Source: Closterium sp. NIES-65
Taxonomy: Eukaryota > Streptophyta > Zygnematophyceae > Desmidiales > Closteriaceae
DNA: 64,000 nucleotides
Assembly (NCBI GenBank): GCA_948144175.1
Contig: CANXME010002306.1
Location: 233,684-297,683 of the forward strand
Direction of reading: 5' to 3'
A model generated the notes under the pieces. The model was given only the letters and a program-made list of their open reading frames with translations, searched no databases and had not been told where the DNA came from. Below, piece by piece: positions 1-64,000 of this stretch; position 1 is the first letter of the stretch, and each line of letters opens with the position of its first letter. A program made the position numbers and the translations under genes.

Positions 1-239
1 CTACAAAATATTATAATTTGACATAGGGAATGCCGAGGCATGCTATATGATACCGAGAATGCAAAGAATGTTACAGCCAGGTAAATACGGTACGGTACCT
101 GAGTTGTTACGGTACCAATACCATTTTCTTGATTCCAGACCTTCCAAAGATTGAATCACTTGCTTGGCAAGTGAGGTGGTACACCTGGAAATAGACTTCG
201 GTGCAGGGGTAAATAATTATAATTATAATGACAAACGAA

Positions 240-345
240 ATTGCCACACTAATCCGTCTAGCCCCGGATATAAGCGCATATGCGCTTATAATAAAATCAG
301 TTTTTTTAGGGGTGGCGCTTGTAATCGAGTAACGGCCATAAGCGC
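240..345. repeat. Possible terminal sequence of a pogo-like element (left copy)
   Basis: This stretch holds CCCCGGATATAAGCGC (from about 262), a short GCGCATATGCGC palindrome, and the phrase AACGGCCATAAGCGCC (near 330). The same phrase occurs at about 13063, and an inverted near-match of the CCCCGGATATA box lies at 13113-13131. Clustered GCGC-TATAA boxes at element ends are compatible with binding sites for a CENP-B-type transposase, and such a gene starts about 450 bp downstream. I could not settle a target duplication, so the element boundary is inferred. Confidence 0.35.
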
Positions 346-792
346 CGGTGCTTATACGATGTCAAAAATGAATTCTGTTTTTAAGGGTACGAAATTGAAG
401 CCCTCAATATGGAGAACAAGGCCATGTGATGTGCGCATGGGATCGTGCATGAAATTCCGCCGAAAAACAGCCGCGACTCGATTTCCCACCGCACAAACCC
501 TGTCCCGGAGCAACGCACCTGGCAGCGATGACGAGCTCCCCGACGCTGAGGAGGACTGTCGCGAGGAGGGAGGCGATGGCGCCGAGGGTGGCACGGAGGC
601 TGGCACCGAGGCCGGCACCACTGAGGATGTGTTACCCGAGGGTGCGCCGGGCGCCGACGAGGACGACGGTGTTGAGTATTGGTGACGCGACGGGCTCCCT
701 GAGAAGTTGCCGATACCTACCTACCCTCCTACTAATCGCCAGTGACCCCACCTTTCTACACGGAACCGTGATGCCCGCCCCCCCTCTCCCAG

Positions 793-2365
793 GCATAAGC
801 TCAACGATCACAAGCGTCAGGCCTATACCGCCGCCGAGAAACTAAAGTACGTCGCGCTGCTGCAGGTCGCGGTTTCGGTGCGTGCTTTGGCCCGCGAGAG
901 CGGCATAATCCGCAAGTGCCTCACCAACTGGAAGCGCTCTGCGGATTTCCTGAAGGAAGCTCACTCCGCGCGGAAGCGGATGCACGGTCGCGGGAGATCG
1001 TCGTGGTACCGACCGATGGAGATGAAGGTGTACGAGCGTCTCCTCGAGTGGCGCCCCAAAGGAACTGCCGTGTCAATCGGCGGCCTGCAGGAGTGGTCCA
1101 AGGAGTTTATGAAGGAGCTCTACCCTCAAGAGAAGTGGAAGGGCAGTCAAAGGTGGTCGGAACGGTTTCGGAAGCGCTGGAATCTAAGCGTCCGCATGAA
1201 GACAAGGGTTGCACAGAAAACCGCCGCTCGTAAGCCCTCGATTTCATAGTCCTGTGTAATTAACCCATGTGATGTACTCATTGCACCCGAGTGTATCGCC
1301 CTGTCTCCCACCGTATCGCAAATGTCGTGGAGTAGTGCAGGAACTTTTGGCTGTTCATCCGAGACAAGCGACGCGAGCGCGGCATCGAGACCACGTGGAT
1401 CATCAACGCCGACAAGACGCCTCTGTGGCAGGAGATGCCCGCCACCACGACCGTTGAGCAAGCTGGCCTTCGCTCGGTGCCCATCAGGAGTGCTGGGTAC
1501 CAGAAGGAGCGTGTGACCGTGATGCTGGCATGCACAGCGGACGACGCCAAGCTTAAGCCGTGGGTTTTTTTCAAGAGGAAGACGCTGCCGAAGGGCGACT
1601 TTCCGCCTGGTAAGTGAGGTTCTTGGACGTGCGTCGCACATGTTTAATGTTTTTTTTTTCACTAATTTTTTGTTTCAATACCTGATTGTGCAGACGTGGT
1701 CGTGGCGTGCCACGAGAACGGGTGGATGGACGCCGCGGGCGTTATCCGCTGGCTCGAAGAATGTGTCAAGCCGTTCTTGAAGCCGTCTTTCGGTCGGCAC
1801 TCCAGGAGCTCCATGGTGGCTCTGGATTCCTACCGCGGGCACCTCACTAAGGGTGTCAAGGAGAAGTTTCGCGAGATGAACTGCGTGCCGGCGATCATCC
1901 CGTTGGGGCGTACAGGTGAGCTTCAACCCCTTGATGTCTCCGTCAACAAGAGTTTCAAGGCCTCCTTCCGTCAGCAGTACCAGAAGTGGTTCGAAGCGGA
2001 GGGGCAGGTACAGCTGACTGCAGCAGGTACGGTGAGACCGTGGTTTCTAGGTACGGCATGCACGTTGCTATAAACCCCCCTTGGTTGCCCTAATCACCGT
2101 CGTTTCTTTGTGATTTTGCAGGCAATCTCAAGAAGCCGTGGTTCTGAGGTGGATCTCGCGGGCCTGGAAGGCAGTGCTCGCCGACCTCATCAGGCGCGCC
2201 TTCCTCACATGTGGCATCAGCAACGCCCTTGACGGCAGCGAGGACAGCCTCGTCATGGCGCACACGCGGACGCAGCTGACCGCGGAAGTCGATGTCGACG
2301 ACGGCATCATCGCCGATGGCTTCTTTGGCAACAACTGCCAGGAGCCCGAGTCTAACGAGGAGTAG
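793..2365 (+). CDS. CENP-B/pogo-type DDE transposase (Tigger/jerky-like), split by introns
   Basis: Cut-and-paste transposase of the Tc1/mariner superfamily, pogo branch. The first coding block (about 793-1229) reads as a helix-turn-helix (YTAAEKLKYVALLQ, then ALARESGIIRKCLTNW) followed by a CENP-B-like second DNA-binding domain ending WSERFRKRWNLSVRMKTR. A second block (about 1341-1609) carries the first catalytic Asp in IINADKTPLW. A third (1694-2026) has the second in ALDSYRGHLTKGVKEKF and the third acidic position in GELQPLDVSVNKSFK. The last block (2122-2365) gives the usual tail WISRAWKAVLADLI...CGISNALDG and stops at 2365. Introns 1610-1693 and 2027-2121 have GT and AG borders; the border near 1230-1340 does not keep phase as I read it, so one splice site is unsettled or the gene is damaged. 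The start codon is not identified. Confidence 0.75.
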
Positions 2366-3600
2366 ATGCTTCCTTGGTGGATAGGCCTTAGTAAACGCCT
2401 TTTAAAGCCCGAGTACAGCATGGTAATTTTCAAGTTCAAGATTCTTGAACTTGAAGTCGCCAATAATAGGGTTACCCTACTTGTTTTGAGAAAATTCTCG
2501 CGACCCCAGGCAATCGTCCTGCGACAACGAAACCCGAGTGCCCAAAACCAGAACTGACGCGATGATCGCAAACCATTTGTACTATTCACCACTCTCATAA
2601 CTTGCTTACCAAGTAGTACTCCTAGGCTAGGAGGCTCCAAGGCAGAAACTAACGCTAGTTGGCAAAAGCGAGTCGTTGATAGGTGTTTTTTTTTAGTGTG
2701 GAAGGAAATATAAGTCCACCTCAACCATCTTAGTCAGTGTACGCTCTAATCTCTCCCTCACGTCACCGGTCTCGTGTTACAACCCGTACACCCACGGCAC
2801 TTACGTTAGTAAACGCGATTCGCGTTACTCGAGTCTTGCATTCAAGCTCGTGTCGCAGACGCAAGATCTTGTCACACTTGCTGCCATTCAGCCTCGTGTC
2901 ACGATCGTACCATTTTAGGCACGGGTCGCTCACGCGAATGCCGTACTGGTTCGCGTAACGCACTCAGCCGTTAGTCGCACATGTTCCTCCTCGTCGGCCG
3001 CTCTTGCCCACGTCAGACCGCTTTCCTCGTCGCCCGCGCTTTCCCTCATTACCCTCCCCGACCCTCTGGTCGCATATGTTCCCGTAGTTGCCCACGCTCT
3101 CCCACGTTAACCACACATCCCCTCGTCGCAATTGCTAGTAGTAAACATACCGCGCTTCAGATCGTCACCCGCGCTCGCCTCATCACCCTCGTCGACCCAC
3201 ACCGATCCTCGCCGCCCTCACCTCCCTAGGTCTCCGACATTCCCTCTCGTCGCTCGCGCTTCCCCTCATCACCTGTGCCGACCCTCGCCGCCCTCGCCTC
3301 CCCTCGTCGCCCGCGCGTCCCGTCGTCGGGCTTGCCTCCCAGTCACTCGCGCTTCCCCTCGTCATCCGCGTTTCCATCCGCTCTTCCCCTCTCCCCATCT
3401 CACCATCTCCAGCCCATCCTTTCTCCCTCATTCCTTCCGAAGGGGTGGGACAGATGGGGAGGAACAGATGGGGAGGAACAGATGGGGAGAAACAGAGGTG
3501 GTCGCTTCCGCCACCACAATCGAATAGCGTTTTGATTCCCTCTCTGCTTCCCACCATCCTCCCCCCAGCTCTCTCCCTGGCATCTGCCCCCGTTCCCCCC
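2366..3600. other. No gene seen; degenerate CT/CG-rich sequence
   Basis: Short open frames here have no recognisable domain. From about 2980 to 3420 the sequence repeats a loose theme of CTCGTCGCCCGCGC and TTCCCCTCATCACC, which looks like a decayed tandem repeat leading into the minisatellite downstream. A short direct repeat of GATGGGGAGGAACA lies at about 3454-3490. Confidence 0.5.
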
Positions 3601-3605
3601 ATCCT

Positions 3606-5365
3606 CTTCCCTGTTTCCCCGTATCCCTTGCCGTGCTTCCCCCCATCCTATCCCCTCTTACCCCATATCCCCTGCCCTGCTTCCCCCCATCCCCTTCCCT
3701 GCTTCCCCCCATCCCCTCCCCTGCTTTCCCCCATCCCCTTCCCTGCTTCCCTCCATCCCCTTCCCTGCTTTCCCCCATCCCCTGCCCTGCTTCCCCCCAT
3801 CCCCCTCCCTGCTTCCTCCCATCCCCTTCCCTGCTTCACCCCATCCCCTTCCCTGCTTCCCCCCATCCCCTTCCCTGCTTCCCCCCATCCCCTTCCCTGC
3901 TTCCCCCCATCCCCTCCCCTGCTTTCCCCCATCCCCTTCCCTGCTTCCCTCCATCCCCTTCCCTGCTTTCCCCCATCCCCTGCCTTGCTTCCCCCCATCC
4001 CCTTTCCTGCTTCCCCCCATCCCCTCCCCTGCTTCCCCCCTTCCCTTTCCCTGCTTCACCCCATCCCCTTCCCTGCTTCCTCCCATCCCCTTCCCTGCTT
4101 CACCCCATCCCCTTCCCTGCTTCCCCCCATCCCTTTCCCTGCTTCCCCCCATCCCCTCCCCTTCTTCCTCCCATCCCCTTCCCTGCTTCCCCCCATCCCC
4201 TTCCCTGCTTCCCCCCATCCCCTTCCCCTGTTTCCCCCTATCCCCTTCCCTTCTTCCCCCCATCCCCTCCCCTGCTTCCCCCCATCCCCCTCCCTGTTTC
4301 CCCCCATCCCCTTCCCTGCTTCCCCCCATCCCCTCCCCTGCTTCCCCCCATCCCCCTCCCTGATTCCCCCTATCCCCTTCCCTTCTTCCCCCCATCCCCT
4401 CCCCTTCTTCCTCCCATCCCCTTCCCTGCTTCCCCCCATCCCCTCCCCTTCTTCCTCCCATCCCCTTCCCTGCTTCCCCCCATCCCCTCCCCTGCTTCCC
4501 CCCATCCCCCTCCCTGTTTCCCCCCATCCCCTTCCCTTCTTCCCCCCATCCCCTTCCCTGCTCCCCTCCATCCCCTTCCCTGCTTCCCCCCATCCCCTTC
4601 CCCTGTTTCCCCCTATCCCCTTCCCTTCTTCCCCCCATCCCCTCCCCTGCTTCCCCCCATCCCCCTCCCTGTTTCCCCCCATCCCCTTCCCTGCTTCCCC
4701 CCATCCCCTCCCCTGCCTCCCCCCATCCCCCTCCCTGTTTCCCCCTATCCCCTTCCCTTCTTCCCCCCATCCCCTCCCCTTCTTCCTCCCATCCCCTTCC
4801 CTGTTTCCCCCCATCCCCTTCCCTTCTTCCCCCCATCCCCTCCCCTGCTTCCTCCCATCCCCTTCCCTGCTTCCTCCCATCCCCTCCCCTGCTTCCTCCC
4901 ATCCCCTTCCCTGCTTCCCCCCATCCCCTTCCCTGCTTCCCCCCATCCCCTTCCCTGCTTCCCCCCATCCCCATCCCTGCTTCCCCCCATCCCCTTCCCT
5001 GCTTCACCCCATCCCCTTCCCTGCTTCCCCCCATCCCCTCCCCTGCTTCCCCCCATCCCCCTCCCTGTTTCCCCCCATCCCCTTCCCTTCTTCCCCCCAT
5101 CCCCTCCCCTGCTTCCCCCCATCCCCTTCCCTGCTTCACCCCATCCCCTTCCCTGCTTCCCCCCATCCCCTTCCCTTCTTCCCCCCATCCCCTTCCCTGC
5201 TTCCCCCCATCCCCTTCCCTGCTTCCCCCCTTCCCTTTCCCTGCTTCACCCCATCCCCTCCCCTGCTTCCCCCCATCCCGTCCCGTGCTTCCCCCCATCC
5301 CCTTCCCTTCTTCCCCTCATCCCCTTCCCTGCTTCCCCCCATCCCCTTCCCTCCTTCCCCCCCTG
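3606..5365. repeat. 22-bp polypyrimidine minisatellite, about 80 copies
   Basis: Units of 22 bp, built from CTTCCCCCCATCC followed by CCTTCCCTG, run almost without a break for about 1.76 kb, with substitutions such as CCCCTCCCCTG and TTCCTCCCATC. The plus strand is almost pure C/T with one A and one G per unit. Because 22 is not a multiple of three and stops are absent, several long overlapping open frames arise on both strands; none looks like a protein. Mirror-symmetric pyrimidine tracts of this length could form triplex (H-DNA) structure, which is inference. Confidence 0.95.
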
Positions 5366-6964
5366 CTGCCTCCCATCACTCTCATTCTCCTTCCTCCCGC
5401 ACTCACACCTCTCAGTCCTCTCGCACTCTCTCTCTCCGTCCTCTCGCACTTGCACTCTCCTCCCCACCACCCTCAGCCCTCCTTCCCCTCACACCCACCC
5501 ATGTTCCCACTTGCCCTCCCCATCCCTGCCTTTCCCTCCCTGCCCTGCCCTTCCCTTCTCCATCCCTTCTCAAACCTTCCCTTTCATGTCATGCCCTCAC
5601 CTTCCCCCTCATCTTCCGCCCTCTAATTACCATGCATGTGCACCCATCACTGTCTCCCCATACCGGTACATGCTTTCATCATGTGCGCTTGCTTGTGTTC
5701 CCCTGCAGTTGTTCCCTTGGCACCTCACACCACTTCCCCCATGTTCCATCACACGATTCTTTCTGCCTACTCCACTCTCCAAATTTTCAGTGGTGAAGCA
5801 GAGGAGCAAGCTGAGGCGCAGCTAGAGCTAGTCCATGCTTTACGCCATACCACCACCTGTTTCTTGTGTGTTGTATGCAAGCATGATACTGTATTACTGT
5901 TGGAGATATCCATTTCAAAAGCGCAATATGTTTCTGCAGTGCAATATATTCTTCCAAGATGCATGGGCAAGAGTGTCAGAAGGGTGGATAGAGGCATGAT
6001 TCTACTTTTGATTGTACCCTTCTCAAGGACTTGAAAAAAAACATGAGGGATGGGATGATGGGCTTCGGCGAGTTGCAGTGCCAGAAAATCTTCATTGGTG
6101 TCACTTCACTACCCAGGGAGAGGGAGGGAATACGAGGGATGGGGAGGGGGAACAAGACTAAAGTCAAACAGGGGAGATAGGGAAGAGGGGGGAGAGGAAA
6201 GCAGGGCTGAGAGGGAAAGACATAAGTACCGTAAAAAAAGGGAGGATAGGGAAGAGGGGAGATAGGAAGAGGGGGAGAGGGAAAGTGTGAGATAGGAAGA
6301 TGAAACGAGGTGAAGAAGAGGGGGAAACGAGGGGAAGTAGGGGGGGAAATGAGGGACAGCTGTGAGGGTGTGGGGGAGCCGGGGGAGTGGCACTGGGGTG
6401 GCGGGTGTGAGACCAACCAGCAGCTGTCCCTCCACCTCTCCTCTCTTCCCCCCTCTGCTGCTCCTGCAACAGTGTGGGGGGGAGGGGGAGGGGGAGGGTG
6501 AGGGGATGGAGGGGGTGACTAGCCAGAGCCAGCCCGCCTCCTCTCTCTCCCTGCTGCCCCTCCTGTGGTCGGGGGTGGAAGAGAGTAAGGGGGTGGCAGG
6601 AATGTCTTGCTGTCGCATGTCCCTTTGCTGCTGTACCTGCTCTGTTACCGTGCCTGCTGTTGCTGTTGCTGGTGTACCCCTGCAGGATTGTGTTCTGCAC
6701 AAACTCCTGCTGCAGGCAGTTATGGGGGAGTGTTAGAATATATATGTAACTGCATGTAGCTGTAGTTGAGTGTAGTTGTTATAAACTGTTGGTGGTGCAC
6801 CTTCTTTCCATGCTCTGTTTGCTATATGTACCCTAGTGCTATAGTGAACACCATTCCCATTCTCGACTTCCTCCCTTGCCACAACTTTCTCGACTCCCCT
6901 TGGCCTAGGCTACTAAGCCTAGGCCCTACCTAAACCTAACTACCACTTGTACTACTATCTCAAC
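5366..6964. other. No gene identified; purine/pyrimidine-skewed sequence
   Basis: From 5366 to 5620 the C/T-rich composition continues without clear repeat units. From about 6110 to 6400 the plus strand is G/A-rich, with GGGGAGGGGGAG-type runs. Open frames here are short or compositionally biased, and I recognise no domain on either strand. Confidence 0.5.
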
Positions 6965-7498
6965 AACAGCAAGGGGGGAAACGAGGGGAAGCAGGGGGAG
7001 AAACAAGGGAAAGCAAGGGGGGAAACGAGGGGAAGCAGGGGGGGAAACTAGGGAAAGCAAGGGAGGGAAATGAGGGGCCAGCAGTGGGGAAAATGAGGGG
7101 AAGCGGGGGGGGTGGGGGGAGGGAAATGAGGGGAAGCTGGGGGGGAAATAAGGGAAGCAGGAGGGTACAAACATAGATAGCAGAGAAATGAGGTGAATCA
7201 TTGAGGGAAATGATGTGAAGCAGTGAGGGAAATGAGGTGAAGCAGTGAGGGAAATGAGGTGAAGCAAGGAGGGAAATGAGGTGAAGTAGTGAGGGAAATC
7301 AGGTGAAGGAGGGAGGGAAATGAGGTGAAGCAGGGAGGGAAATGAGGTGAAGCAGTGAGGGAAATGAGGTGAAGCAGGGAGGGAAATGAGGTGAAGCAGT
7401 GAGGGAAATGAGGTGAAGTAGGGAGGGAAATGAGGTGAAGCAGTGAGGGAAATGAGGTGAAGCAGGGAGGGAAATGCGGTGAAGCAGGGATGAGGGGG
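6965..7498. repeat. 22-bp purine-rich minisatellite
   Basis: Tandem units of 22 bp with the core GGGAAATGAGGTGAAGCAG run from about 7190 to 7490. They are preceded by related, less regular GGGGAAACGAGGGGAAGCAG units from 6970. The array abuts a different 14-bp array on its right. Open frames through it on the minus strand are repeat by-products. Confidence 0.9.
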
Positions 7499-7504
7499 AG
7501 AAAG

Positions 7505-7870
7505 AGTGGGCCATGGGCGTAGAGCATAGGGCGCAGAGCATGGGGCGCAGAGCATAGGGCGCAGAGCATGGGGAACAGAGCATAGGGCGCAGAGCATGGG
7601 GCGCAAAGCATAGGGCGCAGAGCATGGGGCGTAGAGCATAGGGCGCAGAGCATGGGGCGCAGAGCATAGGGCGCAGAGCATGGGGCGCAGAGCATGGGGC
7701 GCAGAGCATGGGGCGCAGAGCATGGGGCGTAGAGCATAGGGCGCAGAGCATTGGGCGCAGAGCATAGGGCGCAGAGCATGGGGCGCAGTGCATAGGGCGC
7801 CGAGCATAGGGCGCAGTGCATAGGGCTCAGAGAATAGGGCGCAGAGCGCAGGGCTCATAGAGCAGAGCGC
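7505..7870. repeat. 14-bp minisatellite, about 24 copies
   Basis: Units of GGCGCAGAGCATRG alternate between AG and GG at the variable end, giving a partial 28-bp higher-order period. The array runs for about 330 bp, then decays into GCAGAGCGCAGGGGGCG-like sequence up to about 7930. It begins directly after the neighbouring 22-bp array. Confidence 0.9.
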
Positions 7871-8542
7871 AAGGGGCAGAACGCAGGGGGCGGAGGGGGC
7901 AGAGCGCAGAGTGCAGGGGCGCGGAGCACGTGTACCTGTCCTGGCGTGGTGGTGCCTCGTTCTAGCGCCCTGTCCACGCTGCTATTCGAATAGAATAGTG
8001 CGCGCGCTGGACGTTTGTGAGTTGACGCGTTGCTAGACGACCAGTGGCGCGAGCTGCGCGTAAACCGGTGAGGGGGATGGTCGTCTCTGTATTTCGCGCG
8101 CTGCTACCTGCCCGTGGGCGCCCGGTGGCTGACAGAGTAGAATAGCGTAACCCTGAGGGTATGCGTATTGTGGACGCCCCCAGCGTGGCATTGCCCTAAG
8201 TAATAGGCACTTTCGAGCCCAATATACGTTCGCAATGCCCCGAAACCGTCCACCTACGTGCTGCCAGAGGCAATCGATGTGCCAGAGGCCATATCGCGCT
8301 CTTCTCAACGCTCCTTCCTGCGACTCAGCATGTACGTTTTTTGGCATGTCACCTTCGTTCGCACGTTTCCTTGTTGTTAGCTCCTGCGGTTATTTCACAC
8401 GAAGTACTTAGCTTGATTGATCGTGGTGTTCTTTCTCCGCACTCGTGTTGGTGCTTCCTGTTTTCGTTTTTGCTAGTAGTCGCATTGTGCGTGGACCTCT
8501 CCACTATTTGAACATGATTGGCCGAAGAACAATCCTTGCGAC
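7871..8542. other. No gene seen between minisatellites and the hAT element
   Basis: Only short, unrecognised open frames. The last eight bases (8535-8542, CTTGCGAC) are the left copy of the hAT target-site duplication. Confidence 0.5.
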
Positions 8543-10945
8543 CAGGCCCTCAGATTGGTTTGAGGGTATGCTGATGGATCAGCGTGCCCCTGCCAACCAG
8601 GTGTCCAAATCAGCGTTGGTGGTTTTCAATATACTGATCCTGTCAGGGTAAAATTTTCCACTGTACTGATCCTTCAGTGTAAAAAAGTCCAAAATAAATA
8701 TACCTAACCTAACCTACCTAACTAGTACTACTAGAGAACTAGCTCATGTCACCATCTGAAGAAGAAACGCTACTGCTACTGCTGCCATCATCATCACTCT
8801 CACTGTCATCGCCTGCAGAACCACTCATGCCCTCATCTAGCTCCTCCTCCACCTGCACCAGCCGGCGGCCACTCCCCTTAACAAACTTGGCCTTGGCCCG
8901 CTCCTTCTCTGGCGCAGCTTGCTCCTTGCGCTTGCTGGGGCGCCTGTTCCTGGTACTCCGCCAGATGTCCACCACCTTGTCCCAGTCCATGTCGTAGTCG
9001 AGCAGCGACATCGCCATCAAATCTTCCAGCTTGGCGTTGCAGAGACTCGTCCGGCGCCACGACTTTATCACATTATGGCGGGAAAACCCGCGCTCGCACT
9101 CGACTGTGCTGAGCGGCAGTACAGCGACGGCAGCCCACAGACGGACTAGGTTGGGGTAGCTGGTTTGCCAGTCGCTGGTCTGCAAAATGGCCTTCAAGCC
9201 TGCATGAAAGGGCTGCTCTTCCTTGGGCGCAGTGGAGAGCACCGGCAGGAACGTGCGCAGCTCCGCTCGAGCTGCACGCTTCTGGACACCTGCCAAACAG
9301 GAGAGCACAACCGGGTAGAAAGTCAAGCTCTCAACATGGCAATAACGCAACCACGGAAACGGCTACGCATACATGCAGAGCATAGGGGTTCCGTCTCTAG
9401 CTCACCTGGCAAGATCGTGTCCCGGTTCTTGGCCTGAAACAGATGGACGAGGCCGTGCAGGTGCTCCTTGCACTCGACGTCTCTAGCCTCGGCGCCCCTC
9501 GGCCACGAGCGGGGCATGAAGAGCTTCGCCCCGTTCAAGCGCGTCAGGTCTCCCAAGCGCAGCTCGAGGTTGTACACCAGCTCGCGAGCGAAGGAGTGGC
9601 AGCAGGTGTAGCAGCCTTGCATGTCCCTACTGCTGGTGGTGTATCCCTTCACGGCCTCCTCGTGCAGGTCGAACTTGTGTACCCGGGCCTCACCATCCTT
9701 GTCCACCCCCTCCACAGTCACTTCACGGCAGTCCAGGGAGGCGTGCCGCGCGAGGAATGCAGACAGCAGCTCGCTGGTCCCACCGCCAAACTGCTGGCCA
9801 CAGTGCAGGTACCGCTGCTCCATGTAAATGATGGTCCGCCTCACCTGGGAGTGCACTGCAGTGAGGTCAACCTGTTGGTAGGTACACCGAAACAAAAGAT
9901 AAGTAACTGGGTTTAGAAGATGAGAAAAGCACTACGTAAATCAACACCTCACCTGACGCTTCTGGAATAGCAAGTTGAGCGCGTTGAGTGCCGTGTGCAT
10001 ATCTGCCAAGAAGAACAGAAAAAAATGAAACTTGAACGACGTCACCAACTGGTACATCGTCTTGTCCGTCTCCTCGAGCATGACGATGACCGCAGGGAAA
10101 ACGCGGACGAATCGGGCGATAGCATCGCCCCGACTCAACCAGCGGACCTCGAGGTTGGTGTGCGTGAACACCTCCTGCAGCTCCTTGAACTTGCGGTTGT
10201 AGTTGCTGGATCTGCCTAGATCTTCCGCCAATGCGCGGATGACCGCGTCAATGATGCCAAGCTTGGGCAGTGCCTTAGCCGCCTCCTTTGCAGCAAGCGC
10301 CTCCGTGCCACGGGTAGGAAAGCACAGGTGGGGGTGTTAGAATTTGCACTGCCACGTTGCACATTTCACACTGCTACAACACCACCACAGCATCAGCTTA
10401 CCTGTGTGCGATGCAGTGACAAGCCACCACGTGCGGGATCTCCAGGCGAAGGCGCCCAACGAGGCCCGTGTCGTTGCCTATCATCACAGGTGCCCCATCG
10501 GTGCTGATACCCGCAACCTTCTCCAGCGGGAGGTTGATACTGTCAAGGAATTCCGTGAGCTTAGAAAAAAGAGAAGCTGCATCGCACTTCTCGATGGAGA
10601 GGTTAGTTAGGAACTCTGTGGTGACGGCGTGCTCACGTAGAAAGGTTGCAAACACAATCATGTGCTTGCCTTTGACGCGGTCCGTACTCTCGTCGCAGGT
10701 CAGACCAATGAATGGACTCGAGTTGATGAATTCTCTCTGGCGCGCACGAAGGTATGTCGCTATTGCGGCGGTTATCTCCTCGAGTCCGTACCTGCACGGG
10801 CATCAACGGGTGGGGTCAGAGATAGCTGCAAGTACATCACAACCCGCTGCCAGTTGAACAAGAGCAGTGTCACTTACGTCGTATAGTACGCACCATAACT
10901 ATTCTTTGGGAAGCCCGGGGTGCCACGCTGCGCCAGGTGTTGGAC

Positions 10946-11180
10946 GAGGTCCACGTACATCTCGATCGGGGCGTCGGACTTAGCGATGAAGAGCGCCGTC
11001 TGAAACAGCGCGAGCAGGCGCTCCTTCTCCACGTCTTTCACATTCGGGTTGTCGTCAATACGGGCATTTGCTTTGAGGTCCACGTACATCTCGATCGGGG
11101 CGTCGGACTTAGCGATGAAGAGCGCCGTCTGAAACAGCGCGAGCAGGCGCTCCTTCTCCACGTCTTTCACATTCGGGCTG
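10946..11180 (-). repeat. 129-bp in-frame tandem duplication inside the hAT gene
   Basis: The segment beginning GAGGTCCACGTACATCTC at 10946 is repeated from 11075 with almost no change for over 100 bp. The period of 129 is 43 codons, so the protein repeats NPNVKDVEKERLLALFQTA and following residues twice without a frame change. The near-identity points to a recent event. Confidence 0.93.
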
Positions 11181-11689
11181 TCTTCTGTCTGCGCACAGCG
11201 CGGCGGTGCTTCCTTGTGCGCTGATGCTTCCGCATCGCCTGAGTCTGAACATCGGTCGCCCCTTCTCCTTTGGCGCCGAAGTTTGTCCCCGTACCGGCGT
11301 GCGCAATGCAGACCTTGCACTTGATTGACAGGAACCCTGCTTTATTCTGCAGCAGTACAAGCCACGGGTAGTCGTCAGACCATTGTTTGTTAAACATAGC
11401 TAAAGCCTCTTGGTATTTCTCCTCGGCAATGTCGGGCAGTTCTGTATCGGAAGACACCTCAACCGCTTTCCCCTTCATTTTACGCTGACGGGCCTTCGGG
11501 GAAGAGTTACCCACACCGGACGTTGGTGTAGCTTAACTGGAACCCCACCCGATCTTGGTCTGGTGGTACCTCACTTTAATACCCCTTTTAAGACGAGGAC
11601 CTTGCCGAGTAGTTTCGGCAGCGACAGGTTGACGGTTCCGTGTGGGTTCGGGAGCGGCAGGTGTAGATCCGACAGCGTCAGGAGTTGAT

Positions 11690-11775
11690 GCGGCAGCGAC
11701 AGGCGTTGATGCGGCAGCGACAGGCGTTGATGCGGCAGCGACACGAGTTGATGCAGCAGCGACAGGAGGTGAAGC
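11690..11775 (-). repeat. 21-bp coding repeat in the hAT N-terminus
   Basis: Four to five units of 21 bp (GATGCGGCAGCGACAGGCGTT on the plus strand, broken here only by point changes) encode VAAASTP repeats on the minus strand. The repeat lies in the N-terminal segment upstream of the in-frame stop. Confidence 0.85.
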
Positions 11776-12423
11776 GGCAGCGCCTACATGCGTCGAACAC
11801 TCGCCCTGCGTCCAGATGGTAGGTGCCTCGGGGCCAGTGGAAGGGAACGGCACGGCTTGAGCTGACGGCGGGACTAACGCGGGAGCAGCGTGAACGCGTC
11901 GTAAAAAGTCTAAGCCAGTAATAGCGGCTGGCCTCGTGCCTGCGACGGGCGGAGGGCCGTCACCTGCGGGCGTCGAAACCGCCATGGCTGCTCAGCGCTG
12001 TAGAGCATGCCGAGCTTGAGGGAGAAGCTACTCCTGCTTCAGCTCGAACATCACTTCCTGCAGGGGTTCACGAGGAGTGCAGGAACAGAATGAGGGAGCA
12101 GATGGGGGTACCCCCTCTCCCGAGCTGCGATGACGAGGGAACTTGGTCCAGGCCAGGGTTTCCGTCTTCCCAGGCAAGATGACAACACCCCCACTCCACT
12201 CTGCCATCCCTGGCGTGTTGGCGTGGACCCTGCCACCAGTGGTGTGTTGTCTGTGTTCTCATTGAGCAGTTGTGAACTAGGTTAGCCGTTCTCTGGTATT
12301 CTGGCTTCCAGCGCGGCAAAACGGTTCGGCGCGCACTAGCTGTAAATACAGCGCATGTGAGAAGATTCCAAGTGTGTGTGGGGTTTCGTGAATCACGCGA
12401 AGGAACAGCCTGTACACGCGTCG

Positions 12424-12456
<33 letters not shown>
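12424..12456. repeat. 33-base C homopolymer
   Basis: An uninterrupted run of C sits just inside the right arm of the hAT element, followed by TTTCCCCC. Such a run can form i-motif or G-quadruplex structure, and its assembled length is uncertain. Confidence 0.9.
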
Positions 12457-12679
12457 TTTCCCCCGGCCGGTCAAATCCGTTTCAGGGTGACGCACTGAAG
12501 TATACTGATTCCTCAGTGTAACTCGTTCAGAAACACACAAAACCGTCAGTGTGGCAAACTCACATTTACTGAAATTTCAGCCCAAAATGGAAGCATTTAC
12601 TGATTTTCCAGGGAAAACGAAATTCAGAGCTACAAAATCAGCGTAATCAGCGTGTTTTACGCTGACATCTGAGGGCCTG

Positions 12680-13334
12680 CTTGCGACACTCCTAGTCGCT
12701 CCACAGTGCTTGCAAATCCGTCAAAGCTGCACAGTGTCGTTCACCATCGCTTCACGTTTGGCGAGACTCCTTTCCCCCTCGTCAATCGATATGTTTCTCG
12801 CTACACTGACTTTGCCGAAATTCTTGTTTTCAAGGTTTCGCCAATACTATTTCAAACTCTCATAACTTGATGAATTACCATGCTGACTCCGGGTTATAAA
12901 TGAGTTAGAAGTAGAATGTTGTACGCCAAGTGCTAAACTTCTAATGGAAAGTGCATGAAGATGTTGCGGTAATTGTTGTAGTTAAAAATATAAGGAAAAA
13001 TGTTGAAGGTATGCGCCTATAATAAGTACGGGTACAAAAGGGGTGCGCCTATAATCGAGGAACGGCCATAAGCGCCATGCTCCAGATAGAGGCACCGGCG
13101 CCTTTAATCGGACGGCGCCTATATCCGGGGCCATACGGTACCATCACGAAAAATGGAGTTCAATGTTAGTGATGCAACTGCCTCACTGTACGAACAAACT
13201 AGGCCACGAAAATGGCAAGGGGAGCAGCACACTGAGATGCAGGTTTCCTGCTGCTGTTTCCCTGCCACTCTCTGCAGCAGTAGATGCTGCAGCTCGTGCT
13301 GGTGTTCCTGTCTCTTCTGCTGTTACCACTTCAG
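12680..13334. other. No gene; contains a second pogo-like terminal sequence
   Basis: Between 13013 and 13131 lies a cluster of GCGCCTATAATC boxes, the phrase AACGGCCATAAGCGCC shared with position 330, and GCGCCTATATCCGGGGCC, which is nearly the inverse of the box at 262. The rest is A/T-rich with no recognisable coding sequence. Confidence 0.4.
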
Positions 13335-16300
13335 TTACTGACATTCTTTCAAAGACACAAGCCTGGCCGAACCTCCTCGCCCTATGCTCTGATCTCCAAC
13401 CAGATCGCCCCTAGCGGCCAGCTCCCTGGCCTGAGAAGCCCAAGGGTTCGACAAGGAAGGGGGTAGCAGAGTCACGTGCTTACTGCTGCTGCTGCTGAAG
13501 CTACTCCTTCTGATGCAGCTACCAATGCTGCGAGAGTGGTCGCTCGCTCCTTCCCAGAACTCTGCCTGACTGGCACTGCTCCCACTGCGCCTCCTGCGAC
13601 TCTGCACCTTGCAGTCACTCCCCTGAGACCCGGAACCAGTCTTAACGCCACCACCAGGAGTGAAATCCGAACTCAGGACGCTCCTCCTCCTGCTCTTATC
13701 CAGAGCTGCATCCGATTTTCCAGCGTTGCTGCTGGCAGAACCTGAAATGCTCGTGCTGCCGATGACGTTGCCAGCGGCGAATTTACTCACACTGCTGCCA
13801 TCACCGAGGGTGAAGCTACGGCGACGAGGGCTTTTCTTATGTGTGCCGGCATGTGCCTGGCGGGTGATAGTGCACGTGCTCGAGTCGAGACTGATGCTGC
13901 TCGTGTCGAGACTGATGCTGCTCGTGTCGAGGCTATTGCTTTCATCTCTGGGTGATACGGGTGCACATGGATTGGAATTGCTGCCGCTGCCACTGCTGCT
14001 GCGGTTGCTGCTTCTGTCAATAGTCTCGCAGTGGCTGTGTGATCGTAAAATGCTGACACTGCCCCTGCGGTGCTGCTGCTTCTGCTGCTGCTGCTGCCGC
14101 TGCTGTTGAGTGCTATTTTCGTGCTCGTGCTGGTGCTGTTGCTGGTGCTGGCGCTCGTGATTCTGTGCTCTCAGCCCACTCCCTTCCAGCCCCAGTTGCT
14201 GCATGGCTGTGTTTTTTAGTCGACTCAAAAGAGATTTCGGAGTCGACTTGAAAAGCTGGCGCGGGTGCTTCTGTGCCGGTGCCACAATGCCACTCCCTTC
14301 CATTCCCAACTGTTGCATGGCTGCGGAAACTGCTGCATCAGCTGCTGTCCTGTGTTTCATTGCTTTCCAGTACAACTTTGCAAACTCATCGTCCGAGTCT
14401 TCTGCCTGCTCGCCCGAGTCAGAGTTTCTTCCTGAAACACCTGAGTGTGAGTCTTCTGCAAGGTCACTGAAATGCGAACCAGCCACTCGTGACACAGCCT
14501 GTGGTTGCGGCAAGGTGAAATCAGTGGTTGTCCTGCTGGCTTCAGCAGCAGCAGAAGCAGCAGCAGCCAAGGAAGGGATGACTAGGGAAGGTGTGATGTG
14601 GGTGATTCCAGCCCTTGGAGCATCGCCCGTGGTGGGCATGTGGGAGGAAGGGAAATCCATATCTGGATAAGGCGATGACTGAGAATACATGACGCCGGTG
14701 TGTGATGAACTCTCTAATGGGCTTGGAGTTGGGGATGGCCATGATATCATTCTGCGATGAGACCTATTAGTGAATGACTTGTTGCAGTCAGCAGTCCTTA
14801 CTAGAGAGCGATTCATACCGTCACCGAGTGTAGCCTTGTTGATTTCGTTTGGAGCAAAGCCAGAAACTGCTGCTGACAAGGAGATGGAGCGTTGGTGGTG
14901 GTGCTCCTGACTAGTATGCTTTTGGACAGCAACGTTAGATTGATGAAGCGGTGAAATGGTTGAGTTGTGCACTGTAGATGCAGAGCCAGCAGCTGCAGTA
15001 GTCGAAGCTCGCACAAGCGAGGACGAGTCCTGATTGGTGTGTTTCTCCGCAGCGCCTCCCCCGCCGCCTCGGCGAGTGATGGTAGACGAAGGCAGCGACA
15101 TGTCACAACTTCCGCCGCTGCGCCTGAGATTCGCCAAATTCCCTTCAACCGCCACTCTGCTTCTGCCACGTGTGCACGGAAAAACTGGTTTGTCCGCCTC
15201 ACCTTGCGCCTCCGAGCGCGCCTCTCGTTCCCCCCGGGCAAAGGGGGAACTATCAGAACCATCTCCGGATTTTGACCGCCAGTGAGTGCGCCCGCCACTT
15301 CTCTGCCCACCCTTTTCCAGGTCGCCTTTCCCCCCTTCGTGCGCAACCAGCTGCACTGTCCGCGACGATTCGCTGATGCCAGCGACGATTCGCCGGTTCC
15401 CATCTTCCGGGTCGCTTGTTCCCCCTTCGCGCGCAACCAGCTGCACTGCCCGCGACCGCGACGACTCGCTGATGCTGGTGGGGAAGCGGACAGATCGGGA
15501 AATAGTGCGCCGGAGATGCGCGACCCCCTCCGCTTCCGACTCTTCCTCCTGTTGGCTCCGCAAGTGGCGCAAAAGCTCCGCCACATCGCAGCTTCCGCCG
15601 CTGTGGCTCAGGCTGCTCGACCGACCCGCCAAGCTGCGTTTGACGGGTAAAGCTTGTGCTCCTTTAGACGACGGCGATGACGACAGAGGTACGCGATGAG
15701 CGACGGATTTTAAATGTTTGGAACTCGCGTGCGACGCAAGCGGCGGCGTCCTGTCCTCTGCGACGTGATCGCGGATCAACGGTGCGACATCTTGGCTAGC
15801 GCCACTGCGACGAAGCACGGTCCTGCCGCTGCCTGCGCCGCCGCCGCCAGCGCCGTTACTTCTTCCGCGGTTCGGCGAGTCCGAATCCCAGTCGTGACTC
15901 CTAGCAAAGTGAATAGCTCGGCTGCTTTCAGTAGCAGTAGCAGACGCGGTCAACTTGCGGTCATGTTCAGTCGCGGTAGCCTTGGGCGGAACCACAAAGC
16001 TGTGTGGAGAGACCTGCGGAGAGCCCTGGGGCCCACGCCTCGTGCACGCGTCGGTCGGACTGCGCGAATTCCGTGAATTGCAAGTCGGGAGTGGGCTTAC
16101 GCAGCGAGAAGGTCCGGAGGTCCGCGTTACGCCTGACTGCGGCGCGCAGCGCTCAGCAGAATCCGAACCTTCGTTTCCGCGCAGAGTCGGTAGTGGACTT
16201 GTGCAGCGAGACCGCGCTACGCTCGAGTGTGGCGCGCAGCTTCCACCAGCAGAATTTGAATATTCGTTTCCGCGCAGAGTCGGCAGTGGGCTTGCGGAGC

Positions 16301-17735
16301 GAGAAGGTCCGGAGGGCCGCGGTCCGCGTGACTGCGGCGCGCAGCTCCCACCAGCAAAATCCAGCCCCTCGGTTCTGCGCGTTCCAGGGCTGTTACTAAC
16401 ATTGTGGCTATCATTCGTGGTAATATTTCTATTCCGCCGCGCTTCGCGCTCCTCTCGATCCATCTCGTCCTCCAGCATCTGCACCAGCCGCGCCATATCG
16501 CAGCTCCCGCCGCTCCCCCGCAGTGTTGCCCCACCAGCAGCAAGGCGGCGCTCCGACCGCTTCCCCGCGGCGGTGCCCGTGGCGGAAGCACAAACCTTTT
16601 GCGCGTCGCGCTCCTCGCGGTCCCTCTCCTCGCGATCCATCTCGTCCTCTAGCATCTGCACCACCCGCGCCATGTCGCAGCTCCCGGCGCTCCTCGCCAG
16701 GCGCGCCGACCGCTTCCCCGCGGCGGTGCCGGTAGCGGCAGCGCACCCCATCCGCGCACCGTCACGGTCCGCCCGCGCGGAGCGAGTTCCCGTCGGCGGG
16801 GAGTCCCATTCGCGCGCGTCCATCGACGAGACGAGTCGCCAGACGTCACAGCTGCCGCCAGAGCGCTGTAGTTGCACTCGCGCCGTCGGGGTTCTCTTCC
16901 CCGCAATTGCAGCAGCAGTTTCCCTAACTCTGAAAGGGCCGGCTTCGTTACTATCCATACTAATTCCAGTAGTAGCACTGCGCCGCGTTTCTCGTCGCGT
17001 CGCCAAGATCCGTTCCCATTGTTCGTCGGTCGTGAGAGGAAGCACCTGCTGGGGCTGCGGGTCACGCGCAGGCGTCTCTCCGCTCCCACGGTGCTCCTTC
17101 CGCTGCTCGCAGAGTCTCACGCGGTCGTTCCGCTGTTCCTTCGCCTTCTGCTGCTCACTCTGCTGCTCCTGCCGCGGACGAGTCGCCCCATCACCTTGCA
17201 TTCCGCAGCTGTGAGAAGCTCGGGAGGCGCAAGCGCTCGTAAGCACCGCCGTGATGGTCTGCTGCGGCTCTGGAAGAGTCGGCGCGGATGCGCGGCGCAG
17301 AAGCGAGGCGGAAGGCGGAAGGTACGGAGGACCCGCGGGAGCAGAGGTGGGGCCGGGGGAGTAGATGCCGTGAGACGCCGCGGCGGTACAAGTTGCGGGG
17401 GCTTGCGGCGGGCAGGAGGGGGAGATATTTCGCGGAAGTGACGAGGGGGAAGGGACGTTCAAGGAAAGGTGCGGTTTCCGCGCCTGCGGTCCAGGGCGGG
17501 AGGGTGGAATCATGCTGAGGGAGCTTTCGCGGGGGGCCGTTAGCGCGTCAAGCGCACATCGCCGCTGCACCTGTAAGGCTTGCGGGCGCGCGTGCCGGTG
17601 AAGCCTGATATTTCGCGTCTCCGGCTGCTGATGCTGGTGCTGCTCCGTGCCTTCATGCCTCATGTAGGACTGCATTGCGACGTTCGAGCTAATCACATAA
17701 GAAATGCTGGAAGGATTTATGACGAGTTGTTCCAT
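13335..17735 (-). CDS. Large protein with repeated RSGGSCDM motifs, function unknown
   Basis: One uninterrupted frame of 1466 codons begins at an ATG at 17735. I do not recognise the family. The protein is largely low-complexity (Ser, Arg, Ala, Gln), but a short motif recurs: RSGGSCDVWRLVSSM, RSAGSCDMARVVQMLEDE, GSGGSCDMARLVQMLEDE, RSGASQDVAPLI, HSGGSCDVAELLRHL and RRSGGSCDMS. Two of these run into the acidic-basic helix MLEDEMDREE. A more complex patch, DDEFAKLYWKAMKHR with AMQQLGMEGSG given twice, lies about three quarters of the way along, followed by poly-Gln/His. No signal peptide or membrane span is visible. The long stop-free frame in mixed-composition sequence supports coding; hidden introns cannot be excluded. 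The motif could be a repeated docking or phosphorylation site, which is inference. Confidence 0.6.
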   Translation of the reverse strand: MEQLVINPSSISYVISSNVAMQSYMRHEGTEQHQHQQPETRNIRLHRHARPQALQVQRRCALDALTAPRESSLSMIPPSRPGPQARKPHLSLNVPSPSSLPRNISPSCPPQAPATCTAAASHGIYSPGPTSAPAGPPYLPPSASLLRRASAPTLPEPQQTITAVLTSACASRASHSCGMQGDGATRPRQEQQSEQQKAKEQRNDRVRLCEQRKEHRGSGETPARDPQPQQVLPLTTDEQWERILATRRETRRSATTGISMDSNEAGPFRVRETAAAIAGKRTPTARVQLQRSGGSCDVWRLVSSMDAREWDSPPTGTRSARADRDGARMGCAAATGTAAGKRSARLARSAGSCDMARVVQMLEDEMDREERDREERDAQKVCASATGTAAGKRSERRLAAGGATLRGSGGSCDMARLVQMLEDEMDREEREARRNRNITTNDSHNVSNSPGTRRTEGLDFAGGSCAPQSRGPRPSGPSRSASPLPTLRGNEYSNSAGGSCAPHSSVARSRCTSPLPTLRGNEGSDSAERCAPQSGVTRTSGPSRCVSPLPTCNSRNSRSPTDACTRRGPQGSPQVSPHSFVVPPKATATEHDRKLTASATATESSRAIHFARSHDWDSDSPNRGRSNGAGGGGAGSGRTVLRRSGASQDVAPLIRDHVAEDRTPPLASHASSKHLKSVAHRVPLSSSPSSKGAQALPVKRSLAGRSSSLSHSGGSCDVAELLRHLRSQQEEESEAEGVAHLRRTISRSVRFPTSISESSRSRAVQLVAREGGTSDPEDGNRRIVAGISESSRTVQLVAHEGGKGDLEKGGQRSGGRTHWRSKSGDGSDSSPFARGEREARSEAQGEADKPVFPCTRGRSRVAVEGNLANLRRSGGSCDMSLPSSTITRRGGGGGAAEKHTNQDSSSLVRASTTAAAGSASTVHNSTISPLHQSNVAVQKHTSQEHHHQRSISLSAAVSGFAPNEINKATLGDGMNRSLVRTADCNKSFTNRSHRRMISWPSPTPSPLESSSHTGVMYSQSSPYPDMDFPSSHMPTTGDAPRAGITHITPSLVIPSLAAAASAAAEASRTTTDFTLPQPQAVSRVAGSHFSDLAEDSHSGVSGRNSDSGEQAEDSDDEFAKLYWKAMKHRTAADAAVSAAMQQLGMEGSGIVAPAQKHPRQLFKSTPKSLLSRLKNTAMQQLGLEGSGLRAQNHERQHQQQHQHEHENSTQQQRQQQQQKQQHRRGSVSILRSHSHCETIDRSSNRSSSGSGSNSNPCAPVSPRDESNSLDTSSISLDTSSISLDSSTCTITRQAHAGTHKKSPRRRSFTLGDGSSVSKFAAGNVIGSTSISGSASSNAGKSDAALDKSRRRSVLSSDFTPGGGVKTGSGSQGSDCKVQSRRRRSGSSASQAEFWEGASDHSRSIGSCIRRSSFSSSSSKHVTLLPPSLSNPWASQARELAARGDLVGDQSIGRGGSARLVSLKECQ

Positions 17736-19156
17736 TCCTCCATCGCAATGTGGACTCGAAACTCAACTCTGCTCGATGGGACGAATTTCTGGGACTCAGG
17801 GAGCAGGGATTTACAGTCTCCGTGGCGATCGTTTTGAATAGCTGTGCGATTCAGGGTGGGTGGTATTCTTGCTGGATGGCGCGTGCTGCTCGTTCGGACA
17901 GCTCTTCGGATCAGCTTTACAACATTACACATGATGCCCACCCCATGCAGGCGAATTTGCTCTGCACCGGATGGAAACGCTGCACCCGAGGTTTTTTCCC
18001 CAGCCTGTTGCACCCACGTTACAAGCGCGTCGCGTGTTTATGAACCAATGGTAAGGAACAGACCGAAGTCAAAAGGAAGAGACTAAAGTCAAATGTCAAC
18101 GGATTTTGTTACAGCTTTTTTATATAGGCACCTGCGAATCCTTTTTAGCTAGCTGCGAATTGACGACAATTGTGCGAAAACACGTTACAAATGATGAGTC
18201 ATCATTACAAGGCAACCGGGAGTGGCTCAAACAGGCATCATGTGTATTGTACATCTTTCACGGAATGCGACACACACAGACATGTACTGACTGTATCTGG
18301 TATGAAATTGGGGCCTCCAATATGAACGTCACTTGTCGCACGAGAATGGAATGGAAACGTATCCGCCGCAATGAGACGGTCGATTTGGCAGGCGCCAGGC
18401 TTTCGCTGATTGTACGCGCAAGGTGCCAGCTTGGTTACCTTATGGTTCCTAGATTGCGCCGCGATGCGTAACGCAATGAGATTGATTGCTTTGCGATGAA
18501 AATCAGCGACTCTCGCACACGCGCAAGGTGCTGGACCTGCCATTTTGCTGTCGCTGGCGACCATATCTTGAATGAGAATCTTTGTCACGAATGATGGCTC
18601 CCCGTGGGCCTGTGTGGATGCCAGCTCCCACGTCAGCAGGGTAACTACACGTAGCTTCGCATCCTACGTCGTCAAGGTCCTGCGAGTCAATCGCACAGTC
18701 GATAGATCAGTAATTTGTGGCAACATGGCCCTTACCAGGGAATGTGGCTGCGAGGCGTGTTACGAAATCGGCAATCGTTATTGTATCCAGCTATATTTCA
18801 GCATACGTATTCATATCACTGAGTCGCAGGCGCTCACGGCCAGTGCTACGCGTGGCTAGCGCACATCATCCTAGCTGTCTTATTGACACGAAATGCATCT
18901 TGGTGGAGCCATCAGTGGGATAAACAAAACTGGAAGCAACAGCATTGCCATGCAAGTGCCTCGATCCATGTGTAACACTACCCAAGGCTAAAAACCTGCC
19001 AACAGGTACTACACTGGTAACCTACTGCTCCGCTTATTTCCCCATCTAATCATAGCACCAGCCAGACTTGCTCCCCACTTACCCTTTTACTTCCAGCCTT
19101 TAACCGCCCTTCACTGCCCTTTCTCAACTCCTTCCTTGTCATCTGTTCCTGCCTTT
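17736..19156. other. Intergenic region, no gene recognised
   Basis: It lies between the start of the minus-strand motif-repeat gene and the 3' end of the Deg protease gene. Open frames are short and have no recognisable domain. The promoter of the motif-repeat gene should lie in the first part; no clear element can be named. Confidence 0.5.
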
Positions 19157-22100
19157 TCACTTTCTGCCCTTCCTCTGCTTCTGCTTTTTGCCCTTCGCTG
19201 CAACCTGCACTGCCGCAGCAACCCTCACATCAGCATCACTCCTCATGCGAATGGCTTTCCCTGAACTCTCGTCCTCCCCACTTGACGACGATCCAGATTC
19301 ACCGCCAACTTCCACCACCAATGCTGCTGCTGCTAATGTTTCTGCTGCTGCTGCTGCTGTTTCTACTGCCGTCCCTGCTGCTGCTCCTGGCGTTTCTGCT
19401 GCTGCTGCAGCCGCAGCCGCAACCGGCATCGCGGACCGTAGATCCTCCGATCGGTCCGAGGGAATGCTGTGATCCGCCATGGCATCAGCCGTGGCAGCCC
19501 GCACGCTCTTCGTTTCCAGCACCACCAGCTGCCGGTGCTCCAACTCAAACTGCATGAACGGCTGGCTCTCCCAGTCTGATGTGCACGCGTCCACCAGCGC
19601 TGCCAGCTGTCGCACGTTGCGCACCCGCGTGCCGTTGAGAGACACGAGGCACGTGTTGGTGATATCCTCATACCCTATGTTGGCTTCATGGGCTAGCACC
19701 TGGAGGGGGTGAGGGAGTGGGGAGAAGGCAGGGGACACATGTGCTCCGCATGCCCATGCAGCAGCTTCTGCAACAGCGAAACCAGCAAATCAATTGGAGC
19801 CACTTACCACATTCAACCTGCCTCAACCGTTCTGTACCTTCCCTGCTCTCCTCTCACCTGCCTAAACCGCTTCTCACCTGACTCAACACCACCACCTCTT
19901 CGTCCTCATGCTCCGCATGCCCATGCAGCAGCTTCTGAAGCAGCGAAACCGGCGACTCAAACTCAAACTCGCTCCCATACTCTGACTGCAAAAACGGCTG
20001 CACAGCAGGCGTAAAAACCAGCCCTGCCACGATCAGAAACGTTGGCAATTTGCCCCCCGTGTGCACCGGAATGAGTCGTTTCGGCGGCTTCAGCTGCACC
20101 TGAACCTTCATCAGCTGCCCGTCGCGGAGAATTTCCAGCCGGGCAACCTCGCCGGAAAACTTTTGGCTGACCAGAAACCCGTAGGAGATGCGCTCGCCGG
20201 TTCGGAAAGGCACAGTGCCGTCGCTGGCGATGGGTACATTATCAAATGACATAATCACATCCCCTTGCTGTAGCACCCCATGGGCTCGAGACGTCGGGTC
20301 GACTTTCCGCACGAGAACACCCTTCTGCCCGGGCGACATTTTCAGAGCTGCCCGAAGCGCAGGATTCTCCAGCCTCTGCCAGAGGATTCCGATCGCGGGG
20401 AAACCCGTGTACTGCCCGTTTCTTCGGTAATCGCCGAGGAAATGCGAGATGACCGGCGTCGGGATAATATACCCGATATTCTCCGTGTCACTATCCTTTA
20501 GTGACTGAAACGCTATCCCCACACACTCCCCGCGGTCGTTAAAAGCCGGGCCACCGCTGTTCCCCGGGTTGATTGCGGCATCAATTTGCACGCCTAGTAG
20601 CTCGGAGGCGCCGTGAGCGTATGCGGTTACTTCAATGCGAGAGACGACTCCAGAGGTGACTGAGATGCTGTCGCCCCCCACTGGGTACCCCACCACTGTC
20701 ACCGCGTCCTCCAAATGAGGGAGACCGCCGAACCTGTGGACGGAGGTAAGAGAGGGGAAGGGCACACACACAACAAGCGCCATGAGCGTATGCGGTGACT
20801 TCAATGCGAGAGACGAAGCCAGATGTGACTGAGATGCTGCCTCCCCCCACTGGGCACCCCACCACTGTCACCGCATCCTCCAAGTGAGGGAGACCGCCGA
20901 ACCTGTGAGGGAGGAGGAGGGGGGAGGGAGCACACACACAAAGGCGGTATGTGGTAGGAGGAAGAAGAGGTGACTGAGATGCTGTCGCCTCCGATTGTGC
21001 ACCCCACTGCCCCACCACTGTCACCGCGTCCTCTAAGTGAGCGAGACCACCGAACCTGTGTGTGAGGTGAGATTAGGAAGAGGGGCAGAAGGTGGAAACT
21101 GGGAGAGTGGGAGAGTGGGAGAGTGGAGAGGGGTACACCACCACTGTCACTGGGAACTCCAGATGGGGGCTTTTCACCTCACAGCACCTCACCAGAGGAG
21201 CGTGATGCCGCACCCCATGCTGATCGCCAGCACGCTTGAACCCAACCCAACACACACCTTATGCACCTCAAGTGCCTGAGTGACTGTCTGCCTTTAACCT
21301 CGCACCACCTCGCACCACCTCGCACCACCTCGCACCACCTCGCACCACCTCGCACCACCTCACAGCACCCCACCTCTGCGGAAGTACCTGAGGGGTTGGC
21401 GGTCGTCGTCCACAGCAAGGAGCATGATGTCGCACTCCACGCCGATTGCCATCAGCCCCTCACTGCACCTCTCAGTACCTCACCAGAGCACGCAGTACCT
21501 GTGCGGAACCACCTGGGCAACTGTCGGCACCCCACAGCACCCCACAGCACCTCACCTGAGCGGTTGGCGGCCCTGCCAGAACGACTCGTCGTCCACAGCG
21601 AGTAGCGCGATGTCGCACTCCACGCCGATCGCCAGCACGCGTGCGACAAACTTGGTGTCGTCGCCGCGTCGCTTCAGCTTCACCTGCGAGTGGTGGCGCA
21701 CGCGATACAATGCGCGTTCGTCAGAATTCGAGACATCCCACACAAAAAAAGAACAAGAGAGAGAGAAAAAAGAAAAAAACAGAGGCGTCTCAAAGCTTCA
21801 CCTGCGTGTGGTGTTCCACGCAATGCGCGTTCGTCAAAATTCGCCTGCCCGGAATCATAAACCCGCTGCCCGTCGACGAAAACTGCCGCCGCTTCTGCCA
21901 GGGCAACGAGAAATTCGGCTGCGTGTGCGTACAATACACCTTAACGACTGCGTCTAGAAACGGGGAATCCGGCACGTCATCCTCGATATTGTCTCGCGAC
22001 CCGCTAATAAGCCACGCCGCGTCCACATCCTTCGATAAACCCAGATCGCCCAAATCGGACGGCTCAGATTCAAGCAGACCCCCGTTTCCGGTAAACTCGT

Positions 22101-22587
22101 TAGCCCCGAAAGCCCCGTGCCCGCTACCCCCCCTTCGCTGCTGCTTCGCTTCCTGGTTCGATCCCCCTGGACCAATTTTCCCGCCTTTTTTCTTAGACGC
22201 ATCCTTGACGATTCGAGAGGCTTTAGAGGCTGCTCGAGCCGCGACCCCACGAGGCACCCCCTTCTGCTGGCTCGGGAGGAGAAAGAGCGGCGCGGAGGTA
22301 AGCGGAGTGGATTTGGACGCGGCTCCGCGGTGGTTCTTCGAATCGGCATCCGCGAATTGCGGCGATGGCGCGGGATTTAAGGGGGAGCGGAGTCCGCTGG
22401 CGGGGAGCGTGAGAGGGGATACGCGGAGGATCGACGGGGAGGGGAGCGCTGGGGAGGCGGAATGGAGGCGGGAGAGAAGCGCGCATGGTCGCCCTCGTTT
22501 TAGGAACGAATGTGATAGAAACGAAGTGAAGCTGATCGCCTGGAAGAGGCCCTGCTGGGTGGCTCGCGCGGCGACTAGAACAACCAT
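19157..22587 (-). CDS. DEG9: Deg/HtrA-type serine protease, DEG9/DEG10 class
   Basis: ATP-independent trypsin-like protease with PDZ domains. Four exons keep phase: 22587-21802, 21683-21556, 20733-19878 and 19699-19157, giving about 770 aa. The catalytic triad is complete: His in ILTNAHC (about residue 255), Asp in [11 protein letters not shown] (about 286) and Ser in [10 protein letters not shown] (about 364). [24 protein letters not shown], and [16 protein letters not shown] with the following [10 protein letters not shown] are typical of plant DEG9/DEG10 rather than chloroplast DEG1. A PDZ region ([17 protein letters not shown]...[12 protein letters not shown]) follows. I chose the ATG at 22587: upstream in frame there is only a GTG before a stop, and the ATG opens an Arg/Ser-rich N-terminus without acidic residues, like a mitochondrial presequence. 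That fits DEG10; Arabidopsis DEG9 is reported in the nucleus, so the exact orthologue is open. Every intron carries exon-derived duplications. The C-terminus adds Ala/Glu-rich sequence. Confidence 0.9.
19738..19950 (-). repeat. Duplicated 3' end of DEG9/10 exon 3 within intron 3
   Basis: The exon-3 sequence around 19908-19950 (TGCTCCGCATGCCCATGCAG, then CAGCTTCTGAAGCAGCGAAACC on the plus strand with changes) recurs in the intron at about 19743-19790. A further stretch of similarity surrounds each CACCTG donor-like site. The intron copy has diverged by several substitutions. Confidence 0.85.
20632..21060 (-). repeat. Three copies of the DEG9/10 exon-3 5' segment
   Basis: The true exon start (20733 leftwards, [20 protein letters not shown] and onward) is preceded in intron 2 by two further copies. 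One at about 20785-20911 reads [40 protein letters not shown] in parts, including AACCTGTG, the inverse of the acceptor. A shorter one lies at about 20970-21060. Each copy ends at an acceptor-like CACAGGTT, so three candidate 3' splice sites exist. Confidence 0.9.
21189..21640 (-). repeat. Three copies of the DEG9/10 exon-2 segment that carries the catalytic Asp
   Basis: The exon sequence encoding [13 protein letters not shown]...QPLR (true copy about 21556-21640) recurs in intron 2 at about 21391-21456 (still reading [10 protein letters not shown]) and more weakly at about 21189-21240. The copies keep the order of the segment but have lost parts of it. Confidence 0.85.
21301..21366. repeat. 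10-bp microsatellite-like repeat (CGCACCACCT)
   Basis: Six to seven head-to-tail copies of CGCACCACCT lie inside DEG9/10 intron 2, between two exon-derived copies. AGGT occurs in each unit on the minus (coding) strand. Confidence 0.95.
21671..21852 (-). repeat. Direct repeat bordering DEG9/10 intron 1
   Basis: The end of exon 1 (21802-21850, encoding [13 protein letters not shown]) and the sequence across the acceptor of exon 2 (21671-21735) are diverged copies of one segment: both contain GACGAACGCGCATTG and CAGGTGAAGCT on the minus strand. The donor cuts the first copy and the acceptor the second, each at CAG|GTGAAG, so the intron is essentially one repeat unit. Confidence 0.85.
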
Positions 22588-23544
22588 GCCGGGCGATAAT
22601 TCGTCTGACGAGGAAAATGGGACGTGTTGCGACACGGATCAGGATCGACGCGAGAACACGGAAGGATCCGGAGTGACGAATAAGAATCCGGCAATGGGTA
22701 CGAGGTCCCTGCCTCGTCCAGAGGCAGAGTGTCCTGGCGGACCTGCTAAACGCGGCTGATTAAAGCGTAATCTGGAACCCTAAGTTGCTCAAAAGTGGTG
22801 GCCGAGGCATGTGCCTGGTGGATAAGGTTGCGTGGCGAGCATGGTTGTGGTTTGGGGAATATTCTCTTTCTGACAGTAATACTGTGTGGTGTAGCTGGAT
22901 GGGGCAAATGCAGCATTGTGAACCATAGTATCGAGGCTGTCCAGAACGAAGAGGCACAAAATTCCGTGAATCAGAGAAGTTCGCGAAGTCTACTCGCTAA
23001 CCCTTTCGTCTCGACAATCTCTAGGATGTGATCCGCACAATGTTCGCTTCTGGAATTTTCGCTTGTGCGACCCTGGACACTGAAAATGGTTGCTGTTGGG
23101 CAAAATGCTTCCAGAATCTAGGTGACGTCCAGAATCCCCACCATACTGTAGCTCACAGAAACATAGCCAACCGTGCCGAACCTATCCTGAAGTCCGAATC
23201 TGCTGGTTCTATTGAACAAAATGCAGCAAACCATTCTGGATCAAGCTACTAATACCACACAAGAACCAAAACGGGGCAAACCATTTTCGGATCAAGAGCA
23301 GACTGCAGCACGCGTTGCTTTCAGTTTCCAGTTTCTGATTTCCGTGAGGGTGACGTTTGTTCTTTCAGACGGGAGAAGGCGCAGATTGAATCTATGGCGT
23401 ATGAGCTCGTGTTGTGAGAGTTGATTGCATGGATAGTTGCTGGTTCCAGCTTCATGATTACCTTCCTGACTTATGGTTGCAACTCCAGCGAGCATCGGGA
23501 AAGTCAAGTGCCAGCATAAATAGGAAGTGCCACGAAGAATCGTC
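22588..23544. promoter_or_regulatory. Shared 5' region between divergent DEG9/10 and EDRF1 genes
   Basis: The two start codons face away from each other with 957 bp between them, so both promoters must lie here or in adjacent leaders. No convincing TATA box or named element is visible. From about 23160 to 23290 the words GAAC...CAAACCATTCTGGATCAAG and CAAACCATTTTCGGATCAAG form an imperfect direct repeat about 60 bp apart. Confidence 0.45.
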
Positions 23545-26500
23545 ATGGCGGATTCGACCGGACCGCCTGTGGCGAGTCTGCAGCTGGCGAAGCCTCGCAG
23601 CATGTTCCTCTGCGGCTCGCTGCCGGTCTGGCTCGATCGCGAGTTCACCACGCTCGAGTTCTCTCCGGGGATATCGAGATCTTTCTTCCACGATAGGTGA
23701 ATAGCTATGCGACACAAGATAAATTTCTCTGAACATAATCTTTTCCTACGTATCGGTATTCCGAAGTTCGCTCCAGGATTCTCTAAAAGCCTTCATTAGC
23801 GACTGGTGACACCGTTTCATTCCTACCCAGATTTCTGTCCAAATCTGCCGTTAACCATGTCTCTCCTCGTTTTTTCACTTCTAACCTAGCCAATCCCTCG
23901 TCCCTTCCCTCTCCCCCAGGACTCCCGGCATTCCCAAGGTGATCCCTCCCCCAGCCCGACCGTCCCTGGACACGCATCCCCCCGCATGGCTGCACCGAGA
24001 CAACATCCTCCTGCCAGTCGACCGTCCCTCGGACCCTCCAGGTTCCACCTGGGGGGGGTCGTATCTGCACCACAGCGGCGCGCGCAAGTGCGAGGCGCTG
24101 GCGGTGAGGGGTCTGGCGGAGTTTGGGGAGGACGCGGTGGACGTGATAGCGCCCGCGGACGTGCTGAAGCAGCTGTTCAAACTGCCCTTTTCCAAGGCGA
24201 GCCTCTTTGTCAGCGTGCACCGCGTTGGCCGCACGCTCGTGCTCAACCCCGGGTGAGTGGATGCTTCTTGCTTCTGAGGAACCTCAATCCACCCAGGGTG
24301 AGTGCGTGCTGCCTTTGAGGCGACTCAAGGGTCAGGGAATGTGAGTGCGCCTGCTGAGATGGGGCCCTGGCGGTGAGGGGGCTGGCGGAGTTTGGGGAGG
24401 ACGCAGTAGACGTGATAGCGCCCGCGGACGTGCTCAAGCAGCTGTTCAAGCTGCCGTTTTCCAAGGCCAGCCTCTTTGCCAGCGTGCACCGCGTCGGCCG
24501 CACGCTCGTGCTCAACCCCGGGTGAGTGAGGGGTGCTTCATGGATTCGCACAATGTACCATGAGCCTCCGGAGGCCAGGGCAGCAAAAGTGGCAGTGCTT
24601 CTCTCTCTCCAAGCTGGTAGCCCAGAGTTGTACTCTTTCCTTCTTCCACTCATCCCCACCTCCCCCCTCCCCCATACTCCTCTCAGCTCCGAGCCTTGCT
24701 GTGTGGACTCCCACAACGTGGTATGGACCTCTAGATTGCAAAGGGAGGCGATTCTACTCTCTAAGCTTGTAACTCAGACTTTCACTCTCCTTCTTCCCCT
24801 CATACCCTCCCCCATGCTCCTCTCAGCTCCGAGCCTGGGTGTGTGGACTCCCACAAGGTCGCACGGACCTCCAGAGGGCAACGCGAGGCGATTCTGCTCT
24901 CCAAGCTGGTAACCCCGGAGTTACACGGTCAACAGGGCGCGTCTTCCAGCAGCAGACCTACCAGCAGAGGCATCAGGAGCAGCAGCACCAGTGCCATCAG
25001 CTCGTCTGCAGTTTCTGGTGGTACTGATAGCAGTAGCAGCAGTGGTCGCAATAGCGGCAACCAAAACAGCACCAGCAGGGGTAGCAGCAGCAGCAATGTT
25101 TCAAGAAAAGGTCTGCCTAACGCTGCTGCTCTGCCAAAAGCGTTCGCGGATTTCGTCGGGGACGCGGAAGGCGTGGTTCGAGTGTGCGGCCGCAGCAGTC
25201 AGCAGCAGGAGGAGCAGCAGATGGATCGGCAGCAGCAGCCACAGCAGCAGCAGCAGCAGCAGACTTCTGGGGCGCCTCCAAAAACTACCACGGATTTTGT
25301 CGGGGATGCAGAGGGCGTGGTGCGAGTGTGCGACCACAGCAGTCAGCAGCAACAGCAACAGCGCCGGCAGCAGCAGCAGCAGCAGCAGTTTGGGTTGCAG
25401 AAGGCTGTTGTCACTGATGCAGCTTGCGCTGGTAGTTTGAAGAATCAGATTGAAGGCGTTCAAGGGGAAGTGAAAGTGGAAGTGGAAGAGGAGGAGGAGC
25501 AGGAGCAAGAGGAGGGGTATGCGCGTTGGGAGGGCGCTGGGAAGGGCAAGCCATGCAGCAAGCGGGAGAGAAGGCTGGATAATGGCAGCAACGGAGGAGC
25601 GGGGAGGCGAATTGAAACAGGGGTAGGAGGAGGAGGAGGTGCGGGGAAGCGAATGGAGACAGGAGGAGGGGGAGGAGGAGGAGTGGAGGCAGAGAGAGGG
25701 GCGGACAGGTTTGCCCGGGTGGTGTTCTGGCAGTTGGAGCACCTGAGGCTGTTTCTTGGCAGCGACCTGATTCTGTTCAGCAATGAGAAGCATGCTGCTG
25801 TCAGCCTTCACCTCGTTGACGTGGAGCATGAGGTATGCTCTTGCCGTTAGGTGACAATCTAGCTAGTGCCTCGACCAGCAACCTGATTCTGTTTAGTAAT
25901 GAGAAGCATGCGGCAGTCAGCCTTCACCTGGTCGACGTGGAGCATGAGGTAGGAAGTTTTGTTTTTACGCCCTTTTGATTCAGGGTATGTTGTGTCTTAT
26001 ATGCTCTTGTGGTGTTCGTGTTGCTGGGAAGCGACCTGATTCTGTTCAGAAATGAGAAGCATGCGGCAGTGAGCCTTCACCTCGTTGACGTGGAGCATGA
26101 GGCATGTTCTTGCTGATTCAAGGTGACGATTCTTCTAGTGCCTCAAAACAGCGACTTGATTCTGTTCAGAAATGAGAACCATGCGGCAGTGAGCCTTCAC
26201 CTCGTTGACGTGGAGCATGAGGCATGTTCTTGCTGATTCAAGGTGACGATTCTTCTAGTGCCTCAAAACAGCGACTTGATTCTGTTCAGAAATGAGAAGC
26301 ATGCGGCAGTGAGCCTTCACCTAGTTGATGTGGAGCATGAGGCATGTTCTTGCTGATTCAAGGTGACGATTCTTCTAGTGCCTCAAAACAGCGACTTGAT
26401 TCTGTTCAGAAATCAGAACCATGCGGCAGTGAGCCTTCACCTCGTTGACGTGGAGCATGAGGCATGCTCTTGCTGATTCAAGGTGACGATTCTTCTAGTG

Positions 26501-29500
26501 CCTGAAAACAGCGACCTGATTTTGTTCAGAAATGAGAAGCATGCGGCAGTCAGTGTTCACCTAGTTGATGTGGAGCATGAGGTATGCTACCCCCCACCCA
26601 CCCCGCCCCTCTGTGGGTGGGCGACTCGTGCCTGTTCTGCCGCTGTGGTGTTCGTGTTCCTGGGAAGCGATCTGATTCTGTTCAGCAATGAGGAGCATGC
26701 GGCAGTCAGCCTTCATCTTAACTTTCTTCCTTCTCTTCCTGCACACACTTGCAGAGCTCCCCTTTGGTGTGGCTCGATATATGGCTCGATAACCTGATGG
26801 CGGGGGTGCCGGAATTAGCCATCTGCTACCATCACAAGGGCGTCGTGCAGGGCTACGAGCTGCTGCACTGTGACGACGTGTTTCTGCTCAAGTGCCTCGC
26901 GAGAGACGGGTCGGCGTCGTTCTACCCCCACGCTGTGAGGGACAGCGCGCTCGCCATCCTGGGGTTCCTGCAGGACAAGTGCGTGCGCAGCCCCGGCACC
27001 TACTGGGTGAGTCTGAATTCCGATTCCTGCTGCTGCTCTATCAGTGTGACACAGGCGCGGACGTGCTGCTGCTATTTAACTTACTCCACCCCTCTGTACC
27101 TCTCTCCCCTCTCACTCTCCCCCCTCCCCTCCCCCCTCCCACTACCCTCCCTTCCCCATTCCCCTCCCCTCCCCTCCTCTCCTCTTCCTCTCCTCCCTTC
27201 CTTCTTTCTCCCCTCCTCCCTCTCTGTGCAGCTTCGCAAGGATGCAGGCACTGACGTGCTGCAGCTATTCGACCTCACTCCACCGCTCCAGAACCCATCT
27301 GCACCGCTCCGCCTCGCCCCATCCCTCGCTACCCATCCTTCACCCCTGGGAGAACCATCAGGAGAGGCAGCAGGGGCAAGAGCGGGACGAGCAAGGGGGG
27401 CAGCAGTGGGGACAGCAGGGGAGGCAGCAGGGGGGCTAGCGGGGCGAGCAGGAGGGAACTCCCCGTTATCTTCTCTCGATCCGGCTGTAGCAGCGCACCT
27501 CTCCCTGCCCCTCGCTATGCTGCTCTACCGCCTAGCCCTTCATCTCTCAGACTCCCATGTGCCTCGGGATCGGCACAGGACAGCCCAGCTGTTTGGGTAC
27601 TGCTTGCAACTGCTGCACCAGAAAGACCACCCGGTAAGCCCCTGCATTCTACCATCCCCCCGAGCAGCAAGTGCAGCCCCAACCAGTAGGTGAGCACTCA
27701 TCTGCCATCTCCTAGTAACCCATATTACGAGTGCCTGGGATCGCCACAGGTCTGCATAGCTGTTTGGTTACTGCCTGCAGCTGCTGCACCAGAAAGAAAA
27801 CCTGGTAAGAACAAGAGGAGTAGCCCGTGAGCATGAGCTCATGAGCACCAGCCCGTGAGCACCACCAGTGTACATGCCTATATGCCGTGCAGTGCAACGT
27901 ACGAGCGGGCGGGCAGCGTATCAGCGGGCAGTGCAGCGTATGAGCGGGCGGTGCAGCGTATGACCGGGCGGTGCAGCATATGAGCGGGCGGTGCAGCGTA
28001 TGAGCGGGCGGTGCAGCGTATGAGCGGGCAGTGCAGCGTACGAGCGGGCGGTGCAGCGTATGAGCGGGCGGTGCAGCGTACAAGCGGGCGGTGCAGCGTA
28101 CGAGCGGGCGGTGCAGCGTATGAGCGGGCGGTGCGGCGTATGAGCGGGCGTTGCAGCGTATGAGCGGGCGGTGCAGCGTATGAGCGGGCGGTGCAGCGTA
28201 TGAGCGGGCGGTGCAGCGTATGAGCGGGCGGTGCAGCGTACGAGCGGGCAGTGCAGCGTATGAGCGGGCGGTGCAGCGTATGAGCGGGCGGTGCAGCGTA
28301 TGAGCGGGCGGTGCAGCGTATGAGCGGGCGGTGCAGCGTATGAGCGGGCGGTGCAGCGTATGAGCGGGCGGTGCAGCGTATGAGCGGGCGGTGCAGCGTA
28401 TGAGCGGGCGGTGCAGCGTACGAGCGGGCGGTGCAGCGTACGAGCGGGCGGTGCAGCGTACGAGCGGGCGGTGCAGCGTACGAGCGGGCGGTGCAGCGTA
28501 CGAGCGGGCGGTGCAGCGTACGAGCGGGCGGTGCAGCGTACGAGCGGGCGATGCAGCGTACGAGCGGGCGGTGCAGCGTACGAGCGGGCGGTGCAGCGTA
28601 CGAGCGGGCGGTGCAGCGTATGAGCGGGCGGTGCAGCGTATGAGCGGGCGGTGCCGCGTATGAGCGGGCGGTGCAGCGTATGAGCGGGCGGTGCAGCGTA
28701 TGAGCGGGCGTTGCAGCGTATGAGCGGGCGGTGCAGCGTATGAGCGGGCGGTGCAGCGTATGAGCGGGCGGTGCAGCGTATGAGCGGGCGGTGCAGCGTA
28801 TGAGCGGGCGGTGCAGCGTATGAGCGGGCGGTGCAGCGTACGAGCGGGCGGTGCAGCGTATGAGCGGGCGGTGCAGCGTATGAGCGGGCGGTGCAGCGTA
28901 TGAGCGGGCGGTGCAGCGTATGAGCGGGCGGTGCAGCGTATGAGCGGGCGGTGCAGCGTATGAGCGGGCGGTGCAGCGTATGAGCGGGCGGTGCAGCGTA
29001 TGAGCGGGCGGTGCAGCGTATGAGCGGGCGGTGCAGCGTATGAGCGGGCGGTGCAGCGTACGAGCGGGAGGTGCAGCGTACGAGCGTGCGGTGCAGCGTA
29101 TGAGAGGGCGGTGCAGCGTATGAGCGGGCGGTGCAGCGTATGAGCGGGCGGTGCAGCGTATGAGCGGGCGGTGCAGCGTATGAGCGGGCGCTGCAGCGTA
29201 TGAGCGGGCGGTGCAGCGTATGAGCGGGCGGTGCAGCGTATGAGCGGGTGGTGCAGCGTATGAGCGGGCGGTGCAGCGTATGAGCGGGCGGTGCAGCGTA
29301 CGAGCGGGAGGTGCAGTGTACGAGCGTGCGGTGCAGCGTATGAGAGGGCGGTGCAGCGTATGAGCGGGCGGTGCAGCGTATGAGCGGGCGCTGCAGCGTA
29401 TGAGCGGGCGCTGCAGCGTATGAGCGGGCGCTGCAGCGTATGAGCGGGCGGTGCAGCGTATGAGCGGGCGGTGCAGCGTATGAGCGGGCGGTGCAGCGTA

Positions 29501-32500
29501 TGAGCGGGCGGTGCAGCGTATGAGCGGGTGGTGCAGCGTATGAGCGGGCGGTGCAGCGTATGAGCGGGCGGTGCAGCGTACGAGCGGGAGGTGCAGCGTA
29601 CGAGCGTGCGGTGCAGCGTATGAGAGGGCGGTGCAGCGTATGAGCGGGCGGTGCAGCGTATGAGCGGGCGGTGCAGCGTATGAGCGGGCGCTGCAGCGTA
29701 TGAGCGGGCGCTGCAGCGTATGAGCGGGCGCTGCAGCGTATGAGCGGGCGGTGCAGCGTATGAGCGGGCGCTGCAGCGTATGATCGGGCGGTGCAGCGTA
29801 TGAGCGGGCGGTGCAGCGTATGAGCGGGTGGTGCAGCGTATGAGCGGGCGGTGCAGCGTATGAGCGGGCGGTGCAGCGTACGAGCGGGAGGTGCAGCGTA
29901 CGAGCGTGCGGTGCAGCGTATGAGAGGGCGGTGCAGCGTATGAGCGGGCGGTGCAGCGTATGAGCGGGCGGTGCAGCGTATGAGCGGGCGGTGCAGCGTA
30001 TGAGCGGGCGGTGCAGCGTATGAGCGGGCGGTGCAGCGTATGAGCGGGCGGTGCAGCGTATCATTGTTTCTCTACCTCCCTCCATTCCTCTTCTAATCTC
30101 CGTTTCCCCTCCAGGGCCTTCGAGCAACAGCCCACGAGTACATGGCGCTCTTCTTCCTGCAAATCCCTCAGAAAGAGCTTCCATCTCTCCTCCAACCCTC
30201 GCACCTCCACTCCCCCCTCCTGCCACAACCACGGCTTCCCCACCCTCCCTTCCTCCTCTCATCAACTCCCCATACCGCCCCCCCACACCCTCCCATCCCC
30301 CCTTCCTCCCTCCTCCATCCCTCTCTCCAACCGTCACTCCCCCATCCCTCCTCACTCCACCTCCCCTTTCTCCAACCAGTCACGTTCTTACCCTCCCATC
30401 TGCCACCGTCCAATCTTTTACCCTTCTCCACCCCTTCCTCCGTATCTCCTTCTGCTCTCACCCCATCCTCTTGCCTCGCTATCACTTATCCCAAAGATGC
30501 TGCTGCTGCTGATCCTGCTACTCCTGCTGCTGCTGCTGATCCTGCTACTCCTGCTGCTGCTGCTGATCCTGCTACTCCTGCTGCTGCTGATCCTGCTAGT
30601 GCTGATGCTGCAGCTGCTCCTGCAGCTGTGGGCTCTCAACGTTTGGCCATCGTCCCCACAAACAACGCACACTTAGCTGTCATTCCAAGAGCTGACCAAC
30701 CCTTGGCTGTGATTTCCGAAGCCAATCAGCAGCTGGCTGTAATTCCCCAAGCCAATCAGCAGCTGGCTGTAATTCCCCAAGCCAATCAGCAGCTGGCTGT
30801 GATTCCCGTTTTTCCAACGAGCCAGCAGCTCACGATCAGCTCGCAAGCAGCGCATGGGTTAGGGGCAGCTGTAGCACAGAAACTGGGTGCCACTGTAGAA
30901 AAGGAAACAGGGGCAGCTGTAGCACAGGAATCAGGTGCAACTGTAGAAAAGGAATCAGGGGCAGCAGTAGCACAGGAATCGGGTGCAACTGCAGCAAATG
31001 AATCGGTAGCACAGGAATCAAAGGTTGTGGCAGCGACTGAGCCAGGAGCAGCAGCTAAAGCAGAACAAGAAGCAGCAGCAGCAGCAGAACCAGAAGCCAC
31101 AGCAACTGCAGCTTCACCAATATCCGCAATTTTGCCCCCTCCGCGCACTACAGTGGGAGACGCGGAGAGTGCCGTAGCGCACACAGGAATAGGGGCAGAA
31201 GCAGCAGCAGAGGCAAAAGCGGCAGGAGCAGAAGCAGCTGCAGGGGCAGAAGAAACAGCAGGTGCAGAAGAAGCAGCACCAAAATCACAACCGCCGCTGC
31301 CATCCCGTTCCCCTCCCCCTGCTGTCGACGATGCAGAGAGCGCAGTGGCAGTCCGTCTGGCATCCGTCTGGCATGCCACGCAAGCGATCGGCGCGCTGAG
31401 GTGGCAGCGGCACCTGCTGACTCACACCCAGGAGAGCTTAATGAACCCCCCTCTATCCCTCCTCCACAGCCTCAGAAACTACTCTGCTTCCGGTATGTGT
31501 CTCTGTGGGGAATCCTGCTGCCTTTCCCAAGGGTCTGGTGCGGTTTACGGGGATGGGAGGGCGTTTGGAGTGGTTGAGGAGGAGAGGAGGAGGAGCAGGG
31601 GGAAGGGGCGGAAGGGGGTGAAGGGAAGGGGAGGGCAGCAGAGGGGGAAGGTGGAGGAGGAGGTGGGGGTAATGGGGGAGAGAGGGCAGGAGTGGGGGGA
31701 GGAGGAAGGGAGGGAGGGGGATGACGACGCACATTCTTTTTGCTCCCTAGGTAGCACCTGCAGCAGTGTTGGCGCTGCCTCTGCTGCCTCTGCTGGTTCT
31801 GCTGCTGCTGGAGGCCTAACCAGTGGTGATGCGGTTACCACTAGCAGTGCGGTTACCAGCCGTACCACTGCGGTTACCGATCGGCGTATCTGCAAGCTGA
31901 TAGCGCTTCTAGGAGAGGCATATCTGGGCCTAGCAGAAGCTTATAAGGGGGATGGGCACGTGGGGCGGGCTTTAAGAGCTGCTGAGCTGGCGTGTGTGGT
32001 TGTGGGGGGTTGGCCGTGGGACTTGGAGGATCTAGGCTTGGAAGGGGAAGGGGAGGAGGGGGGAGAGGGAGGAGTGGGAGGAGAGGGAGAGGATGGGAGG
32101 CGGGATGAAGAGGAGGAGGGTAGGTTTCGGGGATTGGAGGGATGGGGGGTTGGAGGTGAGGGGAATGGAATGAAGACTGGTGGCGAGCAGGAAGGGGAGA
32201 GAGCGGAGAGGGGGGTGCAAGAGGTTAGGGGGGCGAGAGGTGGGAGGAAGAAAGCGAAAGGGAAAGATAGGAAGCAGAAGAAGGGCGAAGGAGGGGCGGA
32301 AGGAGGAAATGCTTTACATGTAGCGAGTCAGCCCGTAAGGGAGATGAGGGTGGAAGACAGGCTGAGGCTGTCCGATTCTGGCTGCTCCACGTCTGACGCC
32401 CCTGTGCTTCGTGTTTACACTGCGTCACGTACAGTCACACCGCTTAAAGTCACACAATCTCTCGGTGGGGCTAAAACGAAGGACTCTTCAAAGCCCAGCC

Positions 32501-32580
32501 AGTCAGCACGCAAGAATGAGAGGCAGAGCCGTGTTTCTGAATCTGTAAGGCCAAAAGGGGTGGGGGTGGGAGTGAGCAGA

Positions 32581-32611
<31 letters not shown>

Positions 32612-35600
32612 GGATGTTGGCGGGAGGGGGAGTATCTGCAGGGTGGGAGGGTAGCATGTGGTTGTGCAGGCGTGTGAGTGGAAGGAGCTTTTGGGGTGAG
32701 CTGTGGGAACTGGTAGGAGATTTGTATGTGGACCTAGAGACTAGGGTCGGAACAGGGTCGGAGCCTGAGCAAGCAGCAAGGCTCGGTGATTCGAAGCAAG
32801 AGGCGAGACTCGGTGACCCAAAGCAAGGGGCAAGGGTTGGTGGTGCGAGGTTGGGCGAGGGGAGAAGGGAAGAAGGCAGTGTGGCTGTGCGGGCTGCAGC
32901 AGTGGCTGCAGAGGGAGAGGCATCTGGGAGTGCAGAGCTGAGGATAGAAGAGGAGGTGGCAAGGGAGGTGAGACGGGTGAGGAAGAAAAGGAGGCAGAGG
33001 GAGGGCAGTGGTCACGGGGCAACAGGCGAAAGGGTCGCGGCTGGGGAGGCAGCAAGGGCAGCAGCAGGGGCAGCAGAAGCAGTAGCAGCTGTAGCACATG
33101 CTGTTTGTAGCGTGTGTGGGAGGGGTGGTTGTAGCTGCTTGAATGAACGAGCACGACGAGACAACGGTGAATCAGCATCAGCAGCACCATCAGCCCTTCC
33201 CCAAGCCGCCTGCTCTGCAACCAGCTGGAAGAGTCGTTGTTTTGGCCGACCGTTCGTGCTCGACCCGAACGCCAACTACCAATCAGCAGCCGAGTTTTAC
33301 TCCCGGGCAGCGGCTGCGTTCTCGGCCAATCACGACGCGACAAGCAAGCAGGTGGTTATGAGGAAACGCGGATGGGCCTGCAACGAGCGCGGCCGGTGGC
33401 TTCTCAACTCCCCTTCCTCCTCCTCTCCCTCCTCCTCTTCCTCCTCTTCCTCTACCTCATCTCCTCCTCCACCTCCCACACCCCCACACGCCACCATAGC
33501 AGCAGCACGGGCAGCGCTGGTGGCGGCAGCAGAGGCATTCTGGGAAGCGGGAGATGCTCCCAATGCTGCTCTTGTGCTCTGCAATCTAGGCCATGGGGAA
33601 CGGGCAGATGCTGAGGTGATTGCTGCTCCTCTTCTCATGCTCTCTGAGCAAGCAGGTGCTTCTGGCGTGGGCTTTAGTAATGCTGCTTCTTCTGCTGCTG
33701 CTGCTGCTCCTGCTGCTGGGGCGCCTGTTGCTTTTGGTGCTGGGGATGCCGCAACGAATGTTAACGGCGGTGAAAGTGGTTCCGCTGGTGCTGGTGCTGG
33801 TGCTGGTACTGGTGCTGGTGCTGGTACTGGTGCTGGTGCTGGGTTCTCGGGCAAGTTTGAGAGAGCGAGGCAGCGGTATATGCGGGCGTTGGGGTGGTAT
33901 GGGGATGCTCGCAGGGAGCTGATGAGGAGTGTGGGGGAAAGTAAGGCCGATGGTGCTGCTGATGGGAGTACGGACGTAGCGGGAGGAGCAGGAGGATCAG
34001 GGGGAGTAGGAGTAGGAGGAGGACGAGGTAAGGGTGGCGTGGGGGTTGAGAGTGAGTCAGCAGCAGCACGGGCATATGGGGTGGTGTGGAGCGAGGTGAA
34101 CCTGCAATTCGCCCACACTTACCTAAGAGTCGGCATGCTTATGGCCGCTGCGGAACGCCTGGGCCTCCCAATGGTCCCTGCTGGGAACAGGAAAGAGAAT
34201 GCGGATAGTTCCAGTTGGTTCGGTGGAGGGAGGGTGGAGAATGAGAGAGGGGATGGGGATGGGGTGAGGGAGGAAAGCGGAGGGGGGGCAGGGGAGGGGA
34301 ATGAGTGGGAGTGGGAGGTGCGAGGGTATGTTTCGGCGAAGGATGCCTTGAGTAAGGCTCTGATTCTGTATGAGTCTCTAGGGACGAGCAGACAGCAAGA
34401 AGCTGCCTTTGCTCACTTCCATCTTGCTGGTTACCACAGGGATTGTGCCCTTCGTGCTGCTGCTGCTGCTGCTGCAGGAGGATCAGCAGCAGGGGGTGTG
34501 GCGGATTGGCAGCAGCAGCAGAAGCGCCTGGCAGCGTTAGCAGAGGTGCACTGGCACAAGGCAGTGTGCTTCTATCGAGCGGAAGCACATCCGGACATGT
34601 TTGTGACTATATGCATGGAGAGGGCGGGGCTAGCGTCTGGTCTGGGCGGGCAGAAGCAGCAGCAGTGGCAGGTATGGTTGTATAGAGTGTGTTGTATGGG
34701 CGTGCTTTCGCCAACATGTTTGTGACCAGCTGCATGGAGAGGGGGGGGCTAACGTTTGGTTGGGTCTGGGCGGGCAGAAGCAGCAGCAGTGGCAGGTATG
34801 GTTGTATAGAGTGTGTTGTATGGGCGTGCTTTCGCCAACATGTTTGTGACCAGCTGCATGGAGAGGGGGGGGCTAACGTTTGGTTGGGTCTGGGCGGGCA
34901 GAAGCAGCAGCAGTGGCAGGTATGCTTTAAAAAGGGTGCACTGGCGCAAGGCAGTGTGCTTCTATCAAGCGGGTGCACATCCGGACCTGTGTGTGACTAC
35001 ATGCATGGAGTGGGCTGGCCTCCTTTGCTTTGGGGAGCAACGGCAGCAGCAGCAGCAGCAGCAGCAGTGTCAGGCATGGTTGTTTTTAGTGTCTGAGCCT
35101 GACAAGTCAACTTTCTCCACGCCCCAGTTTCCCCCAACCAAATACGGTAACCTTATTCCCTGCGCTCTCTTCTCTTCCCTTGTCGCTCCTCTCCCCTCGC
35201 CCCTGTACCCCACCAGAGTCACCTCGCGGCTCTGAGACACCTCATGGCAGTGCAGGCCGCGCTATCACCACCCCCAGGCCCCTCTCCCTCCCCAGTTCCC
35301 GATTCCAAAACCACGGAGCACTCAAAGCAAGCTCACGACAAGGCGTCCCCTCTCTACAGTCACACGGCTGAGAGGCTGTGCCATCTCGTACAGTCACACC
35401 TGAAGGCCTTGCTGGGCCTTGCTCTGGCATCTTCCGGCTCATCCCTCGGTGGGAGGAAGGCGGGTGAAGGTACAAGTGCAGCAGGCTTAGGGGTTGGGAG
35501 AGGTGGAGAGGAGTTGGTGGGAGTGCTTCGAGAGGCTTACAGGTGCTCTTTGAAGCTGGACAAGTGTGCATTGAACCTGCATTCGATATCTGTATTGGTT

Positions 35601-35615
35601 GCTCGTTTGCAGTAA
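23545..35615 (+). CDS. EDRF1: Plant-type EDRF1 protein (erythroid differentiation-related factor 1 family)
   Basis: Conserved eukaryotic protein; its role in plants is not established, and it is named after a human factor linked to globin expression. Seven exons keep phase: 23545-23696, 23920-24252, 24827-25832, 26755-27006, 27232-27633, 30115-34671 and 35217-35615, about 2366 aa, well above the roughly 1200-1500 usual, because of Ala/Gln/Ser/Gly tracts. Diagnostic blocks in order: FLCGSLPV near the start; ARKCEALAVRGLAEFGEDAV and DVIAPADVLKQLFKLPFSKA (exon 2); LFLGSDLILFSNEKHAAVSL (about 470-490); WLDNLMAGVPELAICYHHKG and VVQGYELLHCDDVFLLK (exon 4); LQLFDLTP and LAMLLYRLALHLSDS (exon 5); then TPR-like helices including ALRWQRHLLTHTQ, LIALLGEAYLGLAEAYKGDG and QSAAEFYSRAAAAF. 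Exon 6 may hide a small intron at about 31493-31751. Introns 2, 3, 5 and 6 contain copies of adjacent exons, and intron 5 also holds a 2.1-kb minisatellite. Confidence 0.9.
24090..24523 (+). repeat. EDRF1 exon-2 3' half duplicated with its donor site
   Basis: The last 160 bp of exon 2 (about 24093-24252) recur at about 24366-24522 with only a handful of substitutions. The copy still reads FGEDAVDVIAPADVLKQLF and LVLNPG and ends at the same GGGTGAGTG donor. No acceptor precedes the copy, so it behaves as a decoy or alternative donor in intron 2. Confidence 0.95.
24536..24915 (+). repeat. Three copies of the EDRF1 exon-3 5' segment
   Basis: Segments of about 150-165 bp beginning with GTGGACTCCCACAA-type sequence (24538, 24702, 24842) and running through CTCTCCAAGCTGGTA are repeated three times. 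Each is followed by TTCCTTCTTCC...CATCCCC and CTCCTCTCAGCTCCGAGCC. Only the third joins the long coding exon in frame (acceptor at 24826), but the second also has the same acceptor-like CTCTCAG. Confidence 0.9.
25750..26730 (+). repeat. Eight-copy array of the EDRF1 exon-3 3' end
   Basis: The conserved SDLILFSNEKHAAVSLHLVD block with its donor (25750-25838) is followed in intron 3 by seven further copies at about 25882, 26032, 26152, 26272, 26392, 26512 and 26662. The middle copies have an exact 120-bp period. Copy junctions read GAG|GTATGC, GAG|GTAGGA or GAG|GCATG, so several have lost the canonical GT. Reading frames within the copies are mostly preserved (Phe-Arg-Asn-Glu-Lys-His in place of Phe-Ser-Asn). 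Confidence 0.96.
27548..27806 (+). repeat. EDRF1 exon-5 3' end duplicated
   Basis: The last 80 bp of exon 5 (CGGGATCGGCACAGG through GCACCAGAAAGACCACCCG, donor GTAAGC at 27634) recur at about 27731-27803, ending GCACCAGAAAGAAAACCTG with donor-like GTAAGA. The copy is more diverged than that of exon 2. Confidence 0.9.
27895..30060. repeat. 20-bp minisatellite, about 108 copies, within EDRF1 intron 5
   Basis: The unit TGAGCGGGCGGTGCAGCGTA is repeated in strict 20-bp register for almost 2.17 kb, with point variants (C for T at position 1; GAG, TGC or CTG variants inside) but almost no indels. A block of linked variants (CGAGCGGGAG, then CGAGCGTGCG, then TGAGAGGGCG) recurs at about 29060, 29300, 29580 and 29880, so the array has a higher-order structure of 240-300 bp. 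Because 20 is not a multiple of three, an 825-codon frame on the minus strand is a by-product. The array ends only about 55 bp before the exon-6 acceptor. Confidence 0.97.
34555..35087 (+). repeat. Four copies of the EDRF1 exon-6 3' end
   Basis: The exon end (HWHKAVCFYRAEAHPDMFVT through GQKQQQWQ, donor at 34672) is followed by two near-identical copies of 124 bp (about 34680-34803 and 34804-34927), each ending GCAGTGGCAGGTATG. A fourth, more diverged copy at about 34938-35087 reads VHWRKAVCFYQAGAHPDLCV and carries an expanded CAG run. The first three keep the same CAG|GTATG junction. Confidence 0.95.
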
Positions 35616-36324
35616 CGAGTGCTTTATATGCTCACTGAAGTCTGAGGTCGTTGTAATTGTCTATCGTTCCAAGAACTCATGTTTCTCAAATGTTTGACAT
35701 TTTGTTTTGTGGCGCCAATGTTTTTAAAAGCACAATAAGTAGTAAGGAACTCGCTCAAAAAAAAGATCGGCGTTACAGCGGGCGATTCCGAGGCACCAAT
35801 TTCAAGGCTCACCCCTTCTAGCTCGGGCACGTAAGTAGCTGTACACGCGGGGAAATGAACCAATTGCTGGAAGAAAATCTCTTCCCTCCGAAAATTTTCA
35901 ATGGAGGTGGTTTTCATAATTTTGCAACTTCAATTGGCTGAACGGGCCCTGCGAGCATTTCCCGAGGTTAGCGTCAGTGACAAGCCACACAAATCCCTCA
36001 GGTATCGTCTGAGGTTACTAGACCTAATCAGTGAGGATAGTGTCATCGTCACGCCTTGTTCTGGCTTGAGATTGAGTTTCGAAGCTTCGTCTTTAGACGC
36101 GCTCCGCCGTCAGTCATTCGTAGGTTCTAAGCTTGGGCGGTCGAAGCGTTTCATTCGTCGAGCTGTCCTGACGCCGCTGTTCAGTGACAGACTATCAGTC
36201 TAGAATCGACTTATCCGATCGGCTCCGTGCGATTTTCACGTCTCCATCAGGCGCTCTCCTGTTTCTGACCGCGCTTAAACGTTGTTTGGCCAAAATCGTA
36301 ACGGATTTGTTCGTCAAGTTCGAA
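35616..36324. other. Intergenic region between EDRF1 and the coiled-coil gene
   Basis: A/T-richer than its surroundings and without a recognisable gene. It should hold the EDRF1 3' end and the promoter and leader of the next gene; no poly(A) signal or promoter box can be named with confidence. Confidence 0.5.
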
Positions 36325-39300
36325 ATGATGGGTGACGACGATGAGTGGGGTCCTGATGTCATGGCCGACGCGTTGGAGCTCGTGATGAAGGCGGAGGCGG
36401 AAAAGGCGGCGAAGGACGGCCAGCAGCAGCAGCACCAGAAGCATAATCAGCACCAGCAGCATCATCAGCATCATACGTACCAGCAGCATCAACAGCATCA
36501 ACAACACCCGCAGCACCAGCAGCACCAACAGCATCCGCAGCAGAACTCGCATCTATTGAATCAGAACCAGCAGCTTCAGCAGCAGCAGGAGCATCAGTGG
36601 AGTTCACTACAGCAGCCTCACCAGGCGAAACCATATCAGCAACATCAGCACCCCTATCATCGTGACCAAAAACAGCTGCAAACCGCTCATTTTCACCAGC
36701 AGCAGCACAACCAGCAACAGCCACCACCAATGCAGCAACAGGCTCCAACAACTGAAAACCGCAATCAAGAATCCAGCTTCTATCCTCCTTATCAGAATGG
36801 CACTGCGTGGCCCAATGACGAGACACATCACAAGATCAACCAAGGACCTGCTTTTTCCCATGCCCTATCAGCTCAACACTCTCTGCATGCCCAACAACCC
36901 AGCCTGTCTTCCGGAGCTGCACCTTCCAGGCCTGCGTCAATGGTTCGGACCAACCCTTCAGCCCCCCCTCCAGCTGTCTACGGGCGAGCGAAGGGAGACC
37001 GCAGGTTCGGTGCCCTCTTCCCAGCACCAGGCTTCGCAGCATCCCCTATCGCCCCACCCCCACCCACCATCCCATCCGCTCCCCCTGTTCCCCCAACGCC
37101 TCCTTCTCCCCTTCCCGCCTCTGCTTTCCCCCCCCCTGCTGCTCCTGCTGCTGCCACTGCTCCTGCTCCTGGCGTTACTGAATCTGGTGGCTTTCAAAGG
37201 AGGAGTATGCAGGAGCCAGGGAGCAGCCATGGGGGATGGGAATCGGCGAATGGCAAGGCGCCAGCTGTCAAGCGCCAGAAGCAGTCCTTGAATGAACACT
37301 ATCAAGGCATGGATGAACAGTACCAAGCCGTGGGGGAACAGTACAAAGCCGGAGATGAGCACAAAGAAAGGTGCCAAGGAGAGGAAGATGGGGCGGAGGA
37401 GGCAGCTGAAAGTCTGAGGGAGAGGCTGAGAGAGAAGGAAGCAGCAATGGAAGGGCTGCTGGCGAAGCTGCAAGAGGTGAGCAATGGTGGCAGCATGGCT
37501 AGCTGATAGAACTCTGAGGGAGAGGTCGAGGGAGAAGGAAGCAGCGATGGAGGGTCTGCTGGCGAAGCTTCAAGAGGTGAGAACAGTTTGTCAGTTTTAG
37601 TTTTCTGACGAAAGAATTCTCTCTTACTACTGGATCAGTTGTCGGGTTAAAGCAATGTCTTCTTGCTTCGTGTACGACCTAGTGCCTTTCTGCTCTGCCT
37701 TCTGCTAGCATCCTGTGTGTTAATTTTTCTGCTTACTACTGCTGTTCGTGCAGGCAGAGAAACAGCTGAAGTGCCTTCATCAGCGAGATTCGCATTCCGC
37801 TGCCGCTGCTCCAGGCCAAGAAAATGCCCAGGTTTGCTGTCATTGCTATTGGGTTTTGGGATTGGGCTTTCTTAAGTCTGTTTATTTTCTGGAACTCACT
37901 TGCTTTCCATCTGTGAACCCCCAATGTCATGCCTGTCCTTATGCCTCGTGGTTCTTTACCCTTTTCACCAACCTTGCAGCTTCACTTGCGTGCTTAGTTA
38001 CCCACCAACCTTCATGTCATTGCGCCCGTCTCTTTCGCATGTATGTCATGTCATGTCATCTTCACTTATTCACTTGCTTCTTCCAGATGGATAGAAAAGA
38101 CATCGAGATCGAGCGTCTCACAGCTGAGCTCCTGTTCAAAGTAAGATGCGCAAGTCACACCCTGCCCTGCTGTGCCCTGACCTTTTCCGTTAAGCCTGTT
38201 TTTTAGCCTTTGTAAGCATCTGCTTCGATAACTCTGTTGGTCACTTTCGTACACGGAAATTCCTCCTTTCTTCTTAGAAGTAAGTGCCAAAAAGGGCGAT
38301 AGTCCTCTTCCTCTGTTCTTTTGCCAGGCACGCATACTTGTTAAGGAAGAAGAGTTGGAGCAGGTTTAGCGTGCCAAGCTTTTCTACAACTCCCAATCCC
38401 CTGTTCTATCTCCCCTTTCCATTGCTTTGCCTGATGCACGGACATGTGGACATGCGGACGGACATGCGGACATGTGGATACGTGCAGGAAGAGGAGATGG
38501 AGCAGACTCGCAAGCAGCGAGAGGAGGAGGAGCGAAGGCGGCAGGCAGCAGAGGCTGAAGCGAGGGAGTTGAAAGAAAAGATGGCAAAGGCTGTGACAGA
38601 GAGGTGAGACTGGGAAGGAATGGGACGTTTGAGACCTTGGGGTGGAGGAGACATATGGGGACTTGTTGCTTCCTTGTCACAGCCTCCTTTTCCGTATTCA
38701 TTTTGTTTTTTCTCTTTCTACAAGGACCATCTCCAGGGAGCGGCGTGTGCAGGAGGATCGTGTCGAGATTTTGAAGCAGCCAAATGGGATGGATGGGAAG
38801 GACTTGGGGGGAAATGCAGGCAACACAGAAGAGCTGCGCCATGCTGCTGCGTCTGGAGTTGTTGCTGCTGCTGGTAGCGGTGGTGGTGGTACTGCGGCTG
38901 CTGCTTCTGCTGCAGCACCTGCTGGTGCTGCTCGTGCCGATTCTGGCGCTGCAACAGGTGTCACTGCCGCTCGTCCTGCTGCCGATGCTGCCACTGGTGC
39001 TGCTGCTGGTGCTAAGGAGGGTGCTGCTGCTGGGGCCTCTGGAGCCGTTGCTGCTTCAGCGTCAGACCGTGACATGGCTTGTTTGCACAGTGCCCTGCAG
39101 CGAGTGTGGAACGGCCGACTGCCCTCCCCATCCCCTACCTTGCACTTTGCTAAGTGTGACAGATCACCGCCTGTTGGGTGTACCGCGAGAGTTGGCAAGT
39201 ACGGTAGATTGAGCATGGGAGGGGGGTCGGAGGAGAAGAGCCAGGAGGAGCAGAGGCTGGAAAGGAGAGAGGGTGAGGGGAATCAAGCAAGTGGGAGGAA

Positions 39301-42300
39301 GCAGGGGAATGATGACGTGGCAGTGGTGGAAGTTGACAGGGATGATGCCGGCACTGACTCAGCGCATGGCCACAGTGACTCAGCACGCAGATTCGATGAG
39401 TCAAGGCCCATGATGCGTGACTCAGCAGAGCACTGCCGGTTTGTGGCATCACAGCTGATAGCGCACTGTCCTCGAGACTTTCTATCCCTGGTTGCAGCAC
39501 CCACTGCCGCTCACTGCCTCCCCCTTGTTGCAACGCCCAATGCCGCTCACTTCCCGCCCACCCTCGTTGCAACTCTCCCTTCCACTCGCTGCCTCCCATT
39601 CGTTGCAAGGCCCACTGCAACAGAGCCACAGATGACGCACAGAGGTTCTCTTTCAGACCCTCGCATGCTCTGTCACACCACCACACACGCACAGGCACAC
39701 AGCCCTGGCTCGTCACGTCTTCTTCTTTCCGTAGACGCGGCAAGGGAATCTGCTGTTGCGCTGGGACGGAGAGGTGGAGAGGAGGTGCGGAATGTGAGAG
39801 CGGGTGGGGATGCGAGGTGCGCGGTTGTGCAGCGGCGACTGCAAGACGGCTTTTCGAATGTGAGTGTTGAAAATAATGATATGTACGGATGTCCAGGCAG
39901 CACGACTTGCATCTAAACATGAGTTTTTCTATAAGAGTTGCAGAATTCATTAGCGCATGGGATTTCAAGAATGTCATTTCATCAGTGTCTTCTCAATCCT
40001 CTCTTTCATCCTCAAGATCCCCTTTCCCGCTTCTCATTTCCAGCTTCCACATTGCTCTCAACGCTTTCGCCCGCGCCGTCACCCCCTTCCCTCCCCATGT
40101 CTTTCCCACGCTCGCTGCCCTCGCAAATTCCAGCTACTGATTGGTATTGACTCGCCCTGCCATTTCTTCTCCACGCTGCTGGACTTTGCCTGCACACAAG
40201 CACCTGTGTCTCAGGTAAGCCCTGTGTACACCGTGCACATGATTTGAGGCAGTTTTAAGGCGCTTACACGATCGTTCTTTTTCTCCATGCTGGTGGACTT
40301 CGCCTGAACACAAGCTCGTGTATCCTGTTAACGTCTCTATCCCTCTGCTCCGCAGTCGTCTCGCCTGCAAGCATGGCAAGCCTTCCCCGTTCTGGTTGAA
40401 ATGGACCACACCTGTCGCTCTCTTCTACCCTCTGCTGCCTTTCAGTTGACTCTGATTTCTCCCTTGTTTTTTTGGCCTCCTCCTTCGCACCCCTTCCCCT
40501 TCTTCCCTTTCCAGCCCCCCCGCCTGCAAGCGTGGCAAGCCCTCTCCGTTCTGCTTCGAGTGGACCACACCTGCCGCTCCCTTCTGCTCTCTGCTGCCGT
40601 TTGAGTTGACTTAGAATTTATATTTTCTTTGCATTCCATCCCTCCCCACCCCTTGTGCAGCCCTCTCGCCTGCTAGCGTGGCGAGCCCTCTCCGTTCTGC
40701 TTCGGGTGGACCATACCTGCCGCTCCCTTCTGCTCTCTGCTGCCTCCTCTGCTGCTGCAACCGCTGCATCTGCTGCTGCTGGTGTTGCTCTCCCGCCTGC
40801 TCCTGTGGCTGATGCTTCAGATGCTGGTGTTGCTACTGAAGCTGCGGCTGCTGCTGCGGCTGCTGCTGATGTTTCAGATGCTGGTTTTCCTGCTCCCCCG
40901 GGGGAAACAGGAGGCTTGAGAAGGAGCGGGAGGAGGAGAAGAGGAGGGAGGCAAGGGAAACCGGTTGAAGATGCTGAAATGGCTGATGCCGATGGGGGAA
41001 ATGGTCATGGTGATGGGGATGGTGATGCTGACGGTGGTGGTGGTGATGGTGGTCGTGGTGAGAATGACAGGAAGCGGGTAGGAGAAGGAGCACAGGAGGG
41101 CAGATCAGACCAAGCTGCACAAGTGCGGGCCCCACCAGTGCGTCAAGGGGTTTTTGAGGGGCCTCAAAAATCAGACCAAGCAGCACAAGTGCGGGTCCCA
41201 CCAGTGCGTCAAGGGGTCCTGTTTGAAAGGAGAACACCAGTGCGTGGTGAGGGTGGTGAGGGGGAGGGGTTTGAGACAGACACGGGTGAGCAGCAGGGCA
41301 TGTGGGCGAGGGAGTGGAGGCTCGTGATGGCTGCTGCATTTCCTACAAACGTAGCAACTGACTTGACTGATTTAGCCATGGAAACAAGGAGACGGAAACT
41401 TCTGGCAGAAGCAGACGCAGCAGCAGCAGAAGCAGCAGCACCGGCAGCAGCAGGTGTGGCAGCGGGAAGCATCATAGCTTCAGCATTAGCAGCCCTTCAG
41501 ATTCTGGTTGCTTCTAGTGCCCCTATCACAGACCGCCACGTGTCCTTCTCTCATATGCTGCCAAGGCTCCTGACGTTGCTGGCAGCGTGGGAAACAGGAA
41601 GAGTGAAGGGTGATTATAACGAGAGAGTGAGGGTGGTAGGGGTGGTGATGAAGCAGATCCTGCTGCTGCTCCTCCCCCTCCCATCTCCACTCTTAGATAA
41701 GCACATCCTGTTACAGTCACCACCACTGCCACGACCCCTCCCTCTCGTACAGGCTCCTCTCATTACAGTCACAAATTCTGGGACAGTGAGTGATAATAAG
41801 CACACAGCAGTGGTATCTGCTGCTGCTTTCGCTGACCTTCTGTTAAACGTCCTGTGCTCCCTCTTACAAGCCACTGCCTCGCAACTCCACCGCACGATAC
41901 AACTGTATAGCACGCAGATTCGAACTGCACGAGGTTCCAACCAGGATAAAGCTTTTATAGGGGACAGCAGGGGATCCGGGGATGTGGCGAGAGGGTTCAA
42001 GGCTGGGATTGGGAGGGAGAGGAGGGCCGTGGGGGATGGGTACAGGAGTGCATGTGGTGTGATAGAAGTGCTGGGGTTGCTGTGTGACTGGGCTGCTGGG
42101 AAAGGGATGGAGGAGGGGAGTGGTTTGAGTGGAGAGGAGGCGAGGAGCGGAAGCAGAGGGAGCGAGTGTGGGAGGAAGGAAGGCGAGGAGACGGGAGGTT
42201 TGCAGAGGGTGAAGCAAGAGGAGCAGCGACGAATGCTGGAACAGGGGGAAGGAATTGGGCCGGACACAGCAGGGCGGGTGAGAACAGGAGGAGGGGTAGC

Positions 42301-42861
42301 AGGGAGGGTGAGAACAGCAGGAGGGGTAGCAGCAGGAGCCGAGGTGCAAGGGATGGATGTGGAGGGGGGGAGTTGTCTTGCTGCTACAGGTGCTGCCAAT
42401 GCTTCAGCCACTGCTAATGCTACAGCCGCTGCCAACTCTACAGCCAATGCTACAGCCTCTGCCAATGCTGCTGAAGCTGCAGGTGTTACCGACGCTGGGA
42501 TGAGGAACGGGAGGGGCACCGGAGCGGTGGAGAGTGGTTGGGAGGTCATGGCGCTCGTTCTGCCTCGGCTCTTTGACGTTCTGGCATCTGAAATAGCTCG
42601 GGCGAGAGAGGCGGTTGAGGGAGTGGGGACGGATACAGCGGGGTTGGAGTGGGTAGGGGTGAACCCAGCGCACGTTCAGGTCGTTGGGGGCTTGGTTCGG
42701 TCACAGGCTCGGGTGGTGACAGGCTTGGTTCGGCTGCTCCAGGCGCTGCTGATGCAAGCTGCTTCGCTCCCTCTCCCTGCGTCTCCTTGCTCCTCCCCGC
42801 GACGCCAAAGTATTGGTGCTGCTAGTGGCAATGGTGATGCTGTTGGTGGTTGTGCTGCGGG

Positions 42862-42905
<44 letters not shown>

Positions 42906-43447
42906 GTGCTAATGTGGCAGGGGCTCCTATTGCTGCTGCTGTTGTGGCTGTTAACGGGCAGCAAGCAGCACAGGCAGACAAGGGGAGCTCTGGAGCATGT
43001 CTTGAGAATGCTCGTGCTGCACAGGGAACAGGTTTTGATGCACCTCAAAGGCAGGAATCAAGGCTAGCTGCGTTGGGAGGAGCACAGGCTCTGCTGCTGC
43101 ACTGCTGCCAGCAGTGCGTCCTACTCAGCATCGCGCTCGCTGAGCTGTCGGATAAGGCTGCTGATGTTGTCAGGTGGGATGCTGATGTGGCAGGAAATAA
43201 CTGCGATGGTAATGATGACGATGAAAATGGGGAGGAGGAGAAAGAGGAGGAAGAGGATCTTCATAGTGATGTATCTGGATGGGAAGCTTCTTGGAAGGAG
43301 TGTGTGGGAAGCAGCTTGGGCACAGCAGCAGAGGGAGTTGGTGATTTTCTGTCAGGGAGAGGGTGTTACAGCATGGGAGGGGGGTGGGTTGGTGTATGTG
43401 GTGCCTTGGCAGCAGCAGCTGAGATGCTGAGAGGAATTGTGGAGTGA
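36325..43447 (+). CDS. Coiled-coil, helical-repeat protein; possibly ATRIP/SUV2-like
   Basis: The ATG at 36325 begins MMGDDDEWGPDVM, an acidic-aromatic N-terminus, then about 150 residues of Gln/His, a Pro/Ala-rich linker, and a coiled coil spread over small exons. These are 36325-37476 (ending LREKEAAMEGLLAKLQE), 37754-37831, 38087-38140 (MDRKDIEIERLTAELLFK), 38328-38363, 38488-38603 (EEEMEQTRKQREEEERRRQA) and 38725-39859 (RTISRERRVQEDRVEILKQ). After about 40140 a C-terminal region of Leu-rich helices follows (LQAWQALSVLLRVDHTCRSL, LPRLLTLLAAWETGRV, CQQCVLLSIALAELSDKAAD), stopping at 43447. The order acidic Trp motif, coiled coil, C-terminal helical repeats resembles plant SUV2, the ATRIP partner of ATR kinase in DNA-damage signalling, but no block is decisive. 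Exons between 39860 and 40660 are unsure. Two exon-end duplications are present. Confidence 0.5.
37430..37580 (+). repeat. Duplicated coiled-coil exon end with donor
   Basis: The last 65 bp of the first exon (GAGAGGCTGAGAGAGAAGGA through CAAGAG, donor GTGAGC at 37477) recur at 37519-37576, ending CAAGAG with donor GTGAGA. The intervening sequence contains an in-frame stop (TGA at 37504), so using the second donor without removing the spacer would truncate the protein. Confidence 0.9.
40356..40745 (+). repeat. Three copies of an acceptor plus exon 5' end in the coiled-coil gene
   Basis: The segment CGCCTGCAAGC...TGGACCACACCTG...CTCTGCTGCC occurs at about 40362-40444, 40521-40604 and 40667-40745, each just after an acceptor-like CGCAG, TTCCAG or GTGCAG. 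Only the third opens into the long coding exon. The second and third are closer to each other than to the first. Confidence 0.93.
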
Positions 43448-44019
43448 AGGAGATGCAAGTCGCGATTCCTCCTCGTGGTTTGTTTGAGGCCCAAGTCGCA
43501 ACCGCTTGCATTGTTTTTTTGAAGAGTCTGTGCTGAGCTGACTGACTGCCTTTTCTGAGCAGCGCCCAAGCCCGGGTCACTACTGGCAGCAGCAGCTGAG
43601 CTGAGTTGCTGAGTGGAATCACAGAGTTTAGCGGATGGTCTTTAGGATTGGAAGCTCAAGCAGCAGACATTGGTGCTGATGTTCTGGTGTGATCACTAGT
43701 ATTTGTTTGATTGGAGTCGCTGATGCTGTTTCTCAAGTGATGCTCTAACACCCATGGCTTCACGCACCTGACCATGGGTGTTTAAGCGTCACTTGAACCG
43801 CCACTCACCCAGAGTTTAGGCTAGGCTAGAGCATCTTCCTACAACGACTTTAGCTGGAACATTGGGTTGGGAGAATGATATATACTGTAGCTACAAAGAA
43901 GTAGTCTTGGGGATCCTTGGTTTACTTCACCAAAGTCATTGCTTCAAATACCACCAGCCCAGCAACTTCCATAAATGTTTGGAAACAGAAGTGTCTATTC
44001 TCCGAGAGTTGCTACCGTA
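43448..44019. other. Intergenic, 3' flank of the coiled-coil gene; nothing recognised
   Basis: No coding frame of interest. CACCCATGG and CCATGGGTGT at about 43750-43782 form a small inverted repeat that could fold into a hairpin. Confidence 0.45.
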
Positions 44020-44159
44020 CCGTATTCTCCCGGATAAAACACCCCCCCGTAATTGTACACCCCCGGGTAGCTAATACGGGGTGGGTGTTATATCCGACCC
44101 CGTTTGTACTATACCCCCCCTTTTGGGGTGATTTTCTATAACACCCCAGGCCTCACGTT

Positions 44160-44990
44160 TTCAGAGTAAATTACTCTGTTTCTCTGAAAATCAGAGTCAT
44201 TTTTGAAAGTAACTCTGTACCCGCTGGGTAATTTTTTTGGGACTTCCGATTTCTCTGATTTGTCAGAGTTATGCTGTAGTTTACTCTGAGGCCTCTGGAT
44301 TTTTTTTTCGGGGACCGAATTTACTCTATATAGGGAATACCTGCCGGCCCCCCCTCCCCCGCCCCCCTCCCCTCCCCACATCCCCCTGCGTTTAGCGGGT
44401 TTTCCCCGAATCGTCGAGATCATTCTCCTGATTTCTGTTGTGTGTTGGCGGCAATATGAGCGCTGATTGGCTACCGTAGTTTGACAACTTTCCCAACCAG
44501 CGCACGATGCCAACCAGTCCCCTCTCTCTTTATATCTGAAGTGAACGTCGACGTTTCCCGACGAAACTTTGAGGGACGTCGAGGAATCCTGACGGTCGGA
44601 ACGCTCAATCCGAGGGTTTAGATTGGCCAGCATTCCCCAACGAAACTGTACATCCGTCGACATTTCACTTCAGACACGCTCTTAGTCAGATTATCGGTGC
44701 CGCCAACACCTCACTCTGAAACATCGCAGTGAGGGGGGAAACGTGGGCGACGCGGAAATGAAACACAATGCAAGTACAAAAAGCGTAACAAAAACCTATT
44801 AAGGTCATGGTACACCAAACTTAACTAACATCAGAGTAGAGAAAAATATTACTCTGACGTGCCTGGGTTTTTTTTTGAAAGTATAGGGTTACTCTGACAA
44901 ATCAGAGTAAGGCGCAGGAACAACCCTAGATTTCAGAGTTGGGAAAAAAACTACTCTAGAAATCAGAGTACCCAAAATCCAAAAATAGGC
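44160..44990. repeat. Dispersed CAGAGTAA / TTACTCTG motifs
   Basis: A short word, TCAGAGTAA or its reverse complement with minor variants, occurs about a dozen times in two clusters (44160-44330 and 44830-44975) near the two ends of an inner segment. The ends of that segment read AGGCCTCACGTTTTCAGAG and, inverted, AGGGCCTATTTTTGG. Clustered subterminal repeats in both orientations are typical of DNA transposons, so this may be a separate element nested in the larger one. Confidence 0.7.
44537..44676. repeat. Foldback sequence, about 140 bp
   Basis: TCTGAAGTGAACGTCGACG near 44536 faces CGTCGACATTTCACTTCAGA at 44657-44676, giving inverted arms of about 18 bp with one or two mismatches, while inner parts (CGACGAAAC and AACGAAACTG) pair only partly. 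It may be a tiny MITE between the two CAGAGTAA clusters. Confidence 0.6.
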
Positions 44991-45739
44991 CCTGTAACAT
45001 CCCCCTTTTCTTACAGATTCATATTGTAGCTGTTATCGAGTCCGATTCCTTACGGGAAGATATCACGAGAATTGCTCCCTATGTGAAATTTCGCGTGTAC
45101 TTTCACTTTGAATCTGCCAAGATTTCCCCCCTCCCACAATCTCGCTGTCGCCACGCTGGCGAATCTTCTGCTGCAAGTGGCCCAATAGGTGAAATCACCT
45201 TCTCACATGAGGCACAGACACGTGACCAAACCAGTCAAGAAGTGACTGGTACAGTAAGAACGCACCACCGTGCGCGATTCTGGCCTCGGCGGTTGCATGA
45301 ACCCTCGCCACGCAATTGGCTTTGTTTTCACCCTATCAAGTGCCAGAATTGCCCACTCGAATTTGCCACGTGGCAGATTCCAGTGGGCGGTCACGTTATC
45401 CTCGTATACTCGGTTTTGCGGCACTGATCAACATTCTTGAAGTGGAGTCAGGACCCTGATTTTGTTTCACATCTTTTCTACTTGATAAAAAATATAACCA
45501 TATAATAAGACCCGGGTATTATGTAGGATTTTCCTTTGAGGAGACCCCCCCCATTTTTTCCCAGTGGTTTTCATAATACCCTAGGGTGTTTTATCCGGGA
45601 GAATACGGTATGTCGAAACCTGAAAGGCATTATCCATTGTTGTGCCTTTTCCCGCAATTTTAATCATACACAACAATCGGTATACACAGAACACGTGTTA
45701 CATGATACATTCTTGCACAAACTTTGATTACAGTATCAC

Positions 45740-46480
45740 ACACATGTACATTTGTAATGAAACAGAAAAGGGAGGCCTTGGGATGGACCTCGGAAACTCT
45801 AAGAAGGCTGTCCCATGCCATGCCGCTTGGCTCTCATGCCTAAGTAGAGGGGGGGAGGGGAGGTGAGGAGTGGATTAGGGGAGCCAAGGGAGGGGGAGGG
45901 CAGAGGGGAAAGGGGGTCCCATGAGTGCCCCTCAATCACTCCTCCAAGACCCCTTGCTGCTCCAAGCTCATACCAAAGGAGGGGAGTGGGGGAGATGAGG
46001 GGTGAGTGTGGGGAGGGGAGACAAGGGGGGGAGGAATGCGGAGGGGGAAGTGAGGGGGAAGGGGTTCCAAAGGGTACACCTCGGAGACTCCTAGAAGGAT
46101 GGCCCGTGCTACCTCGCGTTCAAGCTAAAGGAGGGACGGGAGGAGTTGTGGGGTGAGTGGGGAGGGGAGATGGAAGGTGGGTAGGAAAAGGGATGGGAGG
46201 GGGGATGAGGGGTAAACAGGAGAGCAGCTGAGGGTTGAGTGGGAAGAGAGACGAGGAAGAGGATGAGGGGAGAGCGGAGGGGGATGAGGGTGAGACGGAT
46301 GGGGGATGAAGGTTAGACGGGCGGGGGGAGGGGGTGGGGTGGGGGGGGGGGGGGGGAGGGAAAGGCTTTTTTTTACTGGGCGAATGAGGAAAGAGCGGGG
46401 GAGACGGGGAGATGAGGAGAGAGGGAAGGGGAGATGTGAGAGGAAAGATGAAGAGGGGGGAAGGGGAGGGGTTTCATGGC
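45740..46480. repeat. G/A-rich low-complexity tract
   Basis: The plus strand is dominated by GGGGAGGGG-type runs without a stable period, including a long interrupted G run near 46320-46362. No gene is visible. G-quadruplex potential is high by inspection. Confidence 0.75.
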
Positions 46481-48510
46481 ATGGAATTTTGACATTTGCG
46501 AGAACATGTAACCTGCTCGCCGAAATCCAAGGTTCGCGAGATGGTGTAACGTGCTCTTGGACCTTCTTTCTCCTTTACCCGCCCTGCCCCGTTTTTAATG
46601 TCTTGCGCAACGGTTCAGACTAGAGCGCCTGCGCTTCGCCTGCCTAACGAGATCGACTGAGGCCGTGCGCTCTCAAGTCGAAGTTTATCAAATGACTAAA
46701 TTATAATCGACACTATCAATTCGTCCAATCGTTGCTACTATTCCTCCCGCTATTCGTGGCCTAGAAATTGTTGGATCTTACGCCTACTCGTTGCTTATTT
46801 CGCCTCAGCACTCGTGCAGCTATTAGACGTGGGAAGCGGCTTCAGATACTAGAAGTTCAAAGCGCTAACACTGAAGCGCGACCGACAGCACGACTGACAG
46901 AGACTACAGTAACAAGAGTCAAGGTATTCGCGCTAATCGGTGAAATGAACAAGAAGAAAGTGGAATTCGATCTTCCTGGTGAGAACACCAAGAACTCGGT
47001 GATGAGCTGGAAGGGGTGAGCTGGAAGGGGTGAGCTGGAAGATGACGGATGATAGCGGGAAACACCCCCCAATCCTATTGGCTCGCATATTTTTCCTCGA
47101 TCACCCGTTGCCAAATCATCTGCCCCGATCAAGTTCGCAAGGAACAAAATGAACCGCGAGAGCACCTGAACCTTCCGTTCACAAATCTTGTTGCGATTTC
47201 AATGCAATCCCGCACGTCACGCACATTTTTTCGCGAATTCATAGTCGGTCTATAGATGTAAAATACTTGTGCCACGTCACACCACCTCCTAGAAAAATAA
47301 TTTCCTGCCCCTCACCCAAACCAATTGTACCCGATATCAGAGTGCCCGTCAAACCACACCACAGCAGTACGCGTCCTCAGCAGATCCGCTTATATTCAGT
47401 CTGAACCAACGTAAGTTTACCAACCACCCTCTGAACTGTACTGTACATTTGAAATTAGTCGAGGGATGCCGGGTCGCGTTGGGATGAGTTTGAATGAACA
47501 CATTTCGGCAGCCTCGAATTTTGAGTTCATTGGGAACGCTTTCTGACATATTCTTTCTAGGCGGAATTATCTTTGGCGGCGCCAGACACCACACCACAGC
47601 CTCCAACGAAACACCACTCCAAGTCGTCACCATTCATCAGCGGCGGCCATCATCTCCGCCACTCGTTTCACTATTTCACAACCTAGCTTGCTATTCTAAC
47701 GGCACCAATGCACCATATCAGAGGCCCCGCGCTTGATCGCATCGCGCGGCTGAGATTCGCCAAAACACACAAAAGCTTTGGGATGAGTCCACATGCACAT
47801 TCAGTCGCGTTGAAGTCCCCATGGAAAATGTTCTTCGACATTTCCTAGGCGGGGAAATTCTATGGTGGCGGCGGCGATCACATCACATCACATCTCTATG
47901 GTGACCAATATTCATCGGTGGTGGCTATCATCTCCACCATCCGTTCAGCATATTCCTGTAACTAGCAGCAACGAAGGTCCGCACCGCGTTGCGCCACGCC
48001 CCACCGCCAACGGCAACTTTCCGAACCTGCATCGCCGCACCGCAAACATTTTGAGACGCGCCGCTCCGCTTGCGCAGCCCGCACCGCACCCAGAAGTTTC
48101 CGACCCGCGTCGTCTCTATCGACACTCTCCTCCTTCCAACCACCTTGTTCGATCGCCCCTTTCCTTCCATCAGCGCACTACAACTTCCTATTGTCAACTT
48201 CATTCTCGGATTTCAACCTTCCCAACTATTTCGTGGAAAGAACGTTTTAGAAGAGCTCCGTCGCCGTAAGCTCCGTCTCCATGAGCTCCGTCTCAATGAG
48301 CTCTACCTGTGGAATTCATGCGAAAATCTCTTTTGAGCAGTCTAAGCTACATCATGAAGCCACCCGAGCTAGTACAAGGGAAAGGCCAAGGCAAGCAGCA
48401 GCGCGTCTTAGAGTCCACGTAGGTTCGCGTAGGCGTTAGAGTTAGCATAGAGTCTAGAGTCGTGGGTAGGGTGGGTGGTAGAGAGTCTAGAGAGCTGCTT
48501 GCAAGCCTTG
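46481..48510. other. No gene recognised; contains a degenerate duplication
   Basis: Two stretches, about 47560-47660 and 47845-47945, share the order TCTAGGCGG (or TCCTAGGCGG), GGCGGCG, CACCATTCATC-like and GGC-ATCATCTCC-CACC, and look like an old tandem copy about 285 bp apart. Short open frames carry no known domain. Repeated GAGCTCCGTCTC-like words lie at 48255-48305. Confidence 0.4.
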
Positions 48511-48515
48511 GCCGG

Positions 48516-48857
48516 TGTCAGAATCCCAACCACTAGACCATTGGGATAAAAGGGCTTGTTAAGTAGCGGGTCAGTGCGCCCATAACCCCCCAGGACAACG
48601 AGCCTGTAACCCTTCCCTAGGATCAATCGGGGATCACCAGTGGACCTCTGACACCCCCCCGCACTGGGATGCCCGAAGTGCATACACCGGGATTCGAACC
48701 CGAGACCGCTCTGATACCATGTCAGAATCCCAACCACTAGACCATTGGGATAAAAGGGCTTGTTAAGTAGCGGGTCAGTGCGCCCATAACCCCCCAGGAC
48801 AACGAGCCTGTAACCCTTCCCTAGGATCAATCGGGGATCACCAGTGGACCTCTGACA
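48516..48857 (-). mobile_element. TRIM retroelement (terminal-repeat retrotransposon in miniature)
   Basis: Two nearly identical 138-bp terminal repeats (48516-48653 and 48720-48857) begin TGTCAG and end CTGACA and enclose only 66 bp. On the minus strand, TGGTATCAGAGC follows the 5' repeat directly and is the classic primer-binding site matching initiator tRNA-Met. A GGGGGGG purine tract precedes the other repeat. Five-base target duplications GCCGG flank the element (48511-48515 and 48858-48862). It encodes no protein and must have been mobilised in trans. Confidence 0.95.
48654..48719 (-). promoter_or_regulatory. TRIM internal region with primer-binding site and polypurine tract
   Basis: Read on the minus strand it runs TGGTATCAGAGCGGTCTCGG, then GGTTCGAATCCCGG, and ends GTGCGGGGGGG. 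The GTTCGAATCCC part resembles a tRNA T-arm, so the match to tRNA-Met seems to extend well beyond the usual 12 bases of a primer-binding site. Confidence 0.85.
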
Positions 48858-48904
48858 GCCGGAACCTTGTACTACGCCCTGTTCTTCGCGGCGAGAACTA
48901 CATC

Positions 48905-49159
48905 GTGAGAAACACCCTATGGCGAGAACTCCCTGTCAAGAACTCCACCGTCAAGATCGCGAGAACCCTGGGTGATTTTTACGGCAAGTTGACCACCGCG
49001 ATATCTTCCACCGCGATTATCATCGGGAAGTCTTCGCCTCGAGATCTTCTCAAGACGATCTTCAATGGCGCTTTCCCCGTCTCTGTTGGCGTTTACTCCG
49101 GCGCAGCTACCAAGGCGAAGGAGATGGGATTGTCATCTCTTCCAACTGGACGAAAGTAG
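48905..49159 (+). other. Short unrecognised open frame before the exon array
   Basis: An 84-codon frame with no known domain follows the TRIM element. It may be a leader exon of the array transcript or chance. A further stop-free stretch (about 49268-49515, bordered by CTGCAG and a GTAAGTATCG donor) leads into the first array unit. Confidence 0.25.
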
Positions 49160-49264
49160 CTCTTTTGCAACTTCCGCAACTGTTTCTCTCGTATTTTGCA
49201 ACTATTTTCTCATTCTTCATAAGGTTTTACTGGATAAACTCTAACGGATTTTCCTTCTTCCTGC

Positions 49265-52200
49265 AGGACACCGCCTTGGCGCTTTTCGACCAATCTTTAT
49301 CGGAAGTCAAGCCGAGGTCGTGCCTCGTCGTGACGCGGCCTACTGCTTCGCCTCGACGCAACGATGCGCTTCTTCCGTCGCATGGCGGCAAACGCAAGGA
49401 CATCTTCGCCAAAGTGGACATCACTGCGACAAAGTCGCCTACTGCTCCGGCAGATCCTTGTCTACTGCGACATCTTCGTCGCCGCAAGGAGACGATCTTC
49501 GTCCTTCTCTTGGTAAGTATCGTCAATTTCATCTTGTATTTTCTTTACGTTTTACTAACTTGCTCTTTTGTGTTTTCTGTCTTAGTGCAGAAGGAGCGGG
49601 ATGGGAAGCTAGCGGCGAGCAAGGGGGTTAACGGACTGGTCTCCCTCTCCTGGTAAGTCTCGCCGATTTCAGCTAGTTATGTTTTCGTTTACTAATTATC
49701 TCTTGTGTGTTCTCTGTCTTAGTGCAGAAGGAGCGGGATGGGAGCTGGCGGCGACCAAGGGAGTCTCACGGGGAGAGCTCTCCCTCTCTTGGTAACTATC
49801 GTCAATTTCAGCTAGAATTGTCTTTACGGTTTACTAACTTTCTCTTGTGTGTTCTCTGTCTATGCAGAAGGAGCGGGATGGGGAGCTGGCGACGACCAAG
49901 AAGGAACACGCGGAGAGCACTCCCTCTCTTGGTAAGTATCGTCAATTTCAGCTATAACTTTCTTTACGTTTTACTAAGTTCCTCGTGTGTGTTCTCTGTC
50001 TTTATGCAGAAGGAGCGGGATGGGGAGCTGGCGACGACCAAGAAGGAACACGGGAAGAGCTCTCTCTCTCTCTTGGTAACTATCGTCAATTTCAGCTAGA
50101 ATTTCGTCTACGTTTTACTAACTTCCTCTTGTGTGTTCTCTGTCTTAATGCAGAAGGAGCGGGATGGGGAGCTGGCGACGACCAAGAAGGAACACGGGGA
50201 GAGCTCTTTCTCTCTTGGTAACTATCGTCAATTTCAGCTAGAATTTCCTTTACTTTTCACTAACTTCCTCTTGTGTGTTTTCTGTCTTAATGCAGAAGGA
50301 GCGGGATGGGGAGCTGGCGATGACCAAGAAGGAACACGGGAAGAGCTCTTTCTCTCTTGGTAACTATCATCAATTTCAGCTAGAATTTCCTTTACGTTTT
50401 ACTAACTTCCTCTTGTGTGTTTTATGTCTTAATGCAGAAGGAGCGGGATGGGAGCTGGCGACGACCAAGAAGGAACACGGGAAGAGCTCTCTCTCTCTCT
50501 TGGTAACTATCGTCAATTTCAGCTAAAATTTCCTTTACATTTTACTTGAGAAATTTCCTTTGTGTAGGCTATAGTTGGGTTGTACCCCCTATGGGATACC
50601 CCACTATAGCCTACACAAATAAGTAAGCTATAACATTCTGACACACCCCCATAGGCAAAGTGGGGGAGAACAAGGGGTCACAAGACCAGTCAAGCAAAAA
50701 CAAAGCAAAGCTCAGGGTGGATCACAAAGTCACCACACATTCCGAGCACAAGTTCAAGGGCCACAAGGCCAGTTCACATGCAAGACTATATATAGAGATA
50801 TACAAGAGTCAAGCAAGCAAGAGCAAGAGTATATATAGGTCGAGGTACAAGCAAGGTCAAGAAGTGAGCAAGTGAGGCAAGACAGGCACAAGGCCCAACT
50901 GCGTGCAGCAGCGCTGATGATCACAAGGCGCAAGTGCCTTGGTGAAGACATCAGCAGTGTTGGCCTCAGAGGCCACGTACGCAAGTCGCAACTGTCCACG
51001 CTGCTGTAGCTCACGAGCAAGAAAGTAGCGGAGAGCAATGTGCTTTGTCCTGTGCTCCAGTCGCTGCTCTCGACACAAGGCCAGCATGGCCTTGTTGTCT
51101 ACGTACAGGACTGGAGGAGAACGAGGCGGCTCTCCAAGGTCGGTCAACAGGTAGGTGAGCCAGTGTAACTCCTGTGCAGCCATAGCCCCGGCGTAGATCT
51201 CAGCCTCACAACTGGAGCCGAGAACAGAAGACGAGCGGGTAGCCCGCCACGAAACAGAGCCGGAACGAAGGCTGAAGGTGTAACCCTGTGACGACCGCTG
51301 CGTAGCCTGGTCGTCAGCCCAAGAAGCGTCCGCGTGCCCAGTGAGGACCACTGGACTGCGCCCTCCAAGCACTAGCCCCATGCCCGACGTACTGCACAAG
51401 TAGCGCAACACCCTCTTCGCTGCAGCCATGTGCTCTGGTCGGTGTCTCCCAGGAGCAACATAGCGTGCGAGAATGCTAAGAGGGTATGCAAGGTCAGGTC
51501 GTGTGCACATCATCAGGTACATGAGGCAGCCAACAAGCTCTGCATACGGGCCACTCGACTCTACGGACTCATCCGAAGGCAGAGCTGAGAGCGAGTGGCG
51601 AGTAGGCAGAGGAGTGGCCTGAGGCGAGGAGTACATGAAGCCGAAGCGCTGAAGGACCTGCTGCACCATGTGTGACTGAGTCAGGGTAATGGTGCGGCGT
51701 GCTCTGTCTCGGGTGATCTGCAAGCCAAGGTAGCTGCGCAGTTCACCCAGGTCAGTGCACGTGTGTCTCTTCTGCAGCTCGGACTTCACGTAGGCGAGTC
51801 CAGCAGTGTCAGCTGTGGCAAAGACCAAGTCGTCGACGTACACGAGGATGTAGAACGGCGGCAGAGAGGTGTCGGTGCGCAGAAACAGCGACGGGTCGGC
51901 AGTAGAAGGAGCAAACCCAAGTGCCGCCAGCGTAGTCCTCAGTGTGTCGTGCCACTCACGTGGCGCCTGGCGGAGACCGTAGACTGGACGCCGGAGACTC
52001 CACTGGGTACCAGGAGGGAAAGACCCAGTGAAGCCAGGTGGGCGACGCAGCCAGATCTCCTCGTGCAGGCTGCCCTGCAAGAAAGCTGTGCTGAAGTCGA
52101 GAGAGTGCAGCTCGTAGTCACGGTGTGCAGCAACGTGCAGCAGTACCCGAAGAGTGGTCATCTTCGGGGTGGGGGAGAAGGTCTGAAAGTAGTCAACCCC

Positions 52201-55200
52201 CTGCCGCTGACTGAAGCCACGAGCCACGTAACGCGCCTTGAAGACAGGCGGAGAACCCGGCGGCCGCTTCACCCTGAAAATCCACATGCCACTGACGATG
52301 TTCGCCCAAGGAGGGGGAACAGCGTCGACGTAGGTGCCTGTGGACTTCCAGGAAGCCATCTCTGCATCCATAGCTGCCTGCCACTGAGAGGAGTAGGGAC
52401 CCTCTATCGCCTCCGCGTAAGAGCGCGGAGTCGGGATGTCTAGTGCATCCGGGTCTCCCTCAGGGGCTAGCAGTACAGACGCGAGATGAGGTGAAGCGGC
52501 GGCCAGACACTGGAACTCCTCCTGCCTGTCCTCAAGGACGTCCGTGCCAAGGGCACACTCACCCCCGACGGACGGAGGACAGGCAGACTCAGACTCAGCG
52601 ACAAGACTAGCAGCGTAGTCTAGACGACAGCGCGCAGCAAAGTCGACGAGCTCAGTGACAAGGGCAAACGCAGCAGAAGACTCGAAAGAAGGGTCAGTGA
52701 CAGCAGTAGCAAGGAGACGCGTGACAGTAGGACTGGCAGCACGAAGAGAGTCCGACTCCGGGTCGGCAAGAGCAGGAAGAGAGGAAGCAGGAGGAGAAGG
52801 CAAAGGGGCACGCAGAGGAGCAGTAGACGGACGCAGAGACATCCGGTGCGTGCCAGGGACAGGAGGAGGACGCTGACGCGAACCGCGACCACTAGCGCGC
52901 GCAGTACGAACAGGCGACGCAGGACGAGACGCAGGCTCACGACGCTCAGTAAGACCTCAAGTCGGACCAGCGTAGGGAGAAGGAGCAGGCAAAGGTGAGG
53001 CAGGCTGTAGCTGTGACTGGGACGAGACAGGCTGTGGACCCTCTAAGGGAGGAGGAGGAGGACCAGGAGAAGGTGTAAGACCAAGAACCTGCTGCAGGAG
53101 CGGAACGAAGTACGGCCGGGGCCGCGCGGCGACGTCAGAAACAGCAGGGACAGCACCAGAACCCCCAGCAGGAGTACCCGCTCCAGCAGCACCACCAGGA
53201 GCACCGCCAGTCGGACCTCCAGCGGCAGTCTCAGCGCCAACACCCTCAGCAGCACCAGCTCCAGGAGAACCCTCAGACCCAGCAGCTCCAGCACCCACAG
53301 TACGAGCACCTCCGGGACGCTCGGCAGCAGTACCCTCTGCAGTCGAAGAACCTCCAGGACCAGCAGCACGCCTCCAGCGCCTGGCAAACCACTCACGTAG
53401 CTCCTGTGGGGAGAGTGGCTCTCGGCGAGACGAAGCACCTCCAGGCGGAGCACCCCCAGTCTCAGCACCCCCAGGCTCAGCACCCCCAGGCTCAGCACCC
53501 CCAGGCTCAGCACCCCCAGGGCACCCCAGGCACCCCCAGGCTCAGCACCCCCAGGCTCAGCACCTCCAGACTCCGCACCCCCAGACTCCGCACCCCCAGG
53601 CTCAGTACCCTCAGGCGTAGCACCTCTAGTCTCAGCACCCCCAGGCTCAGCTCCCGTTGCAGCACCAGAGTCACCAGTGACCTCGACAGGCTCGACCGCG
53701 TCTACCTGGGACACACCTGAAGGGGCAGGACCCTGAGGGGGGAGGGGGTCTACCGGGGGGGGACCTGGTACCAAGAAGAGTGGGGGCGGGGGGAGGGACG
53801 GAGTGCGGTAGGGGAAGAGGCGGTAGTAGGGTACCGACTCGTCGAACGTGACGTCCTGGGAGGACAGAACACGTCGAGACGTGGGGTGGTAGAACTGCCA
53901 CCCAGGGGCGTCGGGGGGGAACCCCAGGAAGACGCAGGGAGCAGCGCGAGGGGACAGCTTGTCCGCAGACAAGTCGCGGACAAACGCCCGAGATCCCCAG
54001 ACCCGGAACGCCGACGCATCGCCAACCTTCCCCGTCTACAGCAGCGCTGGGGAGGTCTCCGGCCTAAAGACCCTGGGGTGGAGGTTGATCTGATGCGCTG
54101 CGTACCTGACCGCAAACGGCCACAGAAAATGGGGGGCAGCCGCATGCATCATGGACGTACGAGCGACGTCCATGACCATGCCAATGCGGCGCTCTGCAAT
54201 CCCATTTTGCTGCGGGGAGTCCGGAAGCGTGAAGGTCTGGCGGATGCCTCGCGCACGACAGTAGGCACGCAGAAGGCCAGAGGAGAACTCTCCGCCTCTG
54301 TCCGAGTGCAGACGCAACACAGGAAAGTCCGAGCCAAAGCTCTGCCTGAGCTGGAGACGAGCTGCGCGGATCCAGTCGATCAGCACCTCAGTGACATCAC
54401 CCTTGCTGCGCAAGGGGAAGACTGTGGTGTAACGCGAGTAGTCGTCAACCACCAACAGGAAGTAGCGCTCGTTACCGAGTCCACGGACGCGGGCAGGGCC
54501 CCACACGTCCATGTGAAACGTCTGCAACGGAGCCTCTGTCGGAGGAAACTGGGAGGAGTGAGGGGCAGCACGCTGGCGCCCCTCGACACAGGGGACACAG
54601 GCAGGGCCAGGGCCCTGAGGAAGGGGAGGTAGAGACCGGGGGAGACCAGACACAAGAAGACGGGAGGCCATGCCTCTGAGCCGAAGCAGAGAGGGGTGGC
54701 CAAGGCAGAGGTGCCAGAGGAGGGTCTCGTGAGATAGACGGCGACACGAACAGGGGGCAGACTCAGGACCAGACCTGGACGCTTGCAGCAAACACCTGAC
54801 CAGACGAAGGGACTCTACCAGACTCAGCACCTGGAGGAGAAGCAGTGGTCAGTGTGTACAGGCTCGACCCTGGCTGACGTGTAAACGTAGCCAGGTGACG
54901 ACCCGTGCTAGCCTCCGTGCAGTGCGTCACTCGCTGACTAGCAGGGGTGAACTGGTGGACTCCCGCATCCTGTAGGTCAGCACCACTCACCAAGTTCGTA
55001 GAGAACGAGGGGAGGTAGAGACCAGACAGGGTGCCAGAGGGAGCCGCCGGACACGGGAGGACTGTGGAGAAGCGAGACAGGACAGGACCCCCAGAGGGGT
55101 CAGCCAAGGAAACCGCAACCGGCCGACTAAGCGGCGTAAGTGTGGTGCGGTCCCGAAAGAAAGAGCGAGACGCTTCAGAGTCAAGAGTGAAGGTGAGGGA

Positions 55201-58200
55201 GGCCGAAGCCGACGCAAGTACCTGAGAGCGCAGTCTCACGAGCACCTGAGAGCACAGACGCACTGGCACCTAGAGCAGAAGCCTCACCGGCACCTGGAGC
55301 AGCAGTACCAATGCCCGGGTCGGGCGGGAAACACCGGTAACAGTCACCCTCCTCACTAATGGTCACAGCATACATGGCAGCAAGGATAGCATCAAAATCA
55401 AGATCAAAGATAGCTACACCAGCCCTAGACAGCTCTCCCCAGCGGGGGATCTCCGCGGCCTCCGGGAACTGCTGACGCCAAGCGTCCGTCAGGCGGCCAA
55501 AGCAGCGCTGGGCGGAGTGGGCACCCCCCACACTGCTCTCCAGTGCGGTCGCCAGTGCGGAGAACGTAGGTGCAGGGACCAAAACCCCCACCGCGCTGAC
55601 GCTGCGTGTACCACTTACGGAGCTGCTGAGGGGTGGGGACGTCGCGAGAACGCTGCTGCTGGCTGCTGCTGCTGCTGCTGCTGGCGCTGACCGCCACCAG
55701 TGCCGCTCCGCTGCGAAGCTCCACTCCGACCACCTCCACCTCCGCCACCCCCGCCTCCGCCTCCACCGCCCCCGCCTCCACCTCCACCGCCGCCAACTCC
55801 GCCACCTCCGCTACCACCGCCACCGCCGCCGCCACTCCCGCCTCCACTGCTGCCACTAGCACCCCCACCCCCGCTACCACCTCCACCGCCACCCCCACTC
55901 CCTCCGCCGCCTCCACCTCCACCGCCACCGCCCCCACTGGCCCCACCCGCTCCCTTGCCCCCCTTGCCCTTGCCAGAGCGGCGTCTCCCGCTAGGGGCAG
56001 ACGCCGCACCGACCGACTCAAGACCAACGAGGTCGGCCGCAGCGGCAGAGGCGACAGAGGGCAGGAGAGGGGAAGGAGAACACCCCTCAAAGATGGGGGC
56101 GCGAGGGTCACCTCGAGAGGCTCCTACAGCGACTATTGCTCTTCTCTGCTGCAAGGAGGGCCTTCTCTAGGCTGTCGACTGTGAGGGTGGTGGGACAGAA
56201 TGCGAGGAAGTGGTCCCGGACTACACGAAGGGAGTCAGGGAGGCGAGTGACTAAGAAGTAGAGAGTGATGTACATGGGGGGGGGGTTCTTGGCGCAGAAG
56301 TCAGCAGGAAGCGCAGCGCGGTAGCGAGTGTCACTAGTGCGGAGGTGCGTGATGAGATCAGCGACAGTGGGAAAGGCGGCAAGGTCAGGAAAGAGGAAGG
56401 GGAGCATGAGGCGGCTCAGTGCAGCAGTGGCAGGGGAGGAGTAGTAGCGCGCAACTACAGCGTCGTACAAGGTCTGGGCACTCTTGTACTGGCTAAAGTG
56501 CGCGCGCTCAGCGGTAGGCAAGTGGCGACGCACAGCAAGACGTGCAGCAGCATCGCGCGTGGCCCACTGTGAGCGAACAGTGGCGTCAGCATCAGCAGCA
56601 GGGAAGGGACGGTGCCAGAGGTGAGGTCAAAGAGAGACAGACCGTCCGCACCTATCGCACTGTAAAACAGCTGCAGGTCGTCTAGCCAGACCTCAAAGTC
56701 TATGGCTCGACCCTCAGCGTCAAAAGCGAGGGACACTAGGTCGTAGCCAGACGACGAGAGTGAAGCAGTGCAAGCAGTAGGGGAAGGGCACGCAGTGAGA
56801 GCGGGTACAGTGCTCACCGGGCAGGGCAGGTCGGGCGGCTCGGGTAGAAAGGCGGCTCGGCTACTCAGCGACTCGGCTCCTGGGCGGCTCGGCTCCCCTG
56901 GTGGCTCGGCGGTAGGCGGCTCGGGCGGGGCGGCTCGGCTGCCGGGCGGCTTCGGGTTGCAGGGCGGCTCGGCTGCACTGCTGCTCGGCGGTACGGCGGC
57001 TCGGCTGCTGCAGGTGGGCGGTTTCAGCTGCTGCAGTTGGGCGGCTCGGCTGCTGCAGTCGGGCGGCGCGAGAGCAAGGGGCGGCGGGGCCGTGAGTGCT
57101 GGGGCGGCGGGGCCGCGAGACCAGGGGCGGCGGGGCCGCGTAGTAGGGGCGGCGGGGCCGGGAGCGCTTGGGGCGGCGGGGCCCGCGAGATCAGGGGCGG
57201 CGGGGCCGTGAGCGCTGGGGCGGCGGGGCCGCGAGATCAGGGACGGCGGGCCGTGAGATCAGGGGCGGCGGGGCCGCGTAGTAGGGGCGGCGGGGCCGGG
57301 AGCGCTTGGGGCGGCGGCCGCGAGATCAGGGGCGGCGGGGCCGTGAGCTCTGGGGCGGCGGGGCCGCGAGATCAGGGACGGCGGGGCCGTGAGATCAGGG
57401 GCGGCGGGGCCGGGAGCGCTGGGGCGGCGGGGCCGCGTATCAGGGGCGGCGGGGCCGGGAGCGCCGGGGCGACGGGGCCGCGTATCAGGGGCTGCGGGGC
57501 CGGAAGCGCTGGGCGGCGGGGCCCGAGATCAGGGGCGGCGAGGGCCGCGCTTTCAGGGTCAGCGGGGCCGCGAGATCAGGGGCGACGGGGCCGCGAGATC
57601 AGGGGCGGCGGAGCCGCGTGAGGAAGGGCGGCGAGGGCCGCGAGAGCAGGGCAGCGAGGCCGCTAAGGCGGCGCGAGGGCGGGCAGCGGGGCGCGGGCGC
57701 TAAGGCGGCGCTCGGGCTGCTAGGGCGGGCGGCTCGCTAAGGCGGCGCTCGGGCCGTTAGGGCAGATCGAAAAAAAAAAAGTGAGAGCAAGGGCCCGGAG
57801 CGCGCTCCGGGCAGAAAAAAAAAGGTTCGATGTGGTGGGCCCTAAGCAAAGTTCCCACGGGGGAACCTGCTCGATACCATGAGAAAGTTAGAACGAGAAT
57901 GAAATGACTATGAATGAAGTGAGTACAAATAGGAAACCCTAGTTGGGTTGTACCCCCTATGGGATACCCCACTATAGCCTACACAAATAAGTAAGCTATA
58001 ACATTCTGACATTACTCACTTCCTCTAGTGTGTTCTCTGTCTTAATGCAGAAGGAGCGGGATGGGGAGCTGGCGACGACCGAGAAGGAATACGGGAAGAG
58101 CTCTTACTTTCTCTTGGTAACTATCGTCAATTTCAGCTAGAATTTCCTCTACGTTTTACTAATTTCCTCTTGTGTGTTCTCTGTCTTAATGCAGAAGGAG

Positions 58201-61200
58201 CGGGATGGGGAGCTGGCGACGACCAAGAAGGAACACGAGAAGAGCTCTCTCTCTCTTGGTAACTATCGTCAATTTCAGCTAGAATTTCCTTTACGTTTTA
58301 CTAACTTCCTCTTGTGTTCTCTGTCTTGATGCAGGAGGAGCGGGATGGGGAGCTGGCGACGACCAAGACGGAACAAGGGGAGATTTCTCCTCCTCTTTGT
58401 AAGTATCGTCAATTTCAGCTAGTATGTTCTTTACGTTTTACTAACTTATTCTTGTGTGTTCTTTGTCTTAGTGCAGAAGGAGCGGGATGGGGAGCTGGCG
58501 ACGACCAAGAAGGAAGACGCGGAGAGCTGTCCCTCTCTTGGTAACTATCGTCAATCTCAGCTAGTATTTTTTTTTTACGTTTTACTAACTTCCTCTTGTG
58601 TGTTTTCTGTCTTAATGCAGAAGGAGCGGGATGGGGAGCTGGCGACGACCAAGAAGGAACACAGTAAGAGCTCTCTCTCTCTTGGTAACTATCGTCAATT
58701 TCAGCTAGAATCTCCTTAACGTTTTACTAACTTCCTCTGTGTGTTCTCTGTCTTAATGCAGAAGGAGCGGGATGGAAGGTTGGCGACGACCAAGAAGGAA
58801 CACGGGAAGATTTCTCCTTCTCTTTGTAAGTATCGTCAATTTCAGCTAGTATGTTCTTTACGGTTTACTTATTCTTGTGTGTTCTCTGTCTTAGTGCAGA
58901 AGGAGCGGGATGGGGAGCTGGCGACGACCAAGAAGGAAGACGCGGAGAGCTCTCCCTCTCTTGGTAACTATCGTCGATTTCAGCTAGTATGTATTTTACG
59001 TTTTACTAACTTATTCTTGTGTGTTCTCTGTTTTAATGCAGAAGGAGCGGGATGGATGGCTGGCGACGAGCAAGAAGGAACCCGTGAGATCTCTCCCTCT
59101 CTTCGTAAGTCTCGTCAATTTAAGGTAGTATGTTATTTCCGATTAGTAGTTTATTCTTGTGTTTCTCTGTCTTAGTGCAGAAGGAGAGGGATGGGAGCTG
59201 GCGACAAGGGAGGTCAAGAAGAAATGAACGCTTTCCCTATCCTGGTAAGCACGGTCCGATTCCGTTCGCTTTTTTCTTCTTTCCAGATTTCTAACTTCGA
59301 GTTTCGTGCCTCTTGTGAACCAGGAGCGGGAGGAACGCGTGGCAACAGCGTGAAGGTAAAGAAGAAGAGAACGCTCTCCTTCTCCTGGTAAGCACGGTCT
59401 TATTTGTTCGTTACTTCTTTTTCGAGATTTCTAACTTCGAGTTTCGTGGCTTGTGAAGCAGGAGCGGGATGAGGAGCAGCACGTGGCAACAGCGGGAGGA
59501 AGAAGAATCATTCTCCTTGTCCTGGTAAGCATGGTCTGCTATCTTTCGTTTCTTCTATTTCGAGATTTCTAACTTCGAGTTGGTGTCTTTCGCGCAGGAG
59601 CGGGCGGAGGAGGAGCGCAGGCAACACCTGGAGCGGAATGGGGAGGTACCACGCGGAGAGCTCTCCTCTCTCCGCAAGTATCGTCAGTTTCAGTAAGTGT
59701 TCTGTTTATGTTTTACTGTACTAAGTATTCTTTGTGTTCTGTCTTGGTGCAGAAGGAGCGGGACTCGGAGCTGACGGCGAGCAAGGGGGTGACGGAATGG
59801 TTCGGCTCTGCTGGTAAGGGCGTGTGAGGTCTTTGTAGAAGTTCAAAATAAAGTTCGAACTTTGGGTGGTTACCCTATTCGCTAATTTCACGAAGGGTGC
59901 TTCGGGAACCAAGCATTGTATGGGCTTTGCAAAAGTTCGAGTTTGAAATATGAACTTGACTCGAGTCGGAGGCGGGAACGTGCGTGCGCACGTTCATGCG
60001 AGCGTGTGTGATTTGCAGCACGTCCCGAACAGCTGGCGAAACTGGCGAGTGCTTCGCCAATGCATAAAGTTGCACAACGAAGACACCCCACAATTCGTGC
60101 ACACAGTGGTAGCCACGTGTCCAGCATCGTGGCATGTTCGAGCACGATGTGGCAACGCGTCCCGCCCGTCTTGACGTCAGTCAAAGAAACTCCCGCCCTT
60201 GGCCAATCCACGTCCCCGCACCAAATGTCTTTGAAATCCTGTGGGAGTGGAAGGCACTTGATACATTCAAATATACCACCCTTCTCCAACACTTGTGTAC
60301 TGTATACGCAAATTCCATTCGACATGACAAACGGCAACACTAGCGCCCATGGCTCTGCCACACCGGCAGATGCTACCACTCCAACAGCCTCTACTCCCGC
60401 ATCTGTCGCTGCACCGGTCCGCGCACCCGCACCTCAGCGGCGTCGGCGTACTGCTGTTGATCTGGCCGCTTCGTGGCGCCTTGGAGTTATCGACCTGGAC
60501 GATATCGTGGCGCGTGTGCAGAACGGGAACACTCCTCTAGGTGCTGACGACGACACCCTCGCGTACTTCGACGGAGGCGAAATCGACAAAAACTGCCATG
60601 GCGAAGACGGCGCCGACGACGACGCCGATGCAGCGACGCCCATCGACAAAAAAGGTGGGAGCCGGCGGAAGTCATGCAGCTGGCGTGGATCCGCCACGAC
60701 TTCGACGAGCAATATCAGAATCTGTGCCGCCTGCAAGGCCAGAACCGGGACGTCATGCTCTACGAGCAAGTCCGTCTTCGTCACCCCGGATGGGCCATGG
60801 TCTCGCAGCCACGAAAGCCAAGGTTTTCCGTATGGAGGCTCAGTGGCGGAACGTGTCGGATTTATTGCTAAAACTTCCGGGAAGGGGAAGCCCCTAAAAT
60901 GCCTATTTTCTATGACATATTCGACAGGTTCTAGGGGATCGGGCGAATGCGCGTCCCCCGGCGCTCGCGGGCCCCTTGATTCCCGCAACTACTACCGCGC
61001 CTCCTCCTAGTAAGTGTTGATTGTTGTTTGATGTGATCCTTTTTTTTTTACTGCTCATAATTTAAGATTGATGCTACTAATACAACCATTCAACAAGGTG
61101 GCATGTAATAATGAAACCACCCAACACCCCCATATGCGACGCCCATCACCGGCAGATGTGGCGTCTCCTACCACCGCATCAGCGGTGTCTGCAGGGCCCG

Positions 61201-63650
61201 ATGGCGTAGCGGCATCAGCAAGCCGAGCGCAGTCGGCTCGTCGCTCACCCAATCCCCGCCGAGTGACGGCTTCGCCTGGTCACTCTCCTTCGCGCCAGCC
61301 ATTTTCGTCTCCGTCTACGTCTGCGCTTGCGCCGGACGTGTCCCCCGCCGCTGCCACCGCCACTGCATTCTCATCCCGTTCACACGTCGTCGGCGCGAAC
61401 GCGGGTGTTGCGCTCCGTGGCCGCGGTGTCTCCGCCGGCCTGGGCCTGCGGCTGCCGAAGAGGAACATTCGGGCAACGACACAATGGGAGGTGGTGTTGG
61501 TAACCACATGAACTCAAGTGATTCAGTGCTGTGTGCTGAAATAGCGGGGATAATTGCGCAATCGGTAAAAGGGGCTATGCGGGACCAATTTGATGAGTTT
61601 TTAAGAACGTACCCAAGAGATGGTTGAGAGAGCTCAGGATGCCCGAGCCTCAGGAAGCGTAGAAGTACGCCGCCAGGCGAGATCGACGACGAGTCGGAGT
61701 AAAGCCCGCATCGCGCGACGAGAAATGCGGGGCCTCCGCAACGGGTCCTTCCAGCCACCAAGTGTTGCGCTCATGAGGTTCGTTCAGGCGGTGACGAAAC
61801 CCGGATGAGGTCGATGTTGTGTGAGCACGATGCAGGCGGATACGACCTGCGGGGCGCGGATGACATCGCACTCGAGGCGCCCGTCCAGGATGCGCCATTT
61901 GGTCTTCAGCCTCCCGTTCACTTGCTCCACAATCATTCGAGTGCGGGACTGCTGGAGGTTCCAGACTCGCTGATGGTCGGGAAGTGCGATGCCGGGAAGG
62001 GCATGATAGGGTGTGTAGATGTAGGGCCTCAATCCATAGCAGCGTCCGCTACTAGCGTGTAGTCCAAAATCCCTCCTTCTTCAATTTTAGTTCTTGCAGG
62101 GCTGTTCATGAAAAACCCGAGCGTCGTTGACGCTTCGGGATATCCTACAAAAAAGTCCCAGATGAGACCCATGCGTCGCAGATTAGTTGGCAAATAATAG
62201 AAAAGAAACCTTTCCTATTTCTGAAGTCTTCGCAATGTGGTCCCATGCCACGGCAGTGTATGTAGGTCCCGTCCATGGCGCCTACCACCCCAGGTATTCC
62301 GGCTTGAAGGCGAAACTCTGTCTCAAACAACTGCAGCATGTCCATGTCTGCCACACGACCCACTTGGGCAGGACTTCGTTGACGAAAAAAAACGAACCTC
62401 GCAAACAGCTTGTGGGCGTGGGAGAAAGAGTAGCCGAAGTGAAGCCCATTTCGCAAAATGTGAGACCATGCCCAAGCCTGCTAAGTCCCATGGCGACGAA
62501 TACAAAGTTATGCACAGGATGCTTAAGTGTAGCGAAACGGCTGCGCTAATACTGGCGCACTAAGTACACGAAAACGCGTTTGTCAACCCGCAAATACTCA
62601 TAGAAAGTGTACTCGGGCAGGGATGTTATCAGTCGAAACCAACGCACACGTGCGTCAAGGCGGTCGCCAAGCACGCAACCCGGGTCTGCCTGAGAGTGAA
62701 GGCGAGACGAGCGTGGGAGTGCCGTGCAACAGCGTTGAGAACAGGAAGCATCACCATCTGCAAGTACCCTTGCCATACGATGCCGAGAAAGCGGACCAGC
62801 TGTAGGGTTGTCATGTTGGGCGAACGAGTATACAAGGTGTTGCCACGGGGGCTATTTGTACCGTGGTTACACACTCGGCGCGGAAGGTGAGTTGGAGCTC
62901 TAGGTCTTTGTAAACCGAGGCGCAAAATGTTGACGTGGCGCACTGTCAAGACTCTCGAACCGGGTAACCTATGATGTTGATGTGTGGCTCGGCTCGTTTT
63001 TGCAAGTTTGAATGTCGGGGTTCGACCTTGTATGTGTGGTGTGATTTTTTACAGTGTGGTAAGCCCGATGTTCGAACTTCGATAGAAGGAAATTCGAACT
63101 TCTTTCGTTGTAAGTTCGAAACTAAAATTCGCCCTAAAAAACATAAACTTTTTACAAATTTCAAAGACCTCACACGCCCTAAATCCCGTCAGTGTTTACC
63201 TCGTTTCCGGTCATCAGTCTTCTGTTTTTGCCCTTTAGCGAGATCTGTTACCTATGTTTTTTTCCTTGCCCTTCCGTGAGCAGGAGCAGGAGCAACACCT
63301 AGGGTGGGCGGGGGAGGTAACCGGGGCTCTCCCTCTACTGGAAGTTTTGTCAATTTCAGCTGTATTTTCGTTTACGTTTTACTAAGTTCCTCTCTTGTGT
63401 TCTGTCTTTGTGCAGAAGGAGCTCCATGGGGAGCTGGCGGCGAGCAAGGGGATAAACTGAGTGGTCTCCCTTTTTTCCTAGTAAGTTCCGTCAATTTCAA
63501 TTTCGTTCTTCCTTATCAAAACACTAACGTTCTCCCTTGGTTTGGTTTGTGGCAGGAGTGTGAGCAGGCGAGGAGCGCGGAGAGGGAAGCCGCGCGCCTC
63601 GATGGAGCAAGGAGCTTGGAGCGGCAAGCTTTGAGCAACCAGCCGTGTAA
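49265..63650 (+). CDS. Hypothetical multi-exon gene built from the repeated exons (tentative)
   Basis: If the array is transcribed and spliced, about 23 small exons (7 before the copia element, 13 between the elements, 3 after Harbinger: about 63284-63316, 63416-63480, 63556-63646) would encode a charged, coiled-coil-like protein with repeated KERDGELATTKKEHG; the final exon reads ECEQARSAEREAARLDGARS. Donors and acceptors look functional by eye. However the common exon length is about 64 bases, so successive exons shift frame; stop-free alternatives in the other frames soften this. No known domain. It may equally be a satellite that merely carries splice-like sequence. Confidence 0.3.
49591..50541 (+). 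repeat. Exon-intron tandem array, left part (7 units of about 142 bp)
   Basis: Seven units start at 49591, 49728, 49868, 50010, 50154, 50296 and 50438. Each comprises a pyrimidine-rich stretch ending TTAATGCAG or TTAGTGCAG, about 64 exon-like bases beginning AAGGAGCGGGATGG, and a donor-like GGTAACTATCG or GGTAAGT followed by a conserved intron-like 78 bp (CAATTTCAGCTAG...TTTTACTAACTTCC). Frame 1 reads KERDGELATTKKEHGKSS. Most units also lack stops in the other two frames (GAGWGAGDDQEGTREELS and RSGMGSWRRPRRNTG). The array is cut by the copia element at 50547. Confidence 0.93.
50547..50643 (-). repeat. copia 3' LTR (97 bp), rearranged
   Basis: Shares about 70 bp, from TAGTTGGGTTGTACCCC to TTCTGACA, with the other LTR. 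Its outer part is replaced by TTTCCTTTGTGTAGGCTATAG, whose TGTGTAGGCTATAGT is the inverse of ACTATAGCCTACACA within the same LTR, creating a near-perfect hairpin. Confidence 0.85.
50857..52842 (-). CDS. copia reverse transcriptase and RNase H
   Basis: About 660 codons without a stop. The reverse transcriptase (RVT_2 type) begins around YAEAIEGPYSSQWQAAMDAE and contains WIFRVKRPPGSPPVFKARYV, GVDYFQTFSPTPKMTTLRVL, LDFSTAFLQGSLHEEIWLRR, the catalytic YVDDLVF, and LGELRSYLGLQI. The RNase H domain follows with GHADASWADDQATQRSSQGY, an SSCEAEIYAGAMAAQELHWL block, YVDNKAMLAL and EHRTKHIALRYFLARE, ending VFTKALAPCDHQR. All catalytic motifs are present. The upstream part is Ser/Pro-rich linker. This is the best preserved segment of the element, but it is no longer in one frame with integrase. 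Confidence 0.95.
   Translation of the reverse strand: MSLRPSTAPLRAPLPSPPASSLPALADPESDSLRAASPTVTRLLATAVTDPSFESSAAFALVTELVDFAARCRLDYAASLVAESESACPPSVGGECALGTDVLEDRQEEFQCLAAASPHLASVLLAPEGDPDALDIPTPRSYAEAIEGPYSSQWQAAMDAEMASWKSTGTYVDAVPPPWANIVSGMWIFRVKRPPGSPPVFKARYVARGFSQRQGVDYFQTFSPTPKMTTLRVLLHVAAHRDYELHSLDFSTAFLQGSLHEEIWLRRPPGFTGSFPPGTQWSLRRPVYGLRQAPREWHDTLRTTLAALGFAPSTADPSLFLRTDTSLPPFYILVYVDDLVFATADTAGLAYVKSELQKRHTCTDLGELRSYLGLQITRDRARRTITLTQSHMVQQVLQRFGFMYSSPQATPLPTRHSLSALPSDESVESSGPYAELVGCLMYLMMCTRPDLAYPLSILARYVAPGRHRPEHMAAAKRVLRYLCSTSGMGLVLGGRSPVVLTGHADASWADDQATQRSSQGYTFSLRSGSVSWRATRSSSVLGSSCEAEIYAGAMAAQELHWLTYLLTDLGEPPRSPPVLYVDNKAMLALCREQRLEHRTKHIALRYFLARELQQRGQLRLAYVASEANTADVFTKALAPCDHQRCCTQLGLVPVLPHLLTS
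53043..53972 (-). pseudogene. copia integrase C-terminal region and linker, frame-disrupted
   Basis: Begins SADKLSPRAAPCVFLGFPPD and reads YHPTSRRVLSSQDVTFDES, the usual C-terminal extension of copia integrase, then a Pro-rich and Gly/Ala-rich linker. It is in the same frame as the integrase core but separated from it by a TAG at about 54034. Within the linker a 15-bp repeat (CCCCCAGGCTCAGCA on the plus strand, 53440-53660) carries indels that shift the frame. Confidence 0.75.
54036..54830 (-). CDS. copia integrase core
   Basis: GAG-pre-integrase zinc motif (LLWHLCLGHPSLLRLRGMAS followed by CVPCVEGRQ) and catalytic rve domain. The D-D-E residues lie in FHMDVWGPARVRG, LRLHSDRGGEFSSG and SPQQNGIAERRIGMVMDVAR. 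LVVDDYSRYTTVFPLRSKGD sits between the first two as in other copia integrases. The frame stops at 54036, before the C-terminal extension. Confidence 0.93.
   Translation of the reverse strand: MLSLVESLRLVRCLLQASRSGPESAPCSCRRLSHETLLWHLCLGHPSLLRLRGMASRLLVSGLPRSLPPLPQGPGPACVPCVEGRQRAAPHSSQFPPTEAPLQTFHMDVWGPARVRGLGNERYFLLVVDDYSRYTTVFPLRSKGDVTEVLIDWIRAARLQLRQSFGSDFPVLRLHSDRGGEFSSGLLRAYCRARGIRQTFTLPDSPQQNGIAERRIGMVMDVARTSMMHAAAPHFLWPFAVRYAAHQINLHPRVFRPETSPALL
54763..55269 (-). CDS. copia aspartic protease region
   Basis: Reads LTFTLDSEASRSFFRDRTTL and following VAVSLADPSGGPV, then LSGLYLPSFSTNLVSGADLQ, the usual protease layout of this copia group. The active-site triplet is DSE here instead of DSG/DTG, so it may be changed or degenerate. 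The frame differs from those of gag and integrase, and overlaps both ends slightly. Confidence 0.75.
   Translation of the reverse strand: MPVRLCSQVLVRLRSQVLASASASLTFTLDSEASRSFFRDRTTLTPLSRPVAVSLADPSGGPVLSRFSTVLPCPAAPSGTLSGLYLPSFSTNLVSGADLQDAGVHQFTPASQRVTHCTEASTGRHLATFTRQPGSSLYTLTTASPPGAESGRVPSSGQVFAASVQVWS
55181..56817 (-). pseudogene. copia gag region, in four frame segments
   Basis: Starts MSTVPALTACPSP at 56817 and contains the gag core (IDFEVWLDDLQLFYSAIGAD, FSQYKSAQTLYDAVVARYYS, PMYITLYFLVTRLPDSLRVV, LEKALLAAE). After this come a Gly-rich tract of about 90 residues, a Cys pair (YTQRQRGGGFGPCTYVLRTG) and RRWGELS-like sequence before the protease. The frame changes near 56605, 56145 and 55660 and again before 55590. 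Several changes fall in homopolymer or Gly-codon repeats. Confidence 0.8.
56830..57760 (-). repeat. GC-rich tandem repeats in the copia 5' leader
   Basis: Between the 5' LTR and gag, units of about 23-35 bp made of GGGGCGGCGGGGCCGCGAGA and variants (CCGTGAGCGCTG, CCGCGTAGTAG) fill about 600 bp, preceded nearer gag by GGCGGCTCGGCTGC repeats. The content is over 75 percent G+C by eye, much above the rest of the element. Confidence 0.9.
57868..57879 (-). promoter_or_regulatory. copia primer-binding site
   Basis: TGGTATCGAGCA on the minus strand directly follows the 5' LTR. It matches the TGGTATCAGAGC consensus for initiator tRNA-Met at the first seven bases and then departs by a missing A. Confidence 0.7.
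57880..58011 (-). repeat. copia 5' LTR (132 bp)
   Basis: Begins TGAGAAAGTTAGAACG and ends TTCTGACA on the plus strand; directly flanked by the primer-binding site on one side and TTACT on the other. The promoter should lie here; no clear TATA box is visible. Confidence 0.88.
58051..59815 (+). repeat. Exon-intron tandem array, right part (about 13 units)
   Basis: Units start near 58051, 58195, 58335, 58477, 58621, 58762, 58900, 59042, 59181, 59324, 59462, 59598 and 59753. They continue the array at 49591 with the same acceptor, AAGGAGCGGGATGG exon start and GTAACTATCG donor. Units become more diverged to the right: those from 59181 on have GAGCGGGAGGAACGCG and GAGCGGGCGGAGGAGGAG and different introns (TTTCGAGATTTCTAACTTCG). 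The last unit ends in GGTAA, where the Harbinger element is inserted. Confidence 0.92.
60324..60870 (+). pseudogene. Harbinger Myb/SANT-like DNA-binding protein, frameshifted
   Basis: The ATG at 60324 opens an Ala/Thr/Pro-rich N-terminus, then RRRRTAVDLAASWRLGVIDL and an acidic stretch. A Myb/SANT-like block, WEPAEVMQLAWIRHDFDEQY, continues to LRHPGW, but in a different frame; the change falls at a run of six A (about 60645-60650), a likely one-base slip. In PIF/Harbinger elements such a protein helps bring the transposase to the element ends. The region from 60870 to 61500 has Pro/Ala/Ser-rich frames that may be its C-terminus or unrelated. Confidence 0.7.
61784..62776 (-). pseudogene. Harbinger DDE transposase, several frameshifts
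   Basis: The minus strand reads VRWFRLITSLPEYTFYEYLR near the start (62680-62600), then the core GIPGVVGAMDGTYIHCRGMG with EDFRNRKGFFSIICQLICDA (62330-62180), which holds the first Asp. A second Asp lies in LVADAA (about 62045), followed after a one-base shift by GLRPYIYTPYHALPGIALPD. The Glu is in RTRMIVEQVNGRLKTKWRIL (about 61935). These are the DDE_4 motifs of PIF/Harbinger. Frame changes at about 62545-62460, after 62145 and at about 62040 mean no full protein can be made. The 5' end is unclear. Confidence 0.85.
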
Positions 63651-64000
63651 GTGGGTCTGGGCCCTGGCCCCTGGGTGGTTGGTCTACGTTTAGGAGCGTT
63701 TAGTCAGAACGTTTAGGAGCGTTAGTCAGATCGTTAGGCTCGAATTAGGCCTAGCTAGGGGACGAGTTAGCCTTAGCTAGGCTCGGATCTGGTTTGCGGT
63801 CTAGTCTAGACCTAGGTCGAACTAGCTAGGACGTTAGGTTCGGACGGTCCTGTGGTGGTTGGTGCGTGGTTGGGTTTGGTTTAGGGCTGTCTTTGATCTT
63901 CCCTCTCTCCTTCCGTAGGTCAACATGGCGGGAAACTCGCTGCCCTGTATATAATCTTACCCGTTCCCCCTCCTTTCTGCCCTGTAAATAAGTCCCCTCC
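63183..64000 (+). other. Right flank of Harbinger: last array-like exons, then unrecognised sequence
   Basis: Exon-like segments at about 63284, 63416 and 63556 continue the array theme, with acceptors GAGCAG, GTGCAG and GGCAG and donors GTAACC and GTAAGT. The unit at 63416 contains an in-frame stop in its main frame (GGGATAAACTGA). From about 63680 the motif CGTTAGG and GGCCTAGCTAGG repeats loosely. No further gene is recognised up to the window end. Confidence 0.4.

Follow-up and report, generated by a model that had tools for sequence, protein, structure and literature searches.

The designs nearest to the array described here are the IPW-A/SNORD116 host gene and Firre. In IPW-A, according to an extract of its description, tandemly repeated non-protein-coding exons have introns between them and the IPW exon sequence is not conserved between mammals (PMC4742849); the IPW-A/SNORD116 host-gene array is also covered in an extract of a second source (PMC9369261). 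An extract on Firre describes a non-coding RNA in which RRD, a local repeat that occurs mostly at a single locus and diverges between species, makes 7/13 exons in human and 11/23 in mouse (PMC4820808). The array of Closterium sp. NIES-65 is like the former in its tandem, intron-separated and (here probably) non-protein-coding exons, and like the latter in that a local repeat forms many exons. SNORD116 introns, however, carry C/D snoRNAs, whereas the introns here measure ~78 nt and have no Rfam match, and the IPW-A/SNORD116 unit is much larger than ~142 bp. Unlike in Firre, each compact ~142-bp repeat comprises an exon along with its intron, and the arrays form part of a small dispersed family.

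Schistosome micro-exon genes contain short exons that resemble each other, lie in tandem and allow exon choice, and the exon lengths of micro-exon genes are divisible by three. LPA kringle IV-2 and the NBPF repeats carry whole exon-intron segments in tandem and in varying number, as coding, kilobase-sized units; the array here also consists of variable exon-intron units, but these are of ~142 bp and probably non-coding. Dscam, too, has similar short exons arrayed in tandem and available for exon choice (PMC1397879). Dscam and the schistosome genes are coding, whereas exon lengths in the array ignore the frame. Of the literature searches on tandem exon-intron units, some yielded no paper, one listed matches among which none was on point by title, and the matches listed in another included Dscam and rice micro-exon work.

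The window (the whole 64,000-nucleotide stretch analysed) holds 22 tandem units of ~142 bp over 49.5-63.6 kb in a profile search, each in the order acceptor, ~64-nt exon, donor and ~78-nt intron (Table 1); the final part of the preceding exon supplies a further half unit. Tandem Repeats Finder detected a period of 142 bp in two stretches, 49506-50546 with 7.4 copies and 58012-59205 with 8.5 copies, and one of 138 bp at 59216-59604. The initial annotation had proposed about 20 units of ~142 bp, each a complete exon plus intron with acceptor and donor, at 49591..59815. Repeat finder and profile search agree on the unit, whose splice signals are well kept, and since 20/22 exons fall inside that interval the count was right. 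The array is not continuous, as a copia element interrupts it at 50547-58011 and makes up 73% of the interval, and it does not end at 59815, units 21 and 22 lying beyond a Harbinger-like element at 63284-63480.

Table 1. Features of the array region, in window positions
Feature	Position	Strand	Details
Shared block, window part	46240..64000	+	part of a block of ~8 kb (length without transposable elements) shared with unlinked loci B, C, D
TRIM-like element	48516..48857	-	terminal repeats identical over 138 bp; target duplication GCCGG
Exon upstream of array	49267..49512	+	246 nt; acceptor CCTGCAG, donor GTAAGT
Array block 1	49591..50546	+	exons 1-7; repeat finder and profile search
Exons 1-7	49591-49652, 49728-49791, 49868-49931, 50010-50075, 50154-50217, 50296-50359, 50438-50502	+	
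Ty1/copia element	50547..58011	-	7465 bp; RVT_2, rve, gag_pre-integrs domains
Array block 2	58012..59817	+	exons 8-20; repeat finder and profile search
Exons 8-14	58051-58116, 58195-58258, 58335-58398, 58477-58540, 58621-58684, 58762-58825, 58900-58963	+	
Exons 15-20	59042-59104, 59181-59244, 59324-59387, 59462-59524, 59598-59673 (GC donor), 59753-59813	+	
PIF/Harbinger-like DNA transposon	59818..63179	-	18-19-bp terminal inverted repeat; target duplication TAA
Array block 3	63183..63556	+	exons 21-22 (63284-63340, 63416-63480); profile search
Probable exon downstream of array	63557..63646	+	limits by eye from alignment

The short unit exons are purine-rich and measure exactly 64 nt in 12/22 window units (57-76 nt in the rest); unit exons range from 54 to 88 nt, multiples of three or not. 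Intron length is near-constant, mostly 73-80 nt, and the introns share a common anatomy. All 22 window units have a CAG acceptor, and all except unit 21 have a GT or GC donor. Being head-to-tail repeats that each contain exon, donor, intron and acceptor, the units constitute a tandem exon-intron array. The exon preceding it is 263 nt long in B; in C its counterpart, of uncertain homology, has 141 nt. The GTAAGT right after the probable downstream exon is kept in A (the window locus), B and C.

The two elements that split the array are 7.5 kb (copia) and 3.4 kb (Harbinger-like) in size. The former inserted at a branch-site-like TTACT in the intron after exon 7, with TTACT as the target duplication, and the sister copy C295 has an empty site there. 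The Harbinger-like element, with a DDE_Tnp_4 match in the piece 61787-62080, lies directly 3' of the GTAA of the unit 20 donor and is absent from B and C, whose arrays lack the copia element too. The TRIM-like element, whose PBS-like motif and strand were assigned by visual inspection, is absent from C295 and B. The C295 array contains another copia and about 1.6 kb inserted inside an exon.

The array occupies a fixed place in the paralogs A, B, C and E. In A, B and C it sits inside the ~8-kb block that these loci, unlinked within one 874-Mb genome, share with D; in the sister copy C2321 the block runs on for about 0.55 kb beyond the point where the window stops. Locus A was found on contigs C2008, C2321 and C295 (its end also on C885), B on C2090, C on C1790, C316 and C1834, and D on C2188. 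The number of units varies from 22 in A to 17 in B, 18 or 17 in the copies of C, six in E, four in G and two in F. In D no unit is detectable, and sequence that looks LINE-like and copia-like by eye lies in place of the array. E is a remoter relative with ~131-bp units and some flank homology on C1316 and C2224, with a third copy placed on C2015 by a genome search match; F and G, two places on C1739 with ~131-bp units, are known by their units only. The region 205000-213000 of C1739, chosen for a weak flank match, contains no units.

The genome matches listed for the unit, edge units, flank and E unit fell on at least a handful of loci. A genome search had been suggested with the first description of the unit; match numbers are lower bounds, yet the confinement of the listed matches to few loci and the flanks common to A, B, C and D speak against a widespread intergenic satellite. 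A larger segmental duplication was rejected because the flanks compared lack a collinear match; a 1-kb DEG-gene query matched at full length only on C2008, C295 and C276, and elsewhere the matches were partial, at 69-75%. A mobile element with well-defined ends is not supported either: no clear terminal repeats were seen at the block ends, which are approximate rather than base-exact.

Splice signals are well kept in the arrays. Of the 60 rows from A, B and C, 58 have a GT donor and one more has GC; B and C1790 keep 37/37 donors, and E, F and G have GT in 22/22 listed rows (by eye). Losses comprise the donor T of unit 21 in 4/4 A copies read, one acceptor in E2 and two altered acceptors in G. 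The four GT/AG columns average 99.6% conservation versus 82% across all 142 columns, a level matched by random sets of four columns with P 0.00016, though such column tests overstate independence because the units are homogenised copies. Thirteen columns are 100% kept, including most of the exon-start AAGGAG, and the donor T ranks 16th. In seven orthologous, non-homogenised 3' units, GT/AG columns identical in A, B and C (25/28) exceed exon/intron columns (664/912) weakly (P 0.035). YTNAY branch motifs occur in 56/57 introns, compared with 81% of shuffled introns. Identity among orthologous units is similar in exons (319/428) and introns (345/484; P 0.30), so the exon appears to be under no special constraint, and exon columns sorted by position in three gave no usable pattern.

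No spliced retrocopies of A-type exons, the type searched, were found. The A-type joint pattern had one genomic match, below the six of the control, for which reason retrocopies were rejected as proof of splicing; this was a 22-base near match with only 12-36-base matches around it, and a query of four edge exons from A, joined together, gave matches exon by exon only. A structured exon RNA was also rejected: the fold had four predicted pairs, one with a two-sided change, in an alignment with 10/16 rows off by one base.

A protein-coding gene tolerating frame variants is highly improbable to us, though some features point towards it. Single exons had been described as mostly stop-free in three frames, which is true of 12/22 in the window copy (versus a shuffled mean of 3.4), 7/17 in B (shuffled 3.6) and 4/18 in C (shuffled 3.4); since units are copied from each other these counts are not independent. 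The joined window exons contain a 385-codon open run, longer than in all 2000 order shuffles, but the run has no Pfam match and is absent in the sister copies tested; longest runs elsewhere, set against order shuffles, gave P 0.72 in B, 0.10 in C1790, 0.08 in C1834, 0.17 in C2321 (15 exons, units 8-22) and 0.24 in C295 (17 exons). One frame is open across all seven listed exons of E1, whose lengths of 45, 46, 47, 45, 45, 65 and 65 follow no rule of three. Just past the window end, a short 3' stretch shows 3- and 6-base indels before a shared TAG (by eye). Against coding, joined exons form TGA from TTG|AAG and TAA from TTT|AAG in one frame, with stops across 14/21 joints in the window copy, 7/16 in B and 9/17 in C; frame shifting therefore does create stops, contrary to the initial annotation. 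Its further suggestion of a large set of frame variants, read as a protein family, is not supported: every frame has stops once the exons of A, B, C or the sister copies examined are joined, and orthologous exon length differences are multiples of three in 8/20 cases. Among the matches listed in a six-frame comparison, homology was alike in several frames and on both strands, with stops. A coding exon array or micro-exon gene was thus rejected, with E1 as the exception, as lengths are not frame-keeping and B and C have no open frame.

An old spliced gene with an amplified unit may instead have become a decaying, untranscribed relic, its splice signals persisting through homogenisation and recent duplication. 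The insertions in the window copy and C295, the replacement of the array in D, the lost donor in A, the altered acceptors in E2 and G and the like divergence of exon and intron are consistent with this; it is nevertheless unlikely, given that splice columns exceed the average column, also (weakly) in the non-homogenised units, and that the donors of the paralogs B and C1790 are intact. Alternatively, the introns may be the functional part, for example as a tandem set raising expression of the host transcript, which their common anatomy and near-constant length, compared with the exons, would fit. We consider this quite improbable, as the intron body is kept no better than the exon. Rfam gave no match in the window at the gathering score and none in 58017-59817 up to E 1, which led us to reject a snoRNA host, and no snoRNA box was seen in the introns by eye.

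The sequence comparisons argue, with modest confidence, for a small dispersed gene family in which the array is the middle of the gene and the product is likely a long spliced, probably non-coding RNA; probably non-coding because splice signals are kept and frame and exon length are not. We infer that the array is transcribed and spliced. Each repeat unit would supply one short purine-rich exon plus its own intron, and unequal exchange would add or remove whole units, thereby shifting exon number, each added unit bringing its own acceptor and donor. The resulting RNA, with many copies of a ~64-nt domain, would work as a multivalent repeat RNA, e.g., as a binding platform or localization signal. 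It is possible, though doubtful, that selection acts on the splicing signals and not on exon sequence while unit number varies like that of a satellite (2-22), which would yield a repeat-polymer RNA assembled by the spliceosome, with its length set by unit number.

If the array is transcribed, a satellite-sized unit can hold its own exon and intron and amplify inside a gene with splicing unharmed. The loci, with their naturally graded unit numbers (0, 2, 4, 6, 17, 18 and 22), could then serve to test the effect of repeat number in a non-coding RNA, as well as the behaviour of splice signals under concerted evolution.

A profile search placed 22 exon-intron units in the window copy of the array, plus a half unit formed by the tail of the exon before them. 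The units run from CAG acceptor through exon and donor to intron, with exons starting in AAGGAG or GAGCGG and measuring 64 nt in 12/22 (range 57-76), donors including GTAAGT, GTAACT and GTAAGC, and introns mostly of 73-80 nt that carry a pyrimidine stretch and, in many units, a TTTACTAAC-like motif. The initial annotation took 49591-59815 as one array; 142-bp exon-intron units do lie there, but a copia element breaks the interval and the array extends past its end with units 21 and 22.

Features of the window, with periods from TRF
Feature	Position	Strand	Details
DEG-type protease	19854-20867		Trypsin_2 and PDZ matches within interval
Tandem duplication	20608-20941		169 bp, at DEG-type protease exon
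Tandem repeat	27892-30061		20 bp, 108.6 copies, 95% matches; three minus-strand frames open over 700 codons
Conserved 5' stretch	48340-48515		87-88% to B and C; 22-codon open frame
TRIM-like element	48516-48857		342 bp; missing in C295 and B
142-bp period	49506-50546		
Copia element	50547-58011	minus	TTACT on both sides; RVT_2, integrase and gag_pre-integrs domains
142-bp period	58012-59205		
138-bp period	59216-59604		
Harbinger-like element	59818-63179		3362 bp; 18-19-bp terminal inverted repeat, TAA duplications, DDE_Tnp_4 match; missing in B and C
Units 21 and 22	3' of Harbinger-like element		array resumes
Conserved stretch after array	~63718-63836		GCGTTAGTCAG-like; 86-87% identity in A, B and C

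The genome (874 Mb, 2400 contigs) was searched for the unit, match counts being lower bounds, and matches were found on at least C2008 (which holds the window), C2321, C295, C885, C2090, C1790, C316 and C1834; these belong to three loci: A, which includes the window copy, and C, both in several copies, and B. With TEs removed, the loci share a block of ~8 kb at roughly 70-81% identity, which starts close to 46.24 kb and extends ~0.55 kb beyond the end of the window. Beyond it, no collinear match was found between the fetched flanks of A, B, C and a further locus, D (~15-18 kb per side at B and C, 7-9 kb at D, and at A the upstream part of the window plus ~6.6 kb downstream); residual flank-to-flank matches are the copia element and putative TE pieces. 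D (C2188) has both block ends, and between them no unit was detectable and the sequence is LINE-like and copia-like as judged by eye.

Remoter relatives have ~131-bp units. Locus E has six plus a leading half unit, flanked by short block matches, as described from C1316 and C2224, with a third match on C2015; F and G, both on C1739 and known from units alone, have two and four, one of the latter split by an insertion. The arrays, with unit numbers from 2 to 22, thus form one group with the unitless locus D. Among A, B and C, the seven units nearest the 3' end can be paired one to one as orthologues, whereas the inner units of any one locus are similar to one another. The stretch preceding the array at E (L032-L033 reversed, ~6500-7200) consists of short GACCAAGACGAC-like repeats in series, a tandem repeat of a different type from the exon-intron units next to it.

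Conservation of the stretch after the array exceeds that of an average exon or intron column in the units. The open frame of the 5' stretch opens with MKPP at A and B and with MNPP at C, and D has no ATG at that position. A short 3' stretch, located in the C2321 copy within ~0.12 kb beyond the end of the window, has indels of 3 and 6 bases among A, B and C ahead of a shared TAG (by eye), though the substitutions seen are mostly non-synonymous. Elsewhere in the window, further, broken copies of the same DEG exon piece adjoin the duplication (by eye). A 1-kb DEG query (19900-20900) matched C2008, C295 and C276 at full length and near identity, as if the assembly carried three copies of the region.

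Unit exons range from 54 to 88 nt across loci, and orthologous exons differ by a multiple of three in only 8/20 comparisons. The joined exons of A, B and C contain stops in every frame, and the suggestion that frame shifts need not create stops does not hold at the joints, which make them in 14/21 (A), 7/16 (B) and 9/17 (C). A 385-codon open run in the window copy exceeds 2000/2000 order shuffles and has no match in Pfam; against such shuffles, open runs are ordinary in C2321 (units 8-22, P 0.17), C295 (17 exons, P 0.24), B (P 0.72), C1790 (P 0.10) and C1834 (P 0.08). One copy of E, E1, has one frame open across 7/7 listed exons, whose lengths (45, 46, 47, 45, 45, 65 and 65) ignore three. We conclude that the family as a whole maintains no shared reading frame.

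The donor GT is present in 58/60 rows of A, B and C, the other two having one GC and one lacking its T. Across the full row set, mean conservation of the four GT/AG columns is 99.6%, compared with 82% over the 142 columns together (P 0.00016 when four columns are drawn at random); acceptor columns here cover 44-46 rows only, since the alignment of a divergent unit tends to end early, and exon starts were set at the nearest CAG or TAG. GT/AG are not unique, as 13 columns are kept at 100%, including most of the exon-start AAGGAG. In orthologous edge units the gap is smaller (25/28 against 664/912, P 0.035). A GT donor is seen by eye in 22/22 listed rows of E, F and G; one acceptor is lost in the second copy of E and two are altered in G. 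These scattered splice-site losses count against a working spliced array and would fit a decaying relic, as do the equal divergence of exon and intron and the TE load of the array copies. The Harbinger-like element begins straight after GTAA of unit 20's donor; the copia site of the window copy is uninterrupted in the sister copy C295, which has a separate copia insertion in its array and ~1.6 kb inserted inside the exon of unit 4. We regard such decay as rather unlikely, and a transcribed, spliced array with an RNA function as the most likely working.

The repeat unit of IPW-A/SNORD116 is far larger than that of the Closterium array. The nearest non-coding designs found are the tandemly repeated, non-coding IPW-A exons, which host SNORD116 snoRNAs (PMC4742849), and the RRD repeat exons of Firre (PMC4820808). 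The Closterium array has no snoRNA match in Rfam and lies in a dispersed gene family. A literature search with narrow terms and partial coverage showed, among the papers it listed, no account of this exon-intron array family.

In a transcribed array, transcription of one gene would run through the units, each spliced as an ordinary small exon, and the repeated RNA domain would be the purine-rich exon body. Because every unit carries its own signals, gain or loss of a unit would shift RNA length by one domain and leave splicing undisturbed, and such changes would be tolerated because there is no frame to maintain.
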